From a virus: a DNA stretch of 64,000 nt. A program made the translations under genes and the position numbers. Under the pieces are notes generated by a model that was not told where the DNA came from, did no database searches, and was given only the letters and a program-made list of their open reading frames with translations. The stretch covers positions 23,774 through 87,773 of IMG/VR virus record IMGVR_UViG_3300042922_000827; one strand, 5' to 3'. Shown here piece after piece: positions 1 to 64,000 of the stretch; positions within the stretch are counted from its first letter, which is position 1; the number at the start of each line of letters is the position of its first letter.

Positions 1-139
1 TTCCATCCTTCATTAAGTTAAGAACACCTGTATAATGTTCTTGCCAGCTTGCCATGGTTATATCTTTGGTATGTAAAACCATGGTTCCTGTCTTAATAAG
101 TTCATCGTAAATATAGTAGTTTTTAAAATTGTTTAACAT
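1..139 (-). CDS. Hypothetical protein, 5' part only
   Basis: Start of a minus-strand gene that runs out of the window; only about 46 N-terminal residues are visible (begins MLNNFKNYYIYDELIKTG). The ATG at 139 follows a GGGGGG ribosome binding site. An early-type promoter lies about 65 bases upstream (204-222), so it is probably an early gene. I do not recognise the family from this fragment. Confidence 0.6.
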   Translation of the reverse strand, partial: MLNNFKNYYIYDELIKTGTMVLHTKDITMASWQEHYTGVLNLMKDG

Positions 140-203
140 TCGCAGCCCCCCTAATTTACCTCATAGTATATTATTAAGTTGAGTTAGATTTAAGAATCCA
201 TTC

Positions 204-222
204 TCAAGTATATAATATATAA
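204..222 (-). promoter_or_regulatory. Early-type phage promoter
   Basis: On the minus strand reads TTATATATTATA, four bases, then TGAG, the consensus shared by twelve sites in this window. It faces the partial gene ending at 139. Confidence 0.7.
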
Positions 223-238
223 TCAAGACAAAATATAA

Positions 239-262
239 GAGGGATAGCAATTGCTATCCCTC
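239..262. terminator. Hairpin terminator
   Basis: Perfect 24-base palindrome just after the stop of the minus-strand gene at 271, followed on the minus strand by a T-rich stretch. Confidence 0.7.
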
Positions 263-270
263 TTATTTAA

Positions 271-699
271 TTATCTACCAATAGGACGTGTGAATGCATT
301 TGGAGTAAGTTTAAGCAAACTCTTTTGAGCAACAACAGCATCTTTCTTAACGCGAGTGGCATACTTGTTCATAATTTTGCCAATTAGATCGCGTTCTTTA
401 ATACGATTTTTGCGTAGAGCTTCCCAGTTAGCATCACCGTCTTCTTTTGCTTTTTGAAAAGCGGCAATTTTAACACGACGAGTTAAATCATCCATTTTAG
501 ATAAACGAACAATCGTTTTCTTTCCGATAACTCCAGCTTCTTCTAAAGCCTTCACTTCATCAGAACCAAGATATTCAGTTCTTTGATCTTCAGTCATCAT
601 AGCAACTTCTTGTTCAAAGATTTTTTCCATTAGGGCATTCTGATCTGTTACTCCAGATTCTTCATTTAACGCAGATGTTTCTTCAATAAAAAATGGCAT
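271..699 (-). CDS. Small basic protein with prohead-protease-like site
   Basis: 142 aa. I choose the ATG at 699 because AGGGGG stands about 10 bases before it; the frame is open further upstream but has no ribosome site there. The N-terminus is MPFFIEETSALNEESG, carrying an ALNEES motif at residues 10-15 that recurs in two much larger proteins of this window (at about 37.9 and 40.4 kb). The rest is helical and Lys/Arg-rich (NRIKERDLIGKIMNKY...KKDAVVAQKSLLKLTP). By analogy with T4-type processing after hydrophobic-x-Glu, cutting here would release a basic protein that might be packaged in the head. Family not recognised; the packaging idea is inference. Confidence 0.7.
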   Translation of the reverse strand: MPFFIEETSALNEESGVTDQNALMEKIFEQEVAMMTEDQRTEYLGSDEVKALEEAGVIGKKTIVRLSKMDDLTRRVKIAAFQKAKEDGDANWEALRKNRIKERDLIGKIMNKYATRVKKDAVVAQKSLLKLTPNAFTRPIGR

Positions 700-874
700 T
701 TTAAAAAACCCCCTTAATATATTCTTGTTTATATACAGCGCCCACATTAGACACGCTATAGATTATTTAGATGTTTTATAATTATAAACATATTGAATCA
801 TTGAATATAAAACTTTAATACCCATCTTACATTCATATAATGATCTAAATACATTGATAAAGGGGTAATTAGAG

Positions 875-2983
875 ATGTTACAAGGAAAACTACTAGATAG
901 ATATACTGGTATACTAAAGAGAATTATGCCGTTATCTATCCCAGCTTTAACTGATGGGGAGATAGATGAAGCTATTCAATATTCTATTATGAAGAGATTT
1001 AAAGATAGTGATTGTACTATTCACAATAATTACAAGCACAAAACTGTTAATACAAGTATAGCACAGCTTACAGAGTATATATTGGATAAAGAGCCAATCA
1101 TGACTTCGTATGGTTGTCTATTTACTAAACATGGTAAAGTAAAGAATCCTTTATATGATTTAATCGAAGAAATTGTAACTATTAGAGACAAGTTTAAACA
1201 TGAAATGTTTAAATATAAGAAAGGTACAGAAGAATACGAAAAGTATTTTCTATTACAACTATTAGCAAAAGTAGATGCAAACGCTTTATACGGATGCCTT
1301 GGGAATTATAGCTCGATGTTCTATAATATTTACGTTGCAACAAGTATTACTCGTCAGGGGAAATCTGCTATCTCTGCTTCGATTATGCTATTTGAGGGGC
1401 TGTTAGCTAATAATGTAAAATTTGGTTCTCTGAATGAAATTATTACATTTATAGATAATACAGTATCAGAAGAAAGAATTTATGACGATAGACAAATATT
1501 AGATAGAGAAGTATCTCTAGCCGAAGCGTATTGTAAAGTTATGGGAACATGTGGATATAATTGGATACCAGATAGGAAAGATGCTAATCTTGTATGGGAT
1601 ATTATGACTAGATTAACTCCACAAGATTTGACTAGATTATATTATAAAAATAATATGTATGCCTTTTTCAATAATAGCTTTATAAATAATCTTCTTATGA
1701 AAATTTTATGTACTCTTAAACTTCCATTCTTAGATCCAAATAAACCACCTAAAGAAATTAAAAATGATCTAAATCAATTAATTGAATATATAAAAGAATA
1801 TGTATATTATGGATATCAGATTATCGATAAACTCGATAGAGTTGAAACTATGACTCGCGATGTTGTTCTTGTCACAGATACAGATTCTTGTATCATTAGT
1901 TTAGAGCCATGGTATAGGTTTGTATTAGATAAGACTAAATATTTTAGTAGCGATCAAATGAATATAAAAAACGAGATTATAGATATCATAGAATATATGA
2001 AGATGGATTCATTTGGAGATAGAGAATTGCTTCCTATTGTAGAAAGGGTAGATCCTTCATATGATTATGATTTTTATGATGAAACTCTTATCGAACAGCA
2101 AAGACTAATCAATCCAGTTAATGTTATTCCTCAGGATGGGCTTAGACATTCAATTATAAATATAATGTCATATTGTGTAAGCCAGCTCATACTAGATTAT
2201 ATGTATAAATATACTATCAATCATAACTCAGCTGCTCCTAGCAGAAAATGTCTTCTTATAATGAAGAATGAATTTTTATTCAAAACTATTTTACTTACTG
2301 ATGGTAAAAAGAACTATGCGGCTATACAAGAAATACAAGAAGGAAATCTTATACCAAAAGGAATAGATACACAATTAGCAATTTCTGGACTTCCTATTGA
2401 TAAGGTTGGCATACCAGAATCTACTGGTAAAGAGCTTAAAAGAATATTGTATGAGGATATATTAAACTCTGGAGATATTGATCAGATTCAAACTCTTAAG
2501 GATATAGCAATACTTGAAAGAAAGATATTCAATTCAATAGAAAATGGGGAAACAAAATATCATAAGCCGGCAAGAATAAAATCTTTGAGCACATATGATA
2601 CTCCATTTAGAATCCAAGGAATTAAAGCATCTGTAGCATATAATGCTCTTAAAGATGAACATGAAGATCCTATTGATTTAAGCAGACGTAACAGTATACT
2701 TATCATTAAGGTAAATATCAGTCAAAAAATTATTGAAGGTCTGAAAGAATCTAATCCTAATAAATATGAACAGATGACAAATCTTTTAGCAACAAAAGAA
2801 TTTAAGGGTTCAGTTGAGGCTATAGGAATACCATCTAATGCTTCTATACCAAGTTGGGTAATTGAATTTATTGATTACAATACAATTATTCATGATAACC
2901 TAACTAACTTCCCATTAGAATCAATTGGTATTACTCGCCTCAATAATAAAAATATAACATATTCCAATATATTGGAATTATAA
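875..2983 (+). CDS. Family B DNA polymerase, C-terminal (palm/thumb) fragment
   Basis: 702 aa. Polymerase motif B (KVDANALYG, about residues 131-140, matching KxxxNxxYG) and motif C (VTDTDS, about 333-338, matching the catalytic YGDTDS) are both present, with the usual spacer rich in Lys/Arg helices before motif B. What is missing is the exonuclease domain and motif A (DxxSLYPS), which should precede motif B. The ORF starts cleanly with its own ATG and GGGG site, and nothing polymerase-like is encoded in the 870 bases upstream. The first catalytic aspartate must therefore come from another polypeptide, so this is one half of a split polymerase, or a degenerate copy. It leads a co-directional block to 5.0 kb. 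Confidence 0.8.
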   Translation: MLQGKLLDRYTGILKRIMPLSIPALTDGEIDEAIQYSIMKRFKDSDCTIHNNYKHKTVNTSIAQLTEYILDKEPIMTSYGCLFTKHGKVKNPLYDLIEEIVTIRDKFKHEMFKYKKGTEEYEKYFLLQLLAKVDANALYGCLGNYSSMFYNIYVATSITRQGKSAISASIMLFEGLLANNVKFGSLNEIITFIDNTVSEERIYDDRQILDREVSLAEAYCKVMGTCGYNWIPDRKDANLVWDIMTRLTPQDLTRLYYKNNMYAFFNNSFINNLLMKILCTLKLPFLDPNKPPKEIKNDLNQLIEYIKEYVYYGYQIIDKLDRVETMTRDVVLVTDTDSCIISLEPWYRFVLDKTKYFSSDQMNIKNEIIDIIEYMKMDSFGDRELLPIVERVDPSYDYDFYDETLIEQQRLINPVNVIPQDGLRHSIINIMSYCVSQLILDYMYKYTINHNSAAPSRKCLLIMKNEFLFKTILLTDGKKNYAAIQEIQEGNLIPKGIDTQLAISGLPIDKVGIPESTGKELKRILYEDILNSGDIDQIQTLKDIAILERKIFNSIENGETKYHKPARIKSLSTYDTPFRIQGIKASVAYNALKDEHEDPIDLSRRNSILIIKVNISQKIIEGLKESNPNKYEQMTNLLATKEFKGSVEAIGIPSNASIPSWVIEFIDYNTIIHDNLTNFPLESIGITRLNNKNITYSNILEL

Positions 2984-2988
2984 GGAGA
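2947..2988. repeat. 42-bp direct repeat copy 1, with 16-bp palindrome
   Basis: Identical to 3608-3649. Contains the perfect palindrome TTCCAATATATTGGAA (2962-2977) and the ribosome binding site of the gene at 2998. It overlaps the 3' end of the polymerase gene. Confidence 0.9.
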
Positions 2989-2997
2989 AGAGAGAAA

Positions 2998-3618
2998 ATG
3001 AAAACAAGAGAAGAAATGTTAGATGCAGAGCTAAAATATAGATTTGCATCATTTACCGAAGATCTAAACAGATATAATGATAACTTAAAGAAGTCTATTG
3101 AAATTAGGAAAAAACTTCTAATCAACGTACCAGCTACTGTGAAAAATGAAGAGAATTATAAAATTTATGTAAACGCTTCATTAGATACTCTTATTTTTGA
3201 ACAAAAACATTTACAAAAACTTATTGATAGGCATCTCACCACATGTATTGAATCTAAGATGAAAATATTAGATTTGGAAATAGAAGAGCAATTTAAAGAA
3301 AATATTAATAAACTCAAAAATATAGCAAAAGATATATGCAATATAAAATATGACATAGATGCAATTGTAGCTAATATAGAATCTATGTCAATAGACTATA
3401 GTAATAGTACAATACTAGAAGGGGTTTCTATTTTTAATAAAAATATGATTAATTCTATTAAAAATAGAAACGAGCAATTAAATACCATACCGTCTGCTAT
3501 AGCTGATGCCACTCAATATAAGCGAGAAATCAATACTTCACTATGTTTTGTTTGCGAGCTTGAATACTTTAAATTGCAAAAAATTATTAATAGCAATACA
3601 ATAATAGTAAAAATATAA
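2998..3618 (+). CDS. Helical protein with two copies of a repeated module
   Basis: 206 aa, predicted mostly alpha-helical and Lys-rich. Residues about 20-80 (LKKSIEIRKKLLINVPATV...LQKLIDRHL) and the C-terminus (about 162-203, TIPSAIADATQYKREI...LQKIINSNT) look like two copies of one module, and a third copy forms the end of the next gene. The gene sits directly behind the duplicated palindromic element (2947-2988), and its own tail encodes the second copy of that element. It probably arose by tandem duplication of a gene together with its control region. No known family recognised; coiled-coil-like character suggests a binding or structural role. Confidence 0.75.
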   Translation: MKTREEMLDAELKYRFASFTEDLNRYNDNLKKSIEIRKKLLINVPATVKNEENYKIYVNASLDTLIFEQKHLQKLIDRHLTTCIESKMKILDLEIEEQFKENINKLKNIAKDICNIKYDIDAIVANIESMSIDYSNSTILEGVSIFNKNMINSIKNRNEQLNTIPSAIADATQYKREINTSLCFVCELEYFKLQKIINSNTIIVKI

Positions 3619-3649
3619 CATATTCCAATATATTGGAATTATAAGGAGA
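3608..3649. repeat. 42-bp direct repeat copy 2, with 16-bp palindrome
   Basis: Exact second copy of 2947-2988. The palindrome is at 3623-3638, directly ahead of the ribosome site of the gene at 3657. The arrangement looks like a repressor-type operator or RNA element copied with the gene. Confidence 0.9.
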
Positions 3650-3656
3650 TATTAAA

Positions 3657-4022
3657 ATGGCACACGATACTGAAAAATTTGAAGATCAGTGGAAAATAAT
3701 ATATAAAGCAGAACCAAAAGAGGATGCAGGCAATATTGTATCCTCTAACTCAAATACAGAGCCAGACAATTATGAAAACCTGTCAGTGAAAAGATTTAAA
3801 ACAGCTTTAGCTAAAGATCCAAATTCATCTTTAGTTGATGATATTAAAACATATGATGAATATTTAAAGAAGTATATAAAAGATGTAGAGATATTGCTTA
3901 TACTATCCGCTCCTCCAGGTATAGATCCAGAGTATTGTAGAATTGCAAGACAGTCTGCTCTTGATCAATTGACCGACAACCAAAATTGTTTGCAAAAAAT
4001 TATTGATAAGCATACAATATAA
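3657..4022 (+). CDS. Paralog of the preceding helical protein
   Basis: 121 aa. The C-terminal half (YDEYLKKYIKDVEILLIL...LQKIIDKHTI) aligns with the module in the 206-aa protein just upstream: the same LKK-x-I, LLI-x-x-x-P and LQK-x-ID-x-H pattern. The N-terminal 45 residues are polar and differ from the neighbour. An AAGGAG site inside the 42-bp repeat serves its start. Function unknown; co-transcribed with its neighbours. Confidence 0.75.
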   Translation: MAHDTEKFEDQWKIIYKAEPKEDAGNIVSSNSNTEPDNYENLSVKRFKTALAKDPNSSLVDDIKTYDEYLKKYIKDVEILLILSAPPGIDPEYCRIARQSALDQLTDNQNCLQKIIDKHTI

Positions 4023-4046
4023 TAAAAAATAAAGGGGGTATTTCGC

Positions 4047-4340
4047 ATGAAATTATCTGAAATCAAAACTAGTAAATTATTGCTAAACTATATCGCGGAA
4101 TTTATTTTAAAGCTATCTAACTTTGAAGCTGTACATAATGTAGTATTAATTCAAAAAGAAACCAATACTATCAAAGCTTCACTTATAGGGGCAAGCGAGT
4201 TTAATGCCGATCTAGCACGAGTAACTTCTGCTCTTGTTAGATTAAATAAACTCAATGGTGGCAATGATCGCATTCGTGCAATCTATGCTACAGTTAAAGA
4301 CGAAAACGTTAAAAAACGTTTCGCAAAATACATACAATAA
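4047..4340 (+). CDS. Hypothetical protein, 97 aa
   Basis: Small, mixed-charge, probably globular helical protein (MKLSEIKTSKLLLNYIAEFI...). A GGGGGT ribosome site precedes the ATG and a strong terminator follows directly at 4341-4381, so this is the last gene of the polymerase operon. Family not recognised. Confidence 0.7.
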   Translation: MKLSEIKTSKLLLNYIAEFILKLSNFEAVHNVVLIQKETNTIKASLIGASEFNADLARVTSALVRLNKLNGGNDRIRAIYATVKDENVKKRFAKYIQ

Positions 4341-4381
4341 ACAATACACCCGTATCCTCAAAAGGGATACGGGTGTATTGT
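4341..4381 (+). terminator. Strong hairpin terminator
   Basis: 17-bp perfect stem around a short loop, followed by TTTC. It closes the 875-4340 transcription unit. Confidence 0.85.
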
Positions 4382-4407
4382 TTCTATAATAAAAGGAGAG
4401 AATAATT

Positions 4408-4725
4408 ATGGAAATATCTAGAGAAGAATATATGAAAATGCAATTAGCTATATTCGATTTAACTACAAAGTTACAAGATGCTGATAAAAAGGCAGAAGAA
4501 AAATTTATAAATAATTTATTATATGCTAAAGACGAAACCGTAAATAAGATCATCCAAAGAGCAATAGCGGCAGAAACTGAGCTGAGCAGATTAAAGGAAA
4601 GATTCGATACTATTAATGATTTAAATAAACAAATTTTAAAAGATCAAAAAGATACCATAGATAAAGCGTATAATCTAGCAATACTTCATGAAGAGATGAA
4701 TAAAAGAATGGAAGATATAAGATAG
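4408..4725 (+). CDS. Coiled-coil protein, 105 aa
   Basis: Almost entirely charged helical heptads (KLQDADKKAEEKFIN..., ETELSRLKERFDTIND...), so a coiled coil is likely. AAAGGAG precedes the ATG. It is followed 11 bases later by the gene at 4737, with which it is probably co-translated. Function unknown. Confidence 0.7.
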   Translation: MEISREEYMKMQLAIFDLTTKLQDADKKAEEKFINNLLYAKDETVNKIIQRAIAAETELSRLKERFDTINDLNKQILKDQKDTIDKAYNLAILHEEMNKRMEDIR

Positions 4726-4736
4726 GAGCATAGAAA

Positions 4737-5024
4737 ATGGACACTAAATTTGATGAATTGGTTAGAAATGTAACACTTGCATATACAACAGGTGAAAAGA
4801 TAAGAATTAAGGAAAGTATTAATTTGGCACAAAAATTATTGCTTACAGATAAGTGTGAAATTAATACTGAAGAGTGTAGAGAGATGATTATATCTACACC
4901 ATTACGCCTTACATGGATGACTAAAAAGGAAATTGAAGGCAAAGAATTTTTGGCAATTAAGTATAAAGATATAGCAATAGAATTCTACTCTACTGATATT
5001 GTACATACACCTCCTCAGAAATAA
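4737..5024 (+). CDS. Hypothetical protein, 95 aa
   Basis: Acidic/basic mixed protein (MDTKFDELVRNVTLAYTTGEK...) with TAGGAG ahead of the ATG. No recognisable domain. It ends about 27 bases before the early promoter at 5051. Confidence 0.65.
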   Translation: MDTKFDELVRNVTLAYTTGEKIRIKESINLAQKLLLTDKCEINTEECREMIISTPLRLTWMTKKEIEGKEFLAIKYKDIAIEFYSTDIVHTPPQK

Positions 5025-5050
5025 AGATACGTTAAAGACCGATATTTCAG

Positions 5051-5069
5051 TTATATATTATATATGTGA
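5051..5069 (+). promoter_or_regulatory. Early-type phage promoter
   Basis: TTATATATTATA, four bases, TGAG. It lies about 64 bases before the ATG of the 358-aa gene. Confidence 0.75.
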
Positions 5070-5132
5070 GAATAAATAAAATATATAGACTGAAGCTCGA
5101 ATATATCGACCAGTCAAAGAGGAGAATATAAA

Positions 5133-6209
5133 ATGATAGTTAATATTGAAGGTACAAAAGTAGAGTTTAATGTAGTGGCTGACGAAGATAGAAATAATGC
5201 TCTAGAGGAAGTATTTGCTATATTAGGATTCGATCAGCGACCACATGCTAAAGATTGCGATGGCGAAACTCCAGTTCATATGTTAAAACAAATACCAGTA
5301 GATGAAAAAGCAGGATATGTCGAAAGGGTTAATTTATTAGACATAGTTACTATTCTTGGTAGCAGATTTAATATCGAATTTGATTACAAAGATAATCTTG
5401 ATATTGTTTGTGAAAGAATGGAGAAGATTTTCTGCGATCCTCAATCTGCCGCAATGATTACTAGACAAGCTGTTTTAGAATATCAAAAAACATCAGATCT
5501 AGCAACAGATATGTTAGAGTTTATCAAAATATTTGATAGATGTAACGATGCTTCCATTTCGATAGATATGAAAGATAAGAAAATAAATATACTCGAAAGT
5601 GGAAATGTATTAGCATCCTTTGGTAAAGACGGTAGAGTAGAAATAGATTCTACTGCTCCTAAGAAATTTATCGAGTATATAAAAACAGAATTTAAAGATA
5701 CAATAGTTGTAGAAAAATTTAGCGAAGCAAATGTAACTGTTCTACCTCCAGATAAAAAGGAGCCACCAAAAATTTTACGAAAATCTATTGAGAGCGAACC
5801 TGTAAAGGAGAAACGGGAAACTGCTAATGGAAAAGTAATAGAAATAAATAATAAAGATAAAAATGAAATTGTCAAGGTTATACACAATCCTGAGACAACA
5901 ATTACTTTAGCAAATACGGAACAGATTGCCACAAGAATTGATATTGAGCTTTTGGGCAAATATATTAATATTGATAGTTTGAAAAATATACCATTTGAAT
6001 TTAAAGCTAAAGTTATGGCTAGGTTAGAAGGAGCATTACAAACAGTATTAAAATCGAAAGATGCTCATAAATTATTAAACAAAAATGAAAAGTATGGCAT
6101 CTCAAAATCCAATTTCTTTAGCAAAGATGTTTATAGTTTATTTAACGGAAAACGATATATGAAATTTATCGATGCAGAAAACTTCGTATTTGATACTAAG
6201 CTTAATTAA
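5133..6209 (+). CDS. Hypothetical early protein, 358 aa
   Basis: Own early promoter (5051-5069) and own terminator (6216-6233), so it is a single-gene unit. The N-terminal about 200 residues look globular alpha/beta. Residues about 205-245 form a charged Pro/Lys/Glu linker (PPDKKEPPKILRK...), then a helical C-terminal domain with Lys-rich segments. Two domains joined by a flexible linker fit an adaptor or nucleic-acid-binding protein, but I recognise no family. Confidence 0.75.
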   Translation: MIVNIEGTKVEFNVVADEDRNNALEEVFAILGFDQRPHAKDCDGETPVHMLKQIPVDEKAGYVERVNLLDIVTILGSRFNIEFDYKDNLDIVCERMEKIFCDPQSAAMITRQAVLEYQKTSDLATDMLEFIKIFDRCNDASISIDMKDKKINILESGNVLASFGKDGRVEIDSTAPKKFIEYIKTEFKDTIVVEKFSEANVTVLPPDKKEPPKILRKSIESEPVKEKRETANGKVIEINNKDKNEIVKVIHNPETTITLANTEQIATRIDIELLGKYINIDSLKNIPFEFKAKVMARLEGALQTVLKSKDAHKLLNKNEKYGISKSNFFSKDVYSLFNGKRYMKFIDAENFVFDTKLN

Positions 6210-6215
6210 AGTATT

Positions 6216-6233
6216 GGGGAGAAATTTCTCCCC
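6216..6233 (+). terminator. Hairpin terminator
   Basis: Perfect 18-base palindrome followed by a long T-tract. It ends the 5133-6209 unit. Confidence 0.8.
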
Positions 6234-6264
6234 TTTATTTTTTTAAGAGGGGTGAGGGGGCAAA

Positions 6265-7005
6265 ATGCAGGAATTAAAGTTCGAGAACTATAATAAAATT
6301 GAAGATATAGTGTACTACCTCGGACCAAATGCGGTATTAAAGATGAATCTATCTATGTATAGCAGTTCCGAAAAGTATGGGCGCAAAAGTTATCATCAAG
6401 AAATACAATACTACAATGATAAAATAGGAGAAAAGGTAATTAATATAAAAAGATCATTTGACTATTTCGCCACTATTGAAAATCTTAAAGCTGTAAATAG
6501 CATAAAACAATATATAATGATACGGCAACAAGATATATTGCTATTGCGTAAAGTAATGAATTCAGTGTTTGATATGTTTAACAAAGAATTCGATAATATG
6601 TTTGTCAAAAAGGGTGGGGTTGTCACTCTTAGGAATAAAATAACACCTGTAGAGTTTACTGGTTTGAATCTTGGGAAATATTTAGTATTCTCCCCAGATA
6701 TAATGGACACGGCAAATGGCGAGAAAATCGGATGTATTAGAATGAATCTATCTTCGCCTAATAATTTTGTTTTAATGCCAATAAGTAAATATAGTGGACT
6801 TCTAGAGTGTATAAATAATATGGATATGTTTTCATATGCTCAGGGAATGTTATCATATTTTGGTAGACCCAATTATGGAACAAATATGTATGACTTTACA
6901 GATTCTCAAGAGATAGAAGATAGTGTAGTTGCAAGGAGTGGTAGAAAGATACAAGCTAAATCTAATAAGTCTTATTTCGCAAATAAGATGGCTGAAATCG
7001 AATAG
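6265..7005 (+). CDS. Hypothetical protein, possible DNA-binding, 246 aa
   Basis: Preceded by GAGGGGTGAGGGGG, an unusually long purine ribosome site. Mixed alpha/beta protein. Its C-terminus (KSNKSYFANKMAEIE) resembles the tail of the SSB-like protein at 19.4-20.2 kb (SSGSSYFANKGAG), which hints at a shared partner or a distant relationship. There is no early promoter directly in front; it follows the terminator at 6216. Function not established. Confidence 0.65.
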   Translation: MQELKFENYNKIEDIVYYLGPNAVLKMNLSMYSSSEKYGRKSYHQEIQYYNDKIGEKVINIKRSFDYFATIENLKAVNSIKQYIMIRQQDILLLRKVMNSVFDMFNKEFDNMFVKKGGVVTLRNKITPVEFTGLNLGKYLVFSPDIMDTANGEKIGCIRMNLSSPNNFVLMPISKYSGLLECINNMDMFSYAQGMLSYFGRPNYGTNMYDFTDSQEIEDSVVARSGRKIQAKSNKSYFANKMAEIE

Positions 7006-7010
7006 GATAG

Positions 7011-7037
7011 AGAGGTATAGCGTAACGCTATACCTCT
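7011..7037. terminator. Bidirectional terminator
   Basis: 12-bp perfect stem with T-tracts on both sides, between convergent genes at 6265 and 7045. Confidence 0.85.
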
Positions 7038-7044
7038 TTATTTT

Positions 7045-7797
7045 TTAATTTACAGTAATCATAATTGGTTGATTTGTGTTTGCAGCGCTAACATAATTAT
7101 CTTCTAGTTTCTGTACTATTTCTTCTCTTTTATTGGCTTTTTCTTCTATACTAGACAACTTAAGATCTGTATTTGCAAATACAGTTTCTACACCATCGTA
7201 GTGTTTAAGATATTCATATAAATATACTGCTACATCTGCCTGAGCCAGAGCTTCAAACGTTTCCATCTTAGTTGGTGCTATAGTCATTAAATTATTTGGG
7301 TGTTTTATTAATAGATTTATTGGGATACGATTGAAGTTGAGATGGTTGTTTGCTGTAGCTGAAGTTAATCTAATTTTATTTGGCGGATACCAATCTAAAT
7401 AAATACCATTATTAAATAGAGAATTATGATCTGCTGCCATTTGAGTCATCATAATATCCTCTACATCGTATGTAGTATTCATCATATTGAATGTTCCAAA
7501 CCCTCCCATTATCGTTGGCGACTTGGAGCTGAATTCGTGCCAGTCTATATCGGCTGCGCCTAAGATTTCTTGATTCTCGCATGTATCCTCATCTATTAAA
7601 TAGAACTCTCCCTTTTTATTTTGTGGTCCTAATATATATAGAATTTTATGAGGATAATATCTACTAAAAGTATCGAGTGTTTCGTTGTTTATAACCTTCT
7701 TTGCCCAATTATCTTTAGCAATATTTTTAGGAAGATTAAGAGGTTCTGTACCTAGTCTTCTTTCTATCTTATCTAAAAGACCAGTCATTCTATTCAT
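7045..7797 (-). CDS. Probable virion (neck/connector-type) protein
   Basis: 250 aa. I prefer the ATG at 7797 because AAGGAG sits at the right distance from it; the ATG nine bases upstream is too close. The text LDTFSRYYPHKILYIL near residue 45 is of a kind I associate with phage structural proteins. The remainder is alpha/beta, and the C-terminal about 50 residues form a charged helix. Isolated on the minus strand between two early units. Low certainty on role. Confidence 0.5.
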   Translation of the reverse strand: MNRMTGLLDKIERRLGTEPLNLPKNIAKDNWAKKVINNETLDTFSRYYPHKILYILGPQNKKGEFYLIDEDTCENQEILGAADIDWHEFSSKSPTIMGGFGTFNMMNTTYDVEDIMMTQMAADHNSLFNNGIYLDWYPPNKIRLTSATANNHLNFNRIPINLLIKHPNNLMTIAPTKMETFEALAQADVAVYLYEYLKHYDGVETVFANTDLKLSSIEEKANKREEIVQKLEDNYVSAANTNQPIMITVN

Positions 7798-7837
7798 ATT
7801 TATCATCTCCTTATTTAAATGTAAATTTAATAATTGA

Positions 7838-7856
7838 TTATATATTATACATATGA
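7838..7856 (+). promoter_or_regulatory. Early-type phage promoter
   Basis: TTATATATTATA, four bases, TGAG. It overlaps the apparent upstream extension of the next gene, showing that the true start is the downstream ATG at 7874. Confidence 0.75.
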
Positions 7857-7873
7857 GAAGAGGGGGAGTGAAA

Positions 7874-8635
7874 ATGAACTACTTTAACTACAAATACTAT
7901 ATTGATTCAGTGATGAACTTATTGAATGGGCAAGTCAATAAAAACTTACGATGTTACCGATATTCTTATATATACTCTACAGATAAAGTATATGCTAGAG
8001 AGTGTAATGGGGCAATTACATTTAATCTACAAAGCATGGCGTATGCATTTAGAAATATGGAACCTCTTACTAGATTTGCATACATAATTAGAACTACATC
8101 TCATGAGTTATCTCATGTAGATCAAGATGTAAATTACCATAAATATGAAAGGGACTATTCTTATAAAGCATGGATAGAAAAATCGAATGAATTAAACTCT
8201 GTATGTTTTATTATTGAGAATCTTAATATGATCAAAAGAAATTTAGGAGACTTTGATCATACAATTTTAGAAGATCTATATCAATATGCAAAGACTAATG
8301 GGACAAATTATATACCATCATCTAAGAGCAAAATGGTATCTAATATAATGGAAACTTATATGATAGATACTAATAAAACTAGATATAAAGAGCTAGATAC
8401 CATTTTACTAAATCTGAATGGTATACGTTATATGATAAAACACAAAGGAGAAGTAATAGATCCGAATATACTATATCCAGTGATAAATGAACTAAGTAAT
8501 TTTAATAGTATGAAGGTATTTAATCTTGTAAAGAAGGAAGATAATACTTTAATTATTAAAGTGCAAACAGATGACGAGCAAAGAAGATTAGAAGAAATAA
8601 TATTCAGGATAGATAAAAAATATATTATGGGATAA
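7874..8635 (+). CDS. Zinc-dependent metallopeptidase-like protein (HELSH), early
   Basis: 253 aa from the ATG at 7874, behind GGGGGAG. About residues 77-81 read HELSH, an HExxH zinc-binding motif. About 20 residues later comes WIEKS, whose Glu could be a third ligand as in gluzincins. The segment HELSHVDQD...KY...Y..WIE.S is shared with the protein at 46293-46739, so the two are paralogs. No signal peptide, so it probably acts in the host cytoplasm. Own early promoter and terminator. Substrate unknown; a role in host takeover is inference. Confidence 0.7.
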   Translation: MNYFNYKYYIDSVMNLLNGQVNKNLRCYRYSYIYSTDKVYARECNGAITFNLQSMAYAFRNMEPLTRFAYIIRTTSHELSHVDQDVNYHKYERDYSYKAWIEKSNELNSVCFIIENLNMIKRNLGDFDHTILEDLYQYAKTNGTNYIPSSKSKMVSNIMETYMIDTNKTRYKELDTILLNLNGIRYMIKHKGEVIDPNILYPVINELSNFNSMKVFNLVKKEDNTLIIKVQTDDEQRRLEEIIFRIDKKYIMG

Positions 8636-8647
8636 CATAGAATAATA

Positions 8648-8673
8648 AAAAGTATGCCTAATGGCATACTTTT
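8648..8673 (+). terminator. Hairpin terminator
   Basis: 11-bp stem followed by TTTTATTTTTT. It ends the metallopeptidase unit. Confidence 0.8.
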
Positions 8674-8682
8674 ATTTTTTGC

Positions 8683-8701
8683 TTATATATTATATAAGTG
8701 A
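8683..8701 (+). promoter_or_regulatory. Early-type phage promoter
   Basis: TTATATATTATA, four bases, TGAG. It lies 37 bases before the HTH gene. Confidence 0.75.
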
Positions 8702-8737
8702 GCATTAGAAAAAATATATTAGTGGAGGTTATTTTAA

Positions 8738-9238
8738 ATGAACAAAAATACATTCAATGGTTTTATGCAGGACATGTGCAAATTATTAAAGGGTAAGGGT
8801 ATGTCGATTACTGAAATATCAGAAGTGATTGATGTTAACAAGTCGTCGTTATACGGATATATAGGGAATATTGAAAAGCAGTGGTGTCCAGAACGCAAAC
8901 ATAACAGCATTATAGAAAAATTTAAATCATTAGTAGGTGACGAAATGGTATATGTTTTAGATAAATATAATATGGTGCAAAAAGTTATAATTGATAAAAA
9001 TGAAACAGGAGAAGAGAAACCCAAACAGTCACCACAAACAATACTAGAAGATGTGTATACTATAGACGATATTGCTAATAGAGCTAGTCTATTAGAATTA
9101 GATCTAAAAAATCTTCATAGTTCTATTACTAACAAAATAGAAACCTTAGAAGAAGAATTGAAAAATCTCAAGGATCAGGAAAAAACTGTACGCGAAACTA
9201 TCCAAAACTTAAATATCTTAAAAGATATAAAGCGCTAA
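8738..9238 (+). CDS. Helix-turn-helix protein with C-terminal coiled coil
   Basis: 166 aa. Residues about 20-42 (MSITEISEVIDVNKSSLYGY) are a typical helix-turn-helix of the Cro/invertase type. A Pro/Gln linker follows, and then residues about 115-163 are heptad-like (LELDLKNLHSSITNKIETLE), suggesting dimer or higher oligomer formation. It forms a single-gene early unit, which fits a transcriptional regulator. Possible targets include the palindromes at 2962 and 3623, but nothing in the sequence proves this. Confidence 0.7.
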   Translation: MNKNTFNGFMQDMCKLLKGKGMSITEISEVIDVNKSSLYGYIGNIEKQWCPERKHNSIIEKFKSLVGDEMVYVLDKYNMVQKVIIDKNETGEEKPKQSPQTILEDVYTIDDIANRASLLELDLKNLHSSITNKIETLEEELKNLKDQEKTVRETIQNLNILKDIKR

Positions 9239-9257
9239 AGATAAAATAAACAGAATG

Positions 9258-9283
9258 AGAGCTAGTGTATATACACTAGCTCT
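9258..9283. terminator. Bidirectional terminator
   Basis: 26-base perfect palindrome with T-tract, between the convergent HTH and prohead protease genes. Confidence 0.85.
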
Positions 9284-9290
9284 TTATTTT

Positions 9291-10139
9291 TTATAATTTA
9301 AAACAAAAATTCATTACTTCATTTTGAATATGACGTTCTACTGGAACTACGATTCTATCATAATTCTTATCAACTAAAGTAACAGATTTGCCATCTTCTG
9401 ATAATAGAATGCTTTCATAGAAAGTATCAAAATTATTAACGATGGTATTAAGATTAGCAGACTCTGCCATAATATAATCTCTTACAGATGCGTTAGTGAT
9501 AGGAGTTATAATTTGGAATCCTTCTTCAACTAATTGAATATTGCCATGTTCTTCTACCATCTTAGGAATATAGATATATTTATTAGCCTGCGCGGAAGCT
9601 CCCTCGCTAATAATTTTAGTAGTATATGCTTTAGGATGTGATGGGTAATAAACACGGTCATATGTAACTATCTTAAGATTACGCACATATGCTTTACCTG
9701 CATTTTGTATAATAGTACCTAATGCTCTAAGAGAAAATGATGGTTTAGCCCCATCTTTAAGATCATCGTTAAATGATCTTCCTAAATCATTATTAGTTCC
9801 ACGGAAGTTTGCTTTTACAAGATTGCCTTCCATCCACAACTTAGTATACCAAACTTGTTCCATGAATGGGTCGACTTTCTGTTGTCTTGCTAAGTCATTA
9901 GCCGATGGATGACCAGCTTCACCTTTAAAATTTCCACTAGTTACCATTTCTTGCTGCTTAGCACAATGAATTTCTTTATATAGATCATCATGGGCATAGC
10001 ATCGTTTATTGCGATTTTCTTCCTCGGCTTCTTGAATTATACCTTCGGCAATAACGAAATCTCTGTTTTGATTCACTATATTAAATTCTACGTCTTTAGC
10101 AGACGATTCACATATAATATATGCTAACGTAGTATTCAT
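9291..10139 (-). CDS. Prohead maturation protease (T4 gp21/S80-like)
   Basis: 282 aa. Conserved landmarks of the phage prohead serine protease are visible: His77 in GEAGHPS, a Ser in KPSFSLRALG (134 or 136), and the segment VRNLKIVTYDRVYYPSHPK (about 152-170) that usually follows the active-site Ser. The enzyme cuts scaffold, capsid and internal proteins during head maturation, and T4 gp21 cuts after hydrophobic-x-Glu. Matching sites are seen in many proteins here (for example ALNE, AISE, VIRE). AGGAGG precedes the ATG. No early promoter is present, as expected for a late gene. Confidence 0.8.
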   Translation of the reverse strand: MNTTLAYIICESSAKDVEFNIVNQNRDFVIAEGIIQEAEEENRNKRCYAHDDLYKEIHCAKQQEMVTSGNFKGEAGHPSANDLARQQKVDPFMEQVWYTKLWMEGNLVKANFRGTNNDLGRSFNDDLKDGAKPSFSLRALGTIIQNAGKAYVRNLKIVTYDRVYYPSHPKAYTTKIISEGASAQANKYIYIPKMVEEHGNIQLVEEGFQIITPITNASVRDYIMAESANLNTIVNNFDTFYESILLSEDGKSVTLVDKNYDRIVVPVERHIQNEVMNFCFKL

Positions 10140-10233
10140 CTAATTACCTCCTTTGCTTTATATCTATGTTTAAACATATCTAATACAAGCAAATATATGA
10201 TTTGCCTAATTATGTAATAGTTTGAGTTTTCAT

Positions 10234-10252
10234 TCATATATTATAAAAGTGA
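10234..10252 (+). promoter_or_regulatory. Early-type phage promoter (one mismatch)
   Basis: TCATATATTATA, four bases, TGAA. It begins a short unit with no ordinary-sized gene. Confidence 0.6.
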
Positions 10253-10287
10253 ATAGTAATAAAATTACATTCGAAGGGATTAAATCT

Positions 10288-10356
10288 ATGAGTAAAATTA
10301 AATTTCGAATGAGTGAAAAATATACGAAAGGAGAACTAGTATACTCAATAGCCTAA
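10288..10356 (+). CDS. Possible 22-residue peptide
   Basis: ATG with GAAGGG ahead of it, encoding MSKIKFRMSEKYTKGELVYS plus two residues. It lies in a 250-base transcription unit between an early promoter (10234) and a terminator (10453). The peptide is basic and has no recognisable family. It could be a real micro-peptide or a leader on a regulatory RNA. Confidence 0.35.
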   Translation: MSKIKFRMSEKYTKGELVYSIA

Positions 10357-10500
10357 CCTAAAATAAAATGAGGGCAGTTATTTTATTATGGGGGGAGGGC
10401 GTTTCGAATGGATAACGAAACTACTGGATTCGAACACGAATAGTCAATAGATATAACCGCAAATGAATAATTCATTTGCGGTTATATATTTATTAATTTG
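10357..10500 (+). other. Non-coding or micro-ORF leader region
   Basis: Nothing longer than about 20 codons is encoded. A second micro-ORF (10408-10443, MDNETTGFEHE) has a very strong GGGGGGAGGG site ahead of it. Inverted AT-rich segments (AATAAAAT near 10364 and ATTTTATT near 10379) could pair. The region ends at the terminator at 10453-10485. Confidence 0.5.
10453..10485. terminator. Bidirectional terminator
   Basis: 15-bp perfect stem with a three-base loop, between the micro-transcript and the minus-strand gene ending at 10502. Confidence 0.85.
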
Positions 10501-10501
10501 A

Positions 10502-11047
10502 CTATTTATTTTTTTGATAATTTTTGCCAGTTGTAACCTTTTCTACTTTATCTGCAACTACTTGTTCTTTAACTTCTAGAGTAGCTGCTTCTACAGCAGA
10601 TTCAATTTTTTCAGTAGACTCTGGAACCTCTTCGGTAGTTTCTGCTATAGGCAGTACAGGAGCGATAACTCTTTCTTGAACTACTGGAACTTCTTCCGCA
10701 GTTTGTTCAGATTTGATTTCGACTGTTTGTTCAAGTTTAACTTCCACTTGTTCGGGCTGCGACTCTATAACCAATTTGCCATCTACCTGTTTTACATCCA
10801 TAATTACAGCCTTTAGCTCTTCTGGTTTTGCAATTACGATAGAATTATCTTTATTGTAATTGGTGAAGTCTAAAGGAATAGTTCTGTTTCCGATTACTTC
10901 TTCAACCTTTGCTTTACTTCTAATGCAGATAAGAATCTCATTAATTGTAAGGGTAATACCATTTGCCACCCCAGCTACAGGATATCTCAATCCAGTAATA
11001 GGCGCGTTAGTTTTTACATTTACTTTCTTTTTTGTTACTGTTGTCAT
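10502..11047 (-). CDS. Hypothetical protein with Glu/Val/Pro-rich tail
   Basis: 181 aa. The N-terminal about 85 residues look folded (NAPITGLRYPVAGVANGITL...). Residues 95-165 are an extended acidic Glu/Val/Thr/Pro-rich tail, and the last 15 residues are basic. AGGAGG precedes the ATG. The gene is followed upstream by two small acidic genes and a virion-type gene, all on the minus strand without an early promoter, so it is likely part of a late unit. Family not recognised. Confidence 0.65.
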   Translation of the reverse strand: MTTVTKKKVNVKTNAPITGLRYPVAGVANGITLTINEILICIRSKAKVEEVIGNRTIPLDFTNYNKDNSIVIAKPEELKAVIMDVKQVDGKLVIESQPEQVEVKLEQTVEIKSEQTAEEVPVVQERVIAPVLPIAETTEEVPESTEKIESAVEAATLEVKEQVVADKVEKVTTGKNYQKNK

Positions 11048-11071
11048 TTTATTTCCTCCTAAAAATTAATT

Positions 11072-11245
11072 TTAATCTGAATAAACTGTGTCGTCTTCAC
11101 CCATAACAATATCGATAGCGTCACTATCCGAAATATTGTCTGATAGCAAATCTTCTTCAGCATCGATAATATCATCAATATCGCCATCTACAACAGACAT
11201 GACAATATCATCATCGATAAATTCTTCATATAGCATATCGAGCAT
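11072..11245 (-). CDS. Small highly acidic protein, 57 aa
   Basis: Starts at 11245 behind GGAGG. About two-fifths of the residues are Asp or Glu (FIDDDIVMSVVDGDIDDIID...). It lies between the 181-aa gene and a second acidic gene that it resembles in layout, so the pair may have arisen by duplication. Such proteins can be scaffold pieces, chaperone clients or DNA mimics; the sequence does not decide. Confidence 0.65.
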   Translation of the reverse strand: MLDMLYEEFIDDDIVMSVVDGDIDDIIDAEEDLLSDNISDSDAIDIVMGEDDTVYSD

Positions 11246-11249
11246 TTAC

Positions 11250-11420
11250 TTATACCTCCATATATTTTTCTTCAGATGGGAAAATATCGGATAGATCTTC
11301 ATTAATAGACGTTGTTTCCATAATGCTATCAAGAATGTCATCATCGTCCATACACATCAAATCATCTTCGTCCTCTTTCGCCATCTCATTGTATAGAAGT
11401 TCATCGAAAGCTTTAGACAA
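11250..11420 (-). CDS. Small highly acidic protein, 56 aa (TTG start)
   Basis: I place the start at a TTG (11420) because AAGGAGAG stands eight bases before it; the in-frame ATG at 11438 has no ribosome site. The product is rich in Asp/Glu (NEMAKEDEDDLMCMDDDDIL) with a Leu-rich N-terminus (SKAFDELLY) similar to that of the neighbouring acidic protein (LDMLYEEF). Function unknown. Confidence 0.65.
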   Translation of the reverse strand: MSKAFDELLYNEMAKEDEDDLMCMDDDDILDSIMETTSINEDLSDIFPSEEKYMEV

Positions 11421-11456
11421 ATTAATCTCTCCTTCCATAGCAATCTTATTTATATG

Positions 11457-12674
11457 TTAAACCAGTCTCTTTATATCAGTTTTTAATAAATCGATTGCAT
11501 ATTTTTCTAATACAAATATAACCATAGGAATAGTATAAAATAGCTCTACTCCAGGACTAAATTCTAATTGCTCTAAAGCATTTATCATATCTTGAGTTAT
11601 ATCTTTTTTATTAAAATAACTACTAATAATATTATAATATTCTTTAGCATTGCCAACTTCAAAAGTTTTACCATTCATAATAGCATCTATAAAGTCTGCA
11701 TCAAGAATATCAATAGGATCTGCCAATACTCCTAATTTAACTTTGTAATCTATCATAAAGTAGTCTTCCATTCTAGTAGTTAATAGCGAAGTAGGGTCTG
11801 TTATAAGAACACCATATGCTCTAGGGAAATTAGTTTTATTATTTCTTTGCTCTAAGCATCTGAATATAGTTTTATCATATTCTATACAAAATGTTTGTGG
11901 CAAATATACTTGCTGTGTGATATAACTATACTTATCTCTACCATAATCGAGTATCCCATTGCGTATAATAAACTCGATCATATAAGGATCATAGAAATAA
12001 ACGTCACCATATGCAAATATATAAGTTTGCACTCTATGCTTAAAAAATAAACTATTGAAATATTCTCTAAGTATAGAAGTTACATTTTGTATACTTTCTA
12101 TGAATTTATATTCTTCATTTATCACGACAGATTTTAGATCGCTACCTATATTACTAGCAACCATATTAAATTCATTTATAACCTGTGCTTCTATCTTGAG
12201 ATCAAAATTATCAAGCTTATATGTGAGCTTATAGAAATTATTTCCATTTTCTAAAGTATCAATGTTTACTCCAACTACTCTAAAAAATATATTTTTACCT
12301 AAATGATTAATTACAAAATACCCCTCTTGATATGGAGTAAATGTATTAGGAGGAAGTATAACTTCTCCTTCGATTGGACTGGACTCTGGTCCCCATTCTC
12401 CCATATCGATATCCAATTGAATTTTTTCCATACCATATAAGAATACATCATTTATCTTATTAAACCTCAATCCACTTTGAGGTCCAACAGATTCATATAT
12501 TTGTTTTGTCGACTCGTCCAATGTCGATACATCAATATTTGGATTGTAGTATGTCACTACAGTAGGGGATTTGTCTATAAAGATGTAAAACGGATTATCT
12601 AGTCTTCCCTTTACTCCCTGAACGAGACTATCTACTGTAACTTTCATATCAGTATTTAAAAATTTACCAGCCAA
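11457..12674 (-). CDS. Probable virion structural protein (tail/connector type)
   Basis: 405 aa, TTG start at 12674 behind AAAGGAGG. Beta-rich N-terminal part (NPFYIFIDKSPTVVTYYNPN...) and a helical C-terminal third. The text FIDKSPTVVTYYN is of a kind I associate with structural proteins of large myophages, but I cannot name the exact part. It is followed by a terminator shared with the primase gene side. No early promoter, consistent with late expression. Confidence 0.5.
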   Translation of the reverse strand: MAGKFLNTDMKVTVDSLVQGVKGRLDNPFYIFIDKSPTVVTYYNPNIDVSTLDESTKQIYESVGPQSGLRFNKINDVFLYGMEKIQLDIDMGEWGPESSPIEGEVILPPNTFTPYQEGYFVINHLGKNIFFRVVGVNIDTLENGNNFYKLTYKLDNFDLKIEAQVINEFNMVASNIGSDLKSVVINEEYKFIESIQNVTSILREYFNSLFFKHRVQTYIFAYGDVYFYDPYMIEFIIRNGILDYGRDKYSYITQQVYLPQTFCIEYDKTIFRCLEQRNNKTNFPRAYGVLITDPTSLLTTRMEDYFMIDYKVKLGVLADPIDILDADFIDAIMNGKTFEVGNAKEYYNIISSYFNKKDITQDMINALEQLEFSPGVELFYTIPMVIFVLEKYAIDLLKTDIKRLV

Positions 12675-12717
12675 TTAAATTACCTCCTTTCTTTAATCGA
12701 ATGTTTGACAAAAAATA

Positions 12718-12743
12718 AAGCACATTGGTTTCCCAATGTGCTT
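12718..12743. terminator. Hairpin terminator
   Basis: 11-bp perfect stem located at the end of the primase gene, with a T-rich stretch following on the minus strand. Confidence 0.8.
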
Positions 12744-13785
12744 ATATACGTATAATTTGATCTTTTATTCTTTCCAAATTAACGCCAAAATCTTTTTCCC
12801 CTGGCAGTACATTGCGATGTATAAAAACCTGTATTCCTATAGGGCTGAGCAGATCTCGTATTATTCTTATTTCTTCATTTGGGATATCGTTATCCACATA
12901 TATGTGAAAAACGCAATTCATTATACCCATTCTAACTAAGAATAATTTTATAACGTTTATGTATGATCTGCCACCAACTGAAGTATAAATGTTCTGCTTT
13001 CTATTTCCTTTATTAAGATTATGAAATATAGACAGTATATCAAATGATCCCTCAGCTATATGAATTTTTATTGGTTCTGGAGATATAATATTGCACCTGG
13101 TTGGTATATTGTAAAATCTCATAGAGTTATCATCTGCTTCAAATATACTATAGTTTGTGTATCTATGATCTATATACTTATTTACTTCGCCAGGTTTCCT
13201 TAAGTTTTTAAGATTAATAAATCCATTATCCATGGATAAAAATCCTATAAAACTATCATCTAATTCATTTACAATATTATCATATCTGGTGTACTTGGTT
13301 ATTTTATTATAATTTAATATATCTCCTAGATTAAGAACTATCTTATCTTTAAGTAAATCAATGTAAGTAAGATTTAATCCAAGTCTTCTATTTATATAAT
13401 ATAACTTAGCTTTACTAAGTTCGTCATTTCTTATATATCCATTAGATATTCTATATGTCTTATTTGTGCTAAGCCTATTTTTCGAAATTTTAATTGCTTT
13501 TGTATTATGCATTTTTAGAGCATGTAAGATTTCTCCATCTTGATTACAATCTATCATAGCTCTTAATATATTTGGAGTTAGTATTCCCTTTTCTCCGCAT
13601 TTAAAGCATAAATAAAGTGGGGTTTTATTTTCTCCACCAAGTGACATATATAAATGCCTAGCTTTCAAATCTGAAGAGCTATCTCCGCAGAACCTACATC
13701 TAAGTGCAATTTCTTTATTTCCAGATGCATTACGCGCATCTGGAAATTTACGTTTTAAAAATTCTCGTAAGTCATCTTGAAACAT
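12742..13785 (-). CDS. DNA primase (CHC2 zinc finger plus Toprim)
   Basis: 347 aa from the ATG at 13785, the first Met matching the family N-terminus; the frame is open 31 codons further upstream but overlaps the preceding gene. Zinc finger Cys30-x2-Cys33 and Cys60-x2-Cys63 with LKARHLYMSLGG between. The Toprim fold is shown by AEGSFDILSI (catalytic Glu, about residue 245), the metal-binding YVDNDIP (about 295) and GEKDFGV near the C-terminus. It makes RNA primers for phage replication. There is no fused helicase domain, so a separate helicase is needed. The start overlaps the end of a small membrane-protein gene. Confidence 0.85.
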   Translation of the reverse strand: MFQDDLREFLKRKFPDARNASGNKEIALRCRFCGDSSSDLKARHLYMSLGGENKTPLYLCFKCGEKGILTPNILRAMIDCNQDGEILHALKMHNTKAIKISKNRLSTNKTYRISNGYIRNDELSKAKLYYINRRLGLNLTYIDLLKDKIVLNLGDILNYNKITKYTRYDNIVNELDDSFIGFLSMDNGFINLKNLRKPGEVNKYIDHRYTNYSIFEADDNSMRFYNIPTRCNIISPEPIKIHIAEGSFDILSIFHNLNKGNRKQNIYTSVGGRSYINVIKLFLVRMGIMNCVFHIYVDNDIPNEEIRIIRDLLSPIGIQVFIHRNVLPGEKDFGVNLERIKDQIIRI

Positions 13786-13795
13786 AGTTGCAACC

Positions 13796-13993
13796 CTACT
13801 CTCTAATCTCCAGCTCAAATAAAAATGATCCGAGATGGATGGAAATAATACCGAATAGAATCTTATTAAAGTTTCCAAATATTAAGTTTACTATGCCGCC
13901 ATTATATTCGTTTAAAACATGAACGAATATAGACGCTCCTGCTAATAAAAGTAATATAGAAATTAGAATATTTGATATTTTTAGATAATTCAA
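13796..13993 (-). CDS. Small membrane protein, 65 aa (TTG start)
   Basis: TTG at 13993 behind AAGGAGG. Two hydrophobic segments (ISNILISILLLLAGASIFV and IFGNFNKILFGIISIHLGSF) predict two membrane spans. It lies directly before the primase, whose start it nearly touches. A host-membrane role is likely; holin is possible, but there is no lysin next to it. Confidence 0.6.
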   Translation of the reverse strand: MNYLKISNILISILLLLAGASIFVHVLNEYNGGIVNLIFGNFNKILFGIISIHLGSFLFELEIRE

Positions 13994-14036
13994 GTTGTTT
14001 TATTCCTCCTTATTAAATTCCGTGAGTAATTATATG

Positions 14037-14258
14037 TTATGACTTATTTGAACCATCAGATGGCTTAGATCCAATATGGCTATTGTGAATAGAATTAATT
14101 TTAGTAGATAGTATAAAAATAAGCCATATTAATATCATGATAGCAATAAATTCAATATTAGTTAATTCATTTGTAAGCAATATTATAGTAGCCGCTATAA
14201 TAGCCAATACAAATGAAACTAATAATATAGCTAATACACATTTTATATTGTTTTTCAT
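14037..14258 (-). CDS. Small membrane protein, 73 aa
   Basis: AAGGAGAAGAG precedes the ATG. Two adjacent membrane spans (residues about 6-28 and 34-52) and a short polar C-terminal tail. In tandem with the other small membrane protein at 13796. Function unknown. Confidence 0.6.
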   Translation of the reverse strand: MKNNIKCVLAILLVSFVLAIIAATIILLTNELTNIEFIAIMILIWLIFILSTKINSIHNSHIGSKPSDGSNKS

Positions 14259-14292
14259 ATCTCTTCTCCTTATTATGTGAATTAAATACAGT

Positions 14293-14316
14293 GGGAGTAT
14301 GCAAATGCATACTCCC
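14293..14316 (-). terminator. Hairpin terminator
   Basis: 10-bp perfect stem between the 528-aa gene and the membrane-protein genes. Confidence 0.75.
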
Positions 14317-14324
14317 GTTTATGA

Positions 14325-15911
14325 TCAGATTAATAAAGTAAATAATAACATTTCTTCGCAGATAATCTCTGGAGGAGTACATTCTACTTTAATTCCATTG
14401 AGATCATCATTGTATGGGTCTATATTTCTGAACTCCGATGCTAAGATTTGAGCAATATTTTTAAATAATATTTGCTCTTGAATTTTTTCATTCCTATACT
14501 TAGCCACAACTTTAGGGAAGTTATCTGATAGCATCATTCTCTGTAGGATTTTTTTGTTTACTGTTTTTCTAGTAACAAAGCGGCTAATTCTCCCACCAAG
14601 AACAAATGGCAATAGAGTTTGTCCTTCTCTTATTAATTTTCTTTTAGCAGCTATCATAAGAATTATATAATCCCTATTATTTATAAGTTTAACGGCTTGA
14701 GTGTCGCAAAAATTGTTTAAAAATATATATGATATTAGATTGCTTTGGAATTCGTTCTTTAGAGGCTTCCCATCAATCGTAAGCTCTTTCCTATAAAATT
14801 CTATTTCTTCTTCTGAAAATGGACCGAACTCTTGAATGATATTCCTCATTGTGGTTTCGCAATTTACATTAGTTTGAATAAGCATAGCTTCATCTTGTTT
14901 AGCCATATGAGCTTCAAACTTATCGCTTTCACTATTATTATCATCATCGCGATTTGATGACGATACTGTAATTAATGCAAATTCATATGGGATATCAGTA
15001 ATCTTATATTTAATATCCCGCATAATAGCATCAAAGTTAAAATGAATGATATTTTTAGAATATGTGTACTTTGGAATTATCTGCATGATGATATCTTCCA
15101 ACGTATACATAGAATGTACGGTTGGATTTCTACCTCTTATGTCTTGCATGTCAAAGAGAACAATATTGTTATTACGACTTTTATTTACATTTGTAAATGT
15201 AGTTTCTAAGAGTTTAGATATCATATCTACGTTATACTTATGCACTATCATAACAAAGATACGATCAAAGGATCTTAGTAAAATTCTCTTAACTTCTTGA
15301 GGTGAAACGTTTCTTGTATAGATATAATGTGATACTAATGGTATTATAATATTTTGCATCATTGAGATTTCCATTAATATCATTGCATGGAAATCTGTAT
15401 ATTCCAAGCATGGGTTTTTATTATTCCTATAACTTAAATGGATATTGTAGTTATCTCGATTCATGCACCCTATATTATAATGCAATATAGGAGATGCCAT
15501 ATGATCTATGAGATATCTAACCAAGTCGTTGATAAAATTGTCTTCACCGTAGCCTTCTTGATAATCAATGTAGTACTTCAATCTGGCATAGATATAGAGT
15601 AACCTATGATCTCTGTCATAAAACTTTTCGAAATAATTTAGATACGTAGTATTGTGTTCTCTGAATCCTATTATTACTTTGTCTTCGTTTGTTTTTGGAT
15701 CTTTCTTAAGTTTTGTGTCGCTGTTGTAGCAACGCTTAGGAGCCATCATAAAATAATTAATTCCACTGTTTTCTGGCATCCCATAAACAGATGCTATATT
15801 TGCAATTATAGCACCTCTTGTGTGAGAAAACACACAATCTTCTGGTTCCATCTCCCACTCATCTACGGATACGAATTTAGGTATAGTACATCTCTCCGCT
15901 ATAGTTTTCAA
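14325..15911 (-). CDS. Hypothetical early protein, 528 aa
   Basis: Long, evenly mixed, mostly helical protein (starts MKTIAERCTIPKFVSVDEWE) preceded by AGGGGG. An early promoter lies 59 bases upstream (15970-15988) and a terminator directly after, so it is a single-gene early unit and one of the largest early proteins here. I see no catalytic motif I can name. Candidate roles are a transcription accessory subunit or a host-takeover factor; neither is shown by the sequence. Confidence 0.65.
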   Translation of the reverse strand: MKTIAERCTIPKFVSVDEWEMEPEDCVFSHTRGAIIANIASVYGMPENSGINYFMMAPKRCYNSDTKLKKDPKTNEDKVIIGFREHNTTYLNYFEKFYDRDHRLLYIYARLKYYIDYQEGYGEDNFINDLVRYLIDHMASPILHYNIGCMNRDNYNIHLSYRNNKNPCLEYTDFHAMILMEISMMQNIIIPLVSHYIYTRNVSPQEVKRILLRSFDRIFVMIVHKYNVDMISKLLETTFTNVNKSRNNNIVLFDMQDIRGRNPTVHSMYTLEDIIMQIIPKYTYSKNIIHFNFDAIMRDIKYKITDIPYEFALITVSSSNRDDDNNSESDKFEAHMAKQDEAMLIQTNVNCETTMRNIIQEFGPFSEEEIEFYRKELTIDGKPLKNEFQSNLISYIFLNNFCDTQAVKLINNRDYIILMIAAKRKLIREGQTLLPFVLGGRISRFVTRKTVNKKILQRMMLSDNFPKVVAKYRNEKIQEQILFKNIAQILASEFRNIDPYNDDLNGIKVECTPPEIICEEMLLFTLLI

Positions 15912-15969
15912 GTAAATTTCCCCCTAATCTCATAAAACAAAATTATTATATCCTAATATTTTTCATCTC

Positions 15970-15988
15970 TCATAGATATAATATATAA
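15970..15988 (-). promoter_or_regulatory. Early-type phage promoter
   Basis: TTATATATTATA, four bases, TGAG on the minus strand, touching the 3' end of the upstream gene at 15990. Confidence 0.75.
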
Positions 15989-15989
15989 T

Positions 15990-16775
15990 TTACTTTCGGT
16001 TTGTTGTTTTAGTATGCTTAGTAGTTTTTATAGTTTTTATCATACTAGTTTTCTTATTAACAACAGTATTAGATACACTTTTTGTGGCTCTCTTCCCAGC
16101 ATTAGAACCAGTATCAGATACATTACCTTTGGGGTTTCCTTTTCTTCTGGCTTTGTTTTCCTTTTCTTGCTGCTCTCCTTTTATCTGACGATCTTCCACT
16201 TTCTTGTCAGCATTTTCTACAAATGCCAATAAATTTCTAGCTACATATTTAACCCCCTCTGCTGCCCATATAGGTTTTTTATCTAAACCCCTAAGTTTAA
16301 TAAAAAGATACGCAAAATATAAAGATTTGACATAACCAACAACATTTTTGGGATTTCTTATATCTGCCCCATCTTTCAATGCCCTTTTACTCATTTTGGG
16401 TTTAAGATCATCTATGAATAATTTATTCTGTGCAAACGAATATGCATATGTAAATACGAAAGCAGGATCATTTGAAAAGAACTTGACTTCGTAGTTTTTT
16501 AAACTGTTTTCTAACTCTATTGTAGCATCGTTTGTTGTAAACTCTATGATCACATCGTAGTAGAATTTACTAACAAGCTCTGATGGTATTTTGATATGAA
16601 TAAGATAGCGTCTATCGCTATCTTTATATAATCTATAATTAATAGTTCCAGCTTCTCTGGCTATAACAGCATCGAATTTTTTAGTATAAATTTCTTTAAA
16701 TAATTCCCTTTGACTATAAACTGCATTATTCTTACCCATAGGGTTTTTGATATATTCTTCTAAAGTCATAATCAT
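15990..16775 (-). CDS. Hypothetical protein with basic C-terminal tail
   Basis: 261 aa, ATG at 16775 behind GGGGGAG. The first about 185 residues look folded alpha/beta. The last about 70 are Lys/Arg/Thr/Asn-rich (KARRKGNPKGNVSDTG... KTIKTTKHTKTTNRK), a histone-like tail that probably binds nucleic acid. Possible weak promoter at about 16832. Family not recognised. Confidence 0.6.
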   Translation of the reverse strand: MIMTLEEYIKNPMGKNNAVYSQRELFKEIYTKKFDAVIAREAGTINYRLYKDSDRRYLIHIKIPSELVSKFYYDVIIEFTTNDATIELENSLKNYEVKFFSNDPAFVFTYAYSFAQNKLFIDDLKPKMSKRALKDGADIRNPKNVVGYVKSLYFAYLFIKLRGLDKKPIWAAEGVKYVARNLLAFVENADKKVEDRQIKGEQQEKENKARRKGNPKGNVSDTGSNAGKRATKSVSNTVVNKKTSMIKTIKTTKHTKTTNRK

Positions 16776-16842
16776 TACTTTCTCCCCCTATTCATTTTTA
16801 TTAATAATAGTTAAAATTCCCCCTTTAAATGTTATAATATAT

Positions 16843-16870
16843 TAAGGCTACTGCATAGACAGTAGCCTTA
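16843..16870. terminator. Hairpin terminator
   Basis: 11-bp perfect stem downstream of the chaperonin gene (minus strand), with T-rich flank. Confidence 0.8.
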
Positions 16871-16911
16871 ATATAACCTTTTTAATTAAATGTAATAGAT
16901 GATATTATTTT

Positions 16912-18669
16912 TTATTCTGGGTCGATATAAACATTATACTCTGGAGCTTCGCACAAATATTGATTTGTGCTAAACACCAATCCAATGATCTTAGATATAG
17001 CATCTAAAATAACTTGATCCGATTTGATAGAGCTTAATACATTTCCATCAAATTCTTCAGTTCTGATATTGAATGGTGTTTCATTCATAATGCACCGCAA
17101 TGTTAAATTAATAGCGTTGGCTTTATTACCACCACAATATGCTAAGTATAGTGAAGAGATAAGCTCGGCATATGCACTATTGAGTACAGCATAAATATTA
17201 AACTTTTCATTAGATTTCATTTTTTCAAAATCTTCTTCGGTATAATCTTTTACTGACTCTTTTTCTAATTGATTGAATGCTCGGAACCCTTCAAAATTAG
17301 CACCAAATCCATATCCGTCTTTTGCAGCACTACGGCAATTTAATACAGCATCTTCTACAAGATCTTTTAATGCATCTCGATCAGTCATAGAAATACCACC
17401 AACTAAGTAATCAACCATATTGGCTTTGAGAGAATTGATTCTCCTTTTAAGGATGCCAATTTTAGTAATTTCTTCTTTTGTTGATTCGTAGTTTTCCAGC
17501 ATCGAATAAAGACCATTAATAAGCTCGTTATACACGTCGCTTTTAGTTCCGTCTTCATTATGCATAAGCTTAGGATTGACAACTTTAGTTTTCATATTAT
17601 CCGATTCGATAAGTTCGGCTTCTCCGGCAAATTCATGAAGATTTTGTGGAGTTGCTGCGAGACCGGCAGAAATATCAATTTGCTGTAACTTAGGATCAAT
17701 ATATTTCTTAATCAATTTAGCACCACTAAGGCGAGCCAAGTCTACAAGAAGATCCCCCTTAAATATATTTGTTACAATAGAAAATGGAGGTCTATTTTCG
17801 GCTGGCATAGATGCTAATTGCCCAATTAAAGAATCTACCATAGCATCCATATCATTTCCTAATTCTGGGCAGAAAACAACTGTTGGGACTAATTTGGCTC
17901 CAGCTGCATGTCCTTCTTCAGATGATGGAAAGAAAACATTTTGGTATATAATTTGATCTAAGAAAGCCCGCATTTCTGGAGTATTAATTTCTCCATCGAA
18001 TACATAAACTTTAGCATTACGAATAGAAGAAATTTTTCTTGAGCTATCTGTAATAAATGCTGGATCAGAATACCCGCTATCGAAAGTTAATCCATCATAA
18101 ACTTTCTGAACATTATGTATAGAATTAGAAACTCCAACGTCTATAAATACATCCATACCATGCTCGGCATAAATATTTTTAATATTTGCTGCCACCTCAG
18201 TATTTCCATTTGTAGCGATCATAGCAATACGATAAATATCATCGATTGTCGTTTCTTTCTTATTTGCTTCTATAATTTTGATTGCTTCGCCTACAGCATT
18301 CTGTAGCTGGCTGATCAATTCATTGTCACTAATAGCATATTTTTTGCTCGCTTCTACAAGCGCATTAAAAATAATAGCAGAAAGTATAATAGCAGAAGTA
18401 GTACCATCGCCCACTTCAACTACGATTCTTCTAGTAATATCCTCTAGATCGTCACGCATCGTATATTCAATAGGTCTATTAAATTTAATAGATCCTAAAA
18501 TAGTATGACCATCTTTAGAATATTTTGTTAAAGCGCCTTTTTGTCTAATAGCAGTAACAGATCCTGTTGGACCGAAAGAGTTTATTAATGAATTTGAAAT
18601 GATTTCTAGAGCTTTCTGCTGTGCTTCTCTTACCTTGTGTTTTGGAACGATATTTGTATAAACTGTCAT
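16912..18669 (-). CDS. Phage chaperonin, GroEL/Cpn60-like
   Basis: 585 aa, slightly longer than bacterial GroEL (about 545). Equatorial-domain ATP motifs are clear: GPTGSVTAI (33-41), SKDGHTIL (51-58, Asp53) and GDGTTS (87-92). A late VEDAVLNCRSAAKDG segment matches the region holding the GroEL catalytic Asp398. The apical part is divergent, and the C-terminus lacks the Gly-Gly-Met tail. It should be an ATP-driven folding chamber. AR9-like phages are known to encode a chaperonin. Its start overlaps the stop of the 217-aa gene by four bases, so the two are translationally coupled. No GroES-like gene is seen. Confidence 0.9.
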   Translation of the reverse strand: MTVYTNIVPKHKVREAQQKALEIISNSLINSFGPTGSVTAIRQKGALTKYSKDGHTILGSIKFNRPIEYTMRDDLEDITRRIVVEVGDGTTSAIILSAIIFNALVEASKKYAISDNELISQLQNAVGEAIKIIEANKKETTIDDIYRIAMIATNGNTEVAANIKNIYAEHGMDVFIDVGVSNSIHNVQKVYDGLTFDSGYSDPAFITDSSRKISSIRNAKVYVFDGEINTPEMRAFLDQIIYQNVFFPSSEEGHAAGAKLVPTVVFCPELGNDMDAMVDSLIGQLASMPAENRPPFSIVTNIFKGDLLVDLARLSGAKLIKKYIDPKLQQIDISAGLAATPQNLHEFAGEAELIESDNMKTKVVNPKLMHNEDGTKSDVYNELINGLYSMLENYESTKEEITKIGILKRRINSLKANMVDYLVGGISMTDRDALKDLVEDAVLNCRSAAKDGYGFGANFEGFRAFNQLEKESVKDYTEEDFEKMKSNEKFNIYAVLNSAYAELISSLYLAYCGGNKANAINLTLRCIMNETPFNIRTEEFDGNVLSSIKSDQVILDAISKIIGLVFSTNQYLCEAPEYNVYIDPE

Positions 18670-19319
18670 TTTTGTTCTCCCCCTATTTTTGGTAAAGTTA
18701 GTCCTACATATGGGTCAACTGTACGTACTTTATTAGAACCGGAAACGGCTAATATAACTTTCTTTGGTAATCCGCTAACTTCATCTATATTGTGCATATA
18801 GTTTAGTAGAAATATATACTTGCCACCCATGTTCTTATATTGTACGACTTGCTCCACATATTTTAGAAATAGACAATTGTAGGTAGTCATATCAGTTTCA
18901 TTTATTATAGCTACGATAGAACTATCTAAATCATTAATATACTGTTTTTGCATTTGATTTTTACAACTAATAAAGTTTCTAATAATACCATCAGAAGATT
19001 CTAAAGTTTTTGCAAATTTTAAAATATCATTTGGTTTGCAGTAAGTTAAAATTTCTTCCATATGTTTAGCTTCCAGGTCTTTTAACATATCATCTGCACT
19101 ACTGATATATTCTTCCTTGAGTAATATTGTAATAGGATTGGCTAATTTTCTAGCCAGCAACAAATTCCTTTTTACATTTTCACTACTAGCATTAACTACG
19201 AACTGATTAAAGTATATTGATTTCTTGTATTTTGAAATCATATAATTTATAATACCGAGATCAATATCTACTACAGATTCAAAAGCTAATAAGTTTGAGA
19301 AAGAATACTCCCTTTCCAT
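18666..19319 (-). CDS. Hypothetical protein coupled to chaperonin
   Basis: 217 aa, helical, begins MEREYSFSNLLAFESVVDID behind GAGGGGG. It overlaps the chaperonin start by four bases (ATGA type), so expression is coupled. No known fold recognised and it does not resemble GroES (no mobile-loop-like beta barrel). It could be a substrate adaptor or simply a neighbouring virion assembly factor. Confidence 0.65.
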   Translation of the reverse strand: MEREYSFSNLLAFESVVDIDLGIINYMISKYKKSIYFNQFVVNASSENVKRNLLLARKLANPITILLKEEYISSADDMLKDLEAKHMEEILTYCKPNDILKFAKTLESSDGIIRNFISCKNQMQKQYINDLDSSIVAIINETDMTTYNCLFLKYVEQVVQYKNMGGKYIFLLNYMHNIDEVSGLPKKVILAVSGSNKVRTVDPYVGLTLPKIGGEQK

Positions 19320-19380
19320 TTTTATCCCCCTCTAATTTTTATTTAACAATATTTTCCATTAAGAAACTAATTAAAAAAAT

Positions 19381-19409
19381 ACAGACGTATCTTTTTTAGA
19401 TACGTCTGT
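19381..19409. terminator. Hairpin terminator
   Basis: 12-bp stem with a T-rich loop and flank, between the SSB-like gene and the chaperonin pair. Confidence 0.8.
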
Positions 19410-19422
19410 ATAATTTGATTTA

Positions 19423-20199
19423 TTAATCTTCGTCCATAATATCACTAATAGTGCTGGAAGAAGATTTGTTAGCCCCTGCGCCTTTATTAGCGAAATAACT
19501 AGAACCGCTGCTTTTTGATGATTTTTGAGTATACAGTTCAACACCAACACCTGATGCTATTTTAGCCAAACTTTCATTTGTGCGATTTTGTGAAAATGAT
19601 AAGTTGTCAACAACACTGAATGCCACAGCTCCAGTCATTGCATTATAATAGTTTTCAAGCATTGTAATTACTTGTAAAATTTCTAAGTTTTGAAATGAAT
19701 CATAGTCACTAGAAAAATCACCAGTTTTTTCATCGAATTTTTCAATAGCGCAATGATAATTACGCTTAAATTCATAAGCGTAAGAACTTTCCACTTGACC
19801 GCTTTCACCAATTTTTCTAATAATTAAGCATGGAGCATTTTTACCAAACTCTTCTCCTGTAGAAACAGTAATAAGACCTTGTCCAGCCCATGTTCCGCGT
19901 TGATTGAATGCTTTTGGATCTTTAACAAAACCTTTAAGAGTTTCAGCAAAGATGCGTGCTTTTGAATGGTTTAAGTAAATTGTTGCTGCTGCTTTTGTAT
20001 CCCATTTGATATTTTCATCTTTATTAGCCGTTTCAATTTTAGGAGAGATAGCAAGTTTAAGAGTACCTTTCCACATTGAATGGGATAAATTTGTTACATC
20101 GATCTCACTTTCAGTATTACTCATTGAATACCCATATACAGTTGGACGATATTGATCCTTTTCTTTTTCACCATTATTATTGTAGCTTCCTAATGCCAT
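19423..20199 (-). CDS. Putative single-stranded DNA-binding protein
   Basis: 258 aa. The N-terminal 190 residues are beta-rich with aromatic positions (YRPTVYGYSMSN, GTLKLAISPK, RNYHCAIEKF). They are followed by a Ser/Gly/Lys linker and a short acidic tip (ISDIMDED), the tail architecture of SSB proteins. No OB-fold signature is definite, so this is a call from layout. AGGAGG precedes the ATG, and a 10-bp inverted repeat lies upstream (20241-20271). An alternative is a tail-tube-like structural protein. Confidence 0.4.
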   Translation of the reverse strand: MALGSYNNNGEKEKDQYRPTVYGYSMSNTESEIDVTNLSHSMWKGTLKLAISPKIETANKDENIKWDTKAAATIYLNHSKARIFAETLKGFVKDPKAFNQRGTWAGQGLITVSTGEEFGKNAPCLIIRKIGESGQVESSYAYEFKRNYHCAIEKFDEKTGDFSSDYDSFQNLEILQVITMLENYYNAMTGAVAFSVVDNLSFSQNRTNESLAKIASGVGVELYTQKSSKSSGSSYFANKGAGANKSSSSTISDIMDED

Positions 20200-20240
20200 T
20201 ATGACATCCTCCTTTAAATTAAATAAATTTAATTATAGTA

Positions 20241-20271
20241 TTGATTATAAAAATGTATGTGTTATAATCAA
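20241..20271. repeat. AT-rich inverted repeat upstream of SSB-like gene
   Basis: Perfect 10-bp arms TTGATTATAA (20241-20250) and TTATAATCAA (20262-20271) around an 11-base spacer, 42 bases before the gene start. There is no T-tract, so it looks more like an operator or promoter element than a terminator. Confidence 0.7.
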
Positions 20272-20276
20272 AAGCT

Positions 20277-20310
20277 AATAAGGGACATAGCCTTAGCTAT
20301 GTCCCTTATT
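20277..20310 (-). terminator. Hairpin terminator
   Basis: 15-bp near-perfect stem at the end of the metallopeptidase-like gene. Confidence 0.85.
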
Positions 20311-20312
20311 GA

Positions 20313-21458
20313 TTAATTATCAAATCCATAATTTACATAAAGTCTTGTTTTATTCTGATAGATTTTATTTTTTGATATAGTGCCGCGCAAATTATTATAT
20401 TTATTATACAAATCCATCCAACGTTTGTAGGCTACTCTATCTAATTCTTCTGAAGTTAAGAAATCATCAATTACAGCCATACGGGAATTAATCTGGTGAA
20501 TCAACAATACAGCATCGTCTTGTGTTTCCATATTGTTTACATTGAATTCGATTTCATAAAAATCATCTTCATAACCTTTAATGCCGTTAAGTTTCATCTT
20601 ATTCGCATTGCGTTTAAATACCTGCACAATATCGTCAATAAAACTTTCCGATATAAGAACATCATCGTCTATTCTTTCTAATCGACGAATGATATTGCTC
20701 ATTTCTTTGCGTTCTAATTTAGATGCAGTAATTTCCATTCCTTTATTGAGAGTATGAATAGCAGCAATACGATTATGTAGTACGTCTTTATATAACCGCA
20801 TTACCCAAGATAATACAACGACCTTATTATCAATAGGACTATTTACATTATACCCATTGCATGATATTTTACTCATTGCACTTTTCAACAAATCTGAATT
20901 ACCGCAATCTATATCAAACTGATCTACGATTTCGTTTTCTTCAGCTTCAAATATAGATGTAACTTTACGCAATGCATCTCTAATACCATAAGAAAGAATT
21001 TCTATATAGTGTATAGAATCTGTAAGTTTGATAGTTTCATTGCGCTGCAAAAGATAATTATCAATATTATTTTTTACTAACTCCATTGGAGTAGAATCTG
21101 TAACTAGATGAGAAACCTCATGTAATATGATAGCAGATATCTCTTTATATGACAATGCCATACCAGCATCAAATAGTTTTGAATCTAATTCCAAATAGTA
21201 CTCAGAAACAATATACTTATCGTCATTTTGAATGATACCGATAACATTCTTAGCTGGTATTATAGGCATTGCACATACTCCAAAAAACATTTTATCAGTA
21301 TTTTCAGTATAGATTACTTGTTTGCATCCATTACCAAATAAACGATTTAATGAATTTTTTGTCTCATTAAGTATATTTGAATTTTGTTGTCGTAAAAGAA
21401 CTTCTATACATGAATCAAAATCTGAAATATCGTTACGCAGTTTTTCACTAATAGCCAT
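20313..21458 (-). CDS. Metallopeptidase-like protein (HEVSH), late region
   Basis: 381 aa from the ATG at 21458 behind AAGGAGG. AIILHEVSHLV at about residues 112-122 is an HExxH zinc motif; the surrounding text differs from the two early HELSH proteins. The C-terminal half is helical and charged, with coiled-coil tendency. It lies between the capsid gene and the SSB-like gene with terminators either side, so a role in virion assembly or a packaged enzyme is possible. Third zinc ligand not identified. Confidence 0.6.
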   Translation of the reverse strand: MAISEKLRNDISDFDSCIEVLLRQQNSNILNETKNSLNRLFGNGCKQVIYTENTDKMFFGVCAMPIIPAKNVIGIIQNDDKYIVSEYYLELDSKLFDAGMALSYKEISAIILHEVSHLVTDSTPMELVKNNIDNYLLQRNETIKLTDSIHYIEILSYGIRDALRKVTSIFEAEENEIVDQFDIDCGNSDLLKSAMSKISCNGYNVNSPIDNKVVVLSWVMRLYKDVLHNRIAAIHTLNKGMEITASKLERKEMSNIIRRLERIDDDVLISESFIDDIVQVFKRNANKMKLNGIKGYEDDFYEIEFNVNNMETQDDAVLLIHQINSRMAVIDDFLTSEELDRVAYKRWMDLYNKYNNLRGTISKNKIYQNKTRLYVNYGFDN

Positions 21459-21483
21459 TGAATACACCTCCTTATTTACTAAA

Positions 21484-21519
21484 AAATATAGACCTACAGA
21501 TATCTGTAGGTCTATATTT
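21484..21519 (-). terminator. Hairpin terminator
   Basis: Perfect 36-base palindrome directly after the capsid gene (minus strand), the strongest hairpin in the window. Confidence 0.9.
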
Positions 21520-21528
21520 AAATTTTAA

Positions 21529-23358
21529 TTATGGTTTGATCGCACCATTAATTGCACTAGCATATGTTACACCGTTTGCAGTATAGTCATTTGCAGCACT
21601 AACACCAATTGGATCTGCATTATTAATATCTTCACGAAGACCAGTTGGGTTCATGATCTGAATACGTCCTTGTACAGGTTGGTATTCCAAGAACATCCAG
21701 CGTTCGAAGCAAGTAATACCAGGCAACTGATAGTTGGTAGTATCACGAATTTCGTTTGAGATGTATAATTGATAATCAACAATTTTGTACATTACCCTTT
21801 GGCTGTTGCGAGGAGTAAGAATAACAATTAAATTGTTGTTATTACGCATCTTTTGGCTAGAAATGAATTGGTATACACGTTTCTCGCCAGTAACAATGGT
21901 CTTTTTGTAATCAAGCTCAATTGGACCAATGTTAGATGGGCTAGAGTAGCTATAATCGCGAGGAGTGATTTTCTTAATCAACTCTGGGCGACCAAATACA
22001 GTTACTGACATGTTTTCATCGTTAAGAACATTTAACATGTAAGTTACTTGAGTATCCAAATAATCCATAAAGGTTTCTTGTCTCCATGATACATGAGAAC
22101 CCATGTAAGAACCTTGAGGAGGAATGAAGTCAAATGCTCCACTAATTTTCTGAGTTGAAGGTAATTTTAAGAAAGATTTATCAAGCTCATCATGAATAGT
22201 GTCATCTTTATAATGCATCAAACCTAAACGCATTTGGCTCATGATTTTAGTAATTTGATTTACGTTATAAAGTGCAGTGACATCTTTTACTTCTTCGGGA
22301 GATACTGTGGTTGTCATGTGCGGTGCTTCTGGAACTTCGAAGATATCCGTACGAGCACTCCATTTTGTTCTGCAAGTTGGGAATGCAGCAGATGATACAT
22401 CGACTACAGCATTAAGACGAACAGCTTTAACATCAGCCGTGTTCATGCAAGTAATCATAAATTTATTTTTCTTTACATAGCCGCTAATGATACCTTTAAC
22501 AATTTTTGTGTTAGTAGCATCAGTTTTTGCAACTACTGTAAAAGAAGCCATGATAGAGCGATCGAATTCACCATAAGATGGAACGAATTTCAAATCCCCT
22601 ACATTAAACAATACTGGTTTTACACCGGCTCCGCCAGCTTCTACAGTATCAATAGTTTTGGTTGTTGTATTGTAATACTTCTCACCGACTGCAACGTAGC
22701 TATCAATAAGAACTGCATTGATACAAGTTTTAATACTTAAATTAGCATTGCTAATTCCGAATTCATCTTTTAAAATATCAAGAGATTCGTTTTCTGGAAG
22801 AGTAATGATAATATCTTTTGTTGGGACACTATTTTTAATAGCATCTTTGATTTTGTACTGTTCCAAGAACATATCGATTTCTTCTCCGTCTGGAGTAACA
22901 AGAGTTCTTGTTTCCATAGTTAAAGTAAACTTAGGAGATTTAGTGATATCTTTTGGCATCGATTGATCAAAAACAGCATTCATCAAAAGATTTTTATGCA
23001 TAGGGAAAGTAATACCAATAACAGGATTGAATGCTCCTAAAGGTGCATTTTCAGATATTGCCTTACGGTCATTAAGATATAATTCCCCAAGATCTGCTTC
23101 AAGTTGAGCAATGTCTTCTGCATCTTGATACCTAGGATCTTTAGGATCGTAAGCCTCTTTAATGAAAAGTTTCCTCATCTCATCGTTTGTGGCATTTTTT
23201 TGAAAGAACATTGAAGGTTGTTCGTATAAACTAACACCCGATTCGCTTATAGCGCTTTTTGCAATGTCTAAGAACTGCTCGGCTAATTTATACATTGAAT
23301 CTTTTCTATAACCTTTTGACGCTGCCAAAGGGTTTTCGCGTTCACCTACAGCTGGCAT
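21529..23358 (-). CDS. Major capsid protein (HK97 fold)
   Basis: 609 aa. Text such as GAFNPVIGITFPMHKNLLMN, the acidic insertion LVTPDGEEIDMF, ETFMDYLDTQVTYMLNVLND and CFERWMFLEYQPVQGRIQIM is characteristic of large-myophage HK97-type capsid proteins. The first about 100 residues are helical and contain hydrophobic-x-Glu sites (AISE-S, FIKE-A, AISE-N), so the N-terminus is probably removed by the prohead protease, leaving a mature shell subunit of about 500 residues. Codon use is richer in GC than that of neighbours, as in highly expressed genes. Flanked by a strong terminator and AGGAGG. Confidence 0.85.
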   Translation of the reverse strand: MPAVGERENPLAASKGYRKDSMYKLAEQFLDIAKSAISESGVSLYEQPSMFFQKNATNDEMRKLFIKEAYDPKDPRYQDAEDIAQLEADLGELYLNDRKAISENAPLGAFNPVIGITFPMHKNLLMNAVFDQSMPKDITKSPKFTLTMETRTLVTPDGEEIDMFLEQYKIKDAIKNSVPTKDIIITLPENESLDILKDEFGISNANLSIKTCINAVLIDSYVAVGEKYYNTTTKTIDTVEAGGAGVKPVLFNVGDLKFVPSYGEFDRSIMASFTVVAKTDATNTKIVKGIISGYVKKNKFMITCMNTADVKAVRLNAVVDVSSAAFPTCRTKWSARTDIFEVPEAPHMTTTVSPEEVKDVTALYNVNQITKIMSQMRLGLMHYKDDTIHDELDKSFLKLPSTQKISGAFDFIPPQGSYMGSHVSWRQETFMDYLDTQVTYMLNVLNDENMSVTVFGRPELIKKITPRDYSYSSPSNIGPIELDYKKTIVTGEKRVYQFISSQKMRNNNNLIVILTPRNSQRVMYKIVDYQLYISNEIRDTTNYQLPGITCFERWMFLEYQPVQGRIQIMNPTGLREDINNADPIGVSAANDYTANGVTYASAINGAIKP

Positions 23359-23477
23359 AATATATTTCCTCCTTAATGAAAATTATAATTTTTATTTTTG
23401 GTTTATTATATTTTAACCTAATCAGGTTTAAATATTTACTATATTGTTATATTTAGCAGATACTATTCAATTAAAAT

Positions 23478-24662
23478 TCATTTCTTATTTTTGCCCAATT
23501 CTTCTAAAATATTGGTAAGAGTTGAGAAGATTGCCATGTGCCGTTGTAGTATTATTTGATTCTCCACGTAGCTTCTGGTGTCATAAGACTGAATTAGAGA
23601 GTCTCTTACGAGGTCTTTTAACTCTAAAAGCTTCCTCGTAACAAATTCGATGGGTCTGATATTGTCTTCGACTCTGTTTACTTTAGAGAGACGATCTATA
23701 CATTTCTCTATATTTGCATAGAGAGAAACAAACTGAGTTTTTAATTCTGTTTGTTTAATTTCTATTTGTTCTGGAGACATATTAGAGAACAATTCTGTCT
23801 CCATTTGTTTTATCTCGTCGTCTCCTTCGCCTCCACCTTGAACATCGTCTCCAGTACCTGTTCCATCATCTCCATCCCGCTCATCTCCGTAGTTAGGGGT
23901 AGAATCATCGTCACCTTCACCGGTTCCGCCATCTACATTTGGGTCGCTGCCTGTACCATCATCACCATCTGTTCCTCCTCCATCTACAGTTCCATCATCT
24001 CCACCTGGGTTGTCGTCGCCATAGTTAGGGGTTAGATCGTCGTCACCTCCACCAGTTCCACCATCTGTATTTGGATCATCGTTATTATCTAACCCAGAAT
24101 CCAAATTCCCACCAGTATTATCATCTCCTGCTCCATTATCTCCAGGAGTTCCTGCATTTGTAGTATTATCGTTTCCATCGTCTAGATTATCATCACCGTA
24201 GTTAGGAGTTAAATCATCATCACCTTCTTCTCCTGTAGTAGTATCATCAGGATTGGAAGGGGCTCCATCTGTTCCGACTACTTCATTTGCATCTGGATTG
24301 TCTGTAGTATAGTTGGGAGTTGTATCATCTTGGCTGTCTTCTCCTCCATCTATATGCTCTGTACCTGTAGGAGCAGGAGTATTTTGGTTATCTATATTAT
24401 CATTTGCGCCATCTTGATCATCATCAGTATAGTTAGCTGTGTCGTTTTTATCATCTTCTGTATCTAACGATTTTCCATTAGCAATGATTTCTTCATTTAC
24501 ACTGCTTCTATATTCTGGATCTATTCGCATTCTTTCTTTAATGGAACGAAGTTTACTTAACCATCTTTTATCATTTTGCTGTTCAGCTATAGCGATATAT
24601 TTATTCAATAGTGTATCTTTACTATAATCTTCATTCAGTACGAATTTATTAAAATCAAACAC
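23478..24662 (-). CDS. Asp/Gly-rich repeat protein with virion-type ends
   Basis: 394 aa, GTG start at 24662 behind GGAGG. N-terminus FVLNEDYSKD has a possible processing site; residues about 18-52 (LLNKYIAIAEQQNDKRWLSK) resemble the C-terminal end of the adjacent 758-aa protein. Residues about 70-280 are very acidic and repetitive, with at least four DDLTPNYGDDN-like units (TPNY). The C-terminal 110 residues are helical. The acidic centre may be a spacer or a nucleoid-mimicking scaffold. It lies next to the capsid gene, so a head protein is the best guess. Confidence 0.6.
   Translation of the reverse strand: MFDFNKFVLNEDYSKDTLLNKYIAIAEQQNDKRWLSKLRSIKERMRIDPEYRSSVNEEIIANGKSLDTEDDKNDTANYTDDDQDGANDNIDNQNTPAPTGTEHIDGGEDSQDDTTPNYTTDNPDANEVVGTDGAPSNPDDTTTGEEGDDDLTPNYGDDNLDDGNDNTTNAGTPGDNGAGDDNTGGNLDSGLDNNDDPNTDGGTGGGDDDLTPNYGDDNPGGDDGTVDGGGTDGDDGTGSDPNVDGGTGEGDDDSTPNYGDERDGDDGTGTGDDVQGGGEGDDEIKQMETELFSNMSPEQIEIKQTELKTQFVSLYANIEKCIDRLSKVNRVEDNIRPIEFVTRKLLELKDLVRDSLIQSYDTRSYVENQIILQRHMAIFSTLTNILEELGKNKK
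23820..24460. repeat. Degenerate in-gene repeats encoding TPNYGDD units
   Basis: Recurrent segments around 23885, 24020, 24195, 24300 and a degenerate one near 24427 encode TPNY/ANY followed by acidic residues. The repeats are imperfect in DNA, suggesting old expansions. Confidence 0.7.
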
Positions 24663-24676
24663 ATTTATACCTCCTT

Positions 24677-26953
24677 CTAATCATTTTCTTTTCCTAATGG
24701 CTTAACGTTATTATCATCCCACTCAAGTTTAATTTTATATCTTAGTCTTGCATCTTGAGCTTGTAATTTTTTCTTAAGAAGAAGAAGTTCTCTAAGACGT
24801 TTCATATCTTTATTATCTTCTGCTATAGCGATATATTTATCTACCATAGTAAGTTCAACGTCTAGTTCATCCAATACCAATTGACGCTCTTTGGTTCTTA
24901 TTCTAGAATTCATTGCAAACCTGCCAAGAAGTAAAATAAGAGCAGCCGCAGGATGAATGAGCCAAGCAGCTCCAGCTGTAACGATAGCCATTTTAATAAC
25001 TTTAGAAGCTTGAGGCAAAATGTCTCCACGGATAACAGCCTCTCTATTTTCCATAGTCATAGCCTTTTCCACACTTCTAGAAACCATAGCACATGCAGAG
25101 TCTACGCTTCTAGACATTATTTTTTCTTTATCGGAAAGATTGCTTACAACTTTAGATAACTTTTGGACTGCTAATTTTAAATTACTTGTCAAACTTAATT
25201 CATTTATAGACTGAACGTATGAATTTATAGAATTTGTATATTCATACAACTCATTTAGTTGAGAAAATAAATTTTCTTCGACTTCTGTATCTATGGAAAA
25301 TATATTATCGAACGAATCAAAACTATTCATATTACTAATATCTTCCACATCGCTAGACATAAGTTTAGAAATATTTTCAGCATAACAATTAATCTTATTA
25401 TAATTGATAATGCCATTTATTGAAGCTTGTTTATCTGCAAATTGCAATGCTTCTATAAACTTATCTTTACTTAACATATGTGGATATTTAACACAAAACT
25501 CTGTAAGAAAATCTACATCCTCTAACTGCATTTCTACAATATTATTACTAGAGAATAAAACTTTCTCATTTGCCTTTTGATCCCATTTGATAGAGCTTAC
25601 AGCAGATTCGATAACCACTATATTGGTAGCTACAATTTTAGCATCTTCATCAAAGTTAATATTAAAGTTAAAATCTCCACCTTTATCAGGCTTTGTTTCC
25701 CAACTTTTCTTTTCATCATCTCCTCTAAGAGAATCAGAATATCCTTCCAATGAGTCGATGCTTTTATCCAACTGTTTTAGATATTCTTCCAATCTAGCTT
25801 TTTTCTTATTATCTTTACATTTATCTATCTTCCTGGCTACTGAATCTCTATTCCTATACCATACTTTGAGTATATCTGTCATATACTTTCTTTCAGTTAT
25901 AAAGTTTATTGTCTTTGCCACAATAGCAGCAAAGATTCCAGCATATACACTAATAGATATAGCGCCGACAACACATAAAAAATAAAAAGCTATAGATAAA
26001 AGATTCTTTGTACCATTTACTATATTATTATCTTTATTAACTACTAAAATATTTATAAGCATTAATTTTAATGCTTCTGGTGTTTTGGATGGAAGTGTTT
26101 TGAATTTATCTATAATATCTTTTGTTTTATCTTTTAAAGAAGATTCTAATAGAGAATCTATTGTATTCTCTTCGACTGTTTCTACTATAGAACTTTGCAA
26201 TCTTTCAATATAGCAAGCATCTTCATGTGTAAAGAATCTATTTTGTGCAGCAGTTTCTCCAAGAATATGTAATAGTTCTCTAGAAGAATCCTCTTCATTC
26301 ATATGAGTGCTTAAAAAATAATCAGTTACTGCTTCTAATATTGATGCCGAATTTGCCTTTACATTATTCTTATAAAAAGTAAATAATACTTCTTCTAATG
26401 CGATGCTATATTTAGAATTCACGCCCATATTATATGTATCGATAAAAGAACAAAGTTCATGAATCGTATCATTAATATTATCACCATATGCATTCTCTCT
26501 CACATAAGAATCAATATTAAATCTTTTGGAAATCATTAAATGATTTTTTATAAGTCTATCGCAATGAATACTTTCATTTATTCTACCTAAAATAGACGCT
26601 AAACAAGATTTTCGTACATCATTAGATTCTTTAATTTTTGTAGATATGACCGGTCTAAGCAGCGATGGATCATCTAATGAAAAAATAATATTCTCATTAA
26701 TTCTGTCTGTAATAGTATCGAGCTGTTTGCTTGTTCCCTTAGATGAAACAATATCAAATAGCTCCAATACTTTATCTAGAGATTCCCCCATATTTTCAGA
26801 ATACGATGCCCATCTTTCTACAGAATTTTTAATATTATCAAAATTATAATTTTCTTTATAAGATTGATATAAAGGATATGGTATAGACCCTCTAAATGGC
26901 TTTGTCCGATAGTATCGCTTGTTCAAAACTAATGTAGAAATACTTTCCTTCAT
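24677..26953 (-). CDS. Large membrane-spanning virion-type protein, 758 aa
   Basis: Helical protein with two hydrophobic regions: about residues 318-345 (IAFYFLCVVGAISISVYAGIF) and about 665-695 (AIVTAGAAWLIHPAAALILL). Coiled-coil-like charged stretches lie between. The end (VDKYIAIAEDNKDMKRLREL) matches the N-terminal module of the next gene. AGGATG-type site at the start; the two genes are 14 bases apart and cotranscribed. Internal head or ejection protein that inserts in the host membrane is a reasonable inference; the family is not recognised. Confidence 0.55.
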   Translation of the reverse strand: MKESISTLVLNKRYYRTKPFRGSIPYPLYQSYKENYNFDNIKNSVERWASYSENMGESLDKVLELFDIVSSKGTSKQLDTITDRINENIIFSLDDPSLLRPVISTKIKESNDVRKSCLASILGRINESIHCDRLIKNHLMISKRFNIDSYVRENAYGDNINDTIHELCSFIDTYNMGVNSKYSIALEEVLFTFYKNNVKANSASILEAVTDYFLSTHMNEEDSSRELLHILGETAAQNRFFTHEDACYIERLQSSIVETVEENTIDSLLESSLKDKTKDIIDKFKTLPSKTPEALKLMLINILVVNKDNNIVNGTKNLLSIAFYFLCVVGAISISVYAGIFAAIVAKTINFITERKYMTDILKVWYRNRDSVARKIDKCKDNKKKARLEEYLKQLDKSIDSLEGYSDSLRGDDEKKSWETKPDKGGDFNFNINFDEDAKIVATNIVVIESAVSSIKWDQKANEKVLFSSNNIVEMQLEDVDFLTEFCVKYPHMLSKDKFIEALQFADKQASINGIINYNKINCYAENISKLMSSDVEDISNMNSFDSFDNIFSIDTEVEENLFSQLNELYEYTNSINSYVQSINELSLTSNLKLAVQKLSKVVSNLSDKEKIMSRSVDSACAMVSRSVEKAMTMENREAVIRGDILPQASKVIKMAIVTAGAAWLIHPAAALILLLGRFAMNSRIRTKERQLVLDELDVELTMVDKYIAIAEDNKDMKRLRELLLLKKKLQAQDARLRYKIKLEWDDNNVKPLGKEND

Positions 26954-27030
26954 TATACATCCTCTCCCTTTTAAATTCGTTTAATATAAAGTTTGATATT
27001 TCTTTATTCTATTATGTTAGATACAAAAAA

Positions 27031-27056
27031 TAAAGCATCTCATATGAGATGCTTTA
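27031..27056 (-). terminator. Hairpin terminator
   Basis: Perfect 26-base palindrome with a T-rich tail on the minus strand. It ends the early operon that begins at the promoter at 28879. Confidence 0.85.
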
Positions 27057-27066
27057 TATGTTTTTA

Positions 27067-27126
27067 TTAGTCTTTGATTAAATTTATAGTTTTTGTTTCG
27101 CCATCACTATCTAATATTTTCTTCAT
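27067..27126 (-). CDS. Possible 19-residue peptide
   Basis: ATG with GGAGGAGTG directly ahead of it, overlapping the 3' end of the 27107 gene in another frame; encodes MKKILDSDGETKTINLIKD. The strong ribosome site and the terminator just after it argue that it is translated. No family. Confidence 0.4.
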   Translation of the reverse strand: MKKILDSDGETKTINLIKD

Positions 27127-28150
27127 TTTCACTCCTCCTGGCGGCTATTAAATCTTCCCATGTTTTAGATTTAGAAGATGAATATATTTCTCGCATTTTT
27201 AATACAAGAGATTTTTCTTCCTCAGTTAAAATTACTTCTATCTTTTGGTCAAATGCTTGAGATATACGAGTAGAATCCGATGATTTATCAAACTTATAAT
27301 TTTTAGATAAAACCTTTCCAGGTATTATTTCTTGATCGAAATCATTTATAACTTTAAGACCAAATGGAACAACCCCATCAATAATAGACTGCAAATGTTC
27401 TTCTATAGCTTTGGTGCGACAATTCTCACTATTTAGTATTTTTTTAGCTTCTTCTTGCAACCATTCCCAAACACTTTCAGGGATAGAAGTAAATCTATTT
27501 TCGAATTGAGGATATAAAAGATCGCCGAATTTGGTTATTTCGAATGGCTCTTGTAGCCCATTCCATCGTTTAACAAATTCTAAAGCAACTGATTTGCCTT
27601 GAGCTCCTGTCATACCTCCGGTACTTCTATCTATTGCATTGGCGGCAGCGATCGCTGCCGCCGTTGCCGCTTGGAGAATAGAGCCATATGTGCTATTCGC
27701 CAATTTATTACAAAAATCTGATAGTGTTTCTAATGTTTGTATTTTTGCATCTTTATACCATTCTTCTTGTAATTGTATTTTGCTATTAAAACCATATTTA
27801 AAAGCATTGAAGAATGGGTTTTGTTCTCCATTATCTCCATCTAATAATTCTAATGTAAATGATTCATCAATATTTTCTCTTCCAGCATATGGAGAAGTTT
27901 GATTTACGCGCACTACACGATCGCCAATCTTTTCAATTTTTGCACCGATGTATATTTCCCCAAATCCTAGGTCGTAAGCCATCCTAATACCAACAAATTT
28001 ATCTGTATCACGATCACTAAAAGTAAAAATATATTTTATTACTCTATTGGGCTTTCCATAAATGCTGATTGTTTTATCTTTGAGGGTTTGCAAAGACACG
28101 CAAACCCCACTCAAATTTGATTCTGTTAAAATAATTTGTTTATCAGTCAT
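27107..28150 (-). CDS. Hypothetical early-operon protein, 347 aa
   Basis: Start placed at the ATG at 28150 behind GGAGG rather than an upstream in-frame start. The N-terminal about 120 residues are beta-rich. A central Ala-rich helix (ATAAAIAAANA, about residues 164-175) is encoded by an unusually GC-rich palindrome (27641-27662). The C-terminal half is helical. It is in an operon with three small genes under the early promoter at 28879. Family not recognised. Confidence 0.65.
   Translation of the reverse strand: MTDKQIILTESNLSGVCVSLQTLKDKTISIYGKPNRVIKYIFTFSDRDTDKFVGIRMAYDLGFGEIYIGAKIEKIGDRVVRVNQTSPYAGRENIDESFTLELLDGDNGEQNPFFNAFKYGFNSKIQLQEEWYKDAKIQTLETLSDFCNKLANSTYGSILQAATAAAIAAANAIDRSTGGMTGAQGKSVALEFVKRWNGLQEPFEITKFGDLLYPQFENRFTSIPESVWEWLQEEAKKILNSENCRTKAIEEHLQSIIDGVVPFGLKVINDFDQEIIPGKVLSKNYKFDKSSDSTRISQAFDQKIEVILTEEEKSLVLKMREIYSSSKSKTWEDLIAARRSENEENIR
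27641..27662. repeat. 22-bp perfect GC-rich palindrome inside a gene
   Basis: Perfect palindrome made mostly of G and C, centred on GCGATCGC, in strongly AT-rich surroundings. It encodes part of an Ala run. It would form a very stable mRNA hairpin. Confidence 0.8.
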
Positions 28151-28166
28151 AATTTCTAACCTCCAT

Positions 28167-28397
28167 TTATTTTTTATTATTTTTTGCTTTAAAGCATTCT
28201 TTAGAAACACGCGTACATTTCTTAAGCGATGTTAATGGAACTGTTTTCTCAACAATACTATTGAATTTTATAGTAGCTGTATTATTAAAAACATACATAA
28301 TGCAAACTTTCACTGGAGGTGGCGGCACCGAAGACTTCTCGTCAGACCAATCGTATATTGCTATATCTCCAGGTAAAATATCATTAATTTTTTCCAT
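28167..28397 (-). CDS. Hypothetical small protein, 76 aa
   Basis: Beta-rich small protein (INDILPGDIAIYDWSDEKSS...) with a PPPP segment and a Lys-rich tail, preceded by AGGGG. The opening resembles SH3-like or KOW-like small barrels, which often bind RNA or DNA, but this is only an impression. In the early operon from 28879. Confidence 0.6.
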   Translation of the reverse strand: MEKINDILPGDIAIYDWSDEKSSVPPPPVKVCIMYVFNNTATIKFNSIVEKTVPLTSLKKCTRVSKECFKAKNNKK

Positions 28398-28399
28398 TT

Positions 28400-28723
28400 T
28401 TAAATCCCCTCTATATTTATTTTACCTTTATTTATATACTCTTGCTGTTCTTTTAAAGACAGAAACATAGGTCTAAACCATGCTTGCGGGCAATTATCGT
28501 CTATATATTTTAGTGCAATAGGTCTTGCTGAAATTATAATAATCTGTAGCATCGGAGCCGAACCATAATCTTCTTTAGTATCTCCCCATCTTCCTTTCAT
28601 TTCTTTCATTGATTCGTCTTCTACAATTAATTTGACTACGTCTTCAATTTGATTTTCAAACATTCCATTCTTATGCAAATATTCTTTTAAGCCATCTAAT
28701 AGAGTAGGTGATTTTTTATCCAT
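28400..28723 (-). CDS. Hypothetical small protein, 107 aa
   Basis: Helical protein (LLDGLKEYLHKNGMFENQIE...) with GGGGGAAG before the ATG; the stop of the 39-aa gene upstream lies against this site. Member of the early operon. Family not recognised. Confidence 0.6.
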   Translation of the reverse strand: MDKKSPTLLDGLKEYLHKNGMFENQIEDVVKLIVEDESMKEMKGRWGDTKEDYGSAPMLQIIIISARPIALKYIDDNCPQAWFRPMFLSLKEQQEYINKGKINIEGI

Positions 28724-28736
28724 TATAACTTCCCCC

Positions 28737-28856
28737 TTATAAATTAAATTGCCAATTTTTCATCATTTCGATTTGTTCGCTAGTAAATGAGTCGATATTA
28801 TTATCGCTCAAACATACTTCTAGCATTAATCTAACTAACTCTTCATTTTTATCCAT
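28737..28856 (-). CDS. Small early protein, 39 aa
   Basis: ATG at 28856 with GGGGGAT site, 23 bases behind the early promoter (28879-28897), making it the first gene of the early operon. Encodes MDKNEELVRLMLEVCLSDNN and an acidic/aromatic tail. Its first residues (MDKNEELV) recall those of the next gene (MDKKSPTLL), but that is too short to call homology. Confidence 0.6.
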   Translation of the reverse strand: MDKNEELVRLMLEVCLSDNNIDSFTSEQIEMMKNWQFNL

Positions 28857-28878
28857 TATAAATCCCCCTTATTTATTC

Positions 28879-28897
28879 TCATTTATATAATATATAA
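28879..28897 (-). promoter_or_regulatory. Early-type phage promoter
   Basis: TTATATATTATA, four bases, TGAG on the minus strand. It drives the operon 28856 to 27067. Confidence 0.75.
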
Positions 28898-28910
28898 TCA
28901 AAAAGAAATA

Positions 28911-28946
28911 AATATGCAGTATAGCAATTTTGCTATACTGCATATT
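28911..28946 (-). terminator. Hairpin terminator
   Basis: 17-bp perfect stem with a two-base loop, directly after the lysin gene. Confidence 0.85.
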
Positions 28947-28948
28947 AT

Positions 28949-29371
28949 TCATTCACCAAAACATTCAGTGTATATTTCTCTACAACGTCTAATGTAAGTT
29001 TCTAAAGAGTCACTAAAATATTTACCTCTCTTTAGTGCCATAATATACTCTTCTAACGTTGTAACTTGATCGATTCCATTCTCAATGTAATACCCAAGAT
29101 ATCTTCCAAAATAATCCCCATATTCTTCAAATGTATTAAAATTCATATAGTAGTAAGGACCATCTGGTTGTGGCGTATCGTTTTCTTCTTCTTGAGTTAG
29201 ACCTCCAAGATTATGATTTGATGCTTGAAGATCTGAAGTGAACAAACCGGTTTCGTGAGCAAATTGACAGTAAATCCATCTCCAGCTTATATTACATAAA
29301 CCTTTCTTTTTAGACGCAGATTCTGCTGCAATACATGCGATACCAGCGAAATATTCGTTAATAGTTTCCAT
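28949..29371 (-). CDS. Glucosaminidase-type lysin (FlgJ/LytG-like)
   Basis: 140 aa, a single compact domain. CQFAHETGLFTS (catalytic Glu40) followed by SNHNLGGL is the signature of the bacterial glucosaminidase (endo-beta-N-acetylglucosaminidase) fold that cuts peptidoglycan; YYYMNFNTFEEYGDYFGRYL is the usual following segment. No signal peptide or cell-wall-binding domain, so release would need a holin, or the enzyme is a virion component. A long imperfect hairpin lies just before its start (29386-29422). Confidence 0.8.
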   Translation of the reverse strand: METINEYFAGIACIAAESASKKKGLCNISWRWIYCQFAHETGLFTSDLQASNHNLGGLTQEEENDTPQPDGPYYYMNFNTFEEYGDYFGRYLGYYIENGIDQVTTLEEYIMALKRGKYFSDSLETYIRRCREIYTECFGE

Positions 29372-29385
29372 ATTTATTCACCTAC

Positions 29386-29422
29386 TTTAATATATTAAGG
29401 TGGACCACCACCTTATATTAAA
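29386..29422 (-). promoter_or_regulatory. Long imperfect hairpin in lysin leader
   Basis: Arms of 15-18 bases with a three-base bulge and a four-base loop of mixed GC, ending 15 bases before the lysin ATG and partly next to its AGGTG site. It may act as a translational control or as an mRNA end; it lacks a T-tract. Confidence 0.5.
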
Positions 29423-29430
29423 GTTATAAA

Positions 29431-29459
29431 AAATAAAGGAGAATCACTCTCCTTTATTT
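29431..29459 (-). terminator. Hairpin terminator
   Basis: 12-bp stem of AAATAAAGGAGA type overlapping the stop codon of the ankyrin gene, T-rich after it. Confidence 0.75.
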
Positions 29460-30136
29460 TTCTTTAATTTAGAATCTAGTTTAATTATTAGATCTGCAAG
29501 TATATCTGTAAAAATTTGAGTATATTGATTTGACATAGTTTTTATAACAGAATAATCCTTTACAGATATATCGGCACCTAAGTCTATTATAAGCTTTGTT
29601 AATTCATCATCGCATTCCGACTCACAAAGATATACTACTCTTTCAATCAAATATTGTCTCTTACTTTGAATAAAATAATTCACATCTATTATTTTATTTT
29701 CAAGTAAAAATCTTATACTTTGTATATCCCTACCAGATCCAAAACCGGTTTCTAATAATTTTACAATTTTTTCTTTTGGAAGTCCCGCATTTCTTTCTTG
29801 TACTAAGTAAGTTGCTATATCCATTTTACCATTGCGTATAGCATGATATAGCATTAATTCTTTTGTTATAGGAGTTTTATTAAGTCGATCTATGAACTTA
29901 TAGTCTACAAATTTCTTAAAGAAATCTAAAGTGCAATTATTACTAATCATAGCTTCTACAAGACCTCTAGAGTCAGAGACATGTTTGATAACTGTCTCTA
30001 CATCATCTAGCCTATTAGCATTCAAAAAAACAGCTATGGTATTATAAAATGTATAAATATTTTCTCCACTAATACTAAGCTTATTTACTAATATTTTTTT
30101 CAATATAATTTCACAATCTTCTGTTTGTGTAAACAT
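29444..30136 (-). CDS. Ankyrin-repeat-like protein, 230 aa
   Basis: Repeating helix pairs with ankyrin-style text: ELMLYHAIRNGKMDIATYLV (about 103-122), DIQSIRFLLENKIIDVNYFI and DELTKLIIDLGADISVKDYS (about 190-210). Such repeats bind other proteins. The operon position, with the four-paralog cluster upstream and AAGGAG at the start, suggests an early-expressed host-interaction protein; the target is unknown. Confidence 0.65.
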   Translation of the reverse strand: MFTQTEDCEIILKKILVNKLSISGENIYTFYNTIAVFLNANRLDDVETVIKHVSDSRGLVEAMISNNCTLDFFKKFVDYKFIDRLNKTPITKELMLYHAIRNGKMDIATYLVQERNAGLPKEKIVKLLETGFGSGRDIQSIRFLLENKIIDVNYFIQSKRQYLIERVVYLCESECDDELTKLIIDLGADISVKDYSVIKTMSNQYTQIFTDILADLIIKLDSKLKKNKGE

Positions 30137-30155
30137 AGCTAGAGCTCCTTTATTT

Positions 30156-30476
30156 TTATTTGAATCCTATGATTGTGTCATTTAATTTAAGTTCAGTTAA
30201 CCTCTCAAAAGATGTAGTATTGATAATAACATCTGCGTTCCAAATAGAAATTCCACGTTCAGTTTTAGATTTAACAAAGAAATTTTTATCTATATAGACA
30301 TCACCTTCTTTAGTTAATAGCATTCTATCTCCATCTATAAATTTGACTCCGAAATCTCTGCCTTCTTCCCAGTAGATATATCTTACTTTGGATTTAGCAC
30401 CATCTACGGTAACAAATTCAAATTCTTTTAAAATAGTTTCACAAGACCAAAAATACAAAGCAGCTTCAATTTCCAT
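30156..30476 (-). CDS. Small paralog family protein A, 106 aa
   Basis: Begins MEIEAALYFWS. Strong similarity to the protein at 30928-31278: LTKEGDVYID versus LTKEGDVNVD and WNADVIINTTSFERL versus WSADVVINTPSIERI. Beta-rich, probably a small sandwich. Its start abuts the stop of the 115-aa gene. Function unknown; the tandem amplification fits host-interaction or anti-defence proteins (inference). Confidence 0.7.
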   Translation of the reverse strand: MEIEAALYFWSCETILKEFEFVTVDGAKSKVRYIYWEEGRDFGVKFIDGDRMLLTKEGDVYIDKNFFVKSKTERGISIWNADVIINTTSFERLTELKLNDTIIGFK

Positions 30477-30477
30477 T

Positions 30478-30825
30478 TTAATTCCTCCTAAAATCTCTAT
30501 TTACTACATCTAAGAATATAGTTGTTTCAATAGTACTTTGATTTTGTAAAAAATTCATTAATGCTTCCATAGAATGAGCATTAATAATCATATAACCATT
30601 CCACAAATCTCCGTCCACTTTATGCCAGTATATCATACTATCAGTGTATATATTTTGCGCGTATTCTAATCTTATACCTGCGTCAAAATATAAGCTCAAT
30701 TCATCATCCCAATCTTCTCCATCTAAATGAATACCCCTACTTGAATTTATATTTTCATTTTTAGAGATAGTAAAAGCATTATACCAAAATTGATTTCTAG
30801 TTATAAAGTTGCATTCAATTTCCAT
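30478..30825 (-). CDS. Small paralog family protein B, 115 aa
   Basis: Begins MEIECNFITRN. Same length and layout as its neighbours, with the shared end pattern W-x-G-x-(M/L)-(I/V)-(I/S)-x-x-(S/A)-MEALMNFL, so it is a distant paralog. First gene behind the early promoter at 30858. Function unknown. Confidence 0.65.
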   Translation of the reverse strand: MEIECNFITRNQFWYNAFTISKNENINSSRGIHLDGEDWDDELSLYFDAGIRLEYAQNIYTDSMIYWHKVDGDLWNGYMIINAHSMEALMNFLQNQSTIETTIFLDVVNRDFRRN

Positions 30826-30857
30826 TTTAATTTCCCCCTAATATATTTTATTTATTC

Positions 30858-30876
30858 TCATATTTATAATATATAA
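30858..30876 (-). promoter_or_regulatory. Early-type phage promoter
   Basis: TTATATATTATA, four bases, TGAG on the minus strand. It drives the genes at 30825 and 30476. Confidence 0.75.
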
Positions 30877-30904
30877 CTAAGTATTGCTTAAAATACAAAA
30901 AAGA

Positions 30905-30929
30905 AAAGGTAAGCATTATGCTTACCTTT
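30905..30929 (-). terminator. Hairpin terminator
   Basis: 12-bp perfect stem after the 116-aa gene; separates the two halves of the paralog cluster. Confidence 0.8.
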
Positions 30930-31278
30930 ATATTTTATTAGGAATTCCATCTATCTTATTAATAGTAATAGCTACTGATTTATTCAGAATGGCACGTACT
31001 ATTCTTTCTATAGATGGTGTATTAATAACAACATCAGCACTCCATTTAAAATTTCCTTGACTGGCTTCTGGTTTTACAATAAACGGTTGATCGACGTTTA
31101 CATCGCCTTCTTTTGTTAAATGTAACAAATCCCCTTTTGTAAAGACAAAAGCGAATTCGGATTCCTTTTTATGGTCTTTATATATCATTCTAGGCTTATC
31201 ACCATTTGGTGTGACAAAGTCAAATTCATTAAAAATATCCTTATCTGATTTAAAATACAATGTGGCTTCAACTTTCAT
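30928..31278 (-). CDS. Small paralog family protein C, 116 aa
   Basis: Begins MKVEATLYFKSDKDIFNEFD and aligns along its length with the 106-aa protein at 30156 (same LYF, EF-x-FVT, GD, LTKEGDV and ADV-(I/V)-INT positions). These two are the clearest pair in the cluster. Transcribed after the 114-aa gene. Confidence 0.75.
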   Translation of the reverse strand: MKVEATLYFKSDKDIFNEFDFVTPNGDKPRMIYKDHKKESEFAFVFTKGDLLHLTKEGDVNVDQPFIVKPEASQGNFKWSADVVINTPSIERIVRAILNKSVAITINKIDGIPNKI

Positions 31279-31303
31279 TTCAATACACTCCCAAATTATT
31301 CAA

Positions 31304-31648
31304 TTAAACTAATTCTAATTTCTTGATAATGACATTTGAAATCCCATGCTGAGTTGATATAAACTCGTGCAATTCTTCTATTGATGGAGTGCTAACACTG
31401 AGAGTTCCGATCCATTGTTCGCTTTGTTCATCATAAAAGAATTGAATTGGAGTGTCGCAATAGATAGTATCTGTTAGTGCTAATCTACTAGTACTACTGA
31501 AGTAAACATTATAAATCTTTTCATTGGCATTCGCACTGAAGTGGAGCCCGTCAGATGTAGAAAGAATGGCACCATTGACATTCTTAACTGGATATACATC
31601 GAATAGTAAAGATGGTTGCGGTGTTTTAACGTGGCATAAAATATTCAT
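31304..31648 (-). CDS. Small paralog family protein D, 114 aa
   Basis: Begins MNILCHVKTPQPSLLFDVYP. Shares the C-terminal pattern W-x-G-T-L-S-V-S-T-PSIEEL with the other cluster members (TPSIERI in protein C), so it is a diverged paralog. First gene behind the early promoter at 31685. Function unknown. Confidence 0.65.
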   Translation of the reverse strand: MNILCHVKTPQPSLLFDVYPVKNVNGAILSTSDGLHFSANANEKIYNVYFSSTSRLALTDTIYCDTPIQFFYDEQSEQWIGTLSVSTPSIEELHEFISTQHGISNVIIKKLELV

Positions 31649-31684
31649 AATTAAATTCCTCCTTATGATGCAATCTATTATTGC

Positions 31685-31703
31685 TCATATTTATAATATA
31701 TAA
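31685..31703 (-). promoter_or_regulatory. Early-type phage promoter
   Basis: TTATATATTATA, four bases, TGAG on the minus strand; nearly identical in sequence to the site at 30858, including the following AGAATA/AGCAATA context. Confidence 0.75.
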
Positions 31704-31714
31704 CTCAAAAAAAT

Positions 31715-31741
31715 AAAGAGAAGAGCATTGCTCTTCTCTTT
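31715..31741 (-). terminator. Hairpin terminator
   Basis: 12-bp perfect stem downstream of the RNA polymerase gene, T-rich after it on the minus strand. Confidence 0.8.
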
Positions 31742-31780
31742 TATAACTTCATTATTATGATATATGCTTAAAAATTATAA

Positions 31781-33415
31781 TTAAAATACTGGCTTTGTCA
31801 ATCTCTTCTCATCTTCTGGTAAAACCATAGTTAGATTATATATGGATTGCATACCTTCATTGGTAGTTTCCATAATATTTTGTCCACCAAGAGATATATA
31901 ATGAGCCTTAGAATTTAGCTGTTTTTTAAGTTCCTCGTTTGCTTCTATACTAAAAACAGACTTACAGCTTACTTGGTCGCCATCATAATCCCCACCTATA
32001 GAACCTAAATAAGCATTACATATTTGAGCAGTATCAATAAATAGATTACTAGTATTCTTCCCAATATCTTCTTGTCTAATTTTAGGATAATGAGAATAGA
32101 AACAATTATTGATAACCATTGGTTCTGTTAGTTTTGTAGAGCTTACTCTTATTTTTGTTGGAAATTGATTATAGTAACTATCTATAGGATATCTAGTGAT
32201 AAGAACTGTTTTATCTTTAGTAACCTCTACAGCAGCTATATAAATAAGATCACACCAGGTTAAATCTCTATCCATTATAGGAAACTTAAGAATATCATTT
32301 CCATCTTTGTATTGCTTATCTGTAATTCCTCTACCTTTGAAACGTAGAGAAACCTTTTTCTTTTCATCTTCCAATGGAAGCAAAATTGGACGGAATCTAT
32401 TTGAATATCCGTGCATAAATCTATCCAGCTCTTCTTTTAATACTGTATCAGAAAAAGCTATTTGGTAATCTTTCATTTTATATTGTTTTACTGTTCCATC
32501 TAAAGTAGTTACTGTTCTTATAGGATCGTTTGCAAATTCGTTTTCAAAGAATCTTCTTAAATAGAATATAATATACGGGAAAAAGTTAGCTACTATAGAT
32601 GCTAATGGTACCGCTGTGTGGTCAAGATCTGTGAGCATATCTTCCATATGCTCAACTTTAAGGTTAGGTGCAGATAGTACCAAGCGAGATGAATAATCTG
32701 TTGTTTTACTAAGATTAGATCTTCTAAGTATACCTCTCTTGCCTGGTATATTAGGTTCTGATGTAAACCAATCGTATATACTAGCCAAAATTTCTTGGAT
32801 TCTTCCTCTTACAGAATTTGCAAGAGTCAATCCATATTCAGAAGATTCTTTTAAAGATCTAGTTGCAATAATAAGAGAGTTATATAATTTGTTTACATCT
32901 CCTATACCAACATATCCACCATCACTGTTAATATCTCTATAATATGCCGGAATAACGATCATGTTTTCTATAAAGATATAATCTTTATACTCTTTTAGGA
33001 AATTAATATTAGTATCTCTCCGAGAAGATCCAGTTGATTTGATTTTAATTTTGTCTATATTCTTTTTTAAGAACGACAAACCGGTCTCCCCATCTTCATC
33101 TTCTACCAATTCTCCAGAAGAATTTATCTTGAAATAACTAGTACCATAAACACATGCTTTAATCTTATTATCCATCTTAGACCACACTTTATAAAACAAT
33201 GGGTGCATAAATGGATCTTTTCCTAAAGATATATATGCAAACGTATTTGCCCTATCGTCTTTAGATATACCAAAGATCTCATTAGACAATAATCCATCTG
33301 TGGTAGGTGAATTATTCTTAGAAAAAAAGATAGGATTTGTTATTTCTGAAAGTTTATTTACTTTAATAAAATTATTTATTTTTAACGGTTTTATTGATAA
33401 ATATCGCTGAGCCAT
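31781..33415 (-). CDS. RNA polymerase beta' subunit, N-terminal half
   Basis: 544 aa from the ATG at 33415 (AAAGGAG ahead). LSKTTDYSSRLVLSAPNL (about 232-250) matches the beta' GKRVDYSGRSVI region; TRYPIDSYYNQFPTKI matches the LHRLGIQAF region. GGDYDGDQ (about 473-480) is the catalytic NADFDGDQ loop with all three magnesium-binding Asp kept. The protein stops about 65 residues after this loop, so the bridge helix, trigger loop and rest of beta' must be a separate gene. This is the split arrangement of phiKZ/AR9-type multisubunit RNA polymerases. It cannot be told from one subunit whether this belongs to the virion or the late enzyme. Confidence 0.88.
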   Translation of the reverse strand: MAQRYLSIKPLKINNFIKVNKLSEITNPIFFSKNNSPTTDGLLSNEIFGISKDDRANTFAYISLGKDPFMHPLFYKVWSKMDNKIKACVYGTSYFKINSSGELVEDEDGETGLSFLKKNIDKIKIKSTGSSRRDTNINFLKEYKDYIFIENMIVIPAYYRDINSDGGYVGIGDVNKLYNSLIIATRSLKESSEYGLTLANSVRGRIQEILASIYDWFTSEPNIPGKRGILRRSNLSKTTDYSSRLVLSAPNLKVEHMEDMLTDLDHTAVPLASIVANFFPYIIFYLRRFFENEFANDPIRTVTTLDGTVKQYKMKDYQIAFSDTVLKEELDRFMHGYSNRFRPILLPLEDEKKKVSLRFKGRGITDKQYKDGNDILKFPIMDRDLTWCDLIYIAAVEVTKDKTVLITRYPIDSYYNQFPTKIRVSSTKLTEPMVINNCFYSHYPKIRQEDIGKNTSNLFIDTAQICNAYLGSIGGDYDGDQVSCKSVFSIEANEELKKQLNSKAHYISLGGQNIMETTNEGMQSIYNLTMVLPEDEKRLTKPVF

Positions 33416-33463
33416 TTGTATCTCTCCTTTCAATTATCTCAATGTTTGATAACCAAAAGAATA

Positions 33464-33489
33464 AAGGGTATGGCTTAAGCCATACCCTT
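33464..33489 (-). terminator. Hairpin terminator
   Basis: Perfect 26-base palindrome containing the stop codon of the 105-aa gene, with T-rich flank on the minus strand. Confidence 0.8.
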
Positions 33490-33792
33490 CTTATCTATAA
33501 GTCGTATAATTATATTATTATCATTGCATATCGTAACCCCAACAACAAATTTATGTGCGAAGAAATCGACTCTAATGTTATTATACAACGATTCCATATA
33601 TGATATATCGCAATTTTTACTTGGACGTAGCAGGTAAAAACACCCATCTTCATCTTCTTTCAGATCTATATTAATATCACTGAAATTTGTAGATAATAGA
33701 CTATGCAGTACCAGATGCTCGTCGAAATATTTATACATTTCTTTTTCTTGATCTTTATGTTTTACTAATTGCGAAAACTGTTCTAGATCCAT
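33475..33792 (-). CDS. Hypothetical protein, 105 aa
   Basis: Begins MDLEQFSQLVKHKDQEKEMY. Mixed alpha/beta, no motif I recognise. Its end is buried in the terminator hairpin before the RNA polymerase gene. Upstream lies the HNH endonuclease on the other strand. Confidence 0.6.
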   Translation of the reverse strand: MDLEQFSQLVKHKDQEKEMYKYFDEHLVLHSLLSTNFSDINIDLKEDEDGCFYLLRPSKNCDISYMESLYNNIRVDFFAHKFVVGVTICNDNNIIIRLIDKKGMA

Positions 33793-33946
33793 TTTACATT
33801 ACACCCCCATCATAGCATCTGCTACAATTTTTAATATAATTGCTATATTTCATTTTAGAGATTATTACACCACTATCACGTCTATAACATAATAAGTTAT
33901 ATTTTAAATATTATAACTATTAAATAATAAAAATGGGGTGATGCAA

Positions 33947-34759
33947 ATGGGTAAAATTAATTTAATTGGACAAATATTTGGTTACTGGAAAGTATTAGAC
34001 TTTGACGTAGTTTCTATTGGAACAACACATCCAAAATGGATATGTCTATGTACAAATTGTGGTAAAACCAAATCGGTTTATTCTCATAAACTAAGAAGTG
34101 GCGAATCTACCAGTTGTGGTTGTACATCAAGAAGAAAAAATATTGATGGTCAAACTTTTGGTAATTGGAAAGTTATTGGCTACGACGATGAAGAACAACA
34201 GAGAATCATTCAGTGTGTAAAATGTGGAGAAATAAGGAAAACGACTACGTATAGACTATTGCACAAATCAGATACTATCTTTTGCAATTCGTGTAAATAT
34301 TATAGAAATACTAGATGGCACGGATGTAGTGCGTTATATCCATCAGAATTCTCAACATATAGATCTATGATTAGTCGATGCTATAATAAGAATGATGTAA
34401 ATTATCCTTACTATGGAGGACGATCCATATTTGTTTGTGATGAGTGGATAGAATCATTCGAAATATTTGTCAAAGATATGGGACTAAGACCAGAAGGTAA
34501 GACTTTAGACAGAAAAGATTTCAATGGAAATTACGAACCCGATAATTGTAGATGGGCAGATTGGAAAGTACAAGCCAATAATAGGTCAAATAATGTATAT
34601 GAGACTATTAATGATATAACTTTAACCAAATCGCAATGGATAAACCTAATTGATATCAGTAGAAATGTAATTGAATATAGAATGCGCAAACAAAATATGA
34701 ATTTTGAGGAAGCTTTATTTAAAGATAGTCTAATAAATATAGTCGAACGGATTAAATAA
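33947..34759 (+). CDS. HNH homing-type endonuclease with duplicated zinc ribbons
   Basis: 270 aa, the only plus-strand gene between 10.5 and 37 kb. Two zinc-ribbon repeats open it: GQIFGYWKV...CLCTNCG...SCGC (about 6-60) and GQTFGNWKV...CVKCG...CNSC (about 67-115). The phage HNH text follows: YYGGRSIFVCDEW...EIFVKDMG...TLDRKDFNGNYEPDNCRW (about 150-205). A C-terminal helix-turn-helix-like NUMOD unit closes it (KSQWINLIDISRNVIEYRMR). It is probably a freestanding mobile nuclease that binds and cuts a neighbouring locus; RNA polymerase or baseplate genes flank it. GGGG site before the ATG. Confidence 0.85.
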   Translation: MGKINLIGQIFGYWKVLDFDVVSIGTTHPKWICLCTNCGKTKSVYSHKLRSGESTSCGCTSRRKNIDGQTFGNWKVIGYDDEEQQRIIQCVKCGEIRKTTTYRLLHKSDTIFCNSCKYYRNTRWHGCSALYPSEFSTYRSMISRCYNKNDVNYPYYGGRSIFVCDEWIESFEIFVKDMGLRPEGKTLDRKDFNGNYEPDNCRWADWKVQANNRSNNVYETINDITLTKSQWINLIDISRNVIEYRMRKQNMNFEEALFKDSLINIVERIK

Positions 34760-34762
34760 ATA

Positions 34763-34789
34763 TATAGGGATGCGGATAGCATCCCTATA
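34763..34789. terminator. Bidirectional terminator
   Basis: 11-bp stem between the convergent HNH and baseplate-region genes. Confidence 0.85.
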
Positions 34790-34807
34790 TTTCATTTTTC
34801 AATTATA

Positions 34808-36591
34808 TTAAGATATGGCATCTATTATGGTATTGTTTTGTTGCTCGGCTTTACCAGCATCAGTTTTGGCTTCTTGCACCGCCGAATAGTATAAATAATG
34901 CAAGAAGCCCATCGGTTGTCTCAAGGCTTCTACAAAACTAAGTCTATTTCTATAGTACTTAGTTAGCATATTTACTCTATCGAGTAGTTGCTTGTAGCTA
35001 CCAATTGATGCCGTAAAAAAAGCAAGTTTAATGGAAGTATTGGCTCTGGTGCGAAATGATGTGTACACTTTACATTTGCTTTTGTTGTACCGGTACAATC
35101 AGCTTCTGGGATCTGATATATAATATCATCTTCGAGCAGTTTATTAATTGCACTAACTTCAGAACCGATTAATCCGTATTGATCAGAGGTTAGTTTTTTG
35201 ATTATATTATAATATGCTACAACTTTATTCTTAACAGTTTTTGTAACGTTATCTGGATCTGGTTTGGTGTCAATTGGAATGAGATTTTTTGTTTGCGCAT
35301 CAATAAGATATACACCCTCGATATAGGAAAGAATGCTAAGAATATCTGCATATTTTGTAGTGAATTCTTCATTTAATGCACTAGTTTCAAAAATTAATCC
35401 ATATACATGCGGAGCACGCATAGCAAATACATAATGTTCAGAAACTTGCACAAGTTTAGGCTCTAATGCAGAAGGGGTAGTATCTTCTCCATTAGCCAAA
35501 AGATGTTGAAATTTTGTTTTTACTTCTTCATTTGGATAGTGGACCATATCATCAATATTGGAAGTTTTTAATTCTAAATTAGAACAAGCAGGGCAATTGT
35601 ACGTTAAATGATTATTATACATAAACGTTGCTCTATACAGTGCAAAATATAAATGGTTAATATCAAATCCGCAAATAGTCTTTAACCATACATCCATATT
35701 TTGTGGTTTATTTGGATCTACAAGATGATTAAACATGATAGAATATGCTGTTCTAAATGCATGCATTCTATTTTTAAAGTTTTCTTGATTTAGATTAGTA
35801 ATTTCTTCGCCGCTTAATTCAGAAAATGTAATAAGGCGGTTTGAATTTGGCAGACCCCATTGTGCAGTATTTATTTGTTTTGTGGCATTACCAAGAGCCT
35901 TTGTAATAGAAATTGGTTTGCTAGAGATTCTAAATTCTTTTAGATCTATAGCATTAGGAATAACCTTTACAGTGGATTTAATTTGAGATTGATATTCTTT
36001 AAAGATTTGCTTTTGACGTTCGTGCTCTTCAGCATCTTCTTTTTCTTTCTTTTTTTCTTCTTCATCGTCTTCTTTAGCTTGTTTTTCTAAATCAGCTTCA
36101 TCTTCACCATCGAGTAGATCTTTAAGATCTTCATCATCAATGGAGAATCTGCTCATATCGCTTAATGCGCTAAGATCTTGAGCATCCATAATCTTACTTT
36201 CCGCAGACTGCACTGTCTGTCTTGTAGAATCAATGCTAATTTTATCAGGTTCTGATGTTTCGTTAGCTTCTGCTTCGAGTCTTGCCGCAACCATATTATC
36301 TTTCATTGGTCCGATGACGTTCTCTTGCAAATCTTTTTTAACTCTTTCTATATTTTCATCAATTAGTTTTAAAGCATTTTCTTCAAATACTTTTCCTGGT
36401 TCTACTCTTGGCGCAAACGCAGCTATTTCTCCAATATTTACGTTTTCCCCGTCTCCAACACCACCAACAGCATTAGGAGTGATAACTCCATTTGTAGCTC
36501 CTTCGTTCTTTTGAGATTTGGAATCAGGTATATTGACTCCTAGTTCTGCCAATGTAATTGTTTTTACATTTCCTTCGTTTTCTGTACTCAT
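34808..36591 (-). CDS. Baseplate/tail assembly protein with probable -1 frameshift
   Basis: The zero frame runs 36591-34972 (539 aa). At 35020-35014 the minus strand reads T TTT TTA in that frame, a classic -1 slippery heptamer. Slipping there bypasses the stop and adds 68 residues (TASIGSYKQLLDRVNMLTKY...), ending at 34808 for 594 aa. A Glu/Lys-rich disordered N-terminal 190 residues precede a folded part with CPAC (about 331) and C-x10-C (about 497) that may bind zinc, as in T4 gp26/gp51-type baseplate hub assembly factors. It is next to gp25. The alternative is a homopolymer sequencing error or a true mutation; the open second frame argues for real coding. Confidence 0.65.
35014..35020 (-). 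promoter_or_regulatory. Slippery heptamer T TTT TTA
   Basis: In-frame X-XXY-YYZ slippery site within a run of seven T on the minus strand; the second frame is open across it and continues to 34808. Confidence 0.65.
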
Positions 36592-36605
36592 TTAATTTCC
36601 CTCCA

Positions 36606-36977
36606 TTATAATGATTCTAACGTTGTCGTTTCTTTATTAAAGGTTAATCTATATACTACATCGTCTATTACAATAGATATTCTAATCGTTTTATCCGATT
36701 CTGATACATTAACCTCAGCCGCTATTAATTCTGGTAGATATGTGGCTATTTGATCTTCATAGTCACTTTTAAGTTGTTCCAGATCATCACTAGATGAATA
36801 GCGGTATCTAGATATAATTCCAAGACCCATATCTGGTCTTGTTGGCATTGTCCCCTTTTCCAGCAATGCTAGCTCTATAAGCTTAATACATGTAGCATCT
36901 TGATCTTCGAAGACTTTAGGTCTATTGAATTCGTTTAGTGACATACTGTGCTCTCTTAAAGTGACATTATCACTCAT
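36606..36977 (-). CDS. Baseplate wedge protein, gp25/GPW family
   Basis: 123 aa. KGTMPTRPDMGLGIISRYRY (about 37-56) matches the family signature KGerpmrPdfGcgl of T4 gp25 and P2 W. The family closes the baseplate wedge and primes the tail sheath, so this phage has a contractile tail. It lies 14 bases ahead of the frameshifted baseplate protein. Confidence 0.85.
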   Translation of the reverse strand: MSDNVTLREHSMSLNEFNRPKVFEDQDATCIKLIELALLEKGTMPTRPDMGLGIISRYRYSSSDDLEQLKSDYEDQIATYLPELIAAEVNVSESDKTIRISIVIDDVVYRLTFNKETTTLESL

Positions 36978-37084
36978 TTAACCACATCTCCTTTATAAAT
37001 TTACTATTAAGTTGTTAGATTTAGGTATTTACACGCTTTAAATATAATGAAAACATATCAATAAGTTAAAAGGAGGACGGTCAT

Positions 37085-39286
37085 ATGAAAAAATATAATT
37101 GCCCATATTGTGGATATAGAGGTTCTAGGGAAGATTTGATATCTCATATAGAAGAAGAGCATGATGAAATGATACCAGAAAATTTTACTGCGGCTAGAGT
37201 AGTATTTAATTTAGTTAATAAAAAAGATCATGGAGTGTGTGTTGTTTGTAAAAGAGAAACTGAATGGAATGAAAATGCTAGTAAATATGATAGAATGTGC
37301 GGACGCAAAGCTTGTTCAGATGCTTTGAGAAAAATAGCAGTAACTAATCATATCAAAGTATATAATAAACCTACTCTTCTTGGAGATGATGAACATCAAG
37401 AAAAAATGCTAGCCAATAGAGGTATATCCGGAAAGTATAGATTTACAGACGGAGGATATGTAGTTTATACTGGATCTTATGAAAAGAAGGCACTGGAGTT
37501 TATAGATAAAGTGCTAGGATTTAAATCATGGGATATACTTTGCCCAGGTCCAGTATTTGAATATGAATATGAAGGTAAAACTCATAAGTGGATTACTGAT
37601 ATGCTTCTTATTCCGTTTAATCTAATTATAGAAGTTAAGGATGGTGGAAGCAATCCTAATAATCGTACTATGACTTCATATAGAGAAAAGCAAGTGGCTA
37701 AAGAACAAATGATTACATCTCTTGGTAAATTTAATTATCTTAGATTGACAGATAACAACTTTGCTCAACTATTAGGAACAATTGCTGAACTCAAAGCTCA
37801 AATGATTGACGATAGTGAAGATAATAAGAAAGTAGTTATCAATATAAATGAAGAAGTAGAAGCTTTAAATGAAGAATCTTCAAAAGATATAACAAAGTTT
37901 AAAGCTATGATTCTAAAAAAAGTAAACGCCAATTCTAAATTTAAAAATTTTATAAAAGGCAAATCAAAAGATGATATAAAAAAAATAAATGATAAGATAT
38001 ACAACTCATCAGCTAAAATATTACGCGAAGTCGCTAGATTGACATTCAATACAAAGCATCTTTCGGAAAAATTATTTTGGGCTGTTGCTATAGGATATGT
38101 ATTATCAATGTTTGGCATAATCGCATCGTCGGCTATAATGTTTGGAACTGCCATTGGAGTAGACTATGCTGTAGACGCAAGGTATAATAAAAAGAACGAA
38201 TCTACTGAATTAGAATCGGAGATTATAGATGAAATGTCTATAAGTGTGCCATTGAATAAAGATCATATACAAAAAGGGAATAAGTCTTTATTCTCCTTTA
38301 AAAAAGTTTCTATAACTGATAATGATATTAATAAATATAAACAAGATATGAAATCATTATCACATATAAGAACAGAAGATGGGTACAAAGGAACCATATT
38401 CTTAGATAAAAACAATCCAGTTTGCTATGTAAATGTAAACTCTAATAATGGAATGATACAGGCACTGGAGATATCTAAAGACTATCAGGGATATGGATTA
38501 TCATCGCAATTATTGAAATATGCTGTATCTACACTAAAAGCAACATCATTAACGGTAAATAAAAAAAATGAAGTTGCAATAAACGTGTATAAAAAGCAAG
38601 GCTTTAAACAAGTTAAAGCTACCGATAATATGATAACTATGTCTATAGATGAGAGTATGGGTCTTGCAGGAATTGGCGGAATGCCAGCACCTTCTAATCA
38701 ATTCATTACTCAATTTGGTCCTAGATCTACTTTCTCAGATGATACAGTAGAAGGGTATGCCATTCACAACGATATCATTACAGATAAGATACTATTAGTA
38801 GATAAGAATGGTAATCTTGCGGTTAAAGAATCTTCTTTCTTAGAAGGAAGAAAGATAAGAATATTTAAATACATTGGCGAGAATGTGGATGAATATTACA
38901 AGATATTAAAATCTGCAAAGAAAAATAAAAAAGCATATAGAGAATATCTATATGAAGCGCTAACTGGGAAAAGGCTATTATCAGACGATCAGATAATCTG
39001 TGATGAATGCTTCGAAGAAATATCCCCAGTTAAAATCTTTGCAGAATACAACTCAGCCGCTCAAACAATTGTAGATCAGTATAAAGAAATAATTGGAGAA
39101 GAAATAGTTAGATTTCCACTAATGAATGAAAAATCTATATCTGAAGCTTCTAAGATTACAACTGGCAATATTCATATTAATATATTTGAAAATATGAACG
39201 GATACTTTGCAGAAAATGCTATAACTCGCCAAAGGACTGCATATTATAAGGATATAAAAGATATTCAAATTGAGGTGATATTGTAA
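37085..39286 (+). CDS. Composite protein: zinc finger, nuclease-like, membrane, GNAT domains
   Basis: 733 aa behind AGGAGG. Residues 4-27 form a C2H2-like finger (CPYCGY...HIEEEH), then another Cys cluster (CVVCKRE...MCGRKAC). Residues about 165-200 (ITDMLLIPFNLIIEVKDGG) carry the D-x(n)-E-x-K pattern of PD-(D/E)xK nucleases. At 260-265 stands ALNEES, the recurring processing-like motif. About 328-352 is a membrane span. About 460-515 is a GNAT acetyltransferase core (DYQGYGLSSQLL and INVYKKQGF). The last 200 residues are not recognised; SIDES at about 515-520 is another possible cut site. It overlaps the next gene by one base. The protein seems built to be cut into several enzymes. Confidence 0.7.
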   Translation: MKKYNCPYCGYRGSREDLISHIEEEHDEMIPENFTAARVVFNLVNKKDHGVCVVCKRETEWNENASKYDRMCGRKACSDALRKIAVTNHIKVYNKPTLLGDDEHQEKMLANRGISGKYRFTDGGYVVYTGSYEKKALEFIDKVLGFKSWDILCPGPVFEYEYEGKTHKWITDMLLIPFNLIIEVKDGGSNPNNRTMTSYREKQVAKEQMITSLGKFNYLRLTDNNFAQLLGTIAELKAQMIDDSEDNKKVVININEEVEALNEESSKDITKFKAMILKKVNANSKFKNFIKGKSKDDIKKINDKIYNSSAKILREVARLTFNTKHLSEKLFWAVAIGYVLSMFGIIASSAIMFGTAIGVDYAVDARYNKKNESTELESEIIDEMSISVPLNKDHIQKGNKSLFSFKKVSITDNDINKYKQDMKSLSHIRTEDGYKGTIFLDKNNPVCYVNVNSNNGMIQALEISKDYQGYGLSSQLLKYAVSTLKATSLTVNKKNEVAINVYKKQGFKQVKATDNMITMSIDESMGLAGIGGMPAPSNQFITQFGPRSTFSDDTVEGYAIHNDIITDKILLVDKNGNLAVKESSFLEGRKIRIFKYIGENVDEYYKILKSAKKNKKAYREYLYEALTGKRLLSDDQIICDECFEEISPVKIFAEYNSAAQTIVDQYKEIIGEEIVRFPLMNEKSISEASKITTGNIHINIFENMNGYFAENAITRQRTAYYKDIKDIQIEVIL

Positions 39287-41529
39287 TGATAGGTATCGAT
39301 GATGAGGTTATAACTACTGGGTTAGACGATAGAGAAATAAAAGATTGGAGATTGTCTCATAATATGATTCTTCTCCATAGTAGCTATCAGACAGAGAAAA
39401 AATTAAGAGATGATTGGGAAAAATTTAATAATATGACAATTCAAGATAGGATTGAAAGCGATTGGAAATCTATAGATTTATTTGGATTCAGTAATATTGA
39501 TAGATATGAAACAATGCTATCTGAATTTCTTAAAAACGATATTCCAGATGAATTATATGATAATTTATATGTTCCTATGAAGGAATCGTATGATCAAGCA
39601 GATGAATGGAATAAGAATAATATAAATAAAGTTATATCCAAAGCAAGCTCTTTAAAAGATCTTGAGAAGCAATGGGGTGTATATAATAGCATCCCAGTTT
39701 CTGATAGGTACGAAGTTGATGATGCTTCTATCGAATTATTTGATATGGACAACACGCAACATTATTTGGCTCAAAGAAAAGAATTCCTTAAAAAAGATAT
39801 AAACCATTCTGCTCCAACTATACAATATGTTCCATCTAGAGAAGAAGCTCTACGTCTATATGCATCTAAAATAGATATTGTGGGGGCAGCAAAAACTTGT
39901 GCTAGGATTCAAGAATCTACTTCAAATAATATTTCTGATATTATATTCGAAAGTGCTGAAAGGAATATTAGCGATAAAATAAATATTGATAACATGATAG
40001 CTCTATCTATTACCCCATTCTATTCTCCATATGAAATGGAAAAACTCGGCATATCTACTATAGATACTGGAATATATAGTGACGAACCAGATAATGTTCT
40101 AATTGGAGATATTACGACAAAGCAATGGTTTCAAGAATATAAAAATAGATTTAATGGATTTGACGACGATGCATTAATTCAATCTACTATAGGAGACATT
40201 GGAGGGTGGGCAGAAACTATAAAGAAACTATATTCTGATTATGATGAAATAAAAGAATCTGGAGATGTAGCTGCTATAAATAGTAGGAAGCAATCCATAT
40301 TAGATCTTGGGTGGAATCCAGAAATAGAGTTTAATGAGGCAACTAGAACACATGCCAATAATCGTATAAATTCTATACTTGAAGATATGTATTCTAGGTA
40401 TAGAATTATAGATGTAGAAGAAAGTGTTGCTCTTAATGAAGAAAGTGTTAATAGTGATTATGTTGGAGCTTTAAGACAGGTAGCAGTTCGTCCACTTTAT
40501 ATAATATTTTTTAATTCAAAAACTGTATTTAATAAAGTTATAAGAACTGTTACTAATAGCGTATATAGTCATGTCTCTATATCTTTTGATCCGTCTCTAA
40601 AAACAATGTATAGTTTTGATGCAAAGAATGGTGGCTTCTCTCAAGAATATATGACAGATTATATTAGTAGCGGAGAAGTAAAAGCTATTCAAGTATTTTG
40701 CACCTTTATAGATACGGCAAAATATGATGTATTACAATCTAAGATAAAAGAATATAGTAAAAATCAAAAGAATTTAGGATATTCTTTTATCAACCTAGTA
40801 ACAATACCATTCAAAATAAACTATATAAATAAAACCAAAATGGTTTGCTCCCAATTTGTAGATAGTATGCTTAAATTGGCTGATTTGGATATTACTAATA
40901 TTGGATCTAATATGATATCACCTGGAAAGCTCAATAATAGTATTAAGAAATATAAGGGAGATATTTATAAAATATATACTGGATCTCCAGATAAATATAG
41001 TGCCGATAAGGTATCTAATTTTATAAATAAACTTGCCAGCTCTACAGCCCAAGTAGAGTCAAATATACTAAGACCATTTTTATCTATTTCTAGTATAAAA
41101 GAAGCTAAGGAGTTTCCGGTTCAATTTACTGATGATGGAGATCTTCTTATATCTAAAGGTAAAGATATAGATTTTGAAGGAGAATATTCTAGGTGCCATA
41201 TAGCATTAGAACAATACGACAAAGTGAATAATATAGAAGCTATGAAATATTGTATTTATAAACTATGGTATATGAATATTGTCTTAGAAGAAAGAATCCA
41301 CGAAGATAAATCTGACAAGGATAAAATAAAGGAATACCATAAAGCTAGAGCTAAAATAATTAATGATATTAAAACTTATATGCATAAGATACAAAAAGTA
41401 GATAAGAAATTTGATATTATTAAAGAATATAATGAAAGCCCATTTAGTAGCGATTCTATTAAAATAAGAAGATCAACTCTCCTTTATACTATAGATCTAT
41501 TTAAAAGAATTATTGGTATTAAGAAATAG
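39286..41529 (+). CDS. Composite protein: tandem repeats plus papain-like (YiiX/NlpC-type) domain
   Basis: 747 aa, start overlapping the previous stop (TAATG). The N-terminal part holds two copies of a helical unit (EKKLRDDWEKFNNM...EFLKNDI and LEKQWGVYNSI...EFLKKDI). At 382-387 is ALNEES. After it, residues about 400-570 look like a permuted papain-type amidase/peptidase: YSHVSISFD (His about 429) before MVCSQFVDSM (Cys about 522), the order seen in YiiX and related proteins. The end is helical and Lys-rich. Possible lipid-, peptide- or murein-hydrolysing activity released by processing at the ALNEES site. Substrate not inferable. Confidence 0.65.
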   Translation: MIGIDDEVITTGLDDREIKDWRLSHNMILLHSSYQTEKKLRDDWEKFNNMTIQDRIESDWKSIDLFGFSNIDRYETMLSEFLKNDIPDELYDNLYVPMKESYDQADEWNKNNINKVISKASSLKDLEKQWGVYNSIPVSDRYEVDDASIELFDMDNTQHYLAQRKEFLKKDINHSAPTIQYVPSREEALRLYASKIDIVGAAKTCARIQESTSNNISDIIFESAERNISDKINIDNMIALSITPFYSPYEMEKLGISTIDTGIYSDEPDNVLIGDITTKQWFQEYKNRFNGFDDDALIQSTIGDIGGWAETIKKLYSDYDEIKESGDVAAINSRKQSILDLGWNPEIEFNEATRTHANNRINSILEDMYSRYRIIDVEESVALNEESVNSDYVGALRQVAVRPLYIIFFNSKTVFNKVIRTVTNSVYSHVSISFDPSLKTMYSFDAKNGGFSQEYMTDYISSGEVKAIQVFCTFIDTAKYDVLQSKIKEYSKNQKNLGYSFINLVTIPFKINYINKTKMVCSQFVDSMLKLADLDITNIGSNMISPGKLNNSIKKYKGDIYKIYTGSPDKYSADKVSNFINKLASSTAQVESNILRPFLSISSIKEAKEFPVQFTDDGDLLISKGKDIDFEGEYSRCHIALEQYDKVNNIEAMKYCIYKLWYMNIVLEERIHEDKSDKDKIKEYHKARAKIINDIKTYMHKIQKVDKKFDIIKEYNESPFSSDSIKIRRSTLLYTIDLFKRIIGIKK

Positions 41530-41531
41530 AT

Positions 41532-41559
41532 ATATGGGATAGCGTACGCTATCCCATAT
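41532..41559 (+). terminator. Hairpin terminator
   Basis: Perfect 28-base palindrome directly after the composite-protein pair. Confidence 0.85.
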
Positions 41560-41569
41560 TATTTGTTGG

Positions 41570-41588
41570 TTATATATTATAATAATGA
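41570..41588 (+). promoter_or_regulatory. Early-type phage promoter
   Basis: TTATATATTATA, four bases, TGAT. It lies 22 bases before the GTG start at 41611. Confidence 0.7.
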
Positions 41589-41610
41589 TATTATATGGGG
41601 AGTTGTTAGT

Positions 41611-41991
41611 GTGAAAAAAATTATTATAACTCGAGAAAATGTAAACGATGTCATGGGTTATATCAATAGCGCGTTTGAAGGGAAGGGATTTAAAATCCAT
41701 CTTGGGTACATATCAGATATAGATAATCCAACAGAAACATTTTTTACCACTATTCCGTATTATGACAATGATTCTATGTATCCTCCACAAAAAATTCAAC
41801 TTAAGAAATCTACATGTAAGTATGGCATCGTAGATTTCAGAACATATGGAGATTGTTTTCCTGTAGAAGAAAATAAAAATACTATTGTTATAGCTGATAA
41901 TGGAAATGTGTATTTTGTAACTTTAAACGATGAATTAAGACGAAAAGAAAATATCCAAAGCACATATGAGTTTAAGCTAATGAATACTTAA
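41611..41991 (+). CDS. Hypothetical early protein, 126 aa (GTG start)
   Basis: GTG at 41611 behind GGGGAG; an apparent extension upstream would start inside the promoter. Beta-rich protein beginning VKKIIITRENVNDVMGYINS. Single-gene early unit closed by the hairpin at 41993. No family recognised; size and composition recall the small paralogs at 30-31.6 kb but I cannot align them convincingly. Confidence 0.65.
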   Translation: MKKIIITRENVNDVMGYINSAFEGKGFKIHLGYISDIDNPTETFFTTIPYYDNDSMYPPQKIQLKKSTCKYGIVDFRTYGDCFPVEENKNTIVIADNGNVYFVTLNDELRRKENIQSTYEFKLMNT

Positions 41992-41992
41992 C

Positions 41993-42015
41993 AAAAGGGC
42001 ACATTGTGCCCTTTT
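41993..42015 (+). terminator. Hairpin terminator
   Basis: 11-bp perfect stem with a T-run included in the arm, after the 126-aa gene. Confidence 0.8.
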
Positions 42016-42069
42016 AGATTAATAAAAGATTTAAGACAATAAAATAAACTAAAAATAGGGGGATTTATA

Positions 42070-42975
42070 ATGAGTGCTAAAATTGATGTATTTGTAGGGG
42101 CAAAATTCTATAAATATAAAGAAGATGGAAGCCTGGAAACAATTAGAATTGTTAGGGCTAAGAGCGAAAATAATTTTATTATAATTAAAGATGATGATTT
42201 TAGTATAAAATACACTAAAACGTCAGATCAATTACATGAGTATACTTTACTACGTTCCGACGCTTTGTATACTTTCAATATTGTAATAAATGCCAAAGAC
42301 GATGCAATACTTCATGATATACTTGTAACAATGAGTAGAAAACAAGATAAAAACAAACCATATGTAGTATGTCGTCAAATGATGCAAAACTTATTTATGC
42401 AAATTATCAAAACCGATGTTACTACACTTGGAAATTGTGTATCTCATGATAGCTGCCCTCCAGATGTAGATTTTAAAATAAATCTTATATGCAGCAAATT
42501 AGTCAGAACATTTTCAGTAAACGGATATCTAAATGATACTCCAGAAGTTATTATGAAATTGGCTTCGAAGATTATAATTCAATCTGATAGAATTCTCGAG
42601 GCTCAATATAATGAATTGCATAAAAGATATAATGGGTTATGCACTTCTGTTAAAGAATTATTAGAAGAGAACTCATTTTGGGACGAAGTGAATAAAGGTT
42701 TAAAAGTGACTAAACTAAATGATAAAATAGAAAATTGCTCACTTAATGCCGAGCAGCTAACTTATCTACAGCAAGAAATTTCATATCTAATGGATAAAGT
42801 TCATGTGATAGAGTATGACCATGATATTGATTTCAATCAAATAAAGTCAGATTATATGCTTATTCGAGATATAGAAAATAAACTCTATATGATAAGTTAT
42901 TTGCGTGGTAGTTTTATAAAACAAGAACATTTGAGTGAAGAAGAATTGGCGAAATTTAACTCTATAAAAATATAA
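42070..42975 (+). CDS. Hypothetical protein, 301 aa
   Basis: Beta-rich N-terminal third (KIDVFVGAKFYKYKEDGS...) and a helical, coiled-coil-like C-terminal half (LYMISYLRGSFIKQEHLSEE). GGGGG before the ATG. It has no early promoter, unlike the units on both sides. Its stop precedes the promoter at 42980 by five bases. Family not recognised. Confidence 0.65.
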   Translation: MSAKIDVFVGAKFYKYKEDGSLETIRIVRAKSENNFIIIKDDDFSIKYTKTSDQLHEYTLLRSDALYTFNIVINAKDDAILHDILVTMSRKQDKNKPYVVCRQMMQNLFMQIIKTDVTTLGNCVSHDSCPPDVDFKINLICSKLVRTFSVNGYLNDTPEVIMKLASKIIIQSDRILEAQYNELHKRYNGLCTSVKELLEENSFWDEVNKGLKVTKLNDKIENCSLNAEQLTYLQQEISYLMDKVHVIEYDHDIDFNQIKSDYMLIRDIENKLYMISYLRGSFIKQEHLSEEELAKFNSIKI

Positions 42976-42979
42976 TTAG

Positions 42980-42998
42980 TTATATATTATAGAGATGA
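42980..42998 (+). promoter_or_regulatory. Early-type phage promoter
   Basis: TTATATATTATA, four bases, TGAA. It drives the 259-aa gene and perhaps the operon to 46739. Confidence 0.7.
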
Positions 42999-43010
42999 AT
43001 TAATATAGCC

Positions 43011-43041
43011 GGTGACTGCAAATGCGCGGGTGACGGCAAAT
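43011..43041 (+). repeat. Two 13-base repeats in mRNA leader
   Basis: GGTGACTGCAAAT (43011-43023) and GGTGACGGCAAAT (43029-43041), one mismatch, starts 18 bases apart. They lie between the early promoter and the ribosome site of the gene at 43064, so they are in the leader RNA. They look like paired binding sites for a protein or RNA. Confidence 0.75.
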
Positions 43042-43063
43042 AAAATTAAAAGGGGTAATCAGA

Positions 43064-43843
43064 ATGAACTACGAAGAAAGAAATTTAAGAAAGAACGAAC
43101 AGCAGGATGCGGCAAATCCAACTTCAGAAAATGAAAAAAGAGTACCAGCTCGCATCAAAATCAATCCAGTTGAAATGGAAGGCACTTACAAATCAAAGCT
43201 TATCACTTCAGTAAGACTATGCGCAATGGTTAACAAAATTATGCGTGGAGTAAGTCCTGACTTTGATGGATCACGGCTACAAGTAGTGGGATCAAATATT
43301 GTGGGTGAATTATTCTTTACCGAAAATCCTCATACCCAACTACGCGATGGTCAAATTAAAGTAATCGAACGCCGAGATTCAAGCAAAGCAAGAGACGTTG
43401 CTGGTGCGATCGAACGATATAATCGTCGCAATCGTTCTGCGACTCAGTATGAATTAACACAAGAAGGAAAAGAAGCTTTTGCAGAATTTGTTCCTCATTA
43501 TTTTGTCACAAATCGCGACAAAGGTACTGTTGATTGGGGCAGAGCTACAACCGAAGATGCCGAAATGGGCTTCAATGGTCGTAACAAAATTTATGTAAAA
43601 ATGCAATTTGACTTGCACAAATTCTTACGTAAAGTATATGGTGGTAAAGCTGCCGATCAATCCAATTACATTTATGAAATTGGAGTATTGCGTCCGCTTG
43701 ATGGTATTAAGTTAGAAAATGGTAATATCGTTTCTACGAAATGGTTACTTAATATTCTTCAAGTTGATGAAGCAAGCGTTCGGGAAACTTACGAAGAAAG
43801 CGGCTTCAGCCCACTTCAAAATACATTGAATATCGTTCGCTAA
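43064..43843 (+). CDS. Abundant-type early protein, 259 aa
   Basis: Behind AGGGG and a repeat-bearing leader. Codon use is noticeably richer in GC than in neighbours, as in the capsid gene, suggesting high expression. Basic/acidic balanced, with SKLITSVRLCAMVNKIMRGV near the front and many Arg. It might bind nucleic acid and control its own leader; not shown. Followed by its own strong hairpin. Family not recognised. Confidence 0.65.
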   Translation: MNYEERNLRKNEQQDAANPTSENEKRVPARIKINPVEMEGTYKSKLITSVRLCAMVNKIMRGVSPDFDGSRLQVVGSNIVGELFFTENPHTQLRDGQIKVIERRDSSKARDVAGAIERYNRRNRSATQYELTQEGKEAFAEFVPHYFVTNRDKGTVDWGRATTEDAEMGFNGRNKIYVKMQFDLHKFLRKVYGGKAADQSNYIYEIGVLRPLDGIKLENGNIVSTKWLLNILQVDEASVRETYEESGFSPLQNTLNIVR

Positions 43844-43850
43844 ACTACAT

Positions 43851-43883
43851 ATATACAGGAGTAGATAATCTACTCCTGTATAT
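43851..43883 (+). terminator. Hairpin terminator
   Basis: 15-bp perfect stem followed by TATTATTTTTT. It separates the 259-aa gene from the downstream operon; some read-through is needed unless another promoter exists. Confidence 0.85.
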
Positions 43884-43910
43884 ATTATTTTTTATTTGGA
43901 GGTTGTACAA

Positions 43911-44297
43911 ATGGCAATAGCTTTTGACTATCATGTAAATGAAGAAGTCGATGAAGTTATCGACGAAAAGGGTAATACTGTAATCATGTTTAGAAAATTG
44001 GCATGGGGTGCAGGTGAAGAAAAACTAGAGCTTAGGAAGTGGTATGTCGATATTAATAAAGAAACACCATCTAAAGGTGTTACATTCTTAACTGAAGATG
44101 GTCCGCACAATCTAGTAAATATTCTAGTCAAGAAAGGGTTCGGAGATACTGAAAAGGTTTTAGAAGAATTAAAATCTAGAGATGACTTTGAAGATGCTCT
44201 TTCTAATGTAATTGGGAAGAAGAAAGTTAAAGATATCAAAAGCCAAGATGCGGCTGATGAAGCATCTTATTATGATCCTAAAGAAATGTTGGGGTGA
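43911..44297 (+). CDS. PC4/YdbC-like ssDNA-binding protein
   Basis: 128 aa from the ATG at 43911 behind GGAGG. Residues about 22-70 (FRKLAWGAGEEKLELRKWYV...KGVTFLTEDGPHNLV) follow the PC4/YdbC layout: beta strands, the LxLRKWY core and KGVxLT, a fold that binds single-stranded DNA as a dimer. The C-terminal part is helical and ends acidic. A role in phage transcription or replication is likely. First gene of the 43.9-46.7 kb operon. Confidence 0.6.
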   Translation: MAIAFDYHVNEEVDEVIDEKGNTVIMFRKLAWGAGEEKLELRKWYVDINKETPSKGVTFLTEDGPHNLVNILVKKGFGDTEKVLEELKSRDDFEDALSNVIGKKKVKDIKSQDAADEASYYDPKEMLG

Positions 44298-44302
44298 TTT
44301 GA

Positions 44303-44602
44303 TTGGAACAATATATTGGAGTTGCAATGACTATAGTTTTATTAATAGTTATGGTTATTAGATCTAATAGTACGAATAAATGTATTACTAAAATAGAATA
44401 TGCCCCATGTAAAGTTCTTTATATATGTAGCGACTGCAAAGTCGCTACATCTGAAGAGAATTTAATTAGCCGTACTGTAGATATCTCTGATCAAGAAGGT
44501 GATAGACTATGGGGTAAGAAAACAGTTAAAGAATGTAAATGTGGATGTTCTTGGTTTGTAAAAGTTAATGTTATAAAGGAAGAGTATGTAAACATGGGGT
44601 GA
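44303..44602 (+). CDS. Membrane-anchored zinc-ribbon-like protein, 99 aa (TTG start)
   Basis: TTG start close behind GGGGTGA. An N-terminal membrane span (IGVAMTIVLLIVMVI, about 5-19) is followed by a cytoplasmic part with CSDC and CKCGC, which could hold one zinc. Next to another Cys-rich gene. Function unknown. Confidence 0.6.
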   Translation: MEQYIGVAMTIVLLIVMVIRSNSTNKCITKIEYAPCKVLYICSDCKVATSEENLISRTVDISDQEGDRLWGKKTVKECKCGCSWFVKVNVIKEEYVNMG

Positions 44603-44606
44603 TAAA

Positions 44607-45008
44607 ATGGCACTAGATAGCGATATCAGTGGAAATACAGAAGGACCATTCGAACAATTTGAAATATGCACATATGATACAAATTGCAAATTTAAAGATG
44701 TTAATGGTAGATGTATTTTTGAAATATGCATTATTCAACATACAGTTCCGCCTCTTACACTATTATGGTATTTTGAATGTGTTATATGCAAAACTATAGA
44801 TTGTATTAGACCAAACGATATGAAAATGCATGTTTGTTCTAGTTGCATCAGTAGAATGCAGGCTGCCGAGGCTCTGCCAATAAATTGTAGATGGTGTGGG
44901 CGTAAAATAACTAAACCACCATCTTGGATGTTTTCAGGTTTGTGTCCTGTATGTTTAGAAAGACTATATAAAGCTGCATGGGTGGAGGATTTTAATGATA
45001 CACGATGA
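44607..45008 (+). CDS. Multi-zinc-ribbon protein, 133 aa
   Basis: Contains at least six Cys pairs, including CVICK (about 52), CSSC (about 77), CRWCG (about 94) and CPVC (about 112). This is consistent with two or more zinc ribbons. It overlaps the start of the next gene by 14 bases. Candidate nucleic-acid or protein binder; family not identified. Confidence 0.65.
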   Translation: MALDSDISGNTEGPFEQFEICTYDTNCKFKDVNGRCIFEICIIQHTVPPLTLLWYFECVICKTIDCIRPNDMKMHVCSSCISRMQAAEALPINCRWCGRKITKPPSWMFSGLCPVCLERLYKAAWVEDFNDTR

Positions 45009-46050
45009 AAAAACTCCTATAGAGTATGTGCTATATGGTCAGTTTATAAAATATAGCGCATTAAGAAATTTAGTAGCATTAGAGTTTGCAAACTCTAATG
45101 CCGATGAAGTTAAGATATTTATAGATCTTAACCAGATGCTATTACCTGCATTTAGATATCTAAAAATTCAGGACTATAACGTTATTAGTTCTACAATTAT
45201 AAACTATTGTGCTCATCTGAGATCATATTTTAGAACTAGACACAATGTTCAATCTACTATTATTTTAGTATTTAGTCGTAATATGTCTAGTAATAATACA
45301 AGATTCTGTGCAGAGTACAATAGCCACTATAGATTAAGAATGCAGTCCAATGAAAAAATCATGGATGCAGTTGATTATAATTTAGATATACTAAAGATCT
45401 TGTGCCCATACCTTCCAGATATATATTTGAAGATCGGTACTGTCGAGCCATCGGTCATAATGTATGACCTTATATCTAAGGATTTTAATGACAATATTCC
45501 AAATATAGTTATATCATCATCCCAATACGCATACCAATTACCAGGAGTTGCTAGGAATACTGTTGTATTCAAAAAGAAAGTCGCGAATAAAATTGATACG
45601 TCTTTCTCGTATAATATGCTTAATGCTATAAATGCATTTATATACGATACAAGAGATATTGTAACTAATGAAATTTTAAATACTAAGACCATTAGTTTAC
45701 TTATGTCTCTAAGCGGACTTCCAAAACGTAATATAAAGAGCATGTTCAGTATTAAGACTTCTCTCGAAATCATTCAAAGCATTCCTGATAGTTCTCTTGG
45801 CGATATCGATGCTATGTATAAATGTATGGAAGAGCATATCAGAGCTAAGAAAACTAAAACATTCTTACCATATGATGAGTTCGTAAATAGATATAAGGCA
45901 ATAGATTTATTATATCAGCATAAGCTATATGAAATGCTACCAGAATCTAAAGAAAAGTCTTACCTACAAAGATTTTCAGATCCAAGTACAGTAAGAGATA
46001 TAAACGACAGATATTTTAAAAATATTCCTTTAGACTTAGAAAGGTTGTGA
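44995..46050 (+). CDS. Hypothetical protein, 351 aa
   Basis: Starts inside the preceding gene behind GGAGG. Alpha/beta N-terminal part with VKIFIDLNQMLLPAFRYL (about 37-54) that recalls the first strand and Asp of PIN/FEN-like nucleases, though I cannot find the rest of the acidic site. The C-terminal half is helical. In the zinc-ribbon/metallopeptidase operon. Confidence 0.55.
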   Translation: MIHDEKTPIEYVLYGQFIKYSALRNLVALEFANSNADEVKIFIDLNQMLLPAFRYLKIQDYNVISSTIINYCAHLRSYFRTRHNVQSTIILVFSRNMSSNNTRFCAEYNSHYRLRMQSNEKIMDAVDYNLDILKILCPYLPDIYLKIGTVEPSVIMYDLISKDFNDNIPNIVISSSQYAYQLPGVARNTVVFKKKVANKIDTSFSYNMLNAINAFIYDTRDIVTNEILNTKTISLLMSLSGLPKRNIKSMFSIKTSLEIIQSIPDSSLGDIDAMYKCMEEHIRAKKTKTFLPYDEFVNRYKAIDLLYQHKLYEMLPESKEKSYLQRFSDPSTVRDINDRYFKNIPLDLERL

Positions 46051-46056
46051 TTATAA

Positions 46057-46266
46057 ATGAAGGATGTATATGATATTAATAAGTTCTTAAGAGATCATTG
46101 TTATAACTATGATTTTACTAAAATAGAAAATCTAGAAATTATAAAATCAATTATAAATTCTCTTCTTAATACATCTGATTTAGAAGTTGGAGAAATATCT
46201 GTTACTGGGAGCGGAGTAGTCAATATTACAATAGTGCCAAAAATAAGTATTGCAATAGAGATCTAA
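46057..46266 (+). CDS. Hypothetical protein, 69 aa
   Basis: Small protein (MKDVYDINKFLRDHCYNYDF...) with AAGG before the ATG, six bases after the previous stop. No domain recognised. Middle of the operon. Confidence 0.6.
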   Translation: MKDVYDINKFLRDHCYNYDFTKIENLEIIKSIINSLLNTSDLEVGEISVTGSGVVNITIVPKISIAIEI

Positions 46267-46292
46267 AACATACAAGATAGGATTTGATAATA

Positions 46293-46739
46293 TTGAATTT
46301 TAATTATGAAGAATTTGTTAAAACTGCATTTAAAGTCATATTAAAGAGCGATAAATACAATAAACTAAAATATATCAGACTAAAAATTGATAATGAGCCG
46401 CACAGTCAACTCCCTCATGGTATGGCACATAAATGTACTATTACGATATTTTTAGACCAACTACTATTTGATAAATCTGAGTATTCGGAAGATGATATGA
46501 AAGGGTATATTGTATTTGTAGTTGCTCATGAGTTATCACATCTACTCCAAGATATCGATCGAATAAAGTATATAAACAATAGAAAATATCGTTACTTTAT
46601 AGAAGCTTCTGCTTGTATCACTGCTTTGGAGTATATAAAAGAACAATATGATATTTTTAAGAAGACTATAGGAGATTTCTCATTAGAACCAATGGAAACT
46701 ATTGAATTTGATGCTAGAGAATATCTAAATAAAAGATAA
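46293..46739 (+). CDS. Zinc metallopeptidase-like protein (HELSH), paralog of 7874 gene
   Basis: 148 aa from the TTG at 46293, the better spaced start relative to AGGA. VVAHELSHLLQD (about 74-85) is an HExxH motif; 22 residues on, YFIEAS offers a Glu third ligand. HELSH..QD....KY.....Y..(F/W)IE.S is common to this and the early 253-aa protein at 7874, so they are paralogs. No signal peptide. Last gene of the operon, followed by the hairpin at 46752. Confidence 0.65.
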   Translation: MNFNYEEFVKTAFKVILKSDKYNKLKYIRLKIDNEPHSQLPHGMAHKCTITIFLDQLLFDKSEYSEDDMKGYIVFVVAHELSHLLQDIDRIKYINNRKYRYFIEASACITALEYIKEQYDIFKKTIGDFSLEPMETIEFDAREYLNKR

Positions 46740-46751
46740 AGCTCAACATAT

Positions 46752-46777
46752 AAGGTAATGGGGAAACCCATTACCTT
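46752..46777 (+). terminator. Hairpin terminator
   Basis: 11-bp stem followed by TTATTTTTTA. It shows that the apparent upstream extension of the hub gene is not coding. Confidence 0.8.
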
Positions 46778-46802
46778 TATTTTTTATAAGGAGGAGATTA
46801 TT

Positions 46803-49268
46803 TTGGCTCAATATAAATATTATCTAGAAATGAATTATATAAACGGAGAAACTAATCTAGAGATAAAACCAGAAAATATAAAACAGTTTTTTATTGATAG
46901 TCACTATGAACAAAATCATATGTCAATGATGTATGCAGTATTGCATATAGATAAAAACTTTTATGATGAAATCATAACTAATGCTAAAACCGCAACGATC
47001 ATCACTAATATATATAAGATTTTAGTCGATGACGAAACAGAAACAAAGATCCTCACTGACTACAATGGCGAATGTTCTTATTTCATATCTGGGGATATTA
47101 ACTACAATAAAGAGATTGATTATGCTACAACTAGCGACGATAGTACAAAAAGAGAAGACATATATAAGCAAGTTCATATGGGTCTTATATACAAAGAATG
47201 TATAGATAATAACAAGCAGACAAATAATACAACTATTAAAAATACTACTATGATAAATGCTGTTGCGTCATACATGTCCACTGTTCCTCTTCTAATAGAG
47301 AATTTTACATATAATGACATCATTCAGCAGTTGGTAGTACCTCCACAAGATTCGCTATATAAGACTGTAAACTTTTTTAACTCTATTAAAGTATTTTACG
47401 ATACACCATATAGATTTTTTATAGAACCAGGATGTGTATATCTTATAAGCAGCTCTGGTAAATCTGTACAAAAAGCTAGTGAAAAATATTCTACTATTAT
47501 ATTTAATATTCATTCTATTACAGCAGATGATGCCAACGTTTTAGGTATGGAAGATGATAATACTAATAACTGCTATAGAGTTGATGTGAATGTATTAGAT
47601 ACTCATTATACAATAGATAATGATACATGCAAAACAGTTAATAATATTAGCTCTATTATAAATCCAAGTAAAAATAATTCTCTTATTGCTTTGGGAGATA
47701 TAACAAAAGCAATGAAGAAGGTAGATGATATATGCTCTAACGTGCTTGGTTCTATAACTAAACAAATAGGAACATTGTCTCCAATTCCCAGCGCTATAAG
47801 TAAGTACAAACTACAATTTTCTTCTAGCACAGATGAGATAACAACTTATACAAATAGTTCATCATCTTTAATAAATGATGCTATAGCTATAATAGAAGCA
47901 GTTCCAGAAACTCAACCTCCTAGTGGGGAAGGAGAATCATCCCCTCCAGTTAAGACTATGACTCCCCTAGAAAAAAGTACTATTATAGCTAAATTAAATG
48001 CAGATAGAGAAATCTTAATGAATAATACCATTAAATTTAATAATCTAAATTCTGATTTTGCTAAATCATCCAGTAATCTTATGGGGTGTTTAAGCAAGAC
48101 AACGACAAATATTCCAAGTCTAATAAATTCTATTAAATCTATAAATATCACAGATAATATATCCTATATGAAAAACCTTACTAGTTCTATCAAAAATCAA
48201 AATCTAACTAATAAAAATTTCACACAAAATACATTAATGCCTTATATTACTACTGGAGAATCTATTGTCTCTATTATGCAAACTATAATAGCAGAATTGA
48301 CTGCATTGGGAGTAATAGAATTAGAAGATACAATAAAGGCACTTCAAAGTAATTTAGATGGAACAAAAGTTGAAGTGAATCTGGTTACATCTGCTTTAAA
48401 CGCATACAAATCATTCCCAACAAATATAGGAACTGTTCACTCTAATATTGCTCCACAAATAAGCAAATTTGATACTCTTGATGTGAATCTTAAACAGCAA
48501 TTTACTAGGCTTAATATGGATATCCAAAACATTTCCGGCTCTACGCAAAATACATTAAGTAGTTTAATAAGTGCTAGTTCCTCTGTTGATTCATTAAAAA
48601 CTAAAGGATTATCACTTACTTCTATTAAAGATCTAGCTACAAATATAAACTCTATAAAAGATATATCTCAGATAGGAAAAATAGGATTAAGTAAATTTAA
48701 TGTTGGTCTTAATTTTATGGGAGAAGGCAACGTGGACAACCCAGGAAATAAGATAGTTCGTATAAATAACGATAATGCGAACAAAATAAAAAATATTAAG
48801 GCTAAGATGGAAACTAAAGCTAATAAACTTACTCTAAATAAAAATGATCTAGATACATCTGTATTTACTATTAATAAAGAATATATTGTAAAAAATTATG
48901 ATGCCCATTCAAATAAAGATGGTAGATTCTTATTAAATAGAAAAGTGGAAATATTCCTAAGACAAGATGATAAATTTCTTCTGAATATTATGCTAGAGTT
49001 TGATAAACTTGCAGATGTTATAAGCACATCTGGAGTAGCAGAGCTTGGTAAATCTGTAGCTAATACTAATAGCCAAACAGTAGATACTAATAAGATAATT
49101 GATAATGCTACGTCTATTATAAATACTATTAAGACAAAGGGATTAACAAAAAATACAATAGAATCTGTTGCAAAAGATGGAAGCGCTATAACTAAAGAAT
49201 ATAAAAAAATGGGATCGTCTAATAAAAGTAACACAACTCTTAGTAGTGTAATAGAAAGACTTTCATAA
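46803..49268 (+). CDS. Baseplate hub / tail spike-type virion protein (TTG start)
   Basis: 821 aa from the TTG at 46803, which has AAGGAGG at the right distance; the ATG at 46758 lies inside a terminator. The N-terminal 230 residues contain VPPQDSLYKTVNFFNSIKVF and DTPYRFFIEPGCVYLISSSG, text I associate with hub (gp27/D-like) proteins of large myophages. A long Ser/Thr/Asn-rich helical middle (about 300-640) resembles a tail spacer. The C-terminal FLLNRKVEIFLRQDDKFLLN is beta-rich. Late gene, no early promoter. Confidence 0.6.
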   Translation: MAQYKYYLEMNYINGETNLEIKPENIKQFFIDSHYEQNHMSMMYAVLHIDKNFYDEIITNAKTATIITNIYKILVDDETETKILTDYNGECSYFISGDINYNKEIDYATTSDDSTKREDIYKQVHMGLIYKECIDNNKQTNNTTIKNTTMINAVASYMSTVPLLIENFTYNDIIQQLVVPPQDSLYKTVNFFNSIKVFYDTPYRFFIEPGCVYLISSSGKSVQKASEKYSTIIFNIHSITADDANVLGMEDDNTNNCYRVDVNVLDTHYTIDNDTCKTVNNISSIINPSKNNSLIALGDITKAMKKVDDICSNVLGSITKQIGTLSPIPSAISKYKLQFSSSTDEITTYTNSSSSLINDAIAIIEAVPETQPPSGEGESSPPVKTMTPLEKSTIIAKLNADREILMNNTIKFNNLNSDFAKSSSNLMGCLSKTTTNIPSLINSIKSINITDNISYMKNLTSSIKNQNLTNKNFTQNTLMPYITTGESIVSIMQTIIAELTALGVIELEDTIKALQSNLDGTKVEVNLVTSALNAYKSFPTNIGTVHSNIAPQISKFDTLDVNLKQQFTRLNMDIQNISGSTQNTLSSLISASSSVDSLKTKGLSLTSIKDLATNINSIKDISQIGKIGLSKFNVGLNFMGEGNVDNPGNKIVRINNDNANKIKNIKAKMETKANKLTLNKNDLDTSVFTINKEYIVKNYDAHSNKDGRFLLNRKVEIFLRQDDKFLLNIMLEFDKLADVISTSGVAELGKSVANTNSQTVDTNKIIDNATSIINTIKTKGLTKNTIESVAKDGSAITKEYKKMGSSNKSNTTLSSVIERLS

Positions 49269-49276
49269 TTGAGAAA

Positions 49277-49313
49277 ATATATCCCAGTATACATTTTGTA
49301 TACTGGGATATAT
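49277..49313. terminator. Bidirectional terminator
   Basis: 17-bp perfect stem between convergent genes ending at 49268 and 49319. Confidence 0.9.
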
Positions 49314-49318
49314 TGTGT

Positions 49319-50719
49319 TTATTTTTTAGCAGTTTGTGCTGTAGCTGCGGCTTTAATAGCGTCAACTCCACCTTTAAAATTTGGATTTTGAGCAATAACT
49401 CTTTGATTGAGATCGGCAGTAAGTTTACTCTTTTCATTAGCATCATTAGAGTTTTCAATTTGAGAAATTGTATTTAAAACTTCTTGAGGATTATCTATTT
49501 TAAGAGCTCCTTTATAATTAGATCCAGAATTTGCTACTTGGCTATCGCCTTCTTGACCTACATAAGATCCTACATGCAATCTAACAAGCTTCATATAATC
49601 TTTATAAATTACATGAGCAGAAGTCATTTTAGAAGTAACAACTGCACTAGCTGCTGTATTATACGCACCAATCTTTTTAGTAAGAGTATCAAGATCTGCA
49701 TTAGAATCTGGTTTTACTGGTTGGGTTGACGTTTGAACAGACTGCATATTACTTGACGCTTTTGTGTCTCCGCCAGTAGCACCGGTATTTCCAGCCGCAT
49801 TTGGATCTGGTTTCTTCCCAATAGTCATACCACTATTATGAGAATCATCTTCAGTAAAGTATGAATTCATATAATTTCCTAAAGAATACGACTCTCCAGT
49901 GTACTCCCACTTTTTACTATTAGCATTCATTTTGGCAACTTTGTTGGGTCCAGGAGTTCCAATTGGATTGTCCTGAGATGAGCCCTTTTCTCCAGCCCCA
50001 GCTGTTGGAGTGGTAGTGCCGCCTCCTGCTGTAGGTGTTTGTTGTTGCGGAGGTTGCTGTGCATCTGTTTTTGCTTTTTGAATAGCAGATTGAGCAGCAT
50101 TGAATGTTGTACCAAGAACATTCTTATCTTTTTCAATTGAAGATTTGATCTTCTCAAAATCATGACAAAAGTTATATAGATCAGTCATGTTAAGACTAGT
50201 CATATTAGTAGACTTTTTATCTTCTCCACCTTGAAAATACGCAACAGCAAATCCTGCAAAATCCTTACTAGCATCTTTATATTCTGGGATAAGGACGCCT
50301 TTAAATGAAATATCAGCATCATCAACAGGAACTTTATCCTGCACAGATGTGAATGCTGGGATAGAAGTAGATGTCATTCTATGAATACCTGTAGAGTAGT
50401 CGCGCATTTCAAGATCTACATCTTGTGGTTTCTGATTTAAAATAATATCTTTATATTTTTCAAGATATGCTTTATCAGATGCGATCATTTTGTTAGTAAA
50501 CTCGACAAACTTAGCCCACACACGATTTAAGAATGCAATAAATTTATCCCACAAACTTCTAATCTTATCGCCAACGTCTTCATGTACAGCCCATAATTTT
50601 TGAGAGGCTGTGGATTCGGATAGTCCTACAATGGATTTTACAAATCCATTTATTTTTTCAGTTTCAATAGCAGATTCTACTACAAACTGAAAATATCTAG
50701 CATCTTCAGTGTAATTCAT
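49319..50719 (-). CDS. Tandem internal virion protein paralog 1
   Basis: 466 aa from the ATG at 50719 behind GGAGG, starting two bases past the stop of the next gene upstream. Shares with three neighbours the amphipathic module SLWDKFIAFLNRVWAKFVEF...YLEKYKD (about residues 55-100), preceded by a Glu-containing candidate cut site (VHED). Residues about 200-330 are a Gln/Pro/Gly/Thr-rich linker (QQPPQQQTPTAGGG). Likely packaged inside the head; function unknown. Confidence 0.6.
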   Translation of the reverse strand: MNYTEDARYFQFVVESAIETEKINGFVKSIVGLSESTASQKLWAVHEDVGDKIRSLWDKFIAFLNRVWAKFVEFTNKMIASDKAYLEKYKDIILNQKPQDVDLEMRDYSTGIHRMTSTSIPAFTSVQDKVPVDDADISFKGVLIPEYKDASKDFAGFAVAYFQGGEDKKSTNMTSLNMTDLYNFCHDFEKIKSSIEKDKNVLGTTFNAAQSAIQKAKTDAQQPPQQQTPTAGGGTTTPTAGAGEKGSSQDNPIGTPGPNKVAKMNANSKKWEYTGESYSLGNYMNSYFTEDDSHNSGMTIGKKPDPNAAGNTGATGGDTKASSNMQSVQTSTQPVKPDSNADLDTLTKKIGAYNTAASAVVTSKMTSAHVIYKDYMKLVRLHVGSYVGQEGDSQVANSGSNYKGALKIDNPQEVLNTISQIENSNDANEKSKLTADLNQRVIAQNPNFKGGVDAIKAAATAQTAKK

Positions 50720-50720
50720 A

Positions 50721-51812
50721 TTACTCAACCTCCAATGCATAATCTGGAATATTGAAAAGATCTACAGACTCTTGTTTTGCAAGAATCTTTTTAAATGCTC
50801 CGTATATAACTTTCTTATCTTGGTCGAAACATCCTTTGATAGCATCCAATTTAGCAGAGAACGCCATTAAATGCATATTAGAAATTTCCTGAATCTCTTG
50901 AGATTTTGCTTTCATAAATAAATCATATAAAGCAATTTTGTCTGAAGAGCTGTCGCCGTCAATAAAGTCTCCAATTGACACTTGTGAATTTCCATCAACT
51001 GTTTCCTTTGTTACCTTATCAAGGCGTTTTTGAATACCATTATAAAGCTTTTCCACATTATCAGCATGGCGCTGTGTGGAAGTCTTCATCTTATCATATC
51101 CTGTAAAGAATGCTAAAGCTTCATTCACAATAGCGCTGGTAACTGTTATTTTAGTCTGAGCATGTTCACCGTTGCGGAATACTTTGAATAATTCATTTTT
51201 ATAATCGGTTTGATCGATATTTGATTTGGCATTGATACTTTTCTTTCTAAGTTCATCCAAATAAGAATTTGAACTCCTCTTGTCTAAAAATGCATCATAT
51301 GATTTCTTTAAATCTGCTTGACTCTTAGCATCTCTTCCATCTGTTTTGAAATCAGCGATAGATTTATCGAAATCTTGCAATATATCCAGAGAAGGAATAC
51401 CTTCATCAAATTTAAAATCAAATCCAGAAATATCAAATTCATGCTGAGATGTAAACTTGCCTAATTCTGTTTTATGCTGTTCTATGTACTTATCTCTCAT
51501 AAATAGAGAATTGACTCTCACCCAGAATTTAGCAATAAGCTTTTTGAAAAATGCTACAATCTTTTTAAGAAAAACTTTAATGCCATCGAAGAATTCTGAG
51601 AAAGATTCTCTTATAACAATACTATCATTGCTCGATTCATTAATATTTTTATACAGATTGGCATTTAATAGACCAAGTGACTTGCTTTGTTCTGTTAAAA
51701 AATTCAAAGTCTCAATAAAAAAAGAATCATCATTGTATGAATCAGTACTTTCGACTGTAACAATAGAAGTATGCTCATCCAATAAAGATAATGGACTAAA
51801 TAATTTACTCAT
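50721..51812 (-). CDS. Tandem internal virion protein paralog 2
   Basis: 363 aa. N-terminal about 70 residues, then VIRES (candidate cut) and the shared module FFDGIKVFLKKIVAFFKKLI...YIEQHK. The C-terminal two-thirds are helical and charged (for example DKMKTSTQRHADNVEKLYNG in outline). The most basic and aromatic of the four in its module. Late gene, AGGAGGG start. Confidence 0.6.
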   Translation of the reverse strand: MSKLFSPLSLLDEHTSIVTVESTDSYNDDSFFIETLNFLTEQSKSLGLLNANLYKNINESSNDSIVIRESFSEFFDGIKVFLKKIVAFFKKLIAKFWVRVNSLFMRDKYIEQHKTELGKFTSQHEFDISGFDFKFDEGIPSLDILQDFDKSIADFKTDGRDAKSQADLKKSYDAFLDKRSSNSYLDELRKKSINAKSNIDQTDYKNELFKVFRNGEHAQTKITVTSAIVNEALAFFTGYDKMKTSTQRHADNVEKLYNGIQKRLDKVTKETVDGNSQVSIGDFIDGDSSSDKIALYDLFMKAKSQEIQEISNMHLMAFSAKLDAIKGCFDQDKKVIYGAFKKILAKQESVDLFNIPDYALEVE

Positions 51813-51838
51813 TTAATTCCCTCCTTATATATAATAAA

Positions 51839-51866
51839 TCAGGGAATACCAATTGGTATTCCCTGA
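51839..51866 (-). terminator. Hairpin terminator
   Basis: Perfect 28-base palindrome after paralog 3. Confidence 0.85.
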
Positions 51867-51877
51867 TAATATTTTGA

Positions 51878-52969
51878 TTACCGGAATGTAACGGAGCCTA
51901 AGAAATCATCGCCTTTAGCTCCTTCTCCATAATGTTGCCACCCTTCGGATTCTTTTACAGAAACGCGAACAACTTGAGCAGCAAATTGTTTAGCCTGACT
52001 AACGCGGTTAGCAATAGCAGTCATTTGAGCACCAAGGAATGTTTGCTTTGCAGCCAATACTCCTTTAAATGCAGTAACCATAACTGGGTAAGCAGAAGTC
52101 TTCTTGCCAGCATCAGCTTTTTCGCCATCAGAAGCGCTATTTCCAGCTTGAGTGTCAATAGTGCCCTTTTGTGCTTTATCGCATAATTTAACAAGCTCAC
52201 TAACATCTTTTTCAAGCTGTTTGTAAGAATCGCTAACAGCTTTGCTTGCTTTATCAGATCCAAGAATGCCGCTGATATAAGCAAAGTCAACGCCGCTTTG
52301 TTCTGATTTAGCACTTTCTTTATCGCGGAAATATTGGAATAATTCTTTATTGAACTCGCTTGCAGTTAAAGAACTAGCTCCAACTAAACTACCGCGATAA
52401 CCTTCAATTCCTTCTTCAAGTTTTTCACGAGCTCCGACAATCTTCTCAGCATCGGATGCAGAAAGACTTGCTGGATTTCCAACACTTGCGCCACCAAGCA
52501 TTTTACCGGCAGCTGCAACAACGTCAGCGCCAACTGTGGAATTCTTTTCATCGCAATGAGTAAAGTGATATCCGACAAATTTTGTCTTTTCTTTATCAAC
52601 TTTACCAAATTTTTCGGCAAGATCTCTTTTGTATTTATCTAAGAAGCTTTTGCCGCTTTTGAATTGAGCATCGAATCTGCTCATAAAGCTATTGAAGATG
52701 CCTTTAAGTTTTGCAACAAGAGACATAAACATTTTCTTTACTTTTTCCCAGAAGCTGCCAATAGCACCTTCAGTATAAACACACTCTCCGGATTCCCTAA
52801 GGGCAGAACTTTCGTGAATGCCGATAGCTTTCATAAGAGAGTTATAATTACTTTCACCTTCCGCAACAGCGGCAAGTACTGCTTCATGATAATTTTCTAT
52901 ATATGTTGGAGTCGCTTCGACTTGAAGATCTACATTACTAGTCGATGCCCCTTCTTCAAAAAATGCCAT
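51878..52969 (-). CDS. Tandem internal virion protein paralog 3
   Basis: 363 aa. Candidate cut sites ALRES and YTEG (about 54-68) stand directly before the module GAIGSFWEKVKKMFMSLVAK...FLDKYKRDL. This copy and paralog 4 are the closest pair (EGA-(I/L)-(G/S)-SFWEK-(V/I)-K). GC-richer codon use suggests abundant product. Followed by a strong terminator. Confidence 0.65.
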   Translation of the reverse strand: MAFFEEGASTSNVDLQVEATPTYIENYHEAVLAAVAEGESNYNSLMKAIGIHESSALRESGECVYTEGAIGSFWEKVKKMFMSLVAKLKGIFNSFMSRFDAQFKSGKSFLDKYKRDLAEKFGKVDKEKTKFVGYHFTHCDEKNSTVGADVVAAAGKMLGGASVGNPASLSASDAEKIVGAREKLEEGIEGYRGSLVGASSLTASEFNKELFQYFRDKESAKSEQSGVDFAYISGILGSDKASKAVSDSYKQLEKDVSELVKLCDKAQKGTIDTQAGNSASDGEKADAGKKTSAYPVMVTAFKGVLAAKQTFLGAQMTAIANRVSQAKQFAAQVVRVSVKESEGWQHYGEGAKGDDFLGSVTFR

Positions 52970-52991
52970 TTTAAATTTCCTCCTTTTTATT

Positions 52992-54098
52992 TTAGCACAC
53001 TGCTTCTAGAGCAGATAATACTTCATATTCAGCAGCTTCTTGTTCAATTTCCAATAATGAAGTATCTTCATGTTTCTTTGGATTGAATGCAACAATAGCA
53101 GCCGCGATTCTACGAGATTGAGCAACAGCAAATTTAATTTCAGTCAATGCGGCACTGTTTGCAATATTAAGAGTTTCTTGCATAGCAGAAACTTGTTTTT
53201 GCATACCAGCAGCACGTTTTTGATAATTAGTTCCAGCATCAAATTTATTTTTATGTTCTGGAGCTTTCCCATCCATCCCTTTGCCACCGAAACGATTAGC
53301 ATAAGCATCGTGAGTATCATTCTTACCATCCACAGCATTATCTACCGTTTGTTTCTGGAATTTTTCAACCTGCTTTAAAGTTGCAGCTAATCCTTTTTCT
53401 TGAGAAGTTGCCATCTTTTTAATAGCAGCAATAGGATCGCTTTTGCCGGAAATGTAAGAAATCAACTCTCCAACATCACCCTTAACTTCATAATCTTTTT
53501 CTTCATCTTCGAAGCAATTGCTATGAAATTCCTTACGGAATTCTTTAGCTGATGCTTTTGTTGATGGGTGAGAAATTGCACCAAGATAAGATTCGACCAA
53601 TTCAGAGTGCTCAACGTCACCAAGATCAGATTTTAAAGCAACTTTAGCAATGTCCACGCTAATGGAAGCGATGTTAAGTTTAGGTTTTGCATATCTAACT
53701 TTCAAGCCGCTTAAATCTTTACCGGAGAAGATTTCCTTTTTGTGCTTATTATAGAAAGCAGTACCGTCTTTATTCATCCAAGCTTCAAACTTGGCGATAA
53801 ACCCACCAAAAATACTTTTAACCTTTGCGATAATATTTTTGATAAGAGTTTTGATCTTTTCCCAGAAGCTGCTAAGAGCACCTTCTTGTACTGTACAAAG
53901 TTCTTCTTCGCTGGCTCCTTCACGGATCATGCGGTTTTCTTTAATATCAGTTTTTAAAGCAGCGGTGAAAATAGCCATGTCATTTTGAAAACCTTCAACC
54001 ATTGCTAATTGAGCACCGATAGCTCCACTGTATCCTTCGGCAGCTTCTACATTCACTGTCCCAAGGCTACCGATTTCGTTGTCACTATAAAAACCCAT
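52992..54098 (-). CDS. Tandem internal virion protein paralog 4
   Basis: 368 aa from the ATG at 54098 behind AAGGAGG. Candidate cut sites MIREG and VQEG (about 58-76) precede the module GALSSFWEKIKTLIKNIIAK...FYNKHKKEI. A central DGKNDTHDAYANRFGGKG segment is disordered. It is 22 bases upstream of paralog 3 and forms one transcript with it. Confidence 0.65.
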   Translation of the reverse strand: MGFYSDNEIGSLGTVNVEAAEGYSGAIGAQLAMVEGFQNDMAIFTAALKTDIKENRMIREGASEEELCTVQEGALSSFWEKIKTLIKNIIAKVKSIFGGFIAKFEAWMNKDGTAFYNKHKKEIFSGKDLSGLKVRYAKPKLNIASISVDIAKVALKSDLGDVEHSELVESYLGAISHPSTKASAKEFRKEFHSNCFEDEEKDYEVKGDVGELISYISGKSDPIAAIKKMATSQEKGLAATLKQVEKFQKQTVDNAVDGKNDTHDAYANRFGGKGMDGKAPEHKNKFDAGTNYQKRAAGMQKQVSAMQETLNIANSAALTEIKFAVAQSRRIAAAIVAFNPKKHEDTSLLEIEQEAAEYEVLSALEAVC

Positions 54099-54210
54099 TA
54101 TATATTCCTCCTTAAAAATATTCATTTACTATAATTTATGGACATTAATCTCCATAGATTTATTAATATGTTTATATCTTCAATTATGGCATTTATTCTT
54201 ATACAATAAA

Positions 54211-54241
54211 AAGTATAATATCAAGATACTATATTATACTT
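54211..54241 (-). terminator. Hairpin terminator
   Basis: 11-bp AT-rich stem overlapping the stop of the baseplate wedge gene, T-run after it on the minus strand. Confidence 0.65.
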
Positions 54242-56821
54242 TATATCTGGTTCGTTATTTGCTAAAGTATTTACATTTAAAAATTCTGGAACGGTATTAG
54301 ACTCTGCAAATGAATCTGTATTTTGTTTGTATATACTTTGTTTGACTGGTCCGTAGCCGTTTAGATCTATAAACTTAAAATATACTAATTGAGATCTGTA
54401 TTTAGTGGTGATCACGGTTATAAGATTAGGCATATGTAGATCATTGATATTATTAATATCTTCTAAATATGCTTTGATATCAGTGTTGATATCATCTAAT
54501 ATATAACTATCCTGATCCATAACAAATTTAACTTCAAATGTAAGGCTCATATTTACCCTATTAAGTAAAGATTCATTATCGATATTATATAACTTAGATG
54601 GTCCATAAGTATTAAAGAATTTAAAGTCTACACCAAATGAATCTTCTAAGAATATTAAACAAGACTCAATCCAGATACGTCTATAATCTACAGATTTTAT
54701 AAAAGATTTTACTCTATCCTCTGTATCCAAATAGGTATATCTAACTAGTGGCATTTTTCTTATATAATAATCATACGTTGAATCTAGATTCTTCTTTAAA
54801 GTAATATATGATGTGACGATATTAGTATAGTCATAGAATAAATCTATACCAGAATTAAGAATTCCATAAATGTTACACAGAGACCATCCATCTAATCCAG
54901 GAACTATTTTATCTATATCTTTTTCTCTACCATATTCATTATCAAATTTAGCAAGCATAAATAGTTTAAAATCTATATTAGATGGCAAGTATGCCGTTAG
55001 TTCTGTATCTGTATTTACATCTTTCATTCCATGCTCTATAGCTATTCTACCATTTTTATCAATGATGTCATTGGTGGTAAATTCTATTTGAAAGGTGTAA
55101 ACAAACTCTTTATCGTCATAGTCTGTTAGAGTTGCAGTCGTATATCTATATGCTACACCATTCAAATATACAACTCCAAATACTTTTATATTACACTCAA
55201 TAATATTACCATTATCGTCTGTATTAATAAGACCAAAATCGCTATTAATATTTTGAGTCATCTCGATAGTGAGTTTATATTTATCCCTATCAGTATAAAA
55301 TAATCTCTTGCACTTTATCTCAGTAGCTACAAACTGTAATTGAGAGTTGCTATTTATATATTCAAATGTAAGAGCTCTTACATAATCTAGAATATTTAAA
55401 TAATAAGAGACAAAGAATGGAGATTTATTCACTACAGTTAAAAATGGATTCATATATAAAAATCCACTCTTATCATATGCTGCTATTTCTTCAGTTGTAA
55501 GCATTGGGATTCCGACAGTTTTATCACTATTTCTATACATGATAGCCCCAGGCTGCATTACATAATTAACCGGATTTATACTCTGATACATAGACCTGCT
55601 AATTTCTACGTCTAGAGTATTAGTAGGAACTATATTGCCTTCTGATTTTAGAAGAAGGTAAGAATAATATAAACGTTCTATTTGATTGTGGACCTTTTCC
55701 AAAAAGTATAATCGGCAATCTGCTGAGTTTATAGAATTAAAATAATTATTAATATCAGTATACGTCGATATTAATCCTCTTGATAGAGCTTCTTTAGGAA
55801 TAGCAGTTTTTAAATCTTCTATAGATTTCTTGTCAGCCCCAAATTCTGAATCTGATATTGGTTTCGTGACAATAAATATATTATCATACGAATAATTATC
55901 AGATGTAAGATCTTGTACAATATTATCTGTGTATGAAAAATTACATTCAGATCCTTTTGTAGTATAAACGCTAATTGTCACTTCACAATTTGCTCTTGGC
56001 TGGTAAGAATCCCTATTAAACTTAATACGTATAGTTTTAGCGTTTATATACATATAGTTACAAAATTCTTTATTGCTAGAATAATCATATAATCCATCAT
56101 AGACAGAATTTAAATAATGTATAGTATCTCCCTCTTTAACTTCAACTGTAAAGTATGCTAATTGATCGTCAAAGGTAAAATTAATAATTTTGTTTTCCAA
56201 TGGATTATTTACAATGATCTTTTTGTATATTATATTACGACTAACTTGTCTGATAGTGGTATTAATCATAATAAGATTAGTGCCAGTCATTGTTATATTG
56301 CCAAGCGTTGGTAAATATGGATTTACAATATCAGTTATTTCGTTACGATCATTGATATCATACATAGCTGTATATACATAAGTTCCATTTGGAAGTAAAT
56401 TACGTTCTATAATAATATCAAAATCTATATGATATTCATACTTACCAACCTTAATAGGAAAATCTTTGTCTAATATAAATTGATTGTCCTTCATATTAGC
56501 CAGTAAATTAACTTCTGGTATACAAATAAATACATTCATATTGGCTGGCAGTGCTCGTATTTTATTTATTCCAAGAGACAAAGCATGAGCTATTATATTA
56601 CGCTCAAATTTAGCTTTTGTTGGTATGGCTTCATTAGAATATTCAGAAGCCATTCTAGTAGAATTTTCAATTATATTTGTATGCATTTCTGATAGATACC
56701 CATATATACCCATAGTAAGAGTATCTTCTGGAATATCTATATACTTAGCCTTTATATTATCTACAAAAGACGCTATCTGATATATATCGGTAGATGTTGT
56801 TGTAGAATTCGAATCAGCCAT
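54221..56821 (-). CDS. Large baseplate wedge protein
   Basis: 866 aa. Opening text IPEDTLTMGIYGYLSEMHTN and YSNEAIPTKAKFERNIIAHA is typical of the T4 gp6/gpJ-like wedge proteins of large myophages. The remaining chain is beta-rich (NIIYKKIIVNNPLENKIINF, and others) with a helical end. It joins the wedges round the hub. Four residues after it starts the 334-aa tail protein upstream, so the two are one unit. Confidence 0.7.
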   Translation of the reverse strand: MADSNSTTTSTDIYQIASFVDNIKAKYIDIPEDTLTMGIYGYLSEMHTNIIENSTRMASEYSNEAIPTKAKFERNIIAHALSLGINKIRALPANMNVFICIPEVNLLANMKDNQFILDKDFPIKVGKYEYHIDFDIIIERNLLPNGTYVYTAMYDINDRNEITDIVNPYLPTLGNITMTGTNLIMINTTIRQVSRNIIYKKIIVNNPLENKIINFTFDDQLAYFTVEVKEGDTIHYLNSVYDGLYDYSSNKEFCNYMYINAKTIRIKFNRDSYQPRANCEVTISVYTTKGSECNFSYTDNIVQDLTSDNYSYDNIFIVTKPISDSEFGADKKSIEDLKTAIPKEALSRGLISTYTDINNYFNSINSADCRLYFLEKVHNQIERLYYSYLLLKSEGNIVPTNTLDVEISRSMYQSINPVNYVMQPGAIMYRNSDKTVGIPMLTTEEIAAYDKSGFLYMNPFLTVVNKSPFFVSYYLNILDYVRALTFEYINSNSQLQFVATEIKCKRLFYTDRDKYKLTIEMTQNINSDFGLINTDDNGNIIECNIKVFGVVYLNGVAYRYTTATLTDYDDKEFVYTFQIEFTTNDIIDKNGRIAIEHGMKDVNTDTELTAYLPSNIDFKLFMLAKFDNEYGREKDIDKIVPGLDGWSLCNIYGILNSGIDLFYDYTNIVTSYITLKKNLDSTYDYYIRKMPLVRYTYLDTEDRVKSFIKSVDYRRIWIESCLIFLEDSFGVDFKFFNTYGPSKLYNIDNESLLNRVNMSLTFEVKFVMDQDSYILDDINTDIKAYLEDINNINDLHMPNLITVITTKYRSQLVYFKFIDLNGYGPVKQSIYKQNTDSFAESNTVPEFLNVNTLANNEPDIKYNIVS

Positions 56822-56826
56822 TTAAA

Positions 56827-57831
56827 TCACACCCTCCATTTTAATTTATACTGTTGGTATCTACTGAGACTTGTACTCTCTAATGAGATATATGGAACTA
56901 ATACATTCTCTCCACTAACTGCATTAATAGACGAATCATATATAGGAACATTTATTCCAGAATTTTTAGATATACTTGCGAGATAATTAAAATCAGATAT
57001 TGTATTAGGCTGCATATCATCTTGGAAAGTACACTTCCATTGTATAGTAAATCTAAGATGACCATCTGCTGTTAAATCTGAAAAGATTTCTCTTGGTACG
57101 GTTTTCGGATAGCATCCGATCATTTGCGCCCAATGTATAATAGTTTCCCCATCTTCCCCTACTATAAATTTATATATAGTCATCTGATCATGAAGAACTT
57201 TCTTTTGTGTATAATTACGATTAGGTGGGGTCACCTTTCCAATATATTTTCTCTTCTCATATTCATCAAATGCTTTGAACCATGAATATACGTCTAAGTA
57301 TTTATTATCTTCGAACTCTATAGAAAAATCAGCCTCTTCATCTGAACGATCCGAAGCTTTCCTATAAAAAAGTTTAGTTCCATATAGATTAGCTGCTGTC
57401 TCTGCATCATCCACACTAATACTAGATAGGTCTAAATTTGATGTTTTTCTGTTAGATAATATTCTAACAAATGGCGTGGAACCATCTGCACTATATTGTA
57501 AATCTCGTAAAACTGTAGTGTTGTAGCCTCTGCGTTTTAAATCATAAAAAAACGGCACATTTGCTAACTGTGGGTTAAGGGTATATAAATCTCCGTTATT
57601 GAATATATGCAAATCTGGTTTTGTAAAGAATACATATTCTCTCGTACTAGTTACAGCATTATATGGATCTATTCTGGGAAATCTATAAAACACATTAAAT
57701 TGATCTAGATCGTTTCTACTATATATACCATTAGATCTTAAAAATTTTTTATAATCATCTGTAGATATAGTTAGTAATGAATTAAAACTATCATTACGAA
57801 TAGACGAAGTTTTTACAGTATCGTCCGCCAT
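56827..57831 (-). CDS. Baseplate/tail structural protein
   Basis: 334 aa from the ATG at 57831 behind GGAGGG; an in-frame GTG 15 bases upstream lies inside that site. TSTREYVFFTKPDLHIFNNG (about 59-78) and RFTIQWKCTFQDDMQPNTIS are typical of a structural protein that goes with the large wedge protein. Mostly beta. Probably part of the baseplate. Confidence 0.6.
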   Translation of the reverse strand: MADDTVKTSSIRNDSFNSLLTISTDDYKKFLRSNGIYSRNDLDQFNVFYRFPRIDPYNAVTSTREYVFFTKPDLHIFNNGDLYTLNPQLANVPFFYDLKRRGYNTTVLRDLQYSADGSTPFVRILSNRKTSNLDLSSISVDDAETAANLYGTKLFYRKASDRSDEEADFSIEFEDNKYLDVYSWFKAFDEYEKRKYIGKVTPPNRNYTQKKVLHDQMTIYKFIVGEDGETIIHWAQMIGCYPKTVPREIFSDLTADGHLRFTIQWKCTFQDDMQPNTISDFNYLASISKNSGINVPIYDSSINAVSGENVLVPYISLESTSLSRYQQYKLKWRV

Positions 57832-57902
57832 ATTAAATCCCTCCACTCCTCACGTTTAATCTGATGTTGTCATATACTTTGGTAGGCTAAATTTTATTAT
57901 GC

Positions 57903-57921
57903 TTATATATTATATAGGTGA
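57903..57921 (+). promoter_or_regulatory. Early-type phage promoter
   Basis: TTATATATTATA, four bases, TGAC. It lies 26 bases before the GTG start at 57948. Confidence 0.7.
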
Positions 57922-57947
57922 CAACAAAATAGAAAGGTTAACAAATT

Positions 57948-58292
57948 GTGCAAAATCAATTAATATATTTTCCCGAACACAATAGAGTTATATACGAAAG
58001 TATAAAAACTAAAAATTGGGAGGTATATTATATGATACAATGGGGAAATCCAGACATGGCTATTATTAGTCAACATCTCAGAAGGCAAACCAAGAAGGAT
58101 GAATTGTGCGAATCTCAAATTCAGTTGAATCGACAATTAAGAACCTCTTTGACACATGACTCTGAGCGAAATAATAAAGCTATCATTCATAACCATTTTA
58201 ATATAATTATCAATGTTGGTCAGAACACATCTGAAGAGAAAATAACTTCTATTGTTCAACAGTTAACTACTATAGTTAGTCGAGTTAATTGA
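57948..58292 (+). CDS. Hypothetical early protein, 114 aa (alternative start 58032)
   Basis: GTG at 57948 behind AAAGG, directly downstream of the promoter. An in-frame ATG at 58032 has a better GGGAGG site, which would give 86 aa (MIQWGNPDMAIISQHLRRQT...). The middle is rich in Gln/Arg, the end is a beta strand then helix (NIIINVGQNTSEEKITSIVQ). No family recognised. Confidence 0.6.
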   Translation: MQNQLIYFPEHNRVIYESIKTKNWEVYYMIQWGNPDMAIISQHLRRQTKKDELCESQIQLNRQLRTSLTHDSERNNKAIIHNHFNIIINVGQNTSEEKITSIVQQLTTIVSRVN

Positions 58293-58384
58293 TTTACTAG
58301 GTATTTAATTGCACACATTGTAATTTATATAGCCTTTTTATTTTTTGGACATATGAGTAAAAATACATGGGAGGTAATGATATA

Positions 58385-59647
58385 ATGGATAATAATGCAA
58401 CGCATATTCATGAAACTATAATTAGAGATGTAGTTTCAGTAATAAGTGATATCTCATCACAAACAGAACCACTGAAAGGCGTATTTAGCAATAATAGTTT
58501 TAAAAGTATTGCTAAAGGTTCTTCTAATTTAACACTGGTATTTCCTGTATATATGACAGAAAATACTCCAATCGAACCAGGTAGAATGATATGTAAATCA
58601 ATCGAGAGAAAAGCAGTAACGATGCTACAGATGCTCCTTTCTGCAATTTGTATTTCTGATAAGAAAAACGCTGTGGAACATATAAAACAGTTTCATACTA
58701 ACCTAGATAACGATGATGCTTTAACAATTGATGAATTTATTGGCATTGTCGATAAAGTTGCAACGGCAGAATCTTCTGGTATTGATATTATAAATCAAGC
58801 TACGTATGATATGGTTATGGAAGATTTAAGAAACAGTACAAGTCATTGCTTAGATGAAAGCGTAAATCCTAGAAGTGTAAATTCTTATAAAGTGAATACA
58901 GCTATGGCTGATGGTATTATTGTAGAAGCAGATTCTGAAATGGATAGTGGAGCAAATGTTCTTAAAACTGCAATCAGTAACACAAAGGATCAAGTAATTT
59001 CTACCGATATTAAGAAAGCAAATGAATTAGTTCCATCTATGATGGTTATTAAATTTATTAGCGCTATCGATGGTTCCTCCATTCCAACAACAGCTGTTAT
59101 TGGAGTTAAAGCAAAACTTCAATATGTATCATCAACAGATATGATTAATCGCATTGTCATAAAAAATAAAGACAAAAATGGTTTATTTAATTTCTTAAAG
59201 GCTACTACGAGAGAAATTTCTTTCTGGAAAGATTTTGTTTTTGCAGTTGATAGAGCTAAATTAGATGCTTTATCTACAAGTGGAAGAGGGTCTTCTTCTA
59301 AAGACTGGAAATTATTAGAACGTAGAGCTCTTAAAAGTAAAATACGTAGATTTACCGGAATGGTAAACGACGCTAGTGCTATTACAACTTTAATTATTTC
59401 TAAAGAAGAAGCAGAAACTCTTAAGAAAGATTATAGTATTGATGTGAAACGCGCAAGCGTTGTTGCTAATATTATGGATTCATATAACCTTATGGGATTT
59501 GTAGTATGCGATCAAGTATTAGAAAAAGTAGATTTTTTATTTGATGATGGCTCTAATGAATATGAAACAATTTCATTTACACATCTTGAAAGAGAAGAAA
59601 GTGGGAATTATAAAAAAGTAATTAATCTTTTAGCTAAATCTAGATAA
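58385..59647 (+). CDS. Probable virion structural protein, 420 aa
   Basis: ATG at 58385 has GGGAGG well placed; the upstream ATG at 58367 is within that region. Alpha/beta protein with FVFAVDRAKLDALSTSGRGS and a Ser/Asp linker (VNTAMADGIIVEADSEMDSG) carrying hydrophobic-x-Glu sites. It precedes the tail fibre gene by 15 bases. Role not identified. Confidence 0.55.
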   Translation: MDNNATHIHETIIRDVVSVISDISSQTEPLKGVFSNNSFKSIAKGSSNLTLVFPVYMTENTPIEPGRMICKSIERKAVTMLQMLLSAICISDKKNAVEHIKQFHTNLDNDDALTIDEFIGIVDKVATAESSGIDIINQATYDMVMEDLRNSTSHCLDESVNPRSVNSYKVNTAMADGIIVEADSEMDSGANVLKTAISNTKDQVISTDIKKANELVPSMMVIKFISAIDGSSIPTTAVIGVKAKLQYVSSTDMINRIVIKNKDKNGLFNFLKATTREISFWKDFVFAVDRAKLDALSTSGRGSSSKDWKLLERRALKSKIRRFTGMVNDASAITTLIISKEEAETLKKDYSIDVKRASVVANIMDSYNLMGFVVCDQVLEKVDFLFDDGSNEYETISFTHLEREESGNYKKVINLLAKSR

Positions 59648-59662
59648 GGGAGATGATTAGTA

Positions 59663-60835
59663 ATGGCATCTCCAGCAGGATTAACAGTAAAATCTTTAAT
59701 AGCAGATATGGATATAGGAGACTGTATACCGTGTAGATATACAGCTACTTCTGGGACTGTTGGGACGTTCTCTGAATTAGGTACTTCCATAGTAGACGAG
59801 ATACCAATAGCAGGAACTGCTACTCCTGATGGTTTATTCTATTTTATTAAAGTAGATAAAGGTTTATTGATAGCAGATAGAGTAATACAAACAGGAATTA
59901 GTTGGAACGTATTGAATACAGCTAAATATATAGAGGGTATAACGCCACAATCGCAAGATTATAACATTGTGTCTCCTCTAAATATGACAAGTAATAACAC
60001 TCCATCACCATATGTAGTTACTGCAAGTGCAGTAAATGGTTCAGATTATGGATGGAAGGCTTTTGACAATGGGACAATAACCAGATCAATTTGGTATACA
60101 ACTACTGCGGCTCCTTCTGGTGGGCATTGGCTAAAAATATATTTGGGAGAAAAGAAAAAAGTAACTGATCTTTTCTTGGGAAATTTTATAGTATCTGGAG
60201 GATCATATTCTGTAAAAGATTATGAATTATATGGATCTAATAATAATATCGATTTCACGTTGATATTAAAAGGAACACAGTCCAATGCGTCTAGTTATTC
60301 TAGACACAGTTTTGGCGCAGTAGAATATTCATACTATCGCCTAAATATATTAACTAGCTATTACAGTGTATATAATGTTGGTGTAGCTCAGATGGCATTA
60401 GGGTTTACTTCTTCAGCAATAGGAGATAATGTAAAAATACGTTCTTTATCTGGTGGAAATGCTTATCTTGGAACTGATGGTAAGGCTAGTTTAACTGATA
60501 TAGGTATTGGAGCTTGCCCTATTAATAATGAGTGGGATAGATATATAGTAAATGATTCATTAGAAGGAAAGATAACGCCTGGCGATGATATGATATGGAA
60601 TTGGAAAGATACTGTATTTTCTTGGGGTTCTGATACATTAACTAATGGATTTATAAGTGCTGAGAATGGCACTGCTAATAGTTCTTGGAGATCTACTAGA
60701 TGCGATCATCCATCAGTTTCTCATGTAATTGATGCTATGAATGGAATAACATCATCTTATGTAGGTCAATATATAGGTTTTAGACCAGTTTTAGAATATC
60801 CAGATGATAATAGGTGTACAAATGTATGGTATTAA
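59663..60835 (+). CDS. Tail fibre/receptor-binding protein with discoidin (F5/8 C) domain
   Basis: 390 aa. Residues about 1-95 (SLIADMDIGDCIPCRYTATS...GLLIADRVIQTGISWNVLN) and the last about 115 (GFRPVLEYP near the end) are two halves of a module common in Bacillota phage and surface proteins. Between them, about 110-255, is a discoidin-like carbohydrate-binding domain (YGWKAFDNG, SGGHWLKIYLGEKKKVTDLF, VKDYELYGSNNNIDFTLILK, YYRLNIL). It probably binds host wall sugars. Confidence 0.75.
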   Translation: MASPAGLTVKSLIADMDIGDCIPCRYTATSGTVGTFSELGTSIVDEIPIAGTATPDGLFYFIKVDKGLLIADRVIQTGISWNVLNTAKYIEGITPQSQDYNIVSPLNMTSNNTPSPYVVTASAVNGSDYGWKAFDNGTITRSIWYTTTAAPSGGHWLKIYLGEKKKVTDLFLGNFIVSGGSYSVKDYELYGSNNNIDFTLILKGTQSNASSYSRHSFGAVEYSYYRLNILTSYYSVYNVGVAQMALGFTSSAIGDNVKIRSLSGGNAYLGTDGKASLTDIGIGACPINNEWDRYIVNDSLEGKITPGDDMIWNWKDTVFSWGSDTLTNGFISAENGTANSSWRSTRCDHPSVSHVIDAMNGITSSYVGQYIGFRPVLEYPDDNRCTNVWY

Positions 60836-60855
60836 ATATACAGGAGGAAAATAAA

Positions 60856-61863
60856 TTGAAAAGTTATTTTAGAACAGCAGTAAATGAATATATGGATATA
60901 GCCGATGATAAAACTAGAAATGTAGTTTTATCACTTAACGAACAAGATCAAGATAGCGTATTATTATCGTTAACTGGAAAATTATATGAAATGATTGTCG
61001 ACAAGGTAGATGATATAGATTTTGGTGATATTCCAGATACAAAAGGTGATATTACTAAACTTCCATCATATACTAAAATCACATCTAGTATTGATACTCT
61101 TACCGCTATATTAGAACAGTATAAACAATCAACTGAAACTGTTGATACTATTCAAAATGCTTTATCAAATTTGGTAAATCATAAAGAATTATTTAAACGT
61201 GGATATAATGCTAATATTGAAATCATTATGGTTACTTATAGCGAGATTGCTTTAGGTGTTGTTAATAGCATATCATATATGATTGCAGCCACTATCGATT
61301 TTATTAAAAATCCTGGCGATGACGGTTTCAAAATCTCATTAGATAGAACTGGATTGGCAAGAACAAAAGATTCTTTAATCTATTCCAATCTATCTAGATT
61401 TAATGATGCTTGTCGTCAGAATCAATTAGAAAACGCATTTGAGCCTCTTATCAAAGCAAGAGTAAAGAACTTTACAGGAGCTGAAATAGGAATCATTGCT
61501 GGTGGTATTGCCATTGCTGGTATATTGCTTAATATTCTGCCAATCCTTAGAGAAATGACTTTCTTTTTTTATGCAACAAGAACAAGAATTAGCCAGTACT
61601 TTGATCTTCAAGCTGATTTGCTTGAGATGAATGCTAATTCTATACGTATGAATGAAATCGATACGGTTGATGAAAAGAAAAAGGTAATTAAACGCCAGAT
61701 GTCTATTGCTGGTGCGTTCCGTGGCTTGTCAAATAAGATTTGTATTGACCAGACTGGCGCAGAAAAAGATACGCCAAAAGCTATTAAAGCAGAGGATAAA
61801 AAAATGAAAATTGATGATGTTGTTGATACTTTGCCCGATTCAGCAGCACAGTCATTATTCTAA
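60856..61863 (+). CDS. Virion-type protein with hydrophobic segments, 335 aa (TTG start)
   Basis: TTG at 60856 behind GGAGG, clear of the preceding stop. LSLNEQDQ near residue 30 resembles the processing-like motif. Hydrophobic stretches at about 135-150 and 210-235 (GIIAGGIAIAGILLNILPIL) suggest membrane association. The end is charged. Together with the next gene it could be an ejection or internal protein; family not recognised. Confidence 0.55.
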   Translation: MKSYFRTAVNEYMDIADDKTRNVVLSLNEQDQDSVLLSLTGKLYEMIVDKVDDIDFGDIPDTKGDITKLPSYTKITSSIDTLTAILEQYKQSTETVDTIQNALSNLVNHKELFKRGYNANIEIIMVTYSEIALGVVNSISYMIAATIDFIKNPGDDGFKISLDRTGLARTKDSLIYSNLSRFNDACRQNQLENAFEPLIKARVKNFTGAEIGIIAGGIAIAGILLNILPILREMTFFFYATRTRISQYFDLQADLLEMNANSIRMNEIDTVDEKKKVIKRQMSIAGAFRGLSNKICIDQTGAEKDTPKAIKAEDKKMKIDDVVDTLPDSAAQSLF

Positions 61864-61880
61864 GAAAGGATTGATATAAA

Positions 61881-62837
61881 TTGTTTACAGTTGATAAGAT
61901 AACAACACCAGCTCAATTCGCTCTTGAAATGTTAGAGCAAAATAAAACAAATCCATATAATCCTAAATCATACCAAGAACATGCAGAACATATGGAAAGT
62001 AAAAAGCATAGAAATGAAACTGAGTTTTTGTTAGAAGGGGTAGAAAAAAGAAATGAAGCAATGAGAAAATTAAGTAAGTTTTCAGAATCATTGTCTGAAA
62101 ATCTTTTACACGAATGCTTCTGCACTATCTTTGATAAAATTATGGAAGCTGAAAGGTGCACTAAGCACGAAACCGCGATAGGGCATTCTATGATATCTAA
62201 GCTTATTAAAGAAGAAGGAATCTCTAACCTATTAAGGAGATTTGAACACAAAAGCTTAGTACTTTCAGAATTCGCTAGATTCACTGAAAAATATCATAAA
62301 ATTGCTATGGAAGCAGTGCGAGATAAAATCAATATATCTCCAGATGATGATAGCTGTTATGTTTTAGATAAAGAAATTGCTCAAAAATTTATTGATGATG
62401 TTAGCGATTTAGTTCCAGAAAGAACTATTGATGTCATCAGAGATCGTGTAGAAGATGCTATGCAGGAATTTATTGATCAAAATACTGAAAATAAAATTGC
62501 TATTAAAGATATTTATCTTAAAGCAAAAATGGCAGTAGATAAATCTTCTAGCGATGCGGTTAAAGAAGAACATACTATGCGAGCTAAAGGTTTAGCTGCT
62601 AGAGTGTACGAAAAACCAACAAACGTATTTGGAGCTATGGTTAAATGTGTTGGTGAAGCCGTTGTTGCAACAGAAGCTCTTAAAAAAGAATATATGGATG
62701 GAAACAAAATCAAAATGGAGCATCTGTGCAACGATGTAAGAATTATGTATACTGTACTTGAAATGGCTAACACTTTAAATATAGTAAATGTAAATGAAGC
62801 ATATATCAAACAAATAATCATAGATCTAAAAGAATAA
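61881..62837 (+). CDS. Hypothetical helical protein, 318 aa (TTG start)
   Basis: TTG at 61881 behind AAAGGA. Entirely helical and charged, with FLLEG near residue 50 as a possible cut site. It is 17 bases after the previous gene and is followed by a terminator at 62845. Probably a virion protein that goes with the upstream gene. Confidence 0.6.
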   Translation: MFTVDKITTPAQFALEMLEQNKTNPYNPKSYQEHAEHMESKKHRNETEFLLEGVEKRNEAMRKLSKFSESLSENLLHECFCTIFDKIMEAERCTKHETAIGHSMISKLIKEEGISNLLRRFEHKSLVLSEFARFTEKYHKIAMEAVRDKINISPDDDSCYVLDKEIAQKFIDDVSDLVPERTIDVIRDRVEDAMQEFIDQNTENKIAIKDIYLKAKMAVDKSSSDAVKEEHTMRAKGLAARVYEKPTNVFGAMVKCVGEAVVATEALKKEYMDGNKIKMEHLCNDVRIMYTVLEMANTLNIVNVNEAYIKQIIIDLKE

Positions 62838-62844
62838 AAAATAA

Positions 62845-62870
62845 ACCCCATACTCATATGAGTATGGGGT
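62845..62870. terminator. Bidirectional terminator
   Basis: Perfect 26-base palindrome between convergent genes ending at 62837 and 62878. Confidence 0.9.
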
Positions 62871-62877
62871 CATTAAT

Positions 62878-63252
62878 TTAAATGAATATTGAAAATTTAT
62901 CGATTTCTGGATAAGCACCCATCAGCCAAAATTTAATATTTCTATTAGAAGATTCTCCACTAATAATTTCTATAAATTCATTTTTTAATAATATTTTATC
63001 TATATTAAATTTTAACCCTAAGTTAATTTTATTTCCAGTTGCAAAGTATAGTACATTACTATTATTGGAGGTATTCACACCAATACTGATTACATTGGCA
63101 GTCTCCAACTCTTGATAGTTGTGCATAAATAATGTCTCTATACATCTTCCTCCTATTTTACCATTTATAAAAATATCATCTATAAAATATTTCATACTAA
63201 TATCTTCTTTTAATTCTAAATCTAATATACAAAAGATATTATTTTTCTTCAT
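62878..63252 (-). CDS. Hypothetical protein, 124 aa
   Basis: Beta-rich small protein (MKKNNIFCILDLELKEDISM...) that starts inside the 50-aa gene upstream, behind AGGAG. Composition resembles the small paralogs at 30-31.6 kb, but I cannot align them. Function unknown. Confidence 0.6.
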   Translation of the reverse strand: MKKNNIFCILDLELKEDISMKYFIDDIFINGKIGGRCIETLFMHNYQELETANVISIGVNTSNNSNVLYFATGNKINLGLKFNIDKILLKNEFIEIISGESSNRNIKFWLMGAYPEIDKFSIFI

Positions 63253-63391
63253 CGCTAGTGACTCCTATTATTTTATTTTCAGAATCAACCTCTACTACCT
63301 CGTCTGGATTTATTCCATTGAAAGAAAAGAATGATGAATCTAATCCCATTCCGGCTGCTTCCTCGTGTAGTTCTCTTAAAGTCTTTTTCAT
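63239..63391 (-). CDS. Small hypothetical protein, 50 aa
   Basis: ATG at 63391 behind AGGGGGAA. Encodes MKKTLRELHEEAAGMGLDSS and an acidic end (SDEEK). It overlaps the next gene by 14 bases, so the pair is translationally coupled. No family. Confidence 0.65.
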   Translation of the reverse strand: MKKTLRELHEEAAGMGLDSSFFSFNGINPDEVVEVDSENKIIGVTSDEEK

Positions 63392-63405
63392 TTTACATTT
63401 CCCCC

Positions 63406-63990
63406 TTATAATAAATCATTTCCATTTATATCTGTCAATTTTGAAAATCCAATCATATCTATGCTTTCGTATTTTTCTATAAGAAAACATATAATGCTAT
63501 TATCATCTTCTTCATAGTCATTAATAATATTTAATCTTTCTATATTTATTGCATCTTTAAATACTAAATCAATATCTATGAAAACCTGACTATTTGTTTC
63601 ATTTGTTTTTTCTATATTAATTAAGTTAGCTTGTTCTACTCCTGGATAGCCTAAAAATACAGATTCGATACTTTCTTTAATATTATTTATTTCTTTATCT
63701 ATTTCTACACTAGAAACAAACTCATCTATTCTAAATTGGGCTTTAATAGTTTTTTCTGGAACTTCATAGTTTAAAAATCCAATAGTATTTATATCGTCAG
63801 CATCTGCTTTTATTGGGTCTCTAAATCCTATAAAATTGGCACTTACATGCATAGGGAAAACATCATATTCGGATAGTGCATCCTCTATAGCAAGTGGAAC
63901 TTCTAATTCTGAATTTACGATATTCTCTAAATCTACTTGTTCATCTAGATAGACCAATACTTTAATTTCTCCAACTACAATTTTCTTCAT
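63406..63990 (-). CDS. Hypothetical protein, 194 aa
   Basis: ATG at 63990, complete within the window. Acidic, alternating beta and helix (MKKIVVGEIKVLVYLDEQVD...), without recognised motifs. First of three coupled minus-strand genes at the window end; its promoter lies outside. Confidence 0.65.
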   Translation of the reverse strand: MKKIVVGEIKVLVYLDEQVDLENIVNSELEVPLAIEDALSEYDVFPMHVSANFIGFRDPIKADADDINTIGFLNYEVPEKTIKAQFRIDEFVSSVEIDKEINNIKESIESVFLGYPGVEQANLINIEKTNETNSQVFIDIDLVFKDAINIERLNIINDYEEDDNSIICFLIEKYESIDMIGFSKLTDINGNDLL

Positions 63991-64000
63991 AATAAATCTC

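What the first reader, a model, noticed from the sequence alone, without database searches (positions are those of the whole stretch)
37085..41529. Two polyprotein-like genes whose enzyme domains are separated by an ALNEES motif
Seen: the 733-aa protein has zinc finger and nuclease-like part, ALNEES, membrane span, then GNAT core; the 747-aa protein has tandem helical repeats, ALNEES, then a papain-like His/Cys domain. The same motif sits near the N-terminus of the 142-aa protein at 271-699. Unrelated proteins sharing six residues at domain borders suggests a protease site. Known: T4 gp21 cuts after hydrophobic-x-Glu, and a gp21-like protease is encoded at 9291. Inferred: these are head-packaged effector polyproteins cut at maturation and injected with the DNA.
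Basis: partly seen in the sequence, partly recalled or inferred. Interest (0 to 1): 0.82.

Follow-up and report, generated by a model that had tools for sequence, protein, structure and literature searches.

The report
Phage effector polyproteins with cut sites
Giant phages related to Bacillus phage AR9 appear to string several enzymes into single long proteins, separated by the short sequence their own shell-maturation protease cuts, so that one gene could load a set of enzymes into the virus head for injection into the next bacterium.

Summary
ALNEES is the only 6-mer shared by three or more of the record's 88 ORFs (11 of 300 shuffled sets give any). It lies between nuclease and GNAT in the 733-aa protein and just before the papain-like domain of the 747-aa protein. 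The phage is AR9/PBS1-like and encodes an S77 (T4 gp21-type) prohead protease. Relatives carry sites ending in Glu at the same borders, in several phages spelled like their own capsid site. A test written down beforehand found [ILVM]xE[ASG] upstream of the papain-like domain in 19 of 25 unseen ORFs, against 2.8 after shuffling. GNAT, P-loop and transglutaminase-like modules recur on different carriers: nuclease protein, papain-like protein and, in one phage, the prohead scaffold. All 23 contigs tested encode the protease. I conclude: modular polyproteins, probably cut by the prohead protease. Packaging and injection are inferred: phiR1-37's nuclease orthologue is annotated structural, but published virion lists of two relatives do not show theirs. 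The 142-aa protein's motif is not conserved; a fourth ALNEE is probably chance. No cleavage has been shown.

The parts
37085..39286 (+). Polyprotein 1, 733 aa: Zn-finger endonuclease (1-~240), site-bearing linker, helical/membrane-like segment, GNAT (~401-520), C-terminal module (~524-733)
   Evidence: phrog_15137 and Pfam GNAT; AR9 g233 is a stand-alone nuclease in the same gene order
37862..37879 (+). ALNEES (residues 260-265); second candidate ININE|E at residues 252-256 in the same linker
   Evidence: low-pLDDT linker 256-269
38645..38656 (+). Candidate site IDE|S (residues 521-524) between GNAT and C-terminal module
   Evidence: in L023/L025 NMNE|DMSG and EVTE|DMSG stand before the similar C-terminal module (read by eye)
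39286..41529 (+). Polyprotein 2, 747 aa: helical N-terminal part, site, permuted papain-like domain (403-~568), C-terminal module (~608-747)
   Evidence: phrog_1128; relatives; Peptidase_C92 below cut-off in relative L168
40429..40446 (+). ALNEES (residues 382-387), 15 residues before the papain-like domain
   Evidence: a site at this border in 19 of 25 unseen relatives
41095..41106 (+). Candidate site IKE|A (residues 604-607) before the conserved C-terminal module
271..747 (-). 158-aa ORF (142 aa from the second Met) with EETSALNEES near its N-terminus; possible small head protein
   Evidence: motif not conserved in two relatives
9291..10139 (-). Prohead maturation protease, S77 family (T4 gp21 type), the proposed cutter
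   Evidence: PF03420 1.9e-11, phrog_207 1.7e-24
21529..23358 (-). Major capsid protein with AISE|S (36) and AISE|N (100); the latter aligns with the annotated mature N-terminus of phiR1-37 MCP
23478..24662 (-). Acidic scaffold-like (prohead-core) protein beside the MCP, VLNE|D near its N-terminus; named by position and composition, no family match; in one relative (G001) its orthologue carries effector modules

Best explanation
The two adjacent genes encode modular polyproteins that enter the prohead and are divided by the phage's S77 prohead protease at short linker sites ending in Glu, of the same kind as in its capsid protein (here A-[I/L]-[N/S]-E). Polyprotein 1 would yield the ancestral AR9-type nuclease, a membrane-associated segment, a GNAT acetyltransferase and a C-terminal module; polyprotein 2 a helical part, a permuted papain-like enzyme and a C-terminal module. 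The mature pieces would leave the head with the DNA and act early in infection. Shown by computation: sites at domain borders, presence of the protease, sharing of cassettes between carriers, and (more weakly) agreement of site spelling with the MCP. Inferred: actual cleavage, packaging, injection and enzymatic roles.
For: MCP alignment places the annotated phiR1-37 cut (Ser87) opposite window AISE|N and Fnp4 LYAE|G. JD-Fnp4 has LLYGE|G after its nuclease domain, TLYGE|A before its peptidase and TLYGE|S in its own protease. G010: MCP IATE|S, linker IATE|S; G009: MCP LTE|S, linker LTE|S; permutation over 10 phages p = 0.003. Held-out test 19 of 25 vs 95 of 474 control windows, p 9.6e-9; within-window shuffles mean 2.8, maximum 9 of 5000. 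The same modules occur on different carriers by BLAST. In the G001 scaffold polyprotein a site lies at each module border. S77 protease in 23 of 23 contigs. phiR1-37 g237, the nuclease orthologue, is annotated as a structural protein.
Against: No proteomics found for a phage with fused genes. BpSp gp288 is absent from its list of 22 phage proteins; the DC4 endonuclease is not named in the passages I saw on its 15 virion proteins. In the permutation test the best-scoring linker match is not the site I propose in 5 of 10 phages (G001, G002, G006, G007, G008); G009, G010 and Fnp4 carry the result. The window's own nuclease linker fails the strict [ILV]xE[ASG] rule. The 142-aa relatives lack the motif. 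L014 has only DISE|K at the papain border. Six of 25 held-out ORFs miss. Two pattern matches lie inside the DUF362 module of G001. Genome-wide the NE-type motif is not enriched in G007 (18 vs 13.6) or G001 (22 vs 16.1). Relatives are not independent. Scaffold fusion was seen in one lineage only.
Confidence: 0.7

Rival explanations
1. The polyproteins are cut by an enzyme they carry themselves, the papain-like domain, as proposed for the metallopeptidase domains of polyvalent proteins.
For: Papain-like domain with invariant His and Cys in polyprotein 2; published proposal of in-cis processing (PMC5512222, passages).
Against: Sites resemble the MCP site of the same phage in several cases. Polyproteins L036, L047 and L025 carry such sites without a papain-like domain in the same chain, though L025's neighbour gene has one and the other two contigs were not searched for one. 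The domain resembles the YaeF/YiiX amidase family (C92), only weakly.
Confidence: 0.08
2. They are ordinary multidomain fusions that are never cut; the motif is an accident of Glu- and Asn-rich flexible linkers.
For: The NE-type motif is not enriched genome-wide in G007 and G001; a fourth ALNEE sits in an unrelated protein.
Against: Within-window shuffling of 25 unseen border windows gives 2.8 hits against 19 observed. The linker alignment keeps [IV]NE in otherwise variable sequence.
Confidence: 0.11
3. They are cut by the prohead protease, but only as part of head assembly: the pieces are scaffold-like or structural and are not injected effectors.
For: Prohead proteases mainly remove propeptides that leave the head (PMC10052503 section 11 part 1). 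One carrier is a scaffold-like protein.
Against: The modules match enzyme families (GNAT, HAD, transglutaminase-like, DUF362, P-loop NTPase) and vary between relatives, unlike structural parts.
Confidence: 0.11

Closest known systems
Polyvalent proteins (Iyer et al. 2017, PMC5512222; passages read)
   Same: Many enzymatic domains in one polypeptide encoded by phages and proposed to enter the host with the DNA; processing into units proposed.
   Different: There the proposed cutter is a metallopeptidase domain within the protein. Here Pfam showed none in the 2 window proteins and 21 relatives' chains scanned, and the sites are of prohead-protease type.
T4 internal proteins and Alt cut by gp21 (PMC9026906, passages)
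   Same: S77-type protease, cut after Glu, proteins packaged in the head.
   Different: T4 internal proteins lose a targeting propeptide; here sites separate several enzyme modules of one chain.
phiKZ/SPN3US head proteins cut by gp175/gp245 (PMC10052503 section 11 part 1; PMC5694885 passages)
   Same: Giant phages, cut after x-x-E with Ser favoured at P1', multiple sites per protein, ejected proteins.
   Different: In SPN3US 13 of 14 mapped cuts remove N-terminal propeptides and the other is the protease's own C-terminal propeptide; no division into enzymes is described in what I read.
AR9 g233 and relatives, 'endonuclease fused to N-terminal Zn finger' (phrog_15137)
   Same: Homologous nuclease in the same position, beside the gene at the place of AR9's baseplate-wedge gene.
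   Different: Stand-alone, about 240 aa, no cargo.

Membership tests
Substrates of an S77 prohead protease | S77 protease encoded by the same phage | tested here: met
   Window 9291-10139; 23 of 23 contigs, one match read through a stop codon
Substrates of an S77 prohead protease | Glu-ending sites at the borders, like those of the phage's own capsid protein | tested here: met
   Held-out 19 of 25; MCP sites vs linkers, permutation p = 0.003 over 10 phages, carried mainly by three of them
Substrates of an S77 prohead protease | Cut forms present in virions | not testable with these tools
   No virion proteome of a phage with fused genes was found
T4 Alt/IP-type packaged head proteins | Presence in the virion | tested here: inconclusive
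   phiR1-37 g237 annotated structural; BpSp gp288 not listed; DC4 endonuclease not named in the passages read
T4 Alt/IP-type packaged head proteins | Cleavage only removes an N-terminal targeting propeptide | tested here: not met
   Predicted sites lie between enzyme modules; N-terminal sites occur in addition in 5 of 16 loci examined (L016, L018, L021, L023, L025)
Polyvalent proteins | Two or more effector-type domains in one chain | tested here: met
Polyvalent proteins | Zincin metallopeptidase domain for self-processing | tested here: not met
   No such Pfam family in the 2 window proteins (E <= 0.1) or in 21 relatives' chains (E <= 0.01: 10, 10, 1)
Polyvalent proteins | Delivered into the host with the DNA | not testable with these tools
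   needs an experiment

The most novel reading that the evidence does not exclude
A lineage of giant phages uses its capsid-maturation protease as a polyprotein-processing protease. Exchangeable enzyme cassettes, bounded by cut sites suited to that phage's protease, are plugged into at least three head-targeted carriers (a nuclease, a papain-like protein and even the prohead scaffold) and released as separate injected enzymes inside the maturing head.
Probability: 0.6. Interest if true: 0.88.

Novelty: new variant of a known kind. Interest (0 to 1): 0.8.

Why it matters
If true, cut sites make injected enzymes of giant phages findable by sequence: whatever lies between two such sites is a candidate takeover or counter-defence enzyme delivered at time zero. 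It would extend the polyprotein strategy, familiar from RNA viruses, to loading a tailed-phage head, and suggest a natural design for delivering proteins with a capsid. JD-Fnp phages have been isolated and make the claim directly testable.

Tried and rejected
Single-protein scans of viral contigs found only a near-identical contig, and the first two-row peptidase alignment likewise; alignments A1 and A6 reached the families. The predicted model of the 747-aa protein was poor (mean pLDDT 41.9) and is not used. HAEG/HSEG, the strongest hit in the first motif count of G009 and G010, was rejected: 21 of 22 copies in G009 and 28 of 28 in G010 are repeats in one long protein, probably a tail fibre. 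A repeated-DNA origin of ALNEES was rejected because the codons differ. The 142-aa protein as a conserved member was rejected. A further MCP-versus-site comparison in the held-out contigs was not done: these MCPs largely share one pattern, and for L166 and L188 the longest ORF was not the MCP. Searches for prior description listed no paper whose title or shown abstract describes effector polyproteins cut by a prohead protease; they cover only the open PMC library, and the AR9 genome paper is not held. The metallophosphoesterase in L036, the portal-like label and other names without a call are read by eye.
Full report
What was checked. ALNEES lies at residues 260-265 of the 733-aa protein and 382-387 of the 747-aa protein, and near the N-terminus of a minus-strand protein at 271-699. 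It is the only 6-mer shared by three or more of the record's 88 ORFs; 11 of 300 shuffled sets contain any. All three copies read EE..ALNEES. Codons differ (TCT or AGT for Ser, TTA or CTT for Leu), so the similarity is at protein level. A fourth ALNEE, followed by Phe, lies in a minus-strand protein at 34972-36591 and is probably chance.

What phage this is. The window is 64 of 87.8 kb of a virus record. It encodes an S77 prohead protease, a major head protein, a GroEL-like chaperonin and a primase. The small gene at 36606-36977 (minus) followed by the nuclease gene (plus) repeats the order of AR9 g232 'base plate wedge' and g233 'endonuclease fused to N-terminal Zn finger'; the small protein itself had no PHROG match. 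AR9 g233 is 238 aa; the window protein continues for about 490 residues beyond it.

The capsid site. phiR1-37 MCP is annotated with mature N-terminus Ser87, MLQE|S. Aligned, the window MCP has AISE|N there and JD-Fnp4 has LYAE|G. The window MCP also has AISE|S at residue 36, and a head structural protein (phrog_3004; portal-like by eye) has ALSE|S at 279. A[ILVM][NS]E, a pattern chosen after seeing these sites, occurs 10 times in the record against 3.45 in shuffles, reached in 1 of 300.

Relatives of the nuclease. An alignment scan kept the best 80 of 87 loci. They hold 58 distinct ORFs: 37 of 219-263 aa, 19 of 301-1238 aa that carry extra sequence, and 2 cut short by a contig end. Right after the nuclease the long ones read, for example, RVNE|D, HINE|N, RVNE|S, RVNE|A, RVNE|T, RINE|G, RINE|F, RINE|M, KVTE|A, ILTE|S, IATE|S, in otherwise variable sequence. 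In 5 of 16 loci examined an N-terminal extension ends ILNE|A, LIE|A or LLE|A. JD-Fnp4 has LLYGE|G. Its pattern [LM]Y[AGSTR]E[ASG], chosen after seeing the data, occurs 22 times against 0.99, maximum 4 of 200 shuffles, in MCP, protease, nuclease, peptidase and others. Pairing each of 10 phages' MCP site with its own linker scores better than permuted pairings, p = 0.003. The scoring was mine, G006 and G007 are close relatives, and in 5 of 10 the best-scoring match is not the site I propose; G009, G010 and Fnp4 carry the result.

Relatives of the 747-aa protein. Of 13 loci examined, 6 have an orthologue soon after the nuclease gene (L016, L018, L020, L021, L023, L025), two have the papain-like domain in the nuclease chain itself (L014, L027), and 5 show none in the first two downstream ORFs. 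Sites before the domain include ITE|A, ALSE|S, IVNE|S, LTE|S and, in Fnp4, LYGE|A; L014 is weak (DISE|K). On this development set of 26 chains, with borders partly chosen by eye, [ILV]xE[ASG] is at 26 of 1045 border residues and 63 of 14285 others, p = 1e-10; the window's own nuclease border has none under that strict rule.

Held-out test. The rule was written down before the scan. Of 45 loci, 13 from contigs already seen were dropped; 32 remained, 25 distinct ORFs. The site occurs upstream of the domain in 19 of 25, against 95 of 474 control windows of the same ORFs (p 9.6e-9) and 2.8 on average (maximum 9) in 5000 within-window shuffles. Misses: L157 (ITE|Q), L168 (ITE|Y), L175, L188, and L178 and L186, whose domain begins at residue 13 and 18. 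For L183, L185 and L198 the match begins inside the domain, so the window is shifted. Relatives are not independent.

Cassettes. By BLAST the window's GNAT has relatives on the nuclease carrier (L047, L025, L023, L073), on the papain carrier (L157) and on the scaffold of G001. The P-loop (kinase-like) module is on nuclease (L023, L025) and papain carriers (L016, L157, L169), and transglutaminase-like modules are on all three. In L025 and L016 the P-loop module brings the same site context (LNE|SILFNEKD, INE|SWIFNEKD). Pfam cut-offs are passed by GNAT, HAD (L032), Transglut_core (L025) and DUF362, but most P-loop hits and several transglutaminase hits lie below them. The G001 gene beside the MCP encodes 1246 aa: FNE|A, transglutaminase-like, IYE|S, GNAT, INE|E, DUF6582-like, IKE|S, DUF362 (1.3e-44), VNE|S, acidic scaffold; two further pattern matches fall inside DUF362. 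This is one lineage: 17 of 20 fetched contigs gave a scaffold match at E < 1e-3 and these 17 are plain (224-422 aa), as are those of the window and G007.

Mechanism and status. S77 protease was found in 23 of 23 contigs, one match read through a stop. I infer that the chains enter the prohead core, are cut after Glu during maturation and leave with the DNA. For packaging: phiR1-37 g237 is annotated structural, and a scaffold carrier exists. Against: BpSp gp288 is absent from 22 listed phage proteins and the DC4 endonuclease was not named in the passages I saw. The predicted 733-aa model puts the site in a low-confidence linker and IDE|S at the end of the GNAT domain. Genome-wide the NE motif alone is not enriched in G007 or G001, so position, not frequency, carries the argument.

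Comparison. SPN3US mass spectrometry found 14 cuts in nine proteins, 13 removing N-terminal propeptides, with motif A-x-E and preferred P1' Ser (PMC10052503, section 11 part 1). Polyvalent proteins are proposed to be processed by their own metallopeptidase (PMC5512222, passages); none was found in the 23 chains scanned here. I therefore call this a new variant: polyvalent-like cargo with gp21-like processing.

Noticed in passing
L138:9369-13106 (-) (G001:161366-165118): Scaffold-like protein fused to transglutaminase-like, GNAT, DUF6582-like and DUF362 modules; seen in one lineage.
   Followed up: partly
window 49319-54125 (-): Four neighbouring genes, one matching phrog_26049 (virion structural), each with two or three xxE[ASG] sites in the first 80 residues; possible inner-head or ejection proteins.
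   Followed up: partly
window 24677-26953 (-): 758-aa protein beside the scaffold with hydrophobic segments and several sites (INE|S, ILE|A, VIE|S); no PHROG match; may be another processed head protein.
   Followed up: partly
L010:102-2342 (+): Head structural protein (phrog_3004), portal-like by eye, with ALSE|SG at residue 279; would fit a long portal propeptide like that reported for SPN3US gp81.
   Followed up: partly
L011:3690-5498 (+) (outside the window, same record): Complete-looking sensor histidine kinase (dCache, HAMP, HisKA, HATPase_c all above Pfam cut-offs), unusual in a phage record.
   Followed up: partly
L008:16046-16555 (JD-Fnp4 gene 93): Stand-alone GNAT protein (Pfam 4.9e-19) that begins MIMYGE|A, so the same class of enzyme may be packaged singly in this phage.
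   Followed up: partly
L004:12820-13989 (JD-Fnp4 gene 17): In alignment A1 the nuclease domain lacks the first zinc finger and the Glu of the E-x-K motif, and may be inactive.
   Followed up: no

Follow-up and report, generated by a model that had tools for sequence, protein, structure and literature searches.

Four tandem paralogs of a giant phage of the AR9/phiR1-37 branch as probable precursors of phiKZ/SPN3US-type internal head proteins

The window analyzed here, a stretch of 64 kb out of an 87.8-kb IMG/VR virus record, carries four adjacent genes (p1 to p4) whose products are very probably precursors of internal head proteins, similar to the ejection type described in phiKZ and SPN3US. 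The internal proteins of these two phages are distant relatives and form the proper reference for the family, whereas those of T4 serve as an analogy. Judging from its predicted proteins, the virus belongs, as a distant member, to the AR9/PBS1/phiR1-37/S6 group, among the phiKZ-related giant (jumbo) phages. Indeed, the 866-aa protein encoded next to p4 matches proteins of phiR1-37, BpSp, AR9, PBS1, Listeria phage LPJP1, Staphylococcus S6-like phages and Fusobacterium phages with 22-25% identity, and the capsid protein matches phiR1-37 only. No DNA-level match to the window was obtained by megablast among phages. When p4 alone was used as protein query in viral contigs, patterns turned up and no relative was confirmed, so the 866-aa neighbor was taken as query instead; the relatives discussed below are the 26 metagenomic loci retrieved in this way, which represent about 17 distinct phages once duplicates are removed. 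The features of the window are collected in Table 1.

Table 1. Features of the window that bear on the p1-p4 family (window coordinates; a slash marks the predicted cut).
Feature	Position	Strand	Remarks
Prohead core serine protease, Peptidase_S77 (T4 gp21 family)	9291..10139	minus	presumed cutter; PF03420
Major capsid protein, 609 aa	21529..23358	minus	phrog_20655, E=1.7e-17
p1	49319..50740	minus	473 aa as listed; 466 aa from likely start ATG 50719
p1 predicted maturation site Glu54	50579..50581	minus	WAVHE/DVGDKIRSLW; Glu invariant in p1-group alignment
p1 upstream conserved Glu, E22	50675..50677	minus	
p2	50721..51812	minus	363-aa paralog
p2 predicted maturation site Glu69	51606..51608	minus	IVIRE/SFSEFFDGIK
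p2 upstream conserved Glu, E41	51690..51692	minus	
p3	51878..52969	minus	363-aa paralog
p3 predicted maturation site Glu67	52769..52771	minus	CVYTE/GAIGSFWEKVK
p3 upstream conserved Glu, E37	52859..52861	minus	
p4	52992..54098	minus	368 aa from likely start 54098; 377 aa from ORF start 54125
p4 predicted maturation site Glu81	53883..53885	minus	TVQE/GALSSFWEKIK
p4 upstream conserved Glu, E44	53994..53996	minus	
866-aa conserved neighbor	54221..56821	minus	homolog of AR9 BI022_gp211 and phiR1-37 g207
339-aa virion gene	56827..57846	minus	homolog of phiKZ gp88 (E=4.3e-10) and SPN3US gp49 (E=4.2e-5)
426-aa virion gene	58367..59647	plus	homolog of phiKZ gp89 (E=1.3e-8) and AR9 BI022_gp213
349-aa virion gene	60814..61863	plus	homolog of AR9 BI022_gp214

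According to the proposed mechanism, each precursor would start with a propeptide of about 47-72 residues, whose helix bears an almost invariant Glu, followed by a flexible linker, in which hydrophobic-x-Glu occurs once or twice ahead of Gly, Ser or Ala, then by a long amphipathic helical module that would form the start of the mature protein, and finally by a mostly helical body. The propeptide would carry the protein into the prohead core and would there be removed by the phage protease of the gp21 family, for which the capsid protein appears to be another substrate, cut at the same type of site. DNA would then be packaged around the mature helical proteins, which may exit with it at infection. 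We infer the cleavage, the location inside the head and the copy number of p1-p4, and their ejection with the DNA is suggested by analogy with the SPN3US and phiKZ literature.

Four tandem paralogs had been announced by the original prediction and four adjacent minus-strand ORFs are indeed assigned to one family, both by single-sequence search (phmmer, p3 versus p4, E=5e-15) and by comparison of ortholog-group profiles (p2-p3, 1.7e-26; p3-p4, 2.9e-30; p1-p3, 3.2e-9; p1-p4, 4.8e-11). Cross-group profiles show that the homology among p2, p3 and p4 extends over nearly the entire protein (for example, over profile positions 14-334 of 374), whereas the homology of p1 to the others is mainly confined to the N-terminal 100-250 residues. 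The earlier statement that the remainders of the proteins differ was thus misleading; since p2-p4 align over nearly their full length, the picture of one module joined to four unrelated payloads is wrong for three of the four. The most diverged paralog, p1, has the N-terminal propeptide and the amphipathic module in common with the family and is mostly its own elsewhere, with a low-complexity middle and conserved C-terminal helices. Its better start, ATG 50719, has GGAGG upstream and directly follows the p2 stop. At the other end, the block opens with p4, which follows the 866-aa gene and whose likely start is residue 10 of the ORF, the very coordinate at which the original prediction ended the block; p4 orthologs begin with MGLYSNN or MPIYS. 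Orthologs of p3 were found in at least 11 related phages, p3 being also homologous to AR9 BI022_gp215 and BpSp gp272, and those of p2, p3 and p4 are retained in order across many relatives. The genes therefore form an amplified set, as had been proposed, but an old rather than a recent one, since individual copies have their own orthologs in many phages.

The presence of a hydrophobic-x-Glu segment just before the amphipathic module was confirmed across the family. Of 43 homologs, 35 have a site of the class [VILMFY]xE[GSA] within the 18 residues preceding the module, compared with a mean of 6.8 and a maximum of 18 in 5,000 shuffles of the local residues. These homologs are related and so do not count as 43 independent observations, but divergence among them is strong, identity to p3 being typically 11-30%. 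The p1 of the window is counted among the 35 through an upstream LSE/S, its own main site having Asp after Glu, and the strict motif is absent from the p2-type ORFs of two loci (L018 and L007), some ORFs of L017, the ORF L003_3121, the p4-type ORF of L004 and the AR9 and BpSp members. In many members, the main site is preceded, at a distance of about 10 residues, by another xE site. From the likely starts, the predicted propeptides count 47 (p1), 69 (p2), 67 (p3) and 72 (p4) residues. Similarly, the second motif that had been noticed does exist, its pattern being [YF]-x-x-[KQ]-[YH]-K (YLEKYK, YIEQHK, FLDKYK, FYNKHK) and not (Y/F)-x-x-(K/H)-K. The position with the strongest conservation in the family had been overlooked, namely the upstream Glu found in 40 of the 43 homologs, which may belong to a docking helix of the propeptide or represent an extra cut site.

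For p3, AlphaFold (30 sequences, pLDDT 75, pTM 0.71) predicts an almost entirely helical fold, in which residues 1-25 have very low confidence, residues 27-59 form a helix containing E37, residues 60-67 a low-confidence (disordered) coil linker, and residues 68 to 121 a long helix. The predicted cut E67/G68 falls exactly at the boundary between linker and helix. Since E37 lies within a modeled helix, we tend to see it as belonging to an element for docking or targeting, and not as a first cut site. The p1 model is of low confidence, with a helix beginning at residue 56, and was too poor to start a fold search. When p3 was compared with viral models using Foldseek, 12 hits below 0.001 were obtained, including two AR9 proteins, one 489-aa protein of 201phi2-1 and uncharacterized proteins of metagenomic myoviruses, and a 387-aa protein of 201phi2-1 followed at 0.006. 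These lengths of 489 and 387 aa are those of 201phi2-1 gp157 and gp156, annotated as virion paralogs identified by mass spectrometry, the mapping from UniProt entries to genes resting on length and order. A fold search in the PDB returned only generic helical bundles, none below E=0.001.

Such a helical fold, as well as the several xE sites within the first 80 residues, would also suit core or scaffold-type proteins, which give the prohead its shape and, as with T4 gp22, gp67 and gp68, are for the most part broken down and expelled during maturation, and the SPN3US authors considered a gp22-like scaffold unconfirmed in giant phages (PMC5694885). We nevertheless consider this role unlikely, since the conserved sites cluster ahead of the mature module, BpSp Gp272 was recovered from mature virions (PMC4870245) and the counterparts in SPN3US and 201phi2-1 remain in the virion.

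The presumed cutter of internal head protein precursors is encoded in the window itself, by an ORF that passes PF03420 with E=1.9e-11 and 44.3 bits (cut-off 27), and a Peptidase_S77 protease gene is present in 14 of 16 related records. The predicted cut of the window capsid protein, KAISE103/NAPLGAFNP, is aligned to the annotated mature N terminus of the phiR1-37 capsid protein (Ser87, after VMLQE). All 15 distinct related sequences, including that of the window, exhibit [IVLM]xE at this position, the automatic alignment being mostly one residue off and the Glu having been read by eye in the printed block. For the capsid protein of PBS1, masses of both 58.9 and 50 kDa are likewise given (PMC5646251). 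In phiR1-37, the annotation of the structural precursor g199 places the mature N terminus at residue 56 (SALTE55/E). Since both the capsid and the g199 sites are of the hydrophobic-x-Glu type, the AR9/phiR1-37 branch seems to use this rule and to differ from SPN3US, where cleavage follows A-x-E (PMC10052503).

Among Pfam families, phiKZ_IP (PF12699), which corresponds to phiKZ gp93/94/95/162/163, SPN3US gp53/gp54 and 201phi2-1 gp155-157, is the most often matched, by 7 of 30 members at E<0.1 (best 4.2e-5). No member reaches the gathering score of 27 bits, the best being 25.7 (G010) and 21.5 in the window record, so that we infer the link to this family. Single-pair hhalign comparisons with the phiKZ/SPN3US alignment gave probabilities of 11-85%, which are not interpretable alone, and a ranking against 100 phiKZ/SPN3US ORFs was therefore run. 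With the whole-family profile, six of the seven PF12699 proteins appear in the top 8, and with a second profile built from the p2-p4 groups only, PF12699 proteins take the first six ranks, although single profile-profile scores are weak (probability <20%) and the ranking is less clean when the p3 ortholog group is used by itself. Moreover, in SPN3US gp53 and gp54, whose sites are mapped, the stretch aligned to the family lies at or just after the cut. According to mass spectrometry, the mature proteins start with (E)SLWDDIK in gp54 and (E)GWKETLKDLFER in gp53 (PMC10052503), and these starts resemble E/GALSSFWEKIK of p4 and E/GAIGSFWEKVK of p3.

The gene neighborhood points in the same direction. 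By position, the 866-aa gene would be the counterpart of phiKZ gp87 and SPN3US gp48, and the 349-aa gene that of phiKZ gp90 and SPN3US gp51; phiKZ gp89, the homolog of the 426-aa protein, is annotated as a structural head protein. The paralogs p1-p4 thus lie beside the gp87-gp90 block, in a neighborhood where PF12699 proteins are also located. In phiKZ, SPN3US and 201phi2-1, the internal head paralogs are found a few genes after gp89, gp50 and gp151, respectively, on the same strand, and every relative of the window in which the block is visible has this same order. Inverted repeats were looked for as a possible cause of the neighboring inversion and none was found.

Two proteins of cultured phages are members of the family according to its profile, AR9 BI022_gp215 (E=1.5e-15), annotated as a virion structural protein, and BpSp gp272 (E=2.9e-12). 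The latter was detected in virions (11 peptides, 31% of the sequence covered), a result that indicates presence in the virion and not the compartment (PMC4870245). The "g215" of the AR9 paper was set aside as evidence, its numbering apparently differing by one from that of RefSeq (GroEL is g228 there and gp227 in the record). One might also think of non-virion paralogs, such as early host-takeover factors, that carry a Glu motif by chance. This can hardly be maintained given the enrichment of the motif far above shuffles, the synteny of the family with virion genes across some 20 loci, and the homolog in BpSp virions.

A location in the tail or baseplate, with an N-terminal Glu motif that is structural only, would be in line with the proteins of about 1,800-1,900 aa encoded among the next genes beyond the block in relatives, at the position of the AR9 tape measure, and with the generic character of the PHROG label "head and packaging, virion structural protein", which we rejected as evidence of location for this very reason. 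However, gp53 and gp54, the SPN3US counterparts, are present in tailless heads (PMC10052503), the motif matches the cut site of the capsid protein and the protease works in head assembly, which makes a tail location highly improbable.

In several relatives, a p2-type and a p1-type region are joined in one ORF of 706-829 aa, as observed in L016 and L012 and apparently in L006 and L010. The 789-aa ORF of L016 combines both regions and bears two modules (72-122 and 414-455), and in that of L012 (829 aa) the p2-type matches fall in the first half, whereas the second half contains a module and matches the p1 type. The first half of the L006 ORF (787 aa) is of p2 type and its end looks p1-like by eye, L010 (706 aa) has a p1-type second half and a first half that bears the motif by eye, and L009 (832 aa) a p1 match in the second half following an unrelated-looking first half. 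A full xE/G site stands just before the second module in L016 (HALNE/GVIGDKF) and L012 (LYITE/GLISSAK), a weaker one in L010 and none in L006. We tentatively suggest from these sequences, as a possibility that is rather less than even, that the fused ORFs are head polyproteins from which the prohead protease would free two internal proteins in equal stoichiometry. No description of a polyprotein strategy of this type was found for phage heads in the literature.

Similarly, no annotation of phiKZ-type internal head or ejection proteins was found in the AR9/phiR1-37 branch, and the family described here would extend these proteins to that branch of giant phages, with a concrete predicted cut rule, hydrophobic-x-Glu, that agrees with the capsid annotation of phiR1-37 and differs from the A-x-Glu of SPN3US. 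Bubblegrams of PBS1 exhibited no phiKZ-like inner-body signal (PMC5646251), and since PBS1 is listed under one species with AR9, which has a family member, the presence of such proteins does not imply a phiKZ-like inner body. The branch hence allows a direct test of the inner body, namely whether the family proteins, or their number, build it.

Compared with known systems, p1-p4 would work like the internal proteins of T4, in which an N-terminal targeting sequence or propeptide is cut off after an xE motif by gp21 and the protein stays in the head. The T4 propeptides have 10-20 residues (PMC5694885), whereas those predicted here, with about 47-72 residues, do not correspond to a short CTS, and a tblastn search with p3 against 50,697 phage records gave no match at E<=1. 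The original reading is therefore well supported insofar as it involves proteins of the head interior that are processed by a gp21-type protease, given the protease gene, the capsid cut grammar, the synteny, the fold match to the likely 201phi2-1 members and the virion homolog of BpSp, and it reduces to an analogy regarding kinship with T4. Within the branch, g199 of phiR1-37 (structural protein sp24 precursor) has a propeptide of about 55 residues ending in SALTE, followed by an amphipathic region, but it is missed by the family profile and does not adjoin the conserved block; its annotation names residue 56 as Asp, the actual residue being Glu. The pairs BI022_gp215/gp216 of AR9, gp272/gp273 of BpSp and S6_1230/S6_1240 occupy the same gene neighborhood as p1-p4, the first of each pair matching the family profile and the second sharing the layout by eye. 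These phages have fewer copies than the window, and AR9 and BpSp are without the strict G/S/A after Glu. The members of phiKZ_IP, whose number varies from 2 to 7 by phage (PMC5694885), are distinguished from the window family by the Pfam cut-off, which the latter does not reach, by the fused two-domain versions found in relatives of the window, and by the cut grammar, which is hydrophobic-x-E followed by G/S/A in the window, A-x-E in SPN3US and of the S-x-E type in phiKZ. Like them, however, p1-p4 are tandem paralogs adjoining gp88/gp89-type genes, with a long predicted propeptide and a gp21-family protease that would remove it, and, as in SPN3US, an amphipathic helical module begins at the cut site, mapped there and predicted here.

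The four tandem minus-strand paralogs p1-p4, predicted precursors of internal head proteins, are interspersed with terminator-like hairpins after p3 and p1, and because of these hairpins the sequence suggests two transcription units in the block, p4-p3 and p2-p1. The protein p3 and its orthologs share a similar C-terminal tail with the pattern (N)ES....(F/Y)LG(N/S)V.hI (window ~51878-51950 in p3), which is preceded by a disordered stretch.

Compared with all relatives showing the block, the four-gene segment at 54221-61863, encoding proteins of 866, 339, 426 and 349 aa (866-339|426-349), has been turned around with respect to the sequence on either side. In the window, p1-p4 come after the 866-aa gene and the 318-aa gene (61881-62837) lies on the opposite side of the segment, whereas in these relatives the paralogs come after the 349-type gene. 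A search for inverted repeats at the segment borders found none, and the inversion may be an assembly artefact. Within the segment, the 426 and 349 genes are separated by an inserted gene for an F5/8 type C protein, for which phmmer of the related loci returned no homolog.

Features of the window
Feature	Position	Strand	Description
Terminator-like hairpin	51838-51867		13-pair stem, between p3 and p2
Terminator-like hairpin	49276-49314		18-pair stem, after p1
390-aa protein	59663-60835	+	F5/8 type C (galactose-binding-like) domain
GroEL-type chaperonin, phage-encoded	16912-18669	-	phrog_5725, E=1.9e-52

In g199, a structural protein precursor of phage phiR1-37, residue 56 is Glu in the sequence, which conflicts with the GenBank note placing the mature N terminus at Asp56.

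Like the window, the giant phages AR9, BpSp, S6 and LPJP1 also carry a phage-encoded GroEL-type chaperonin.
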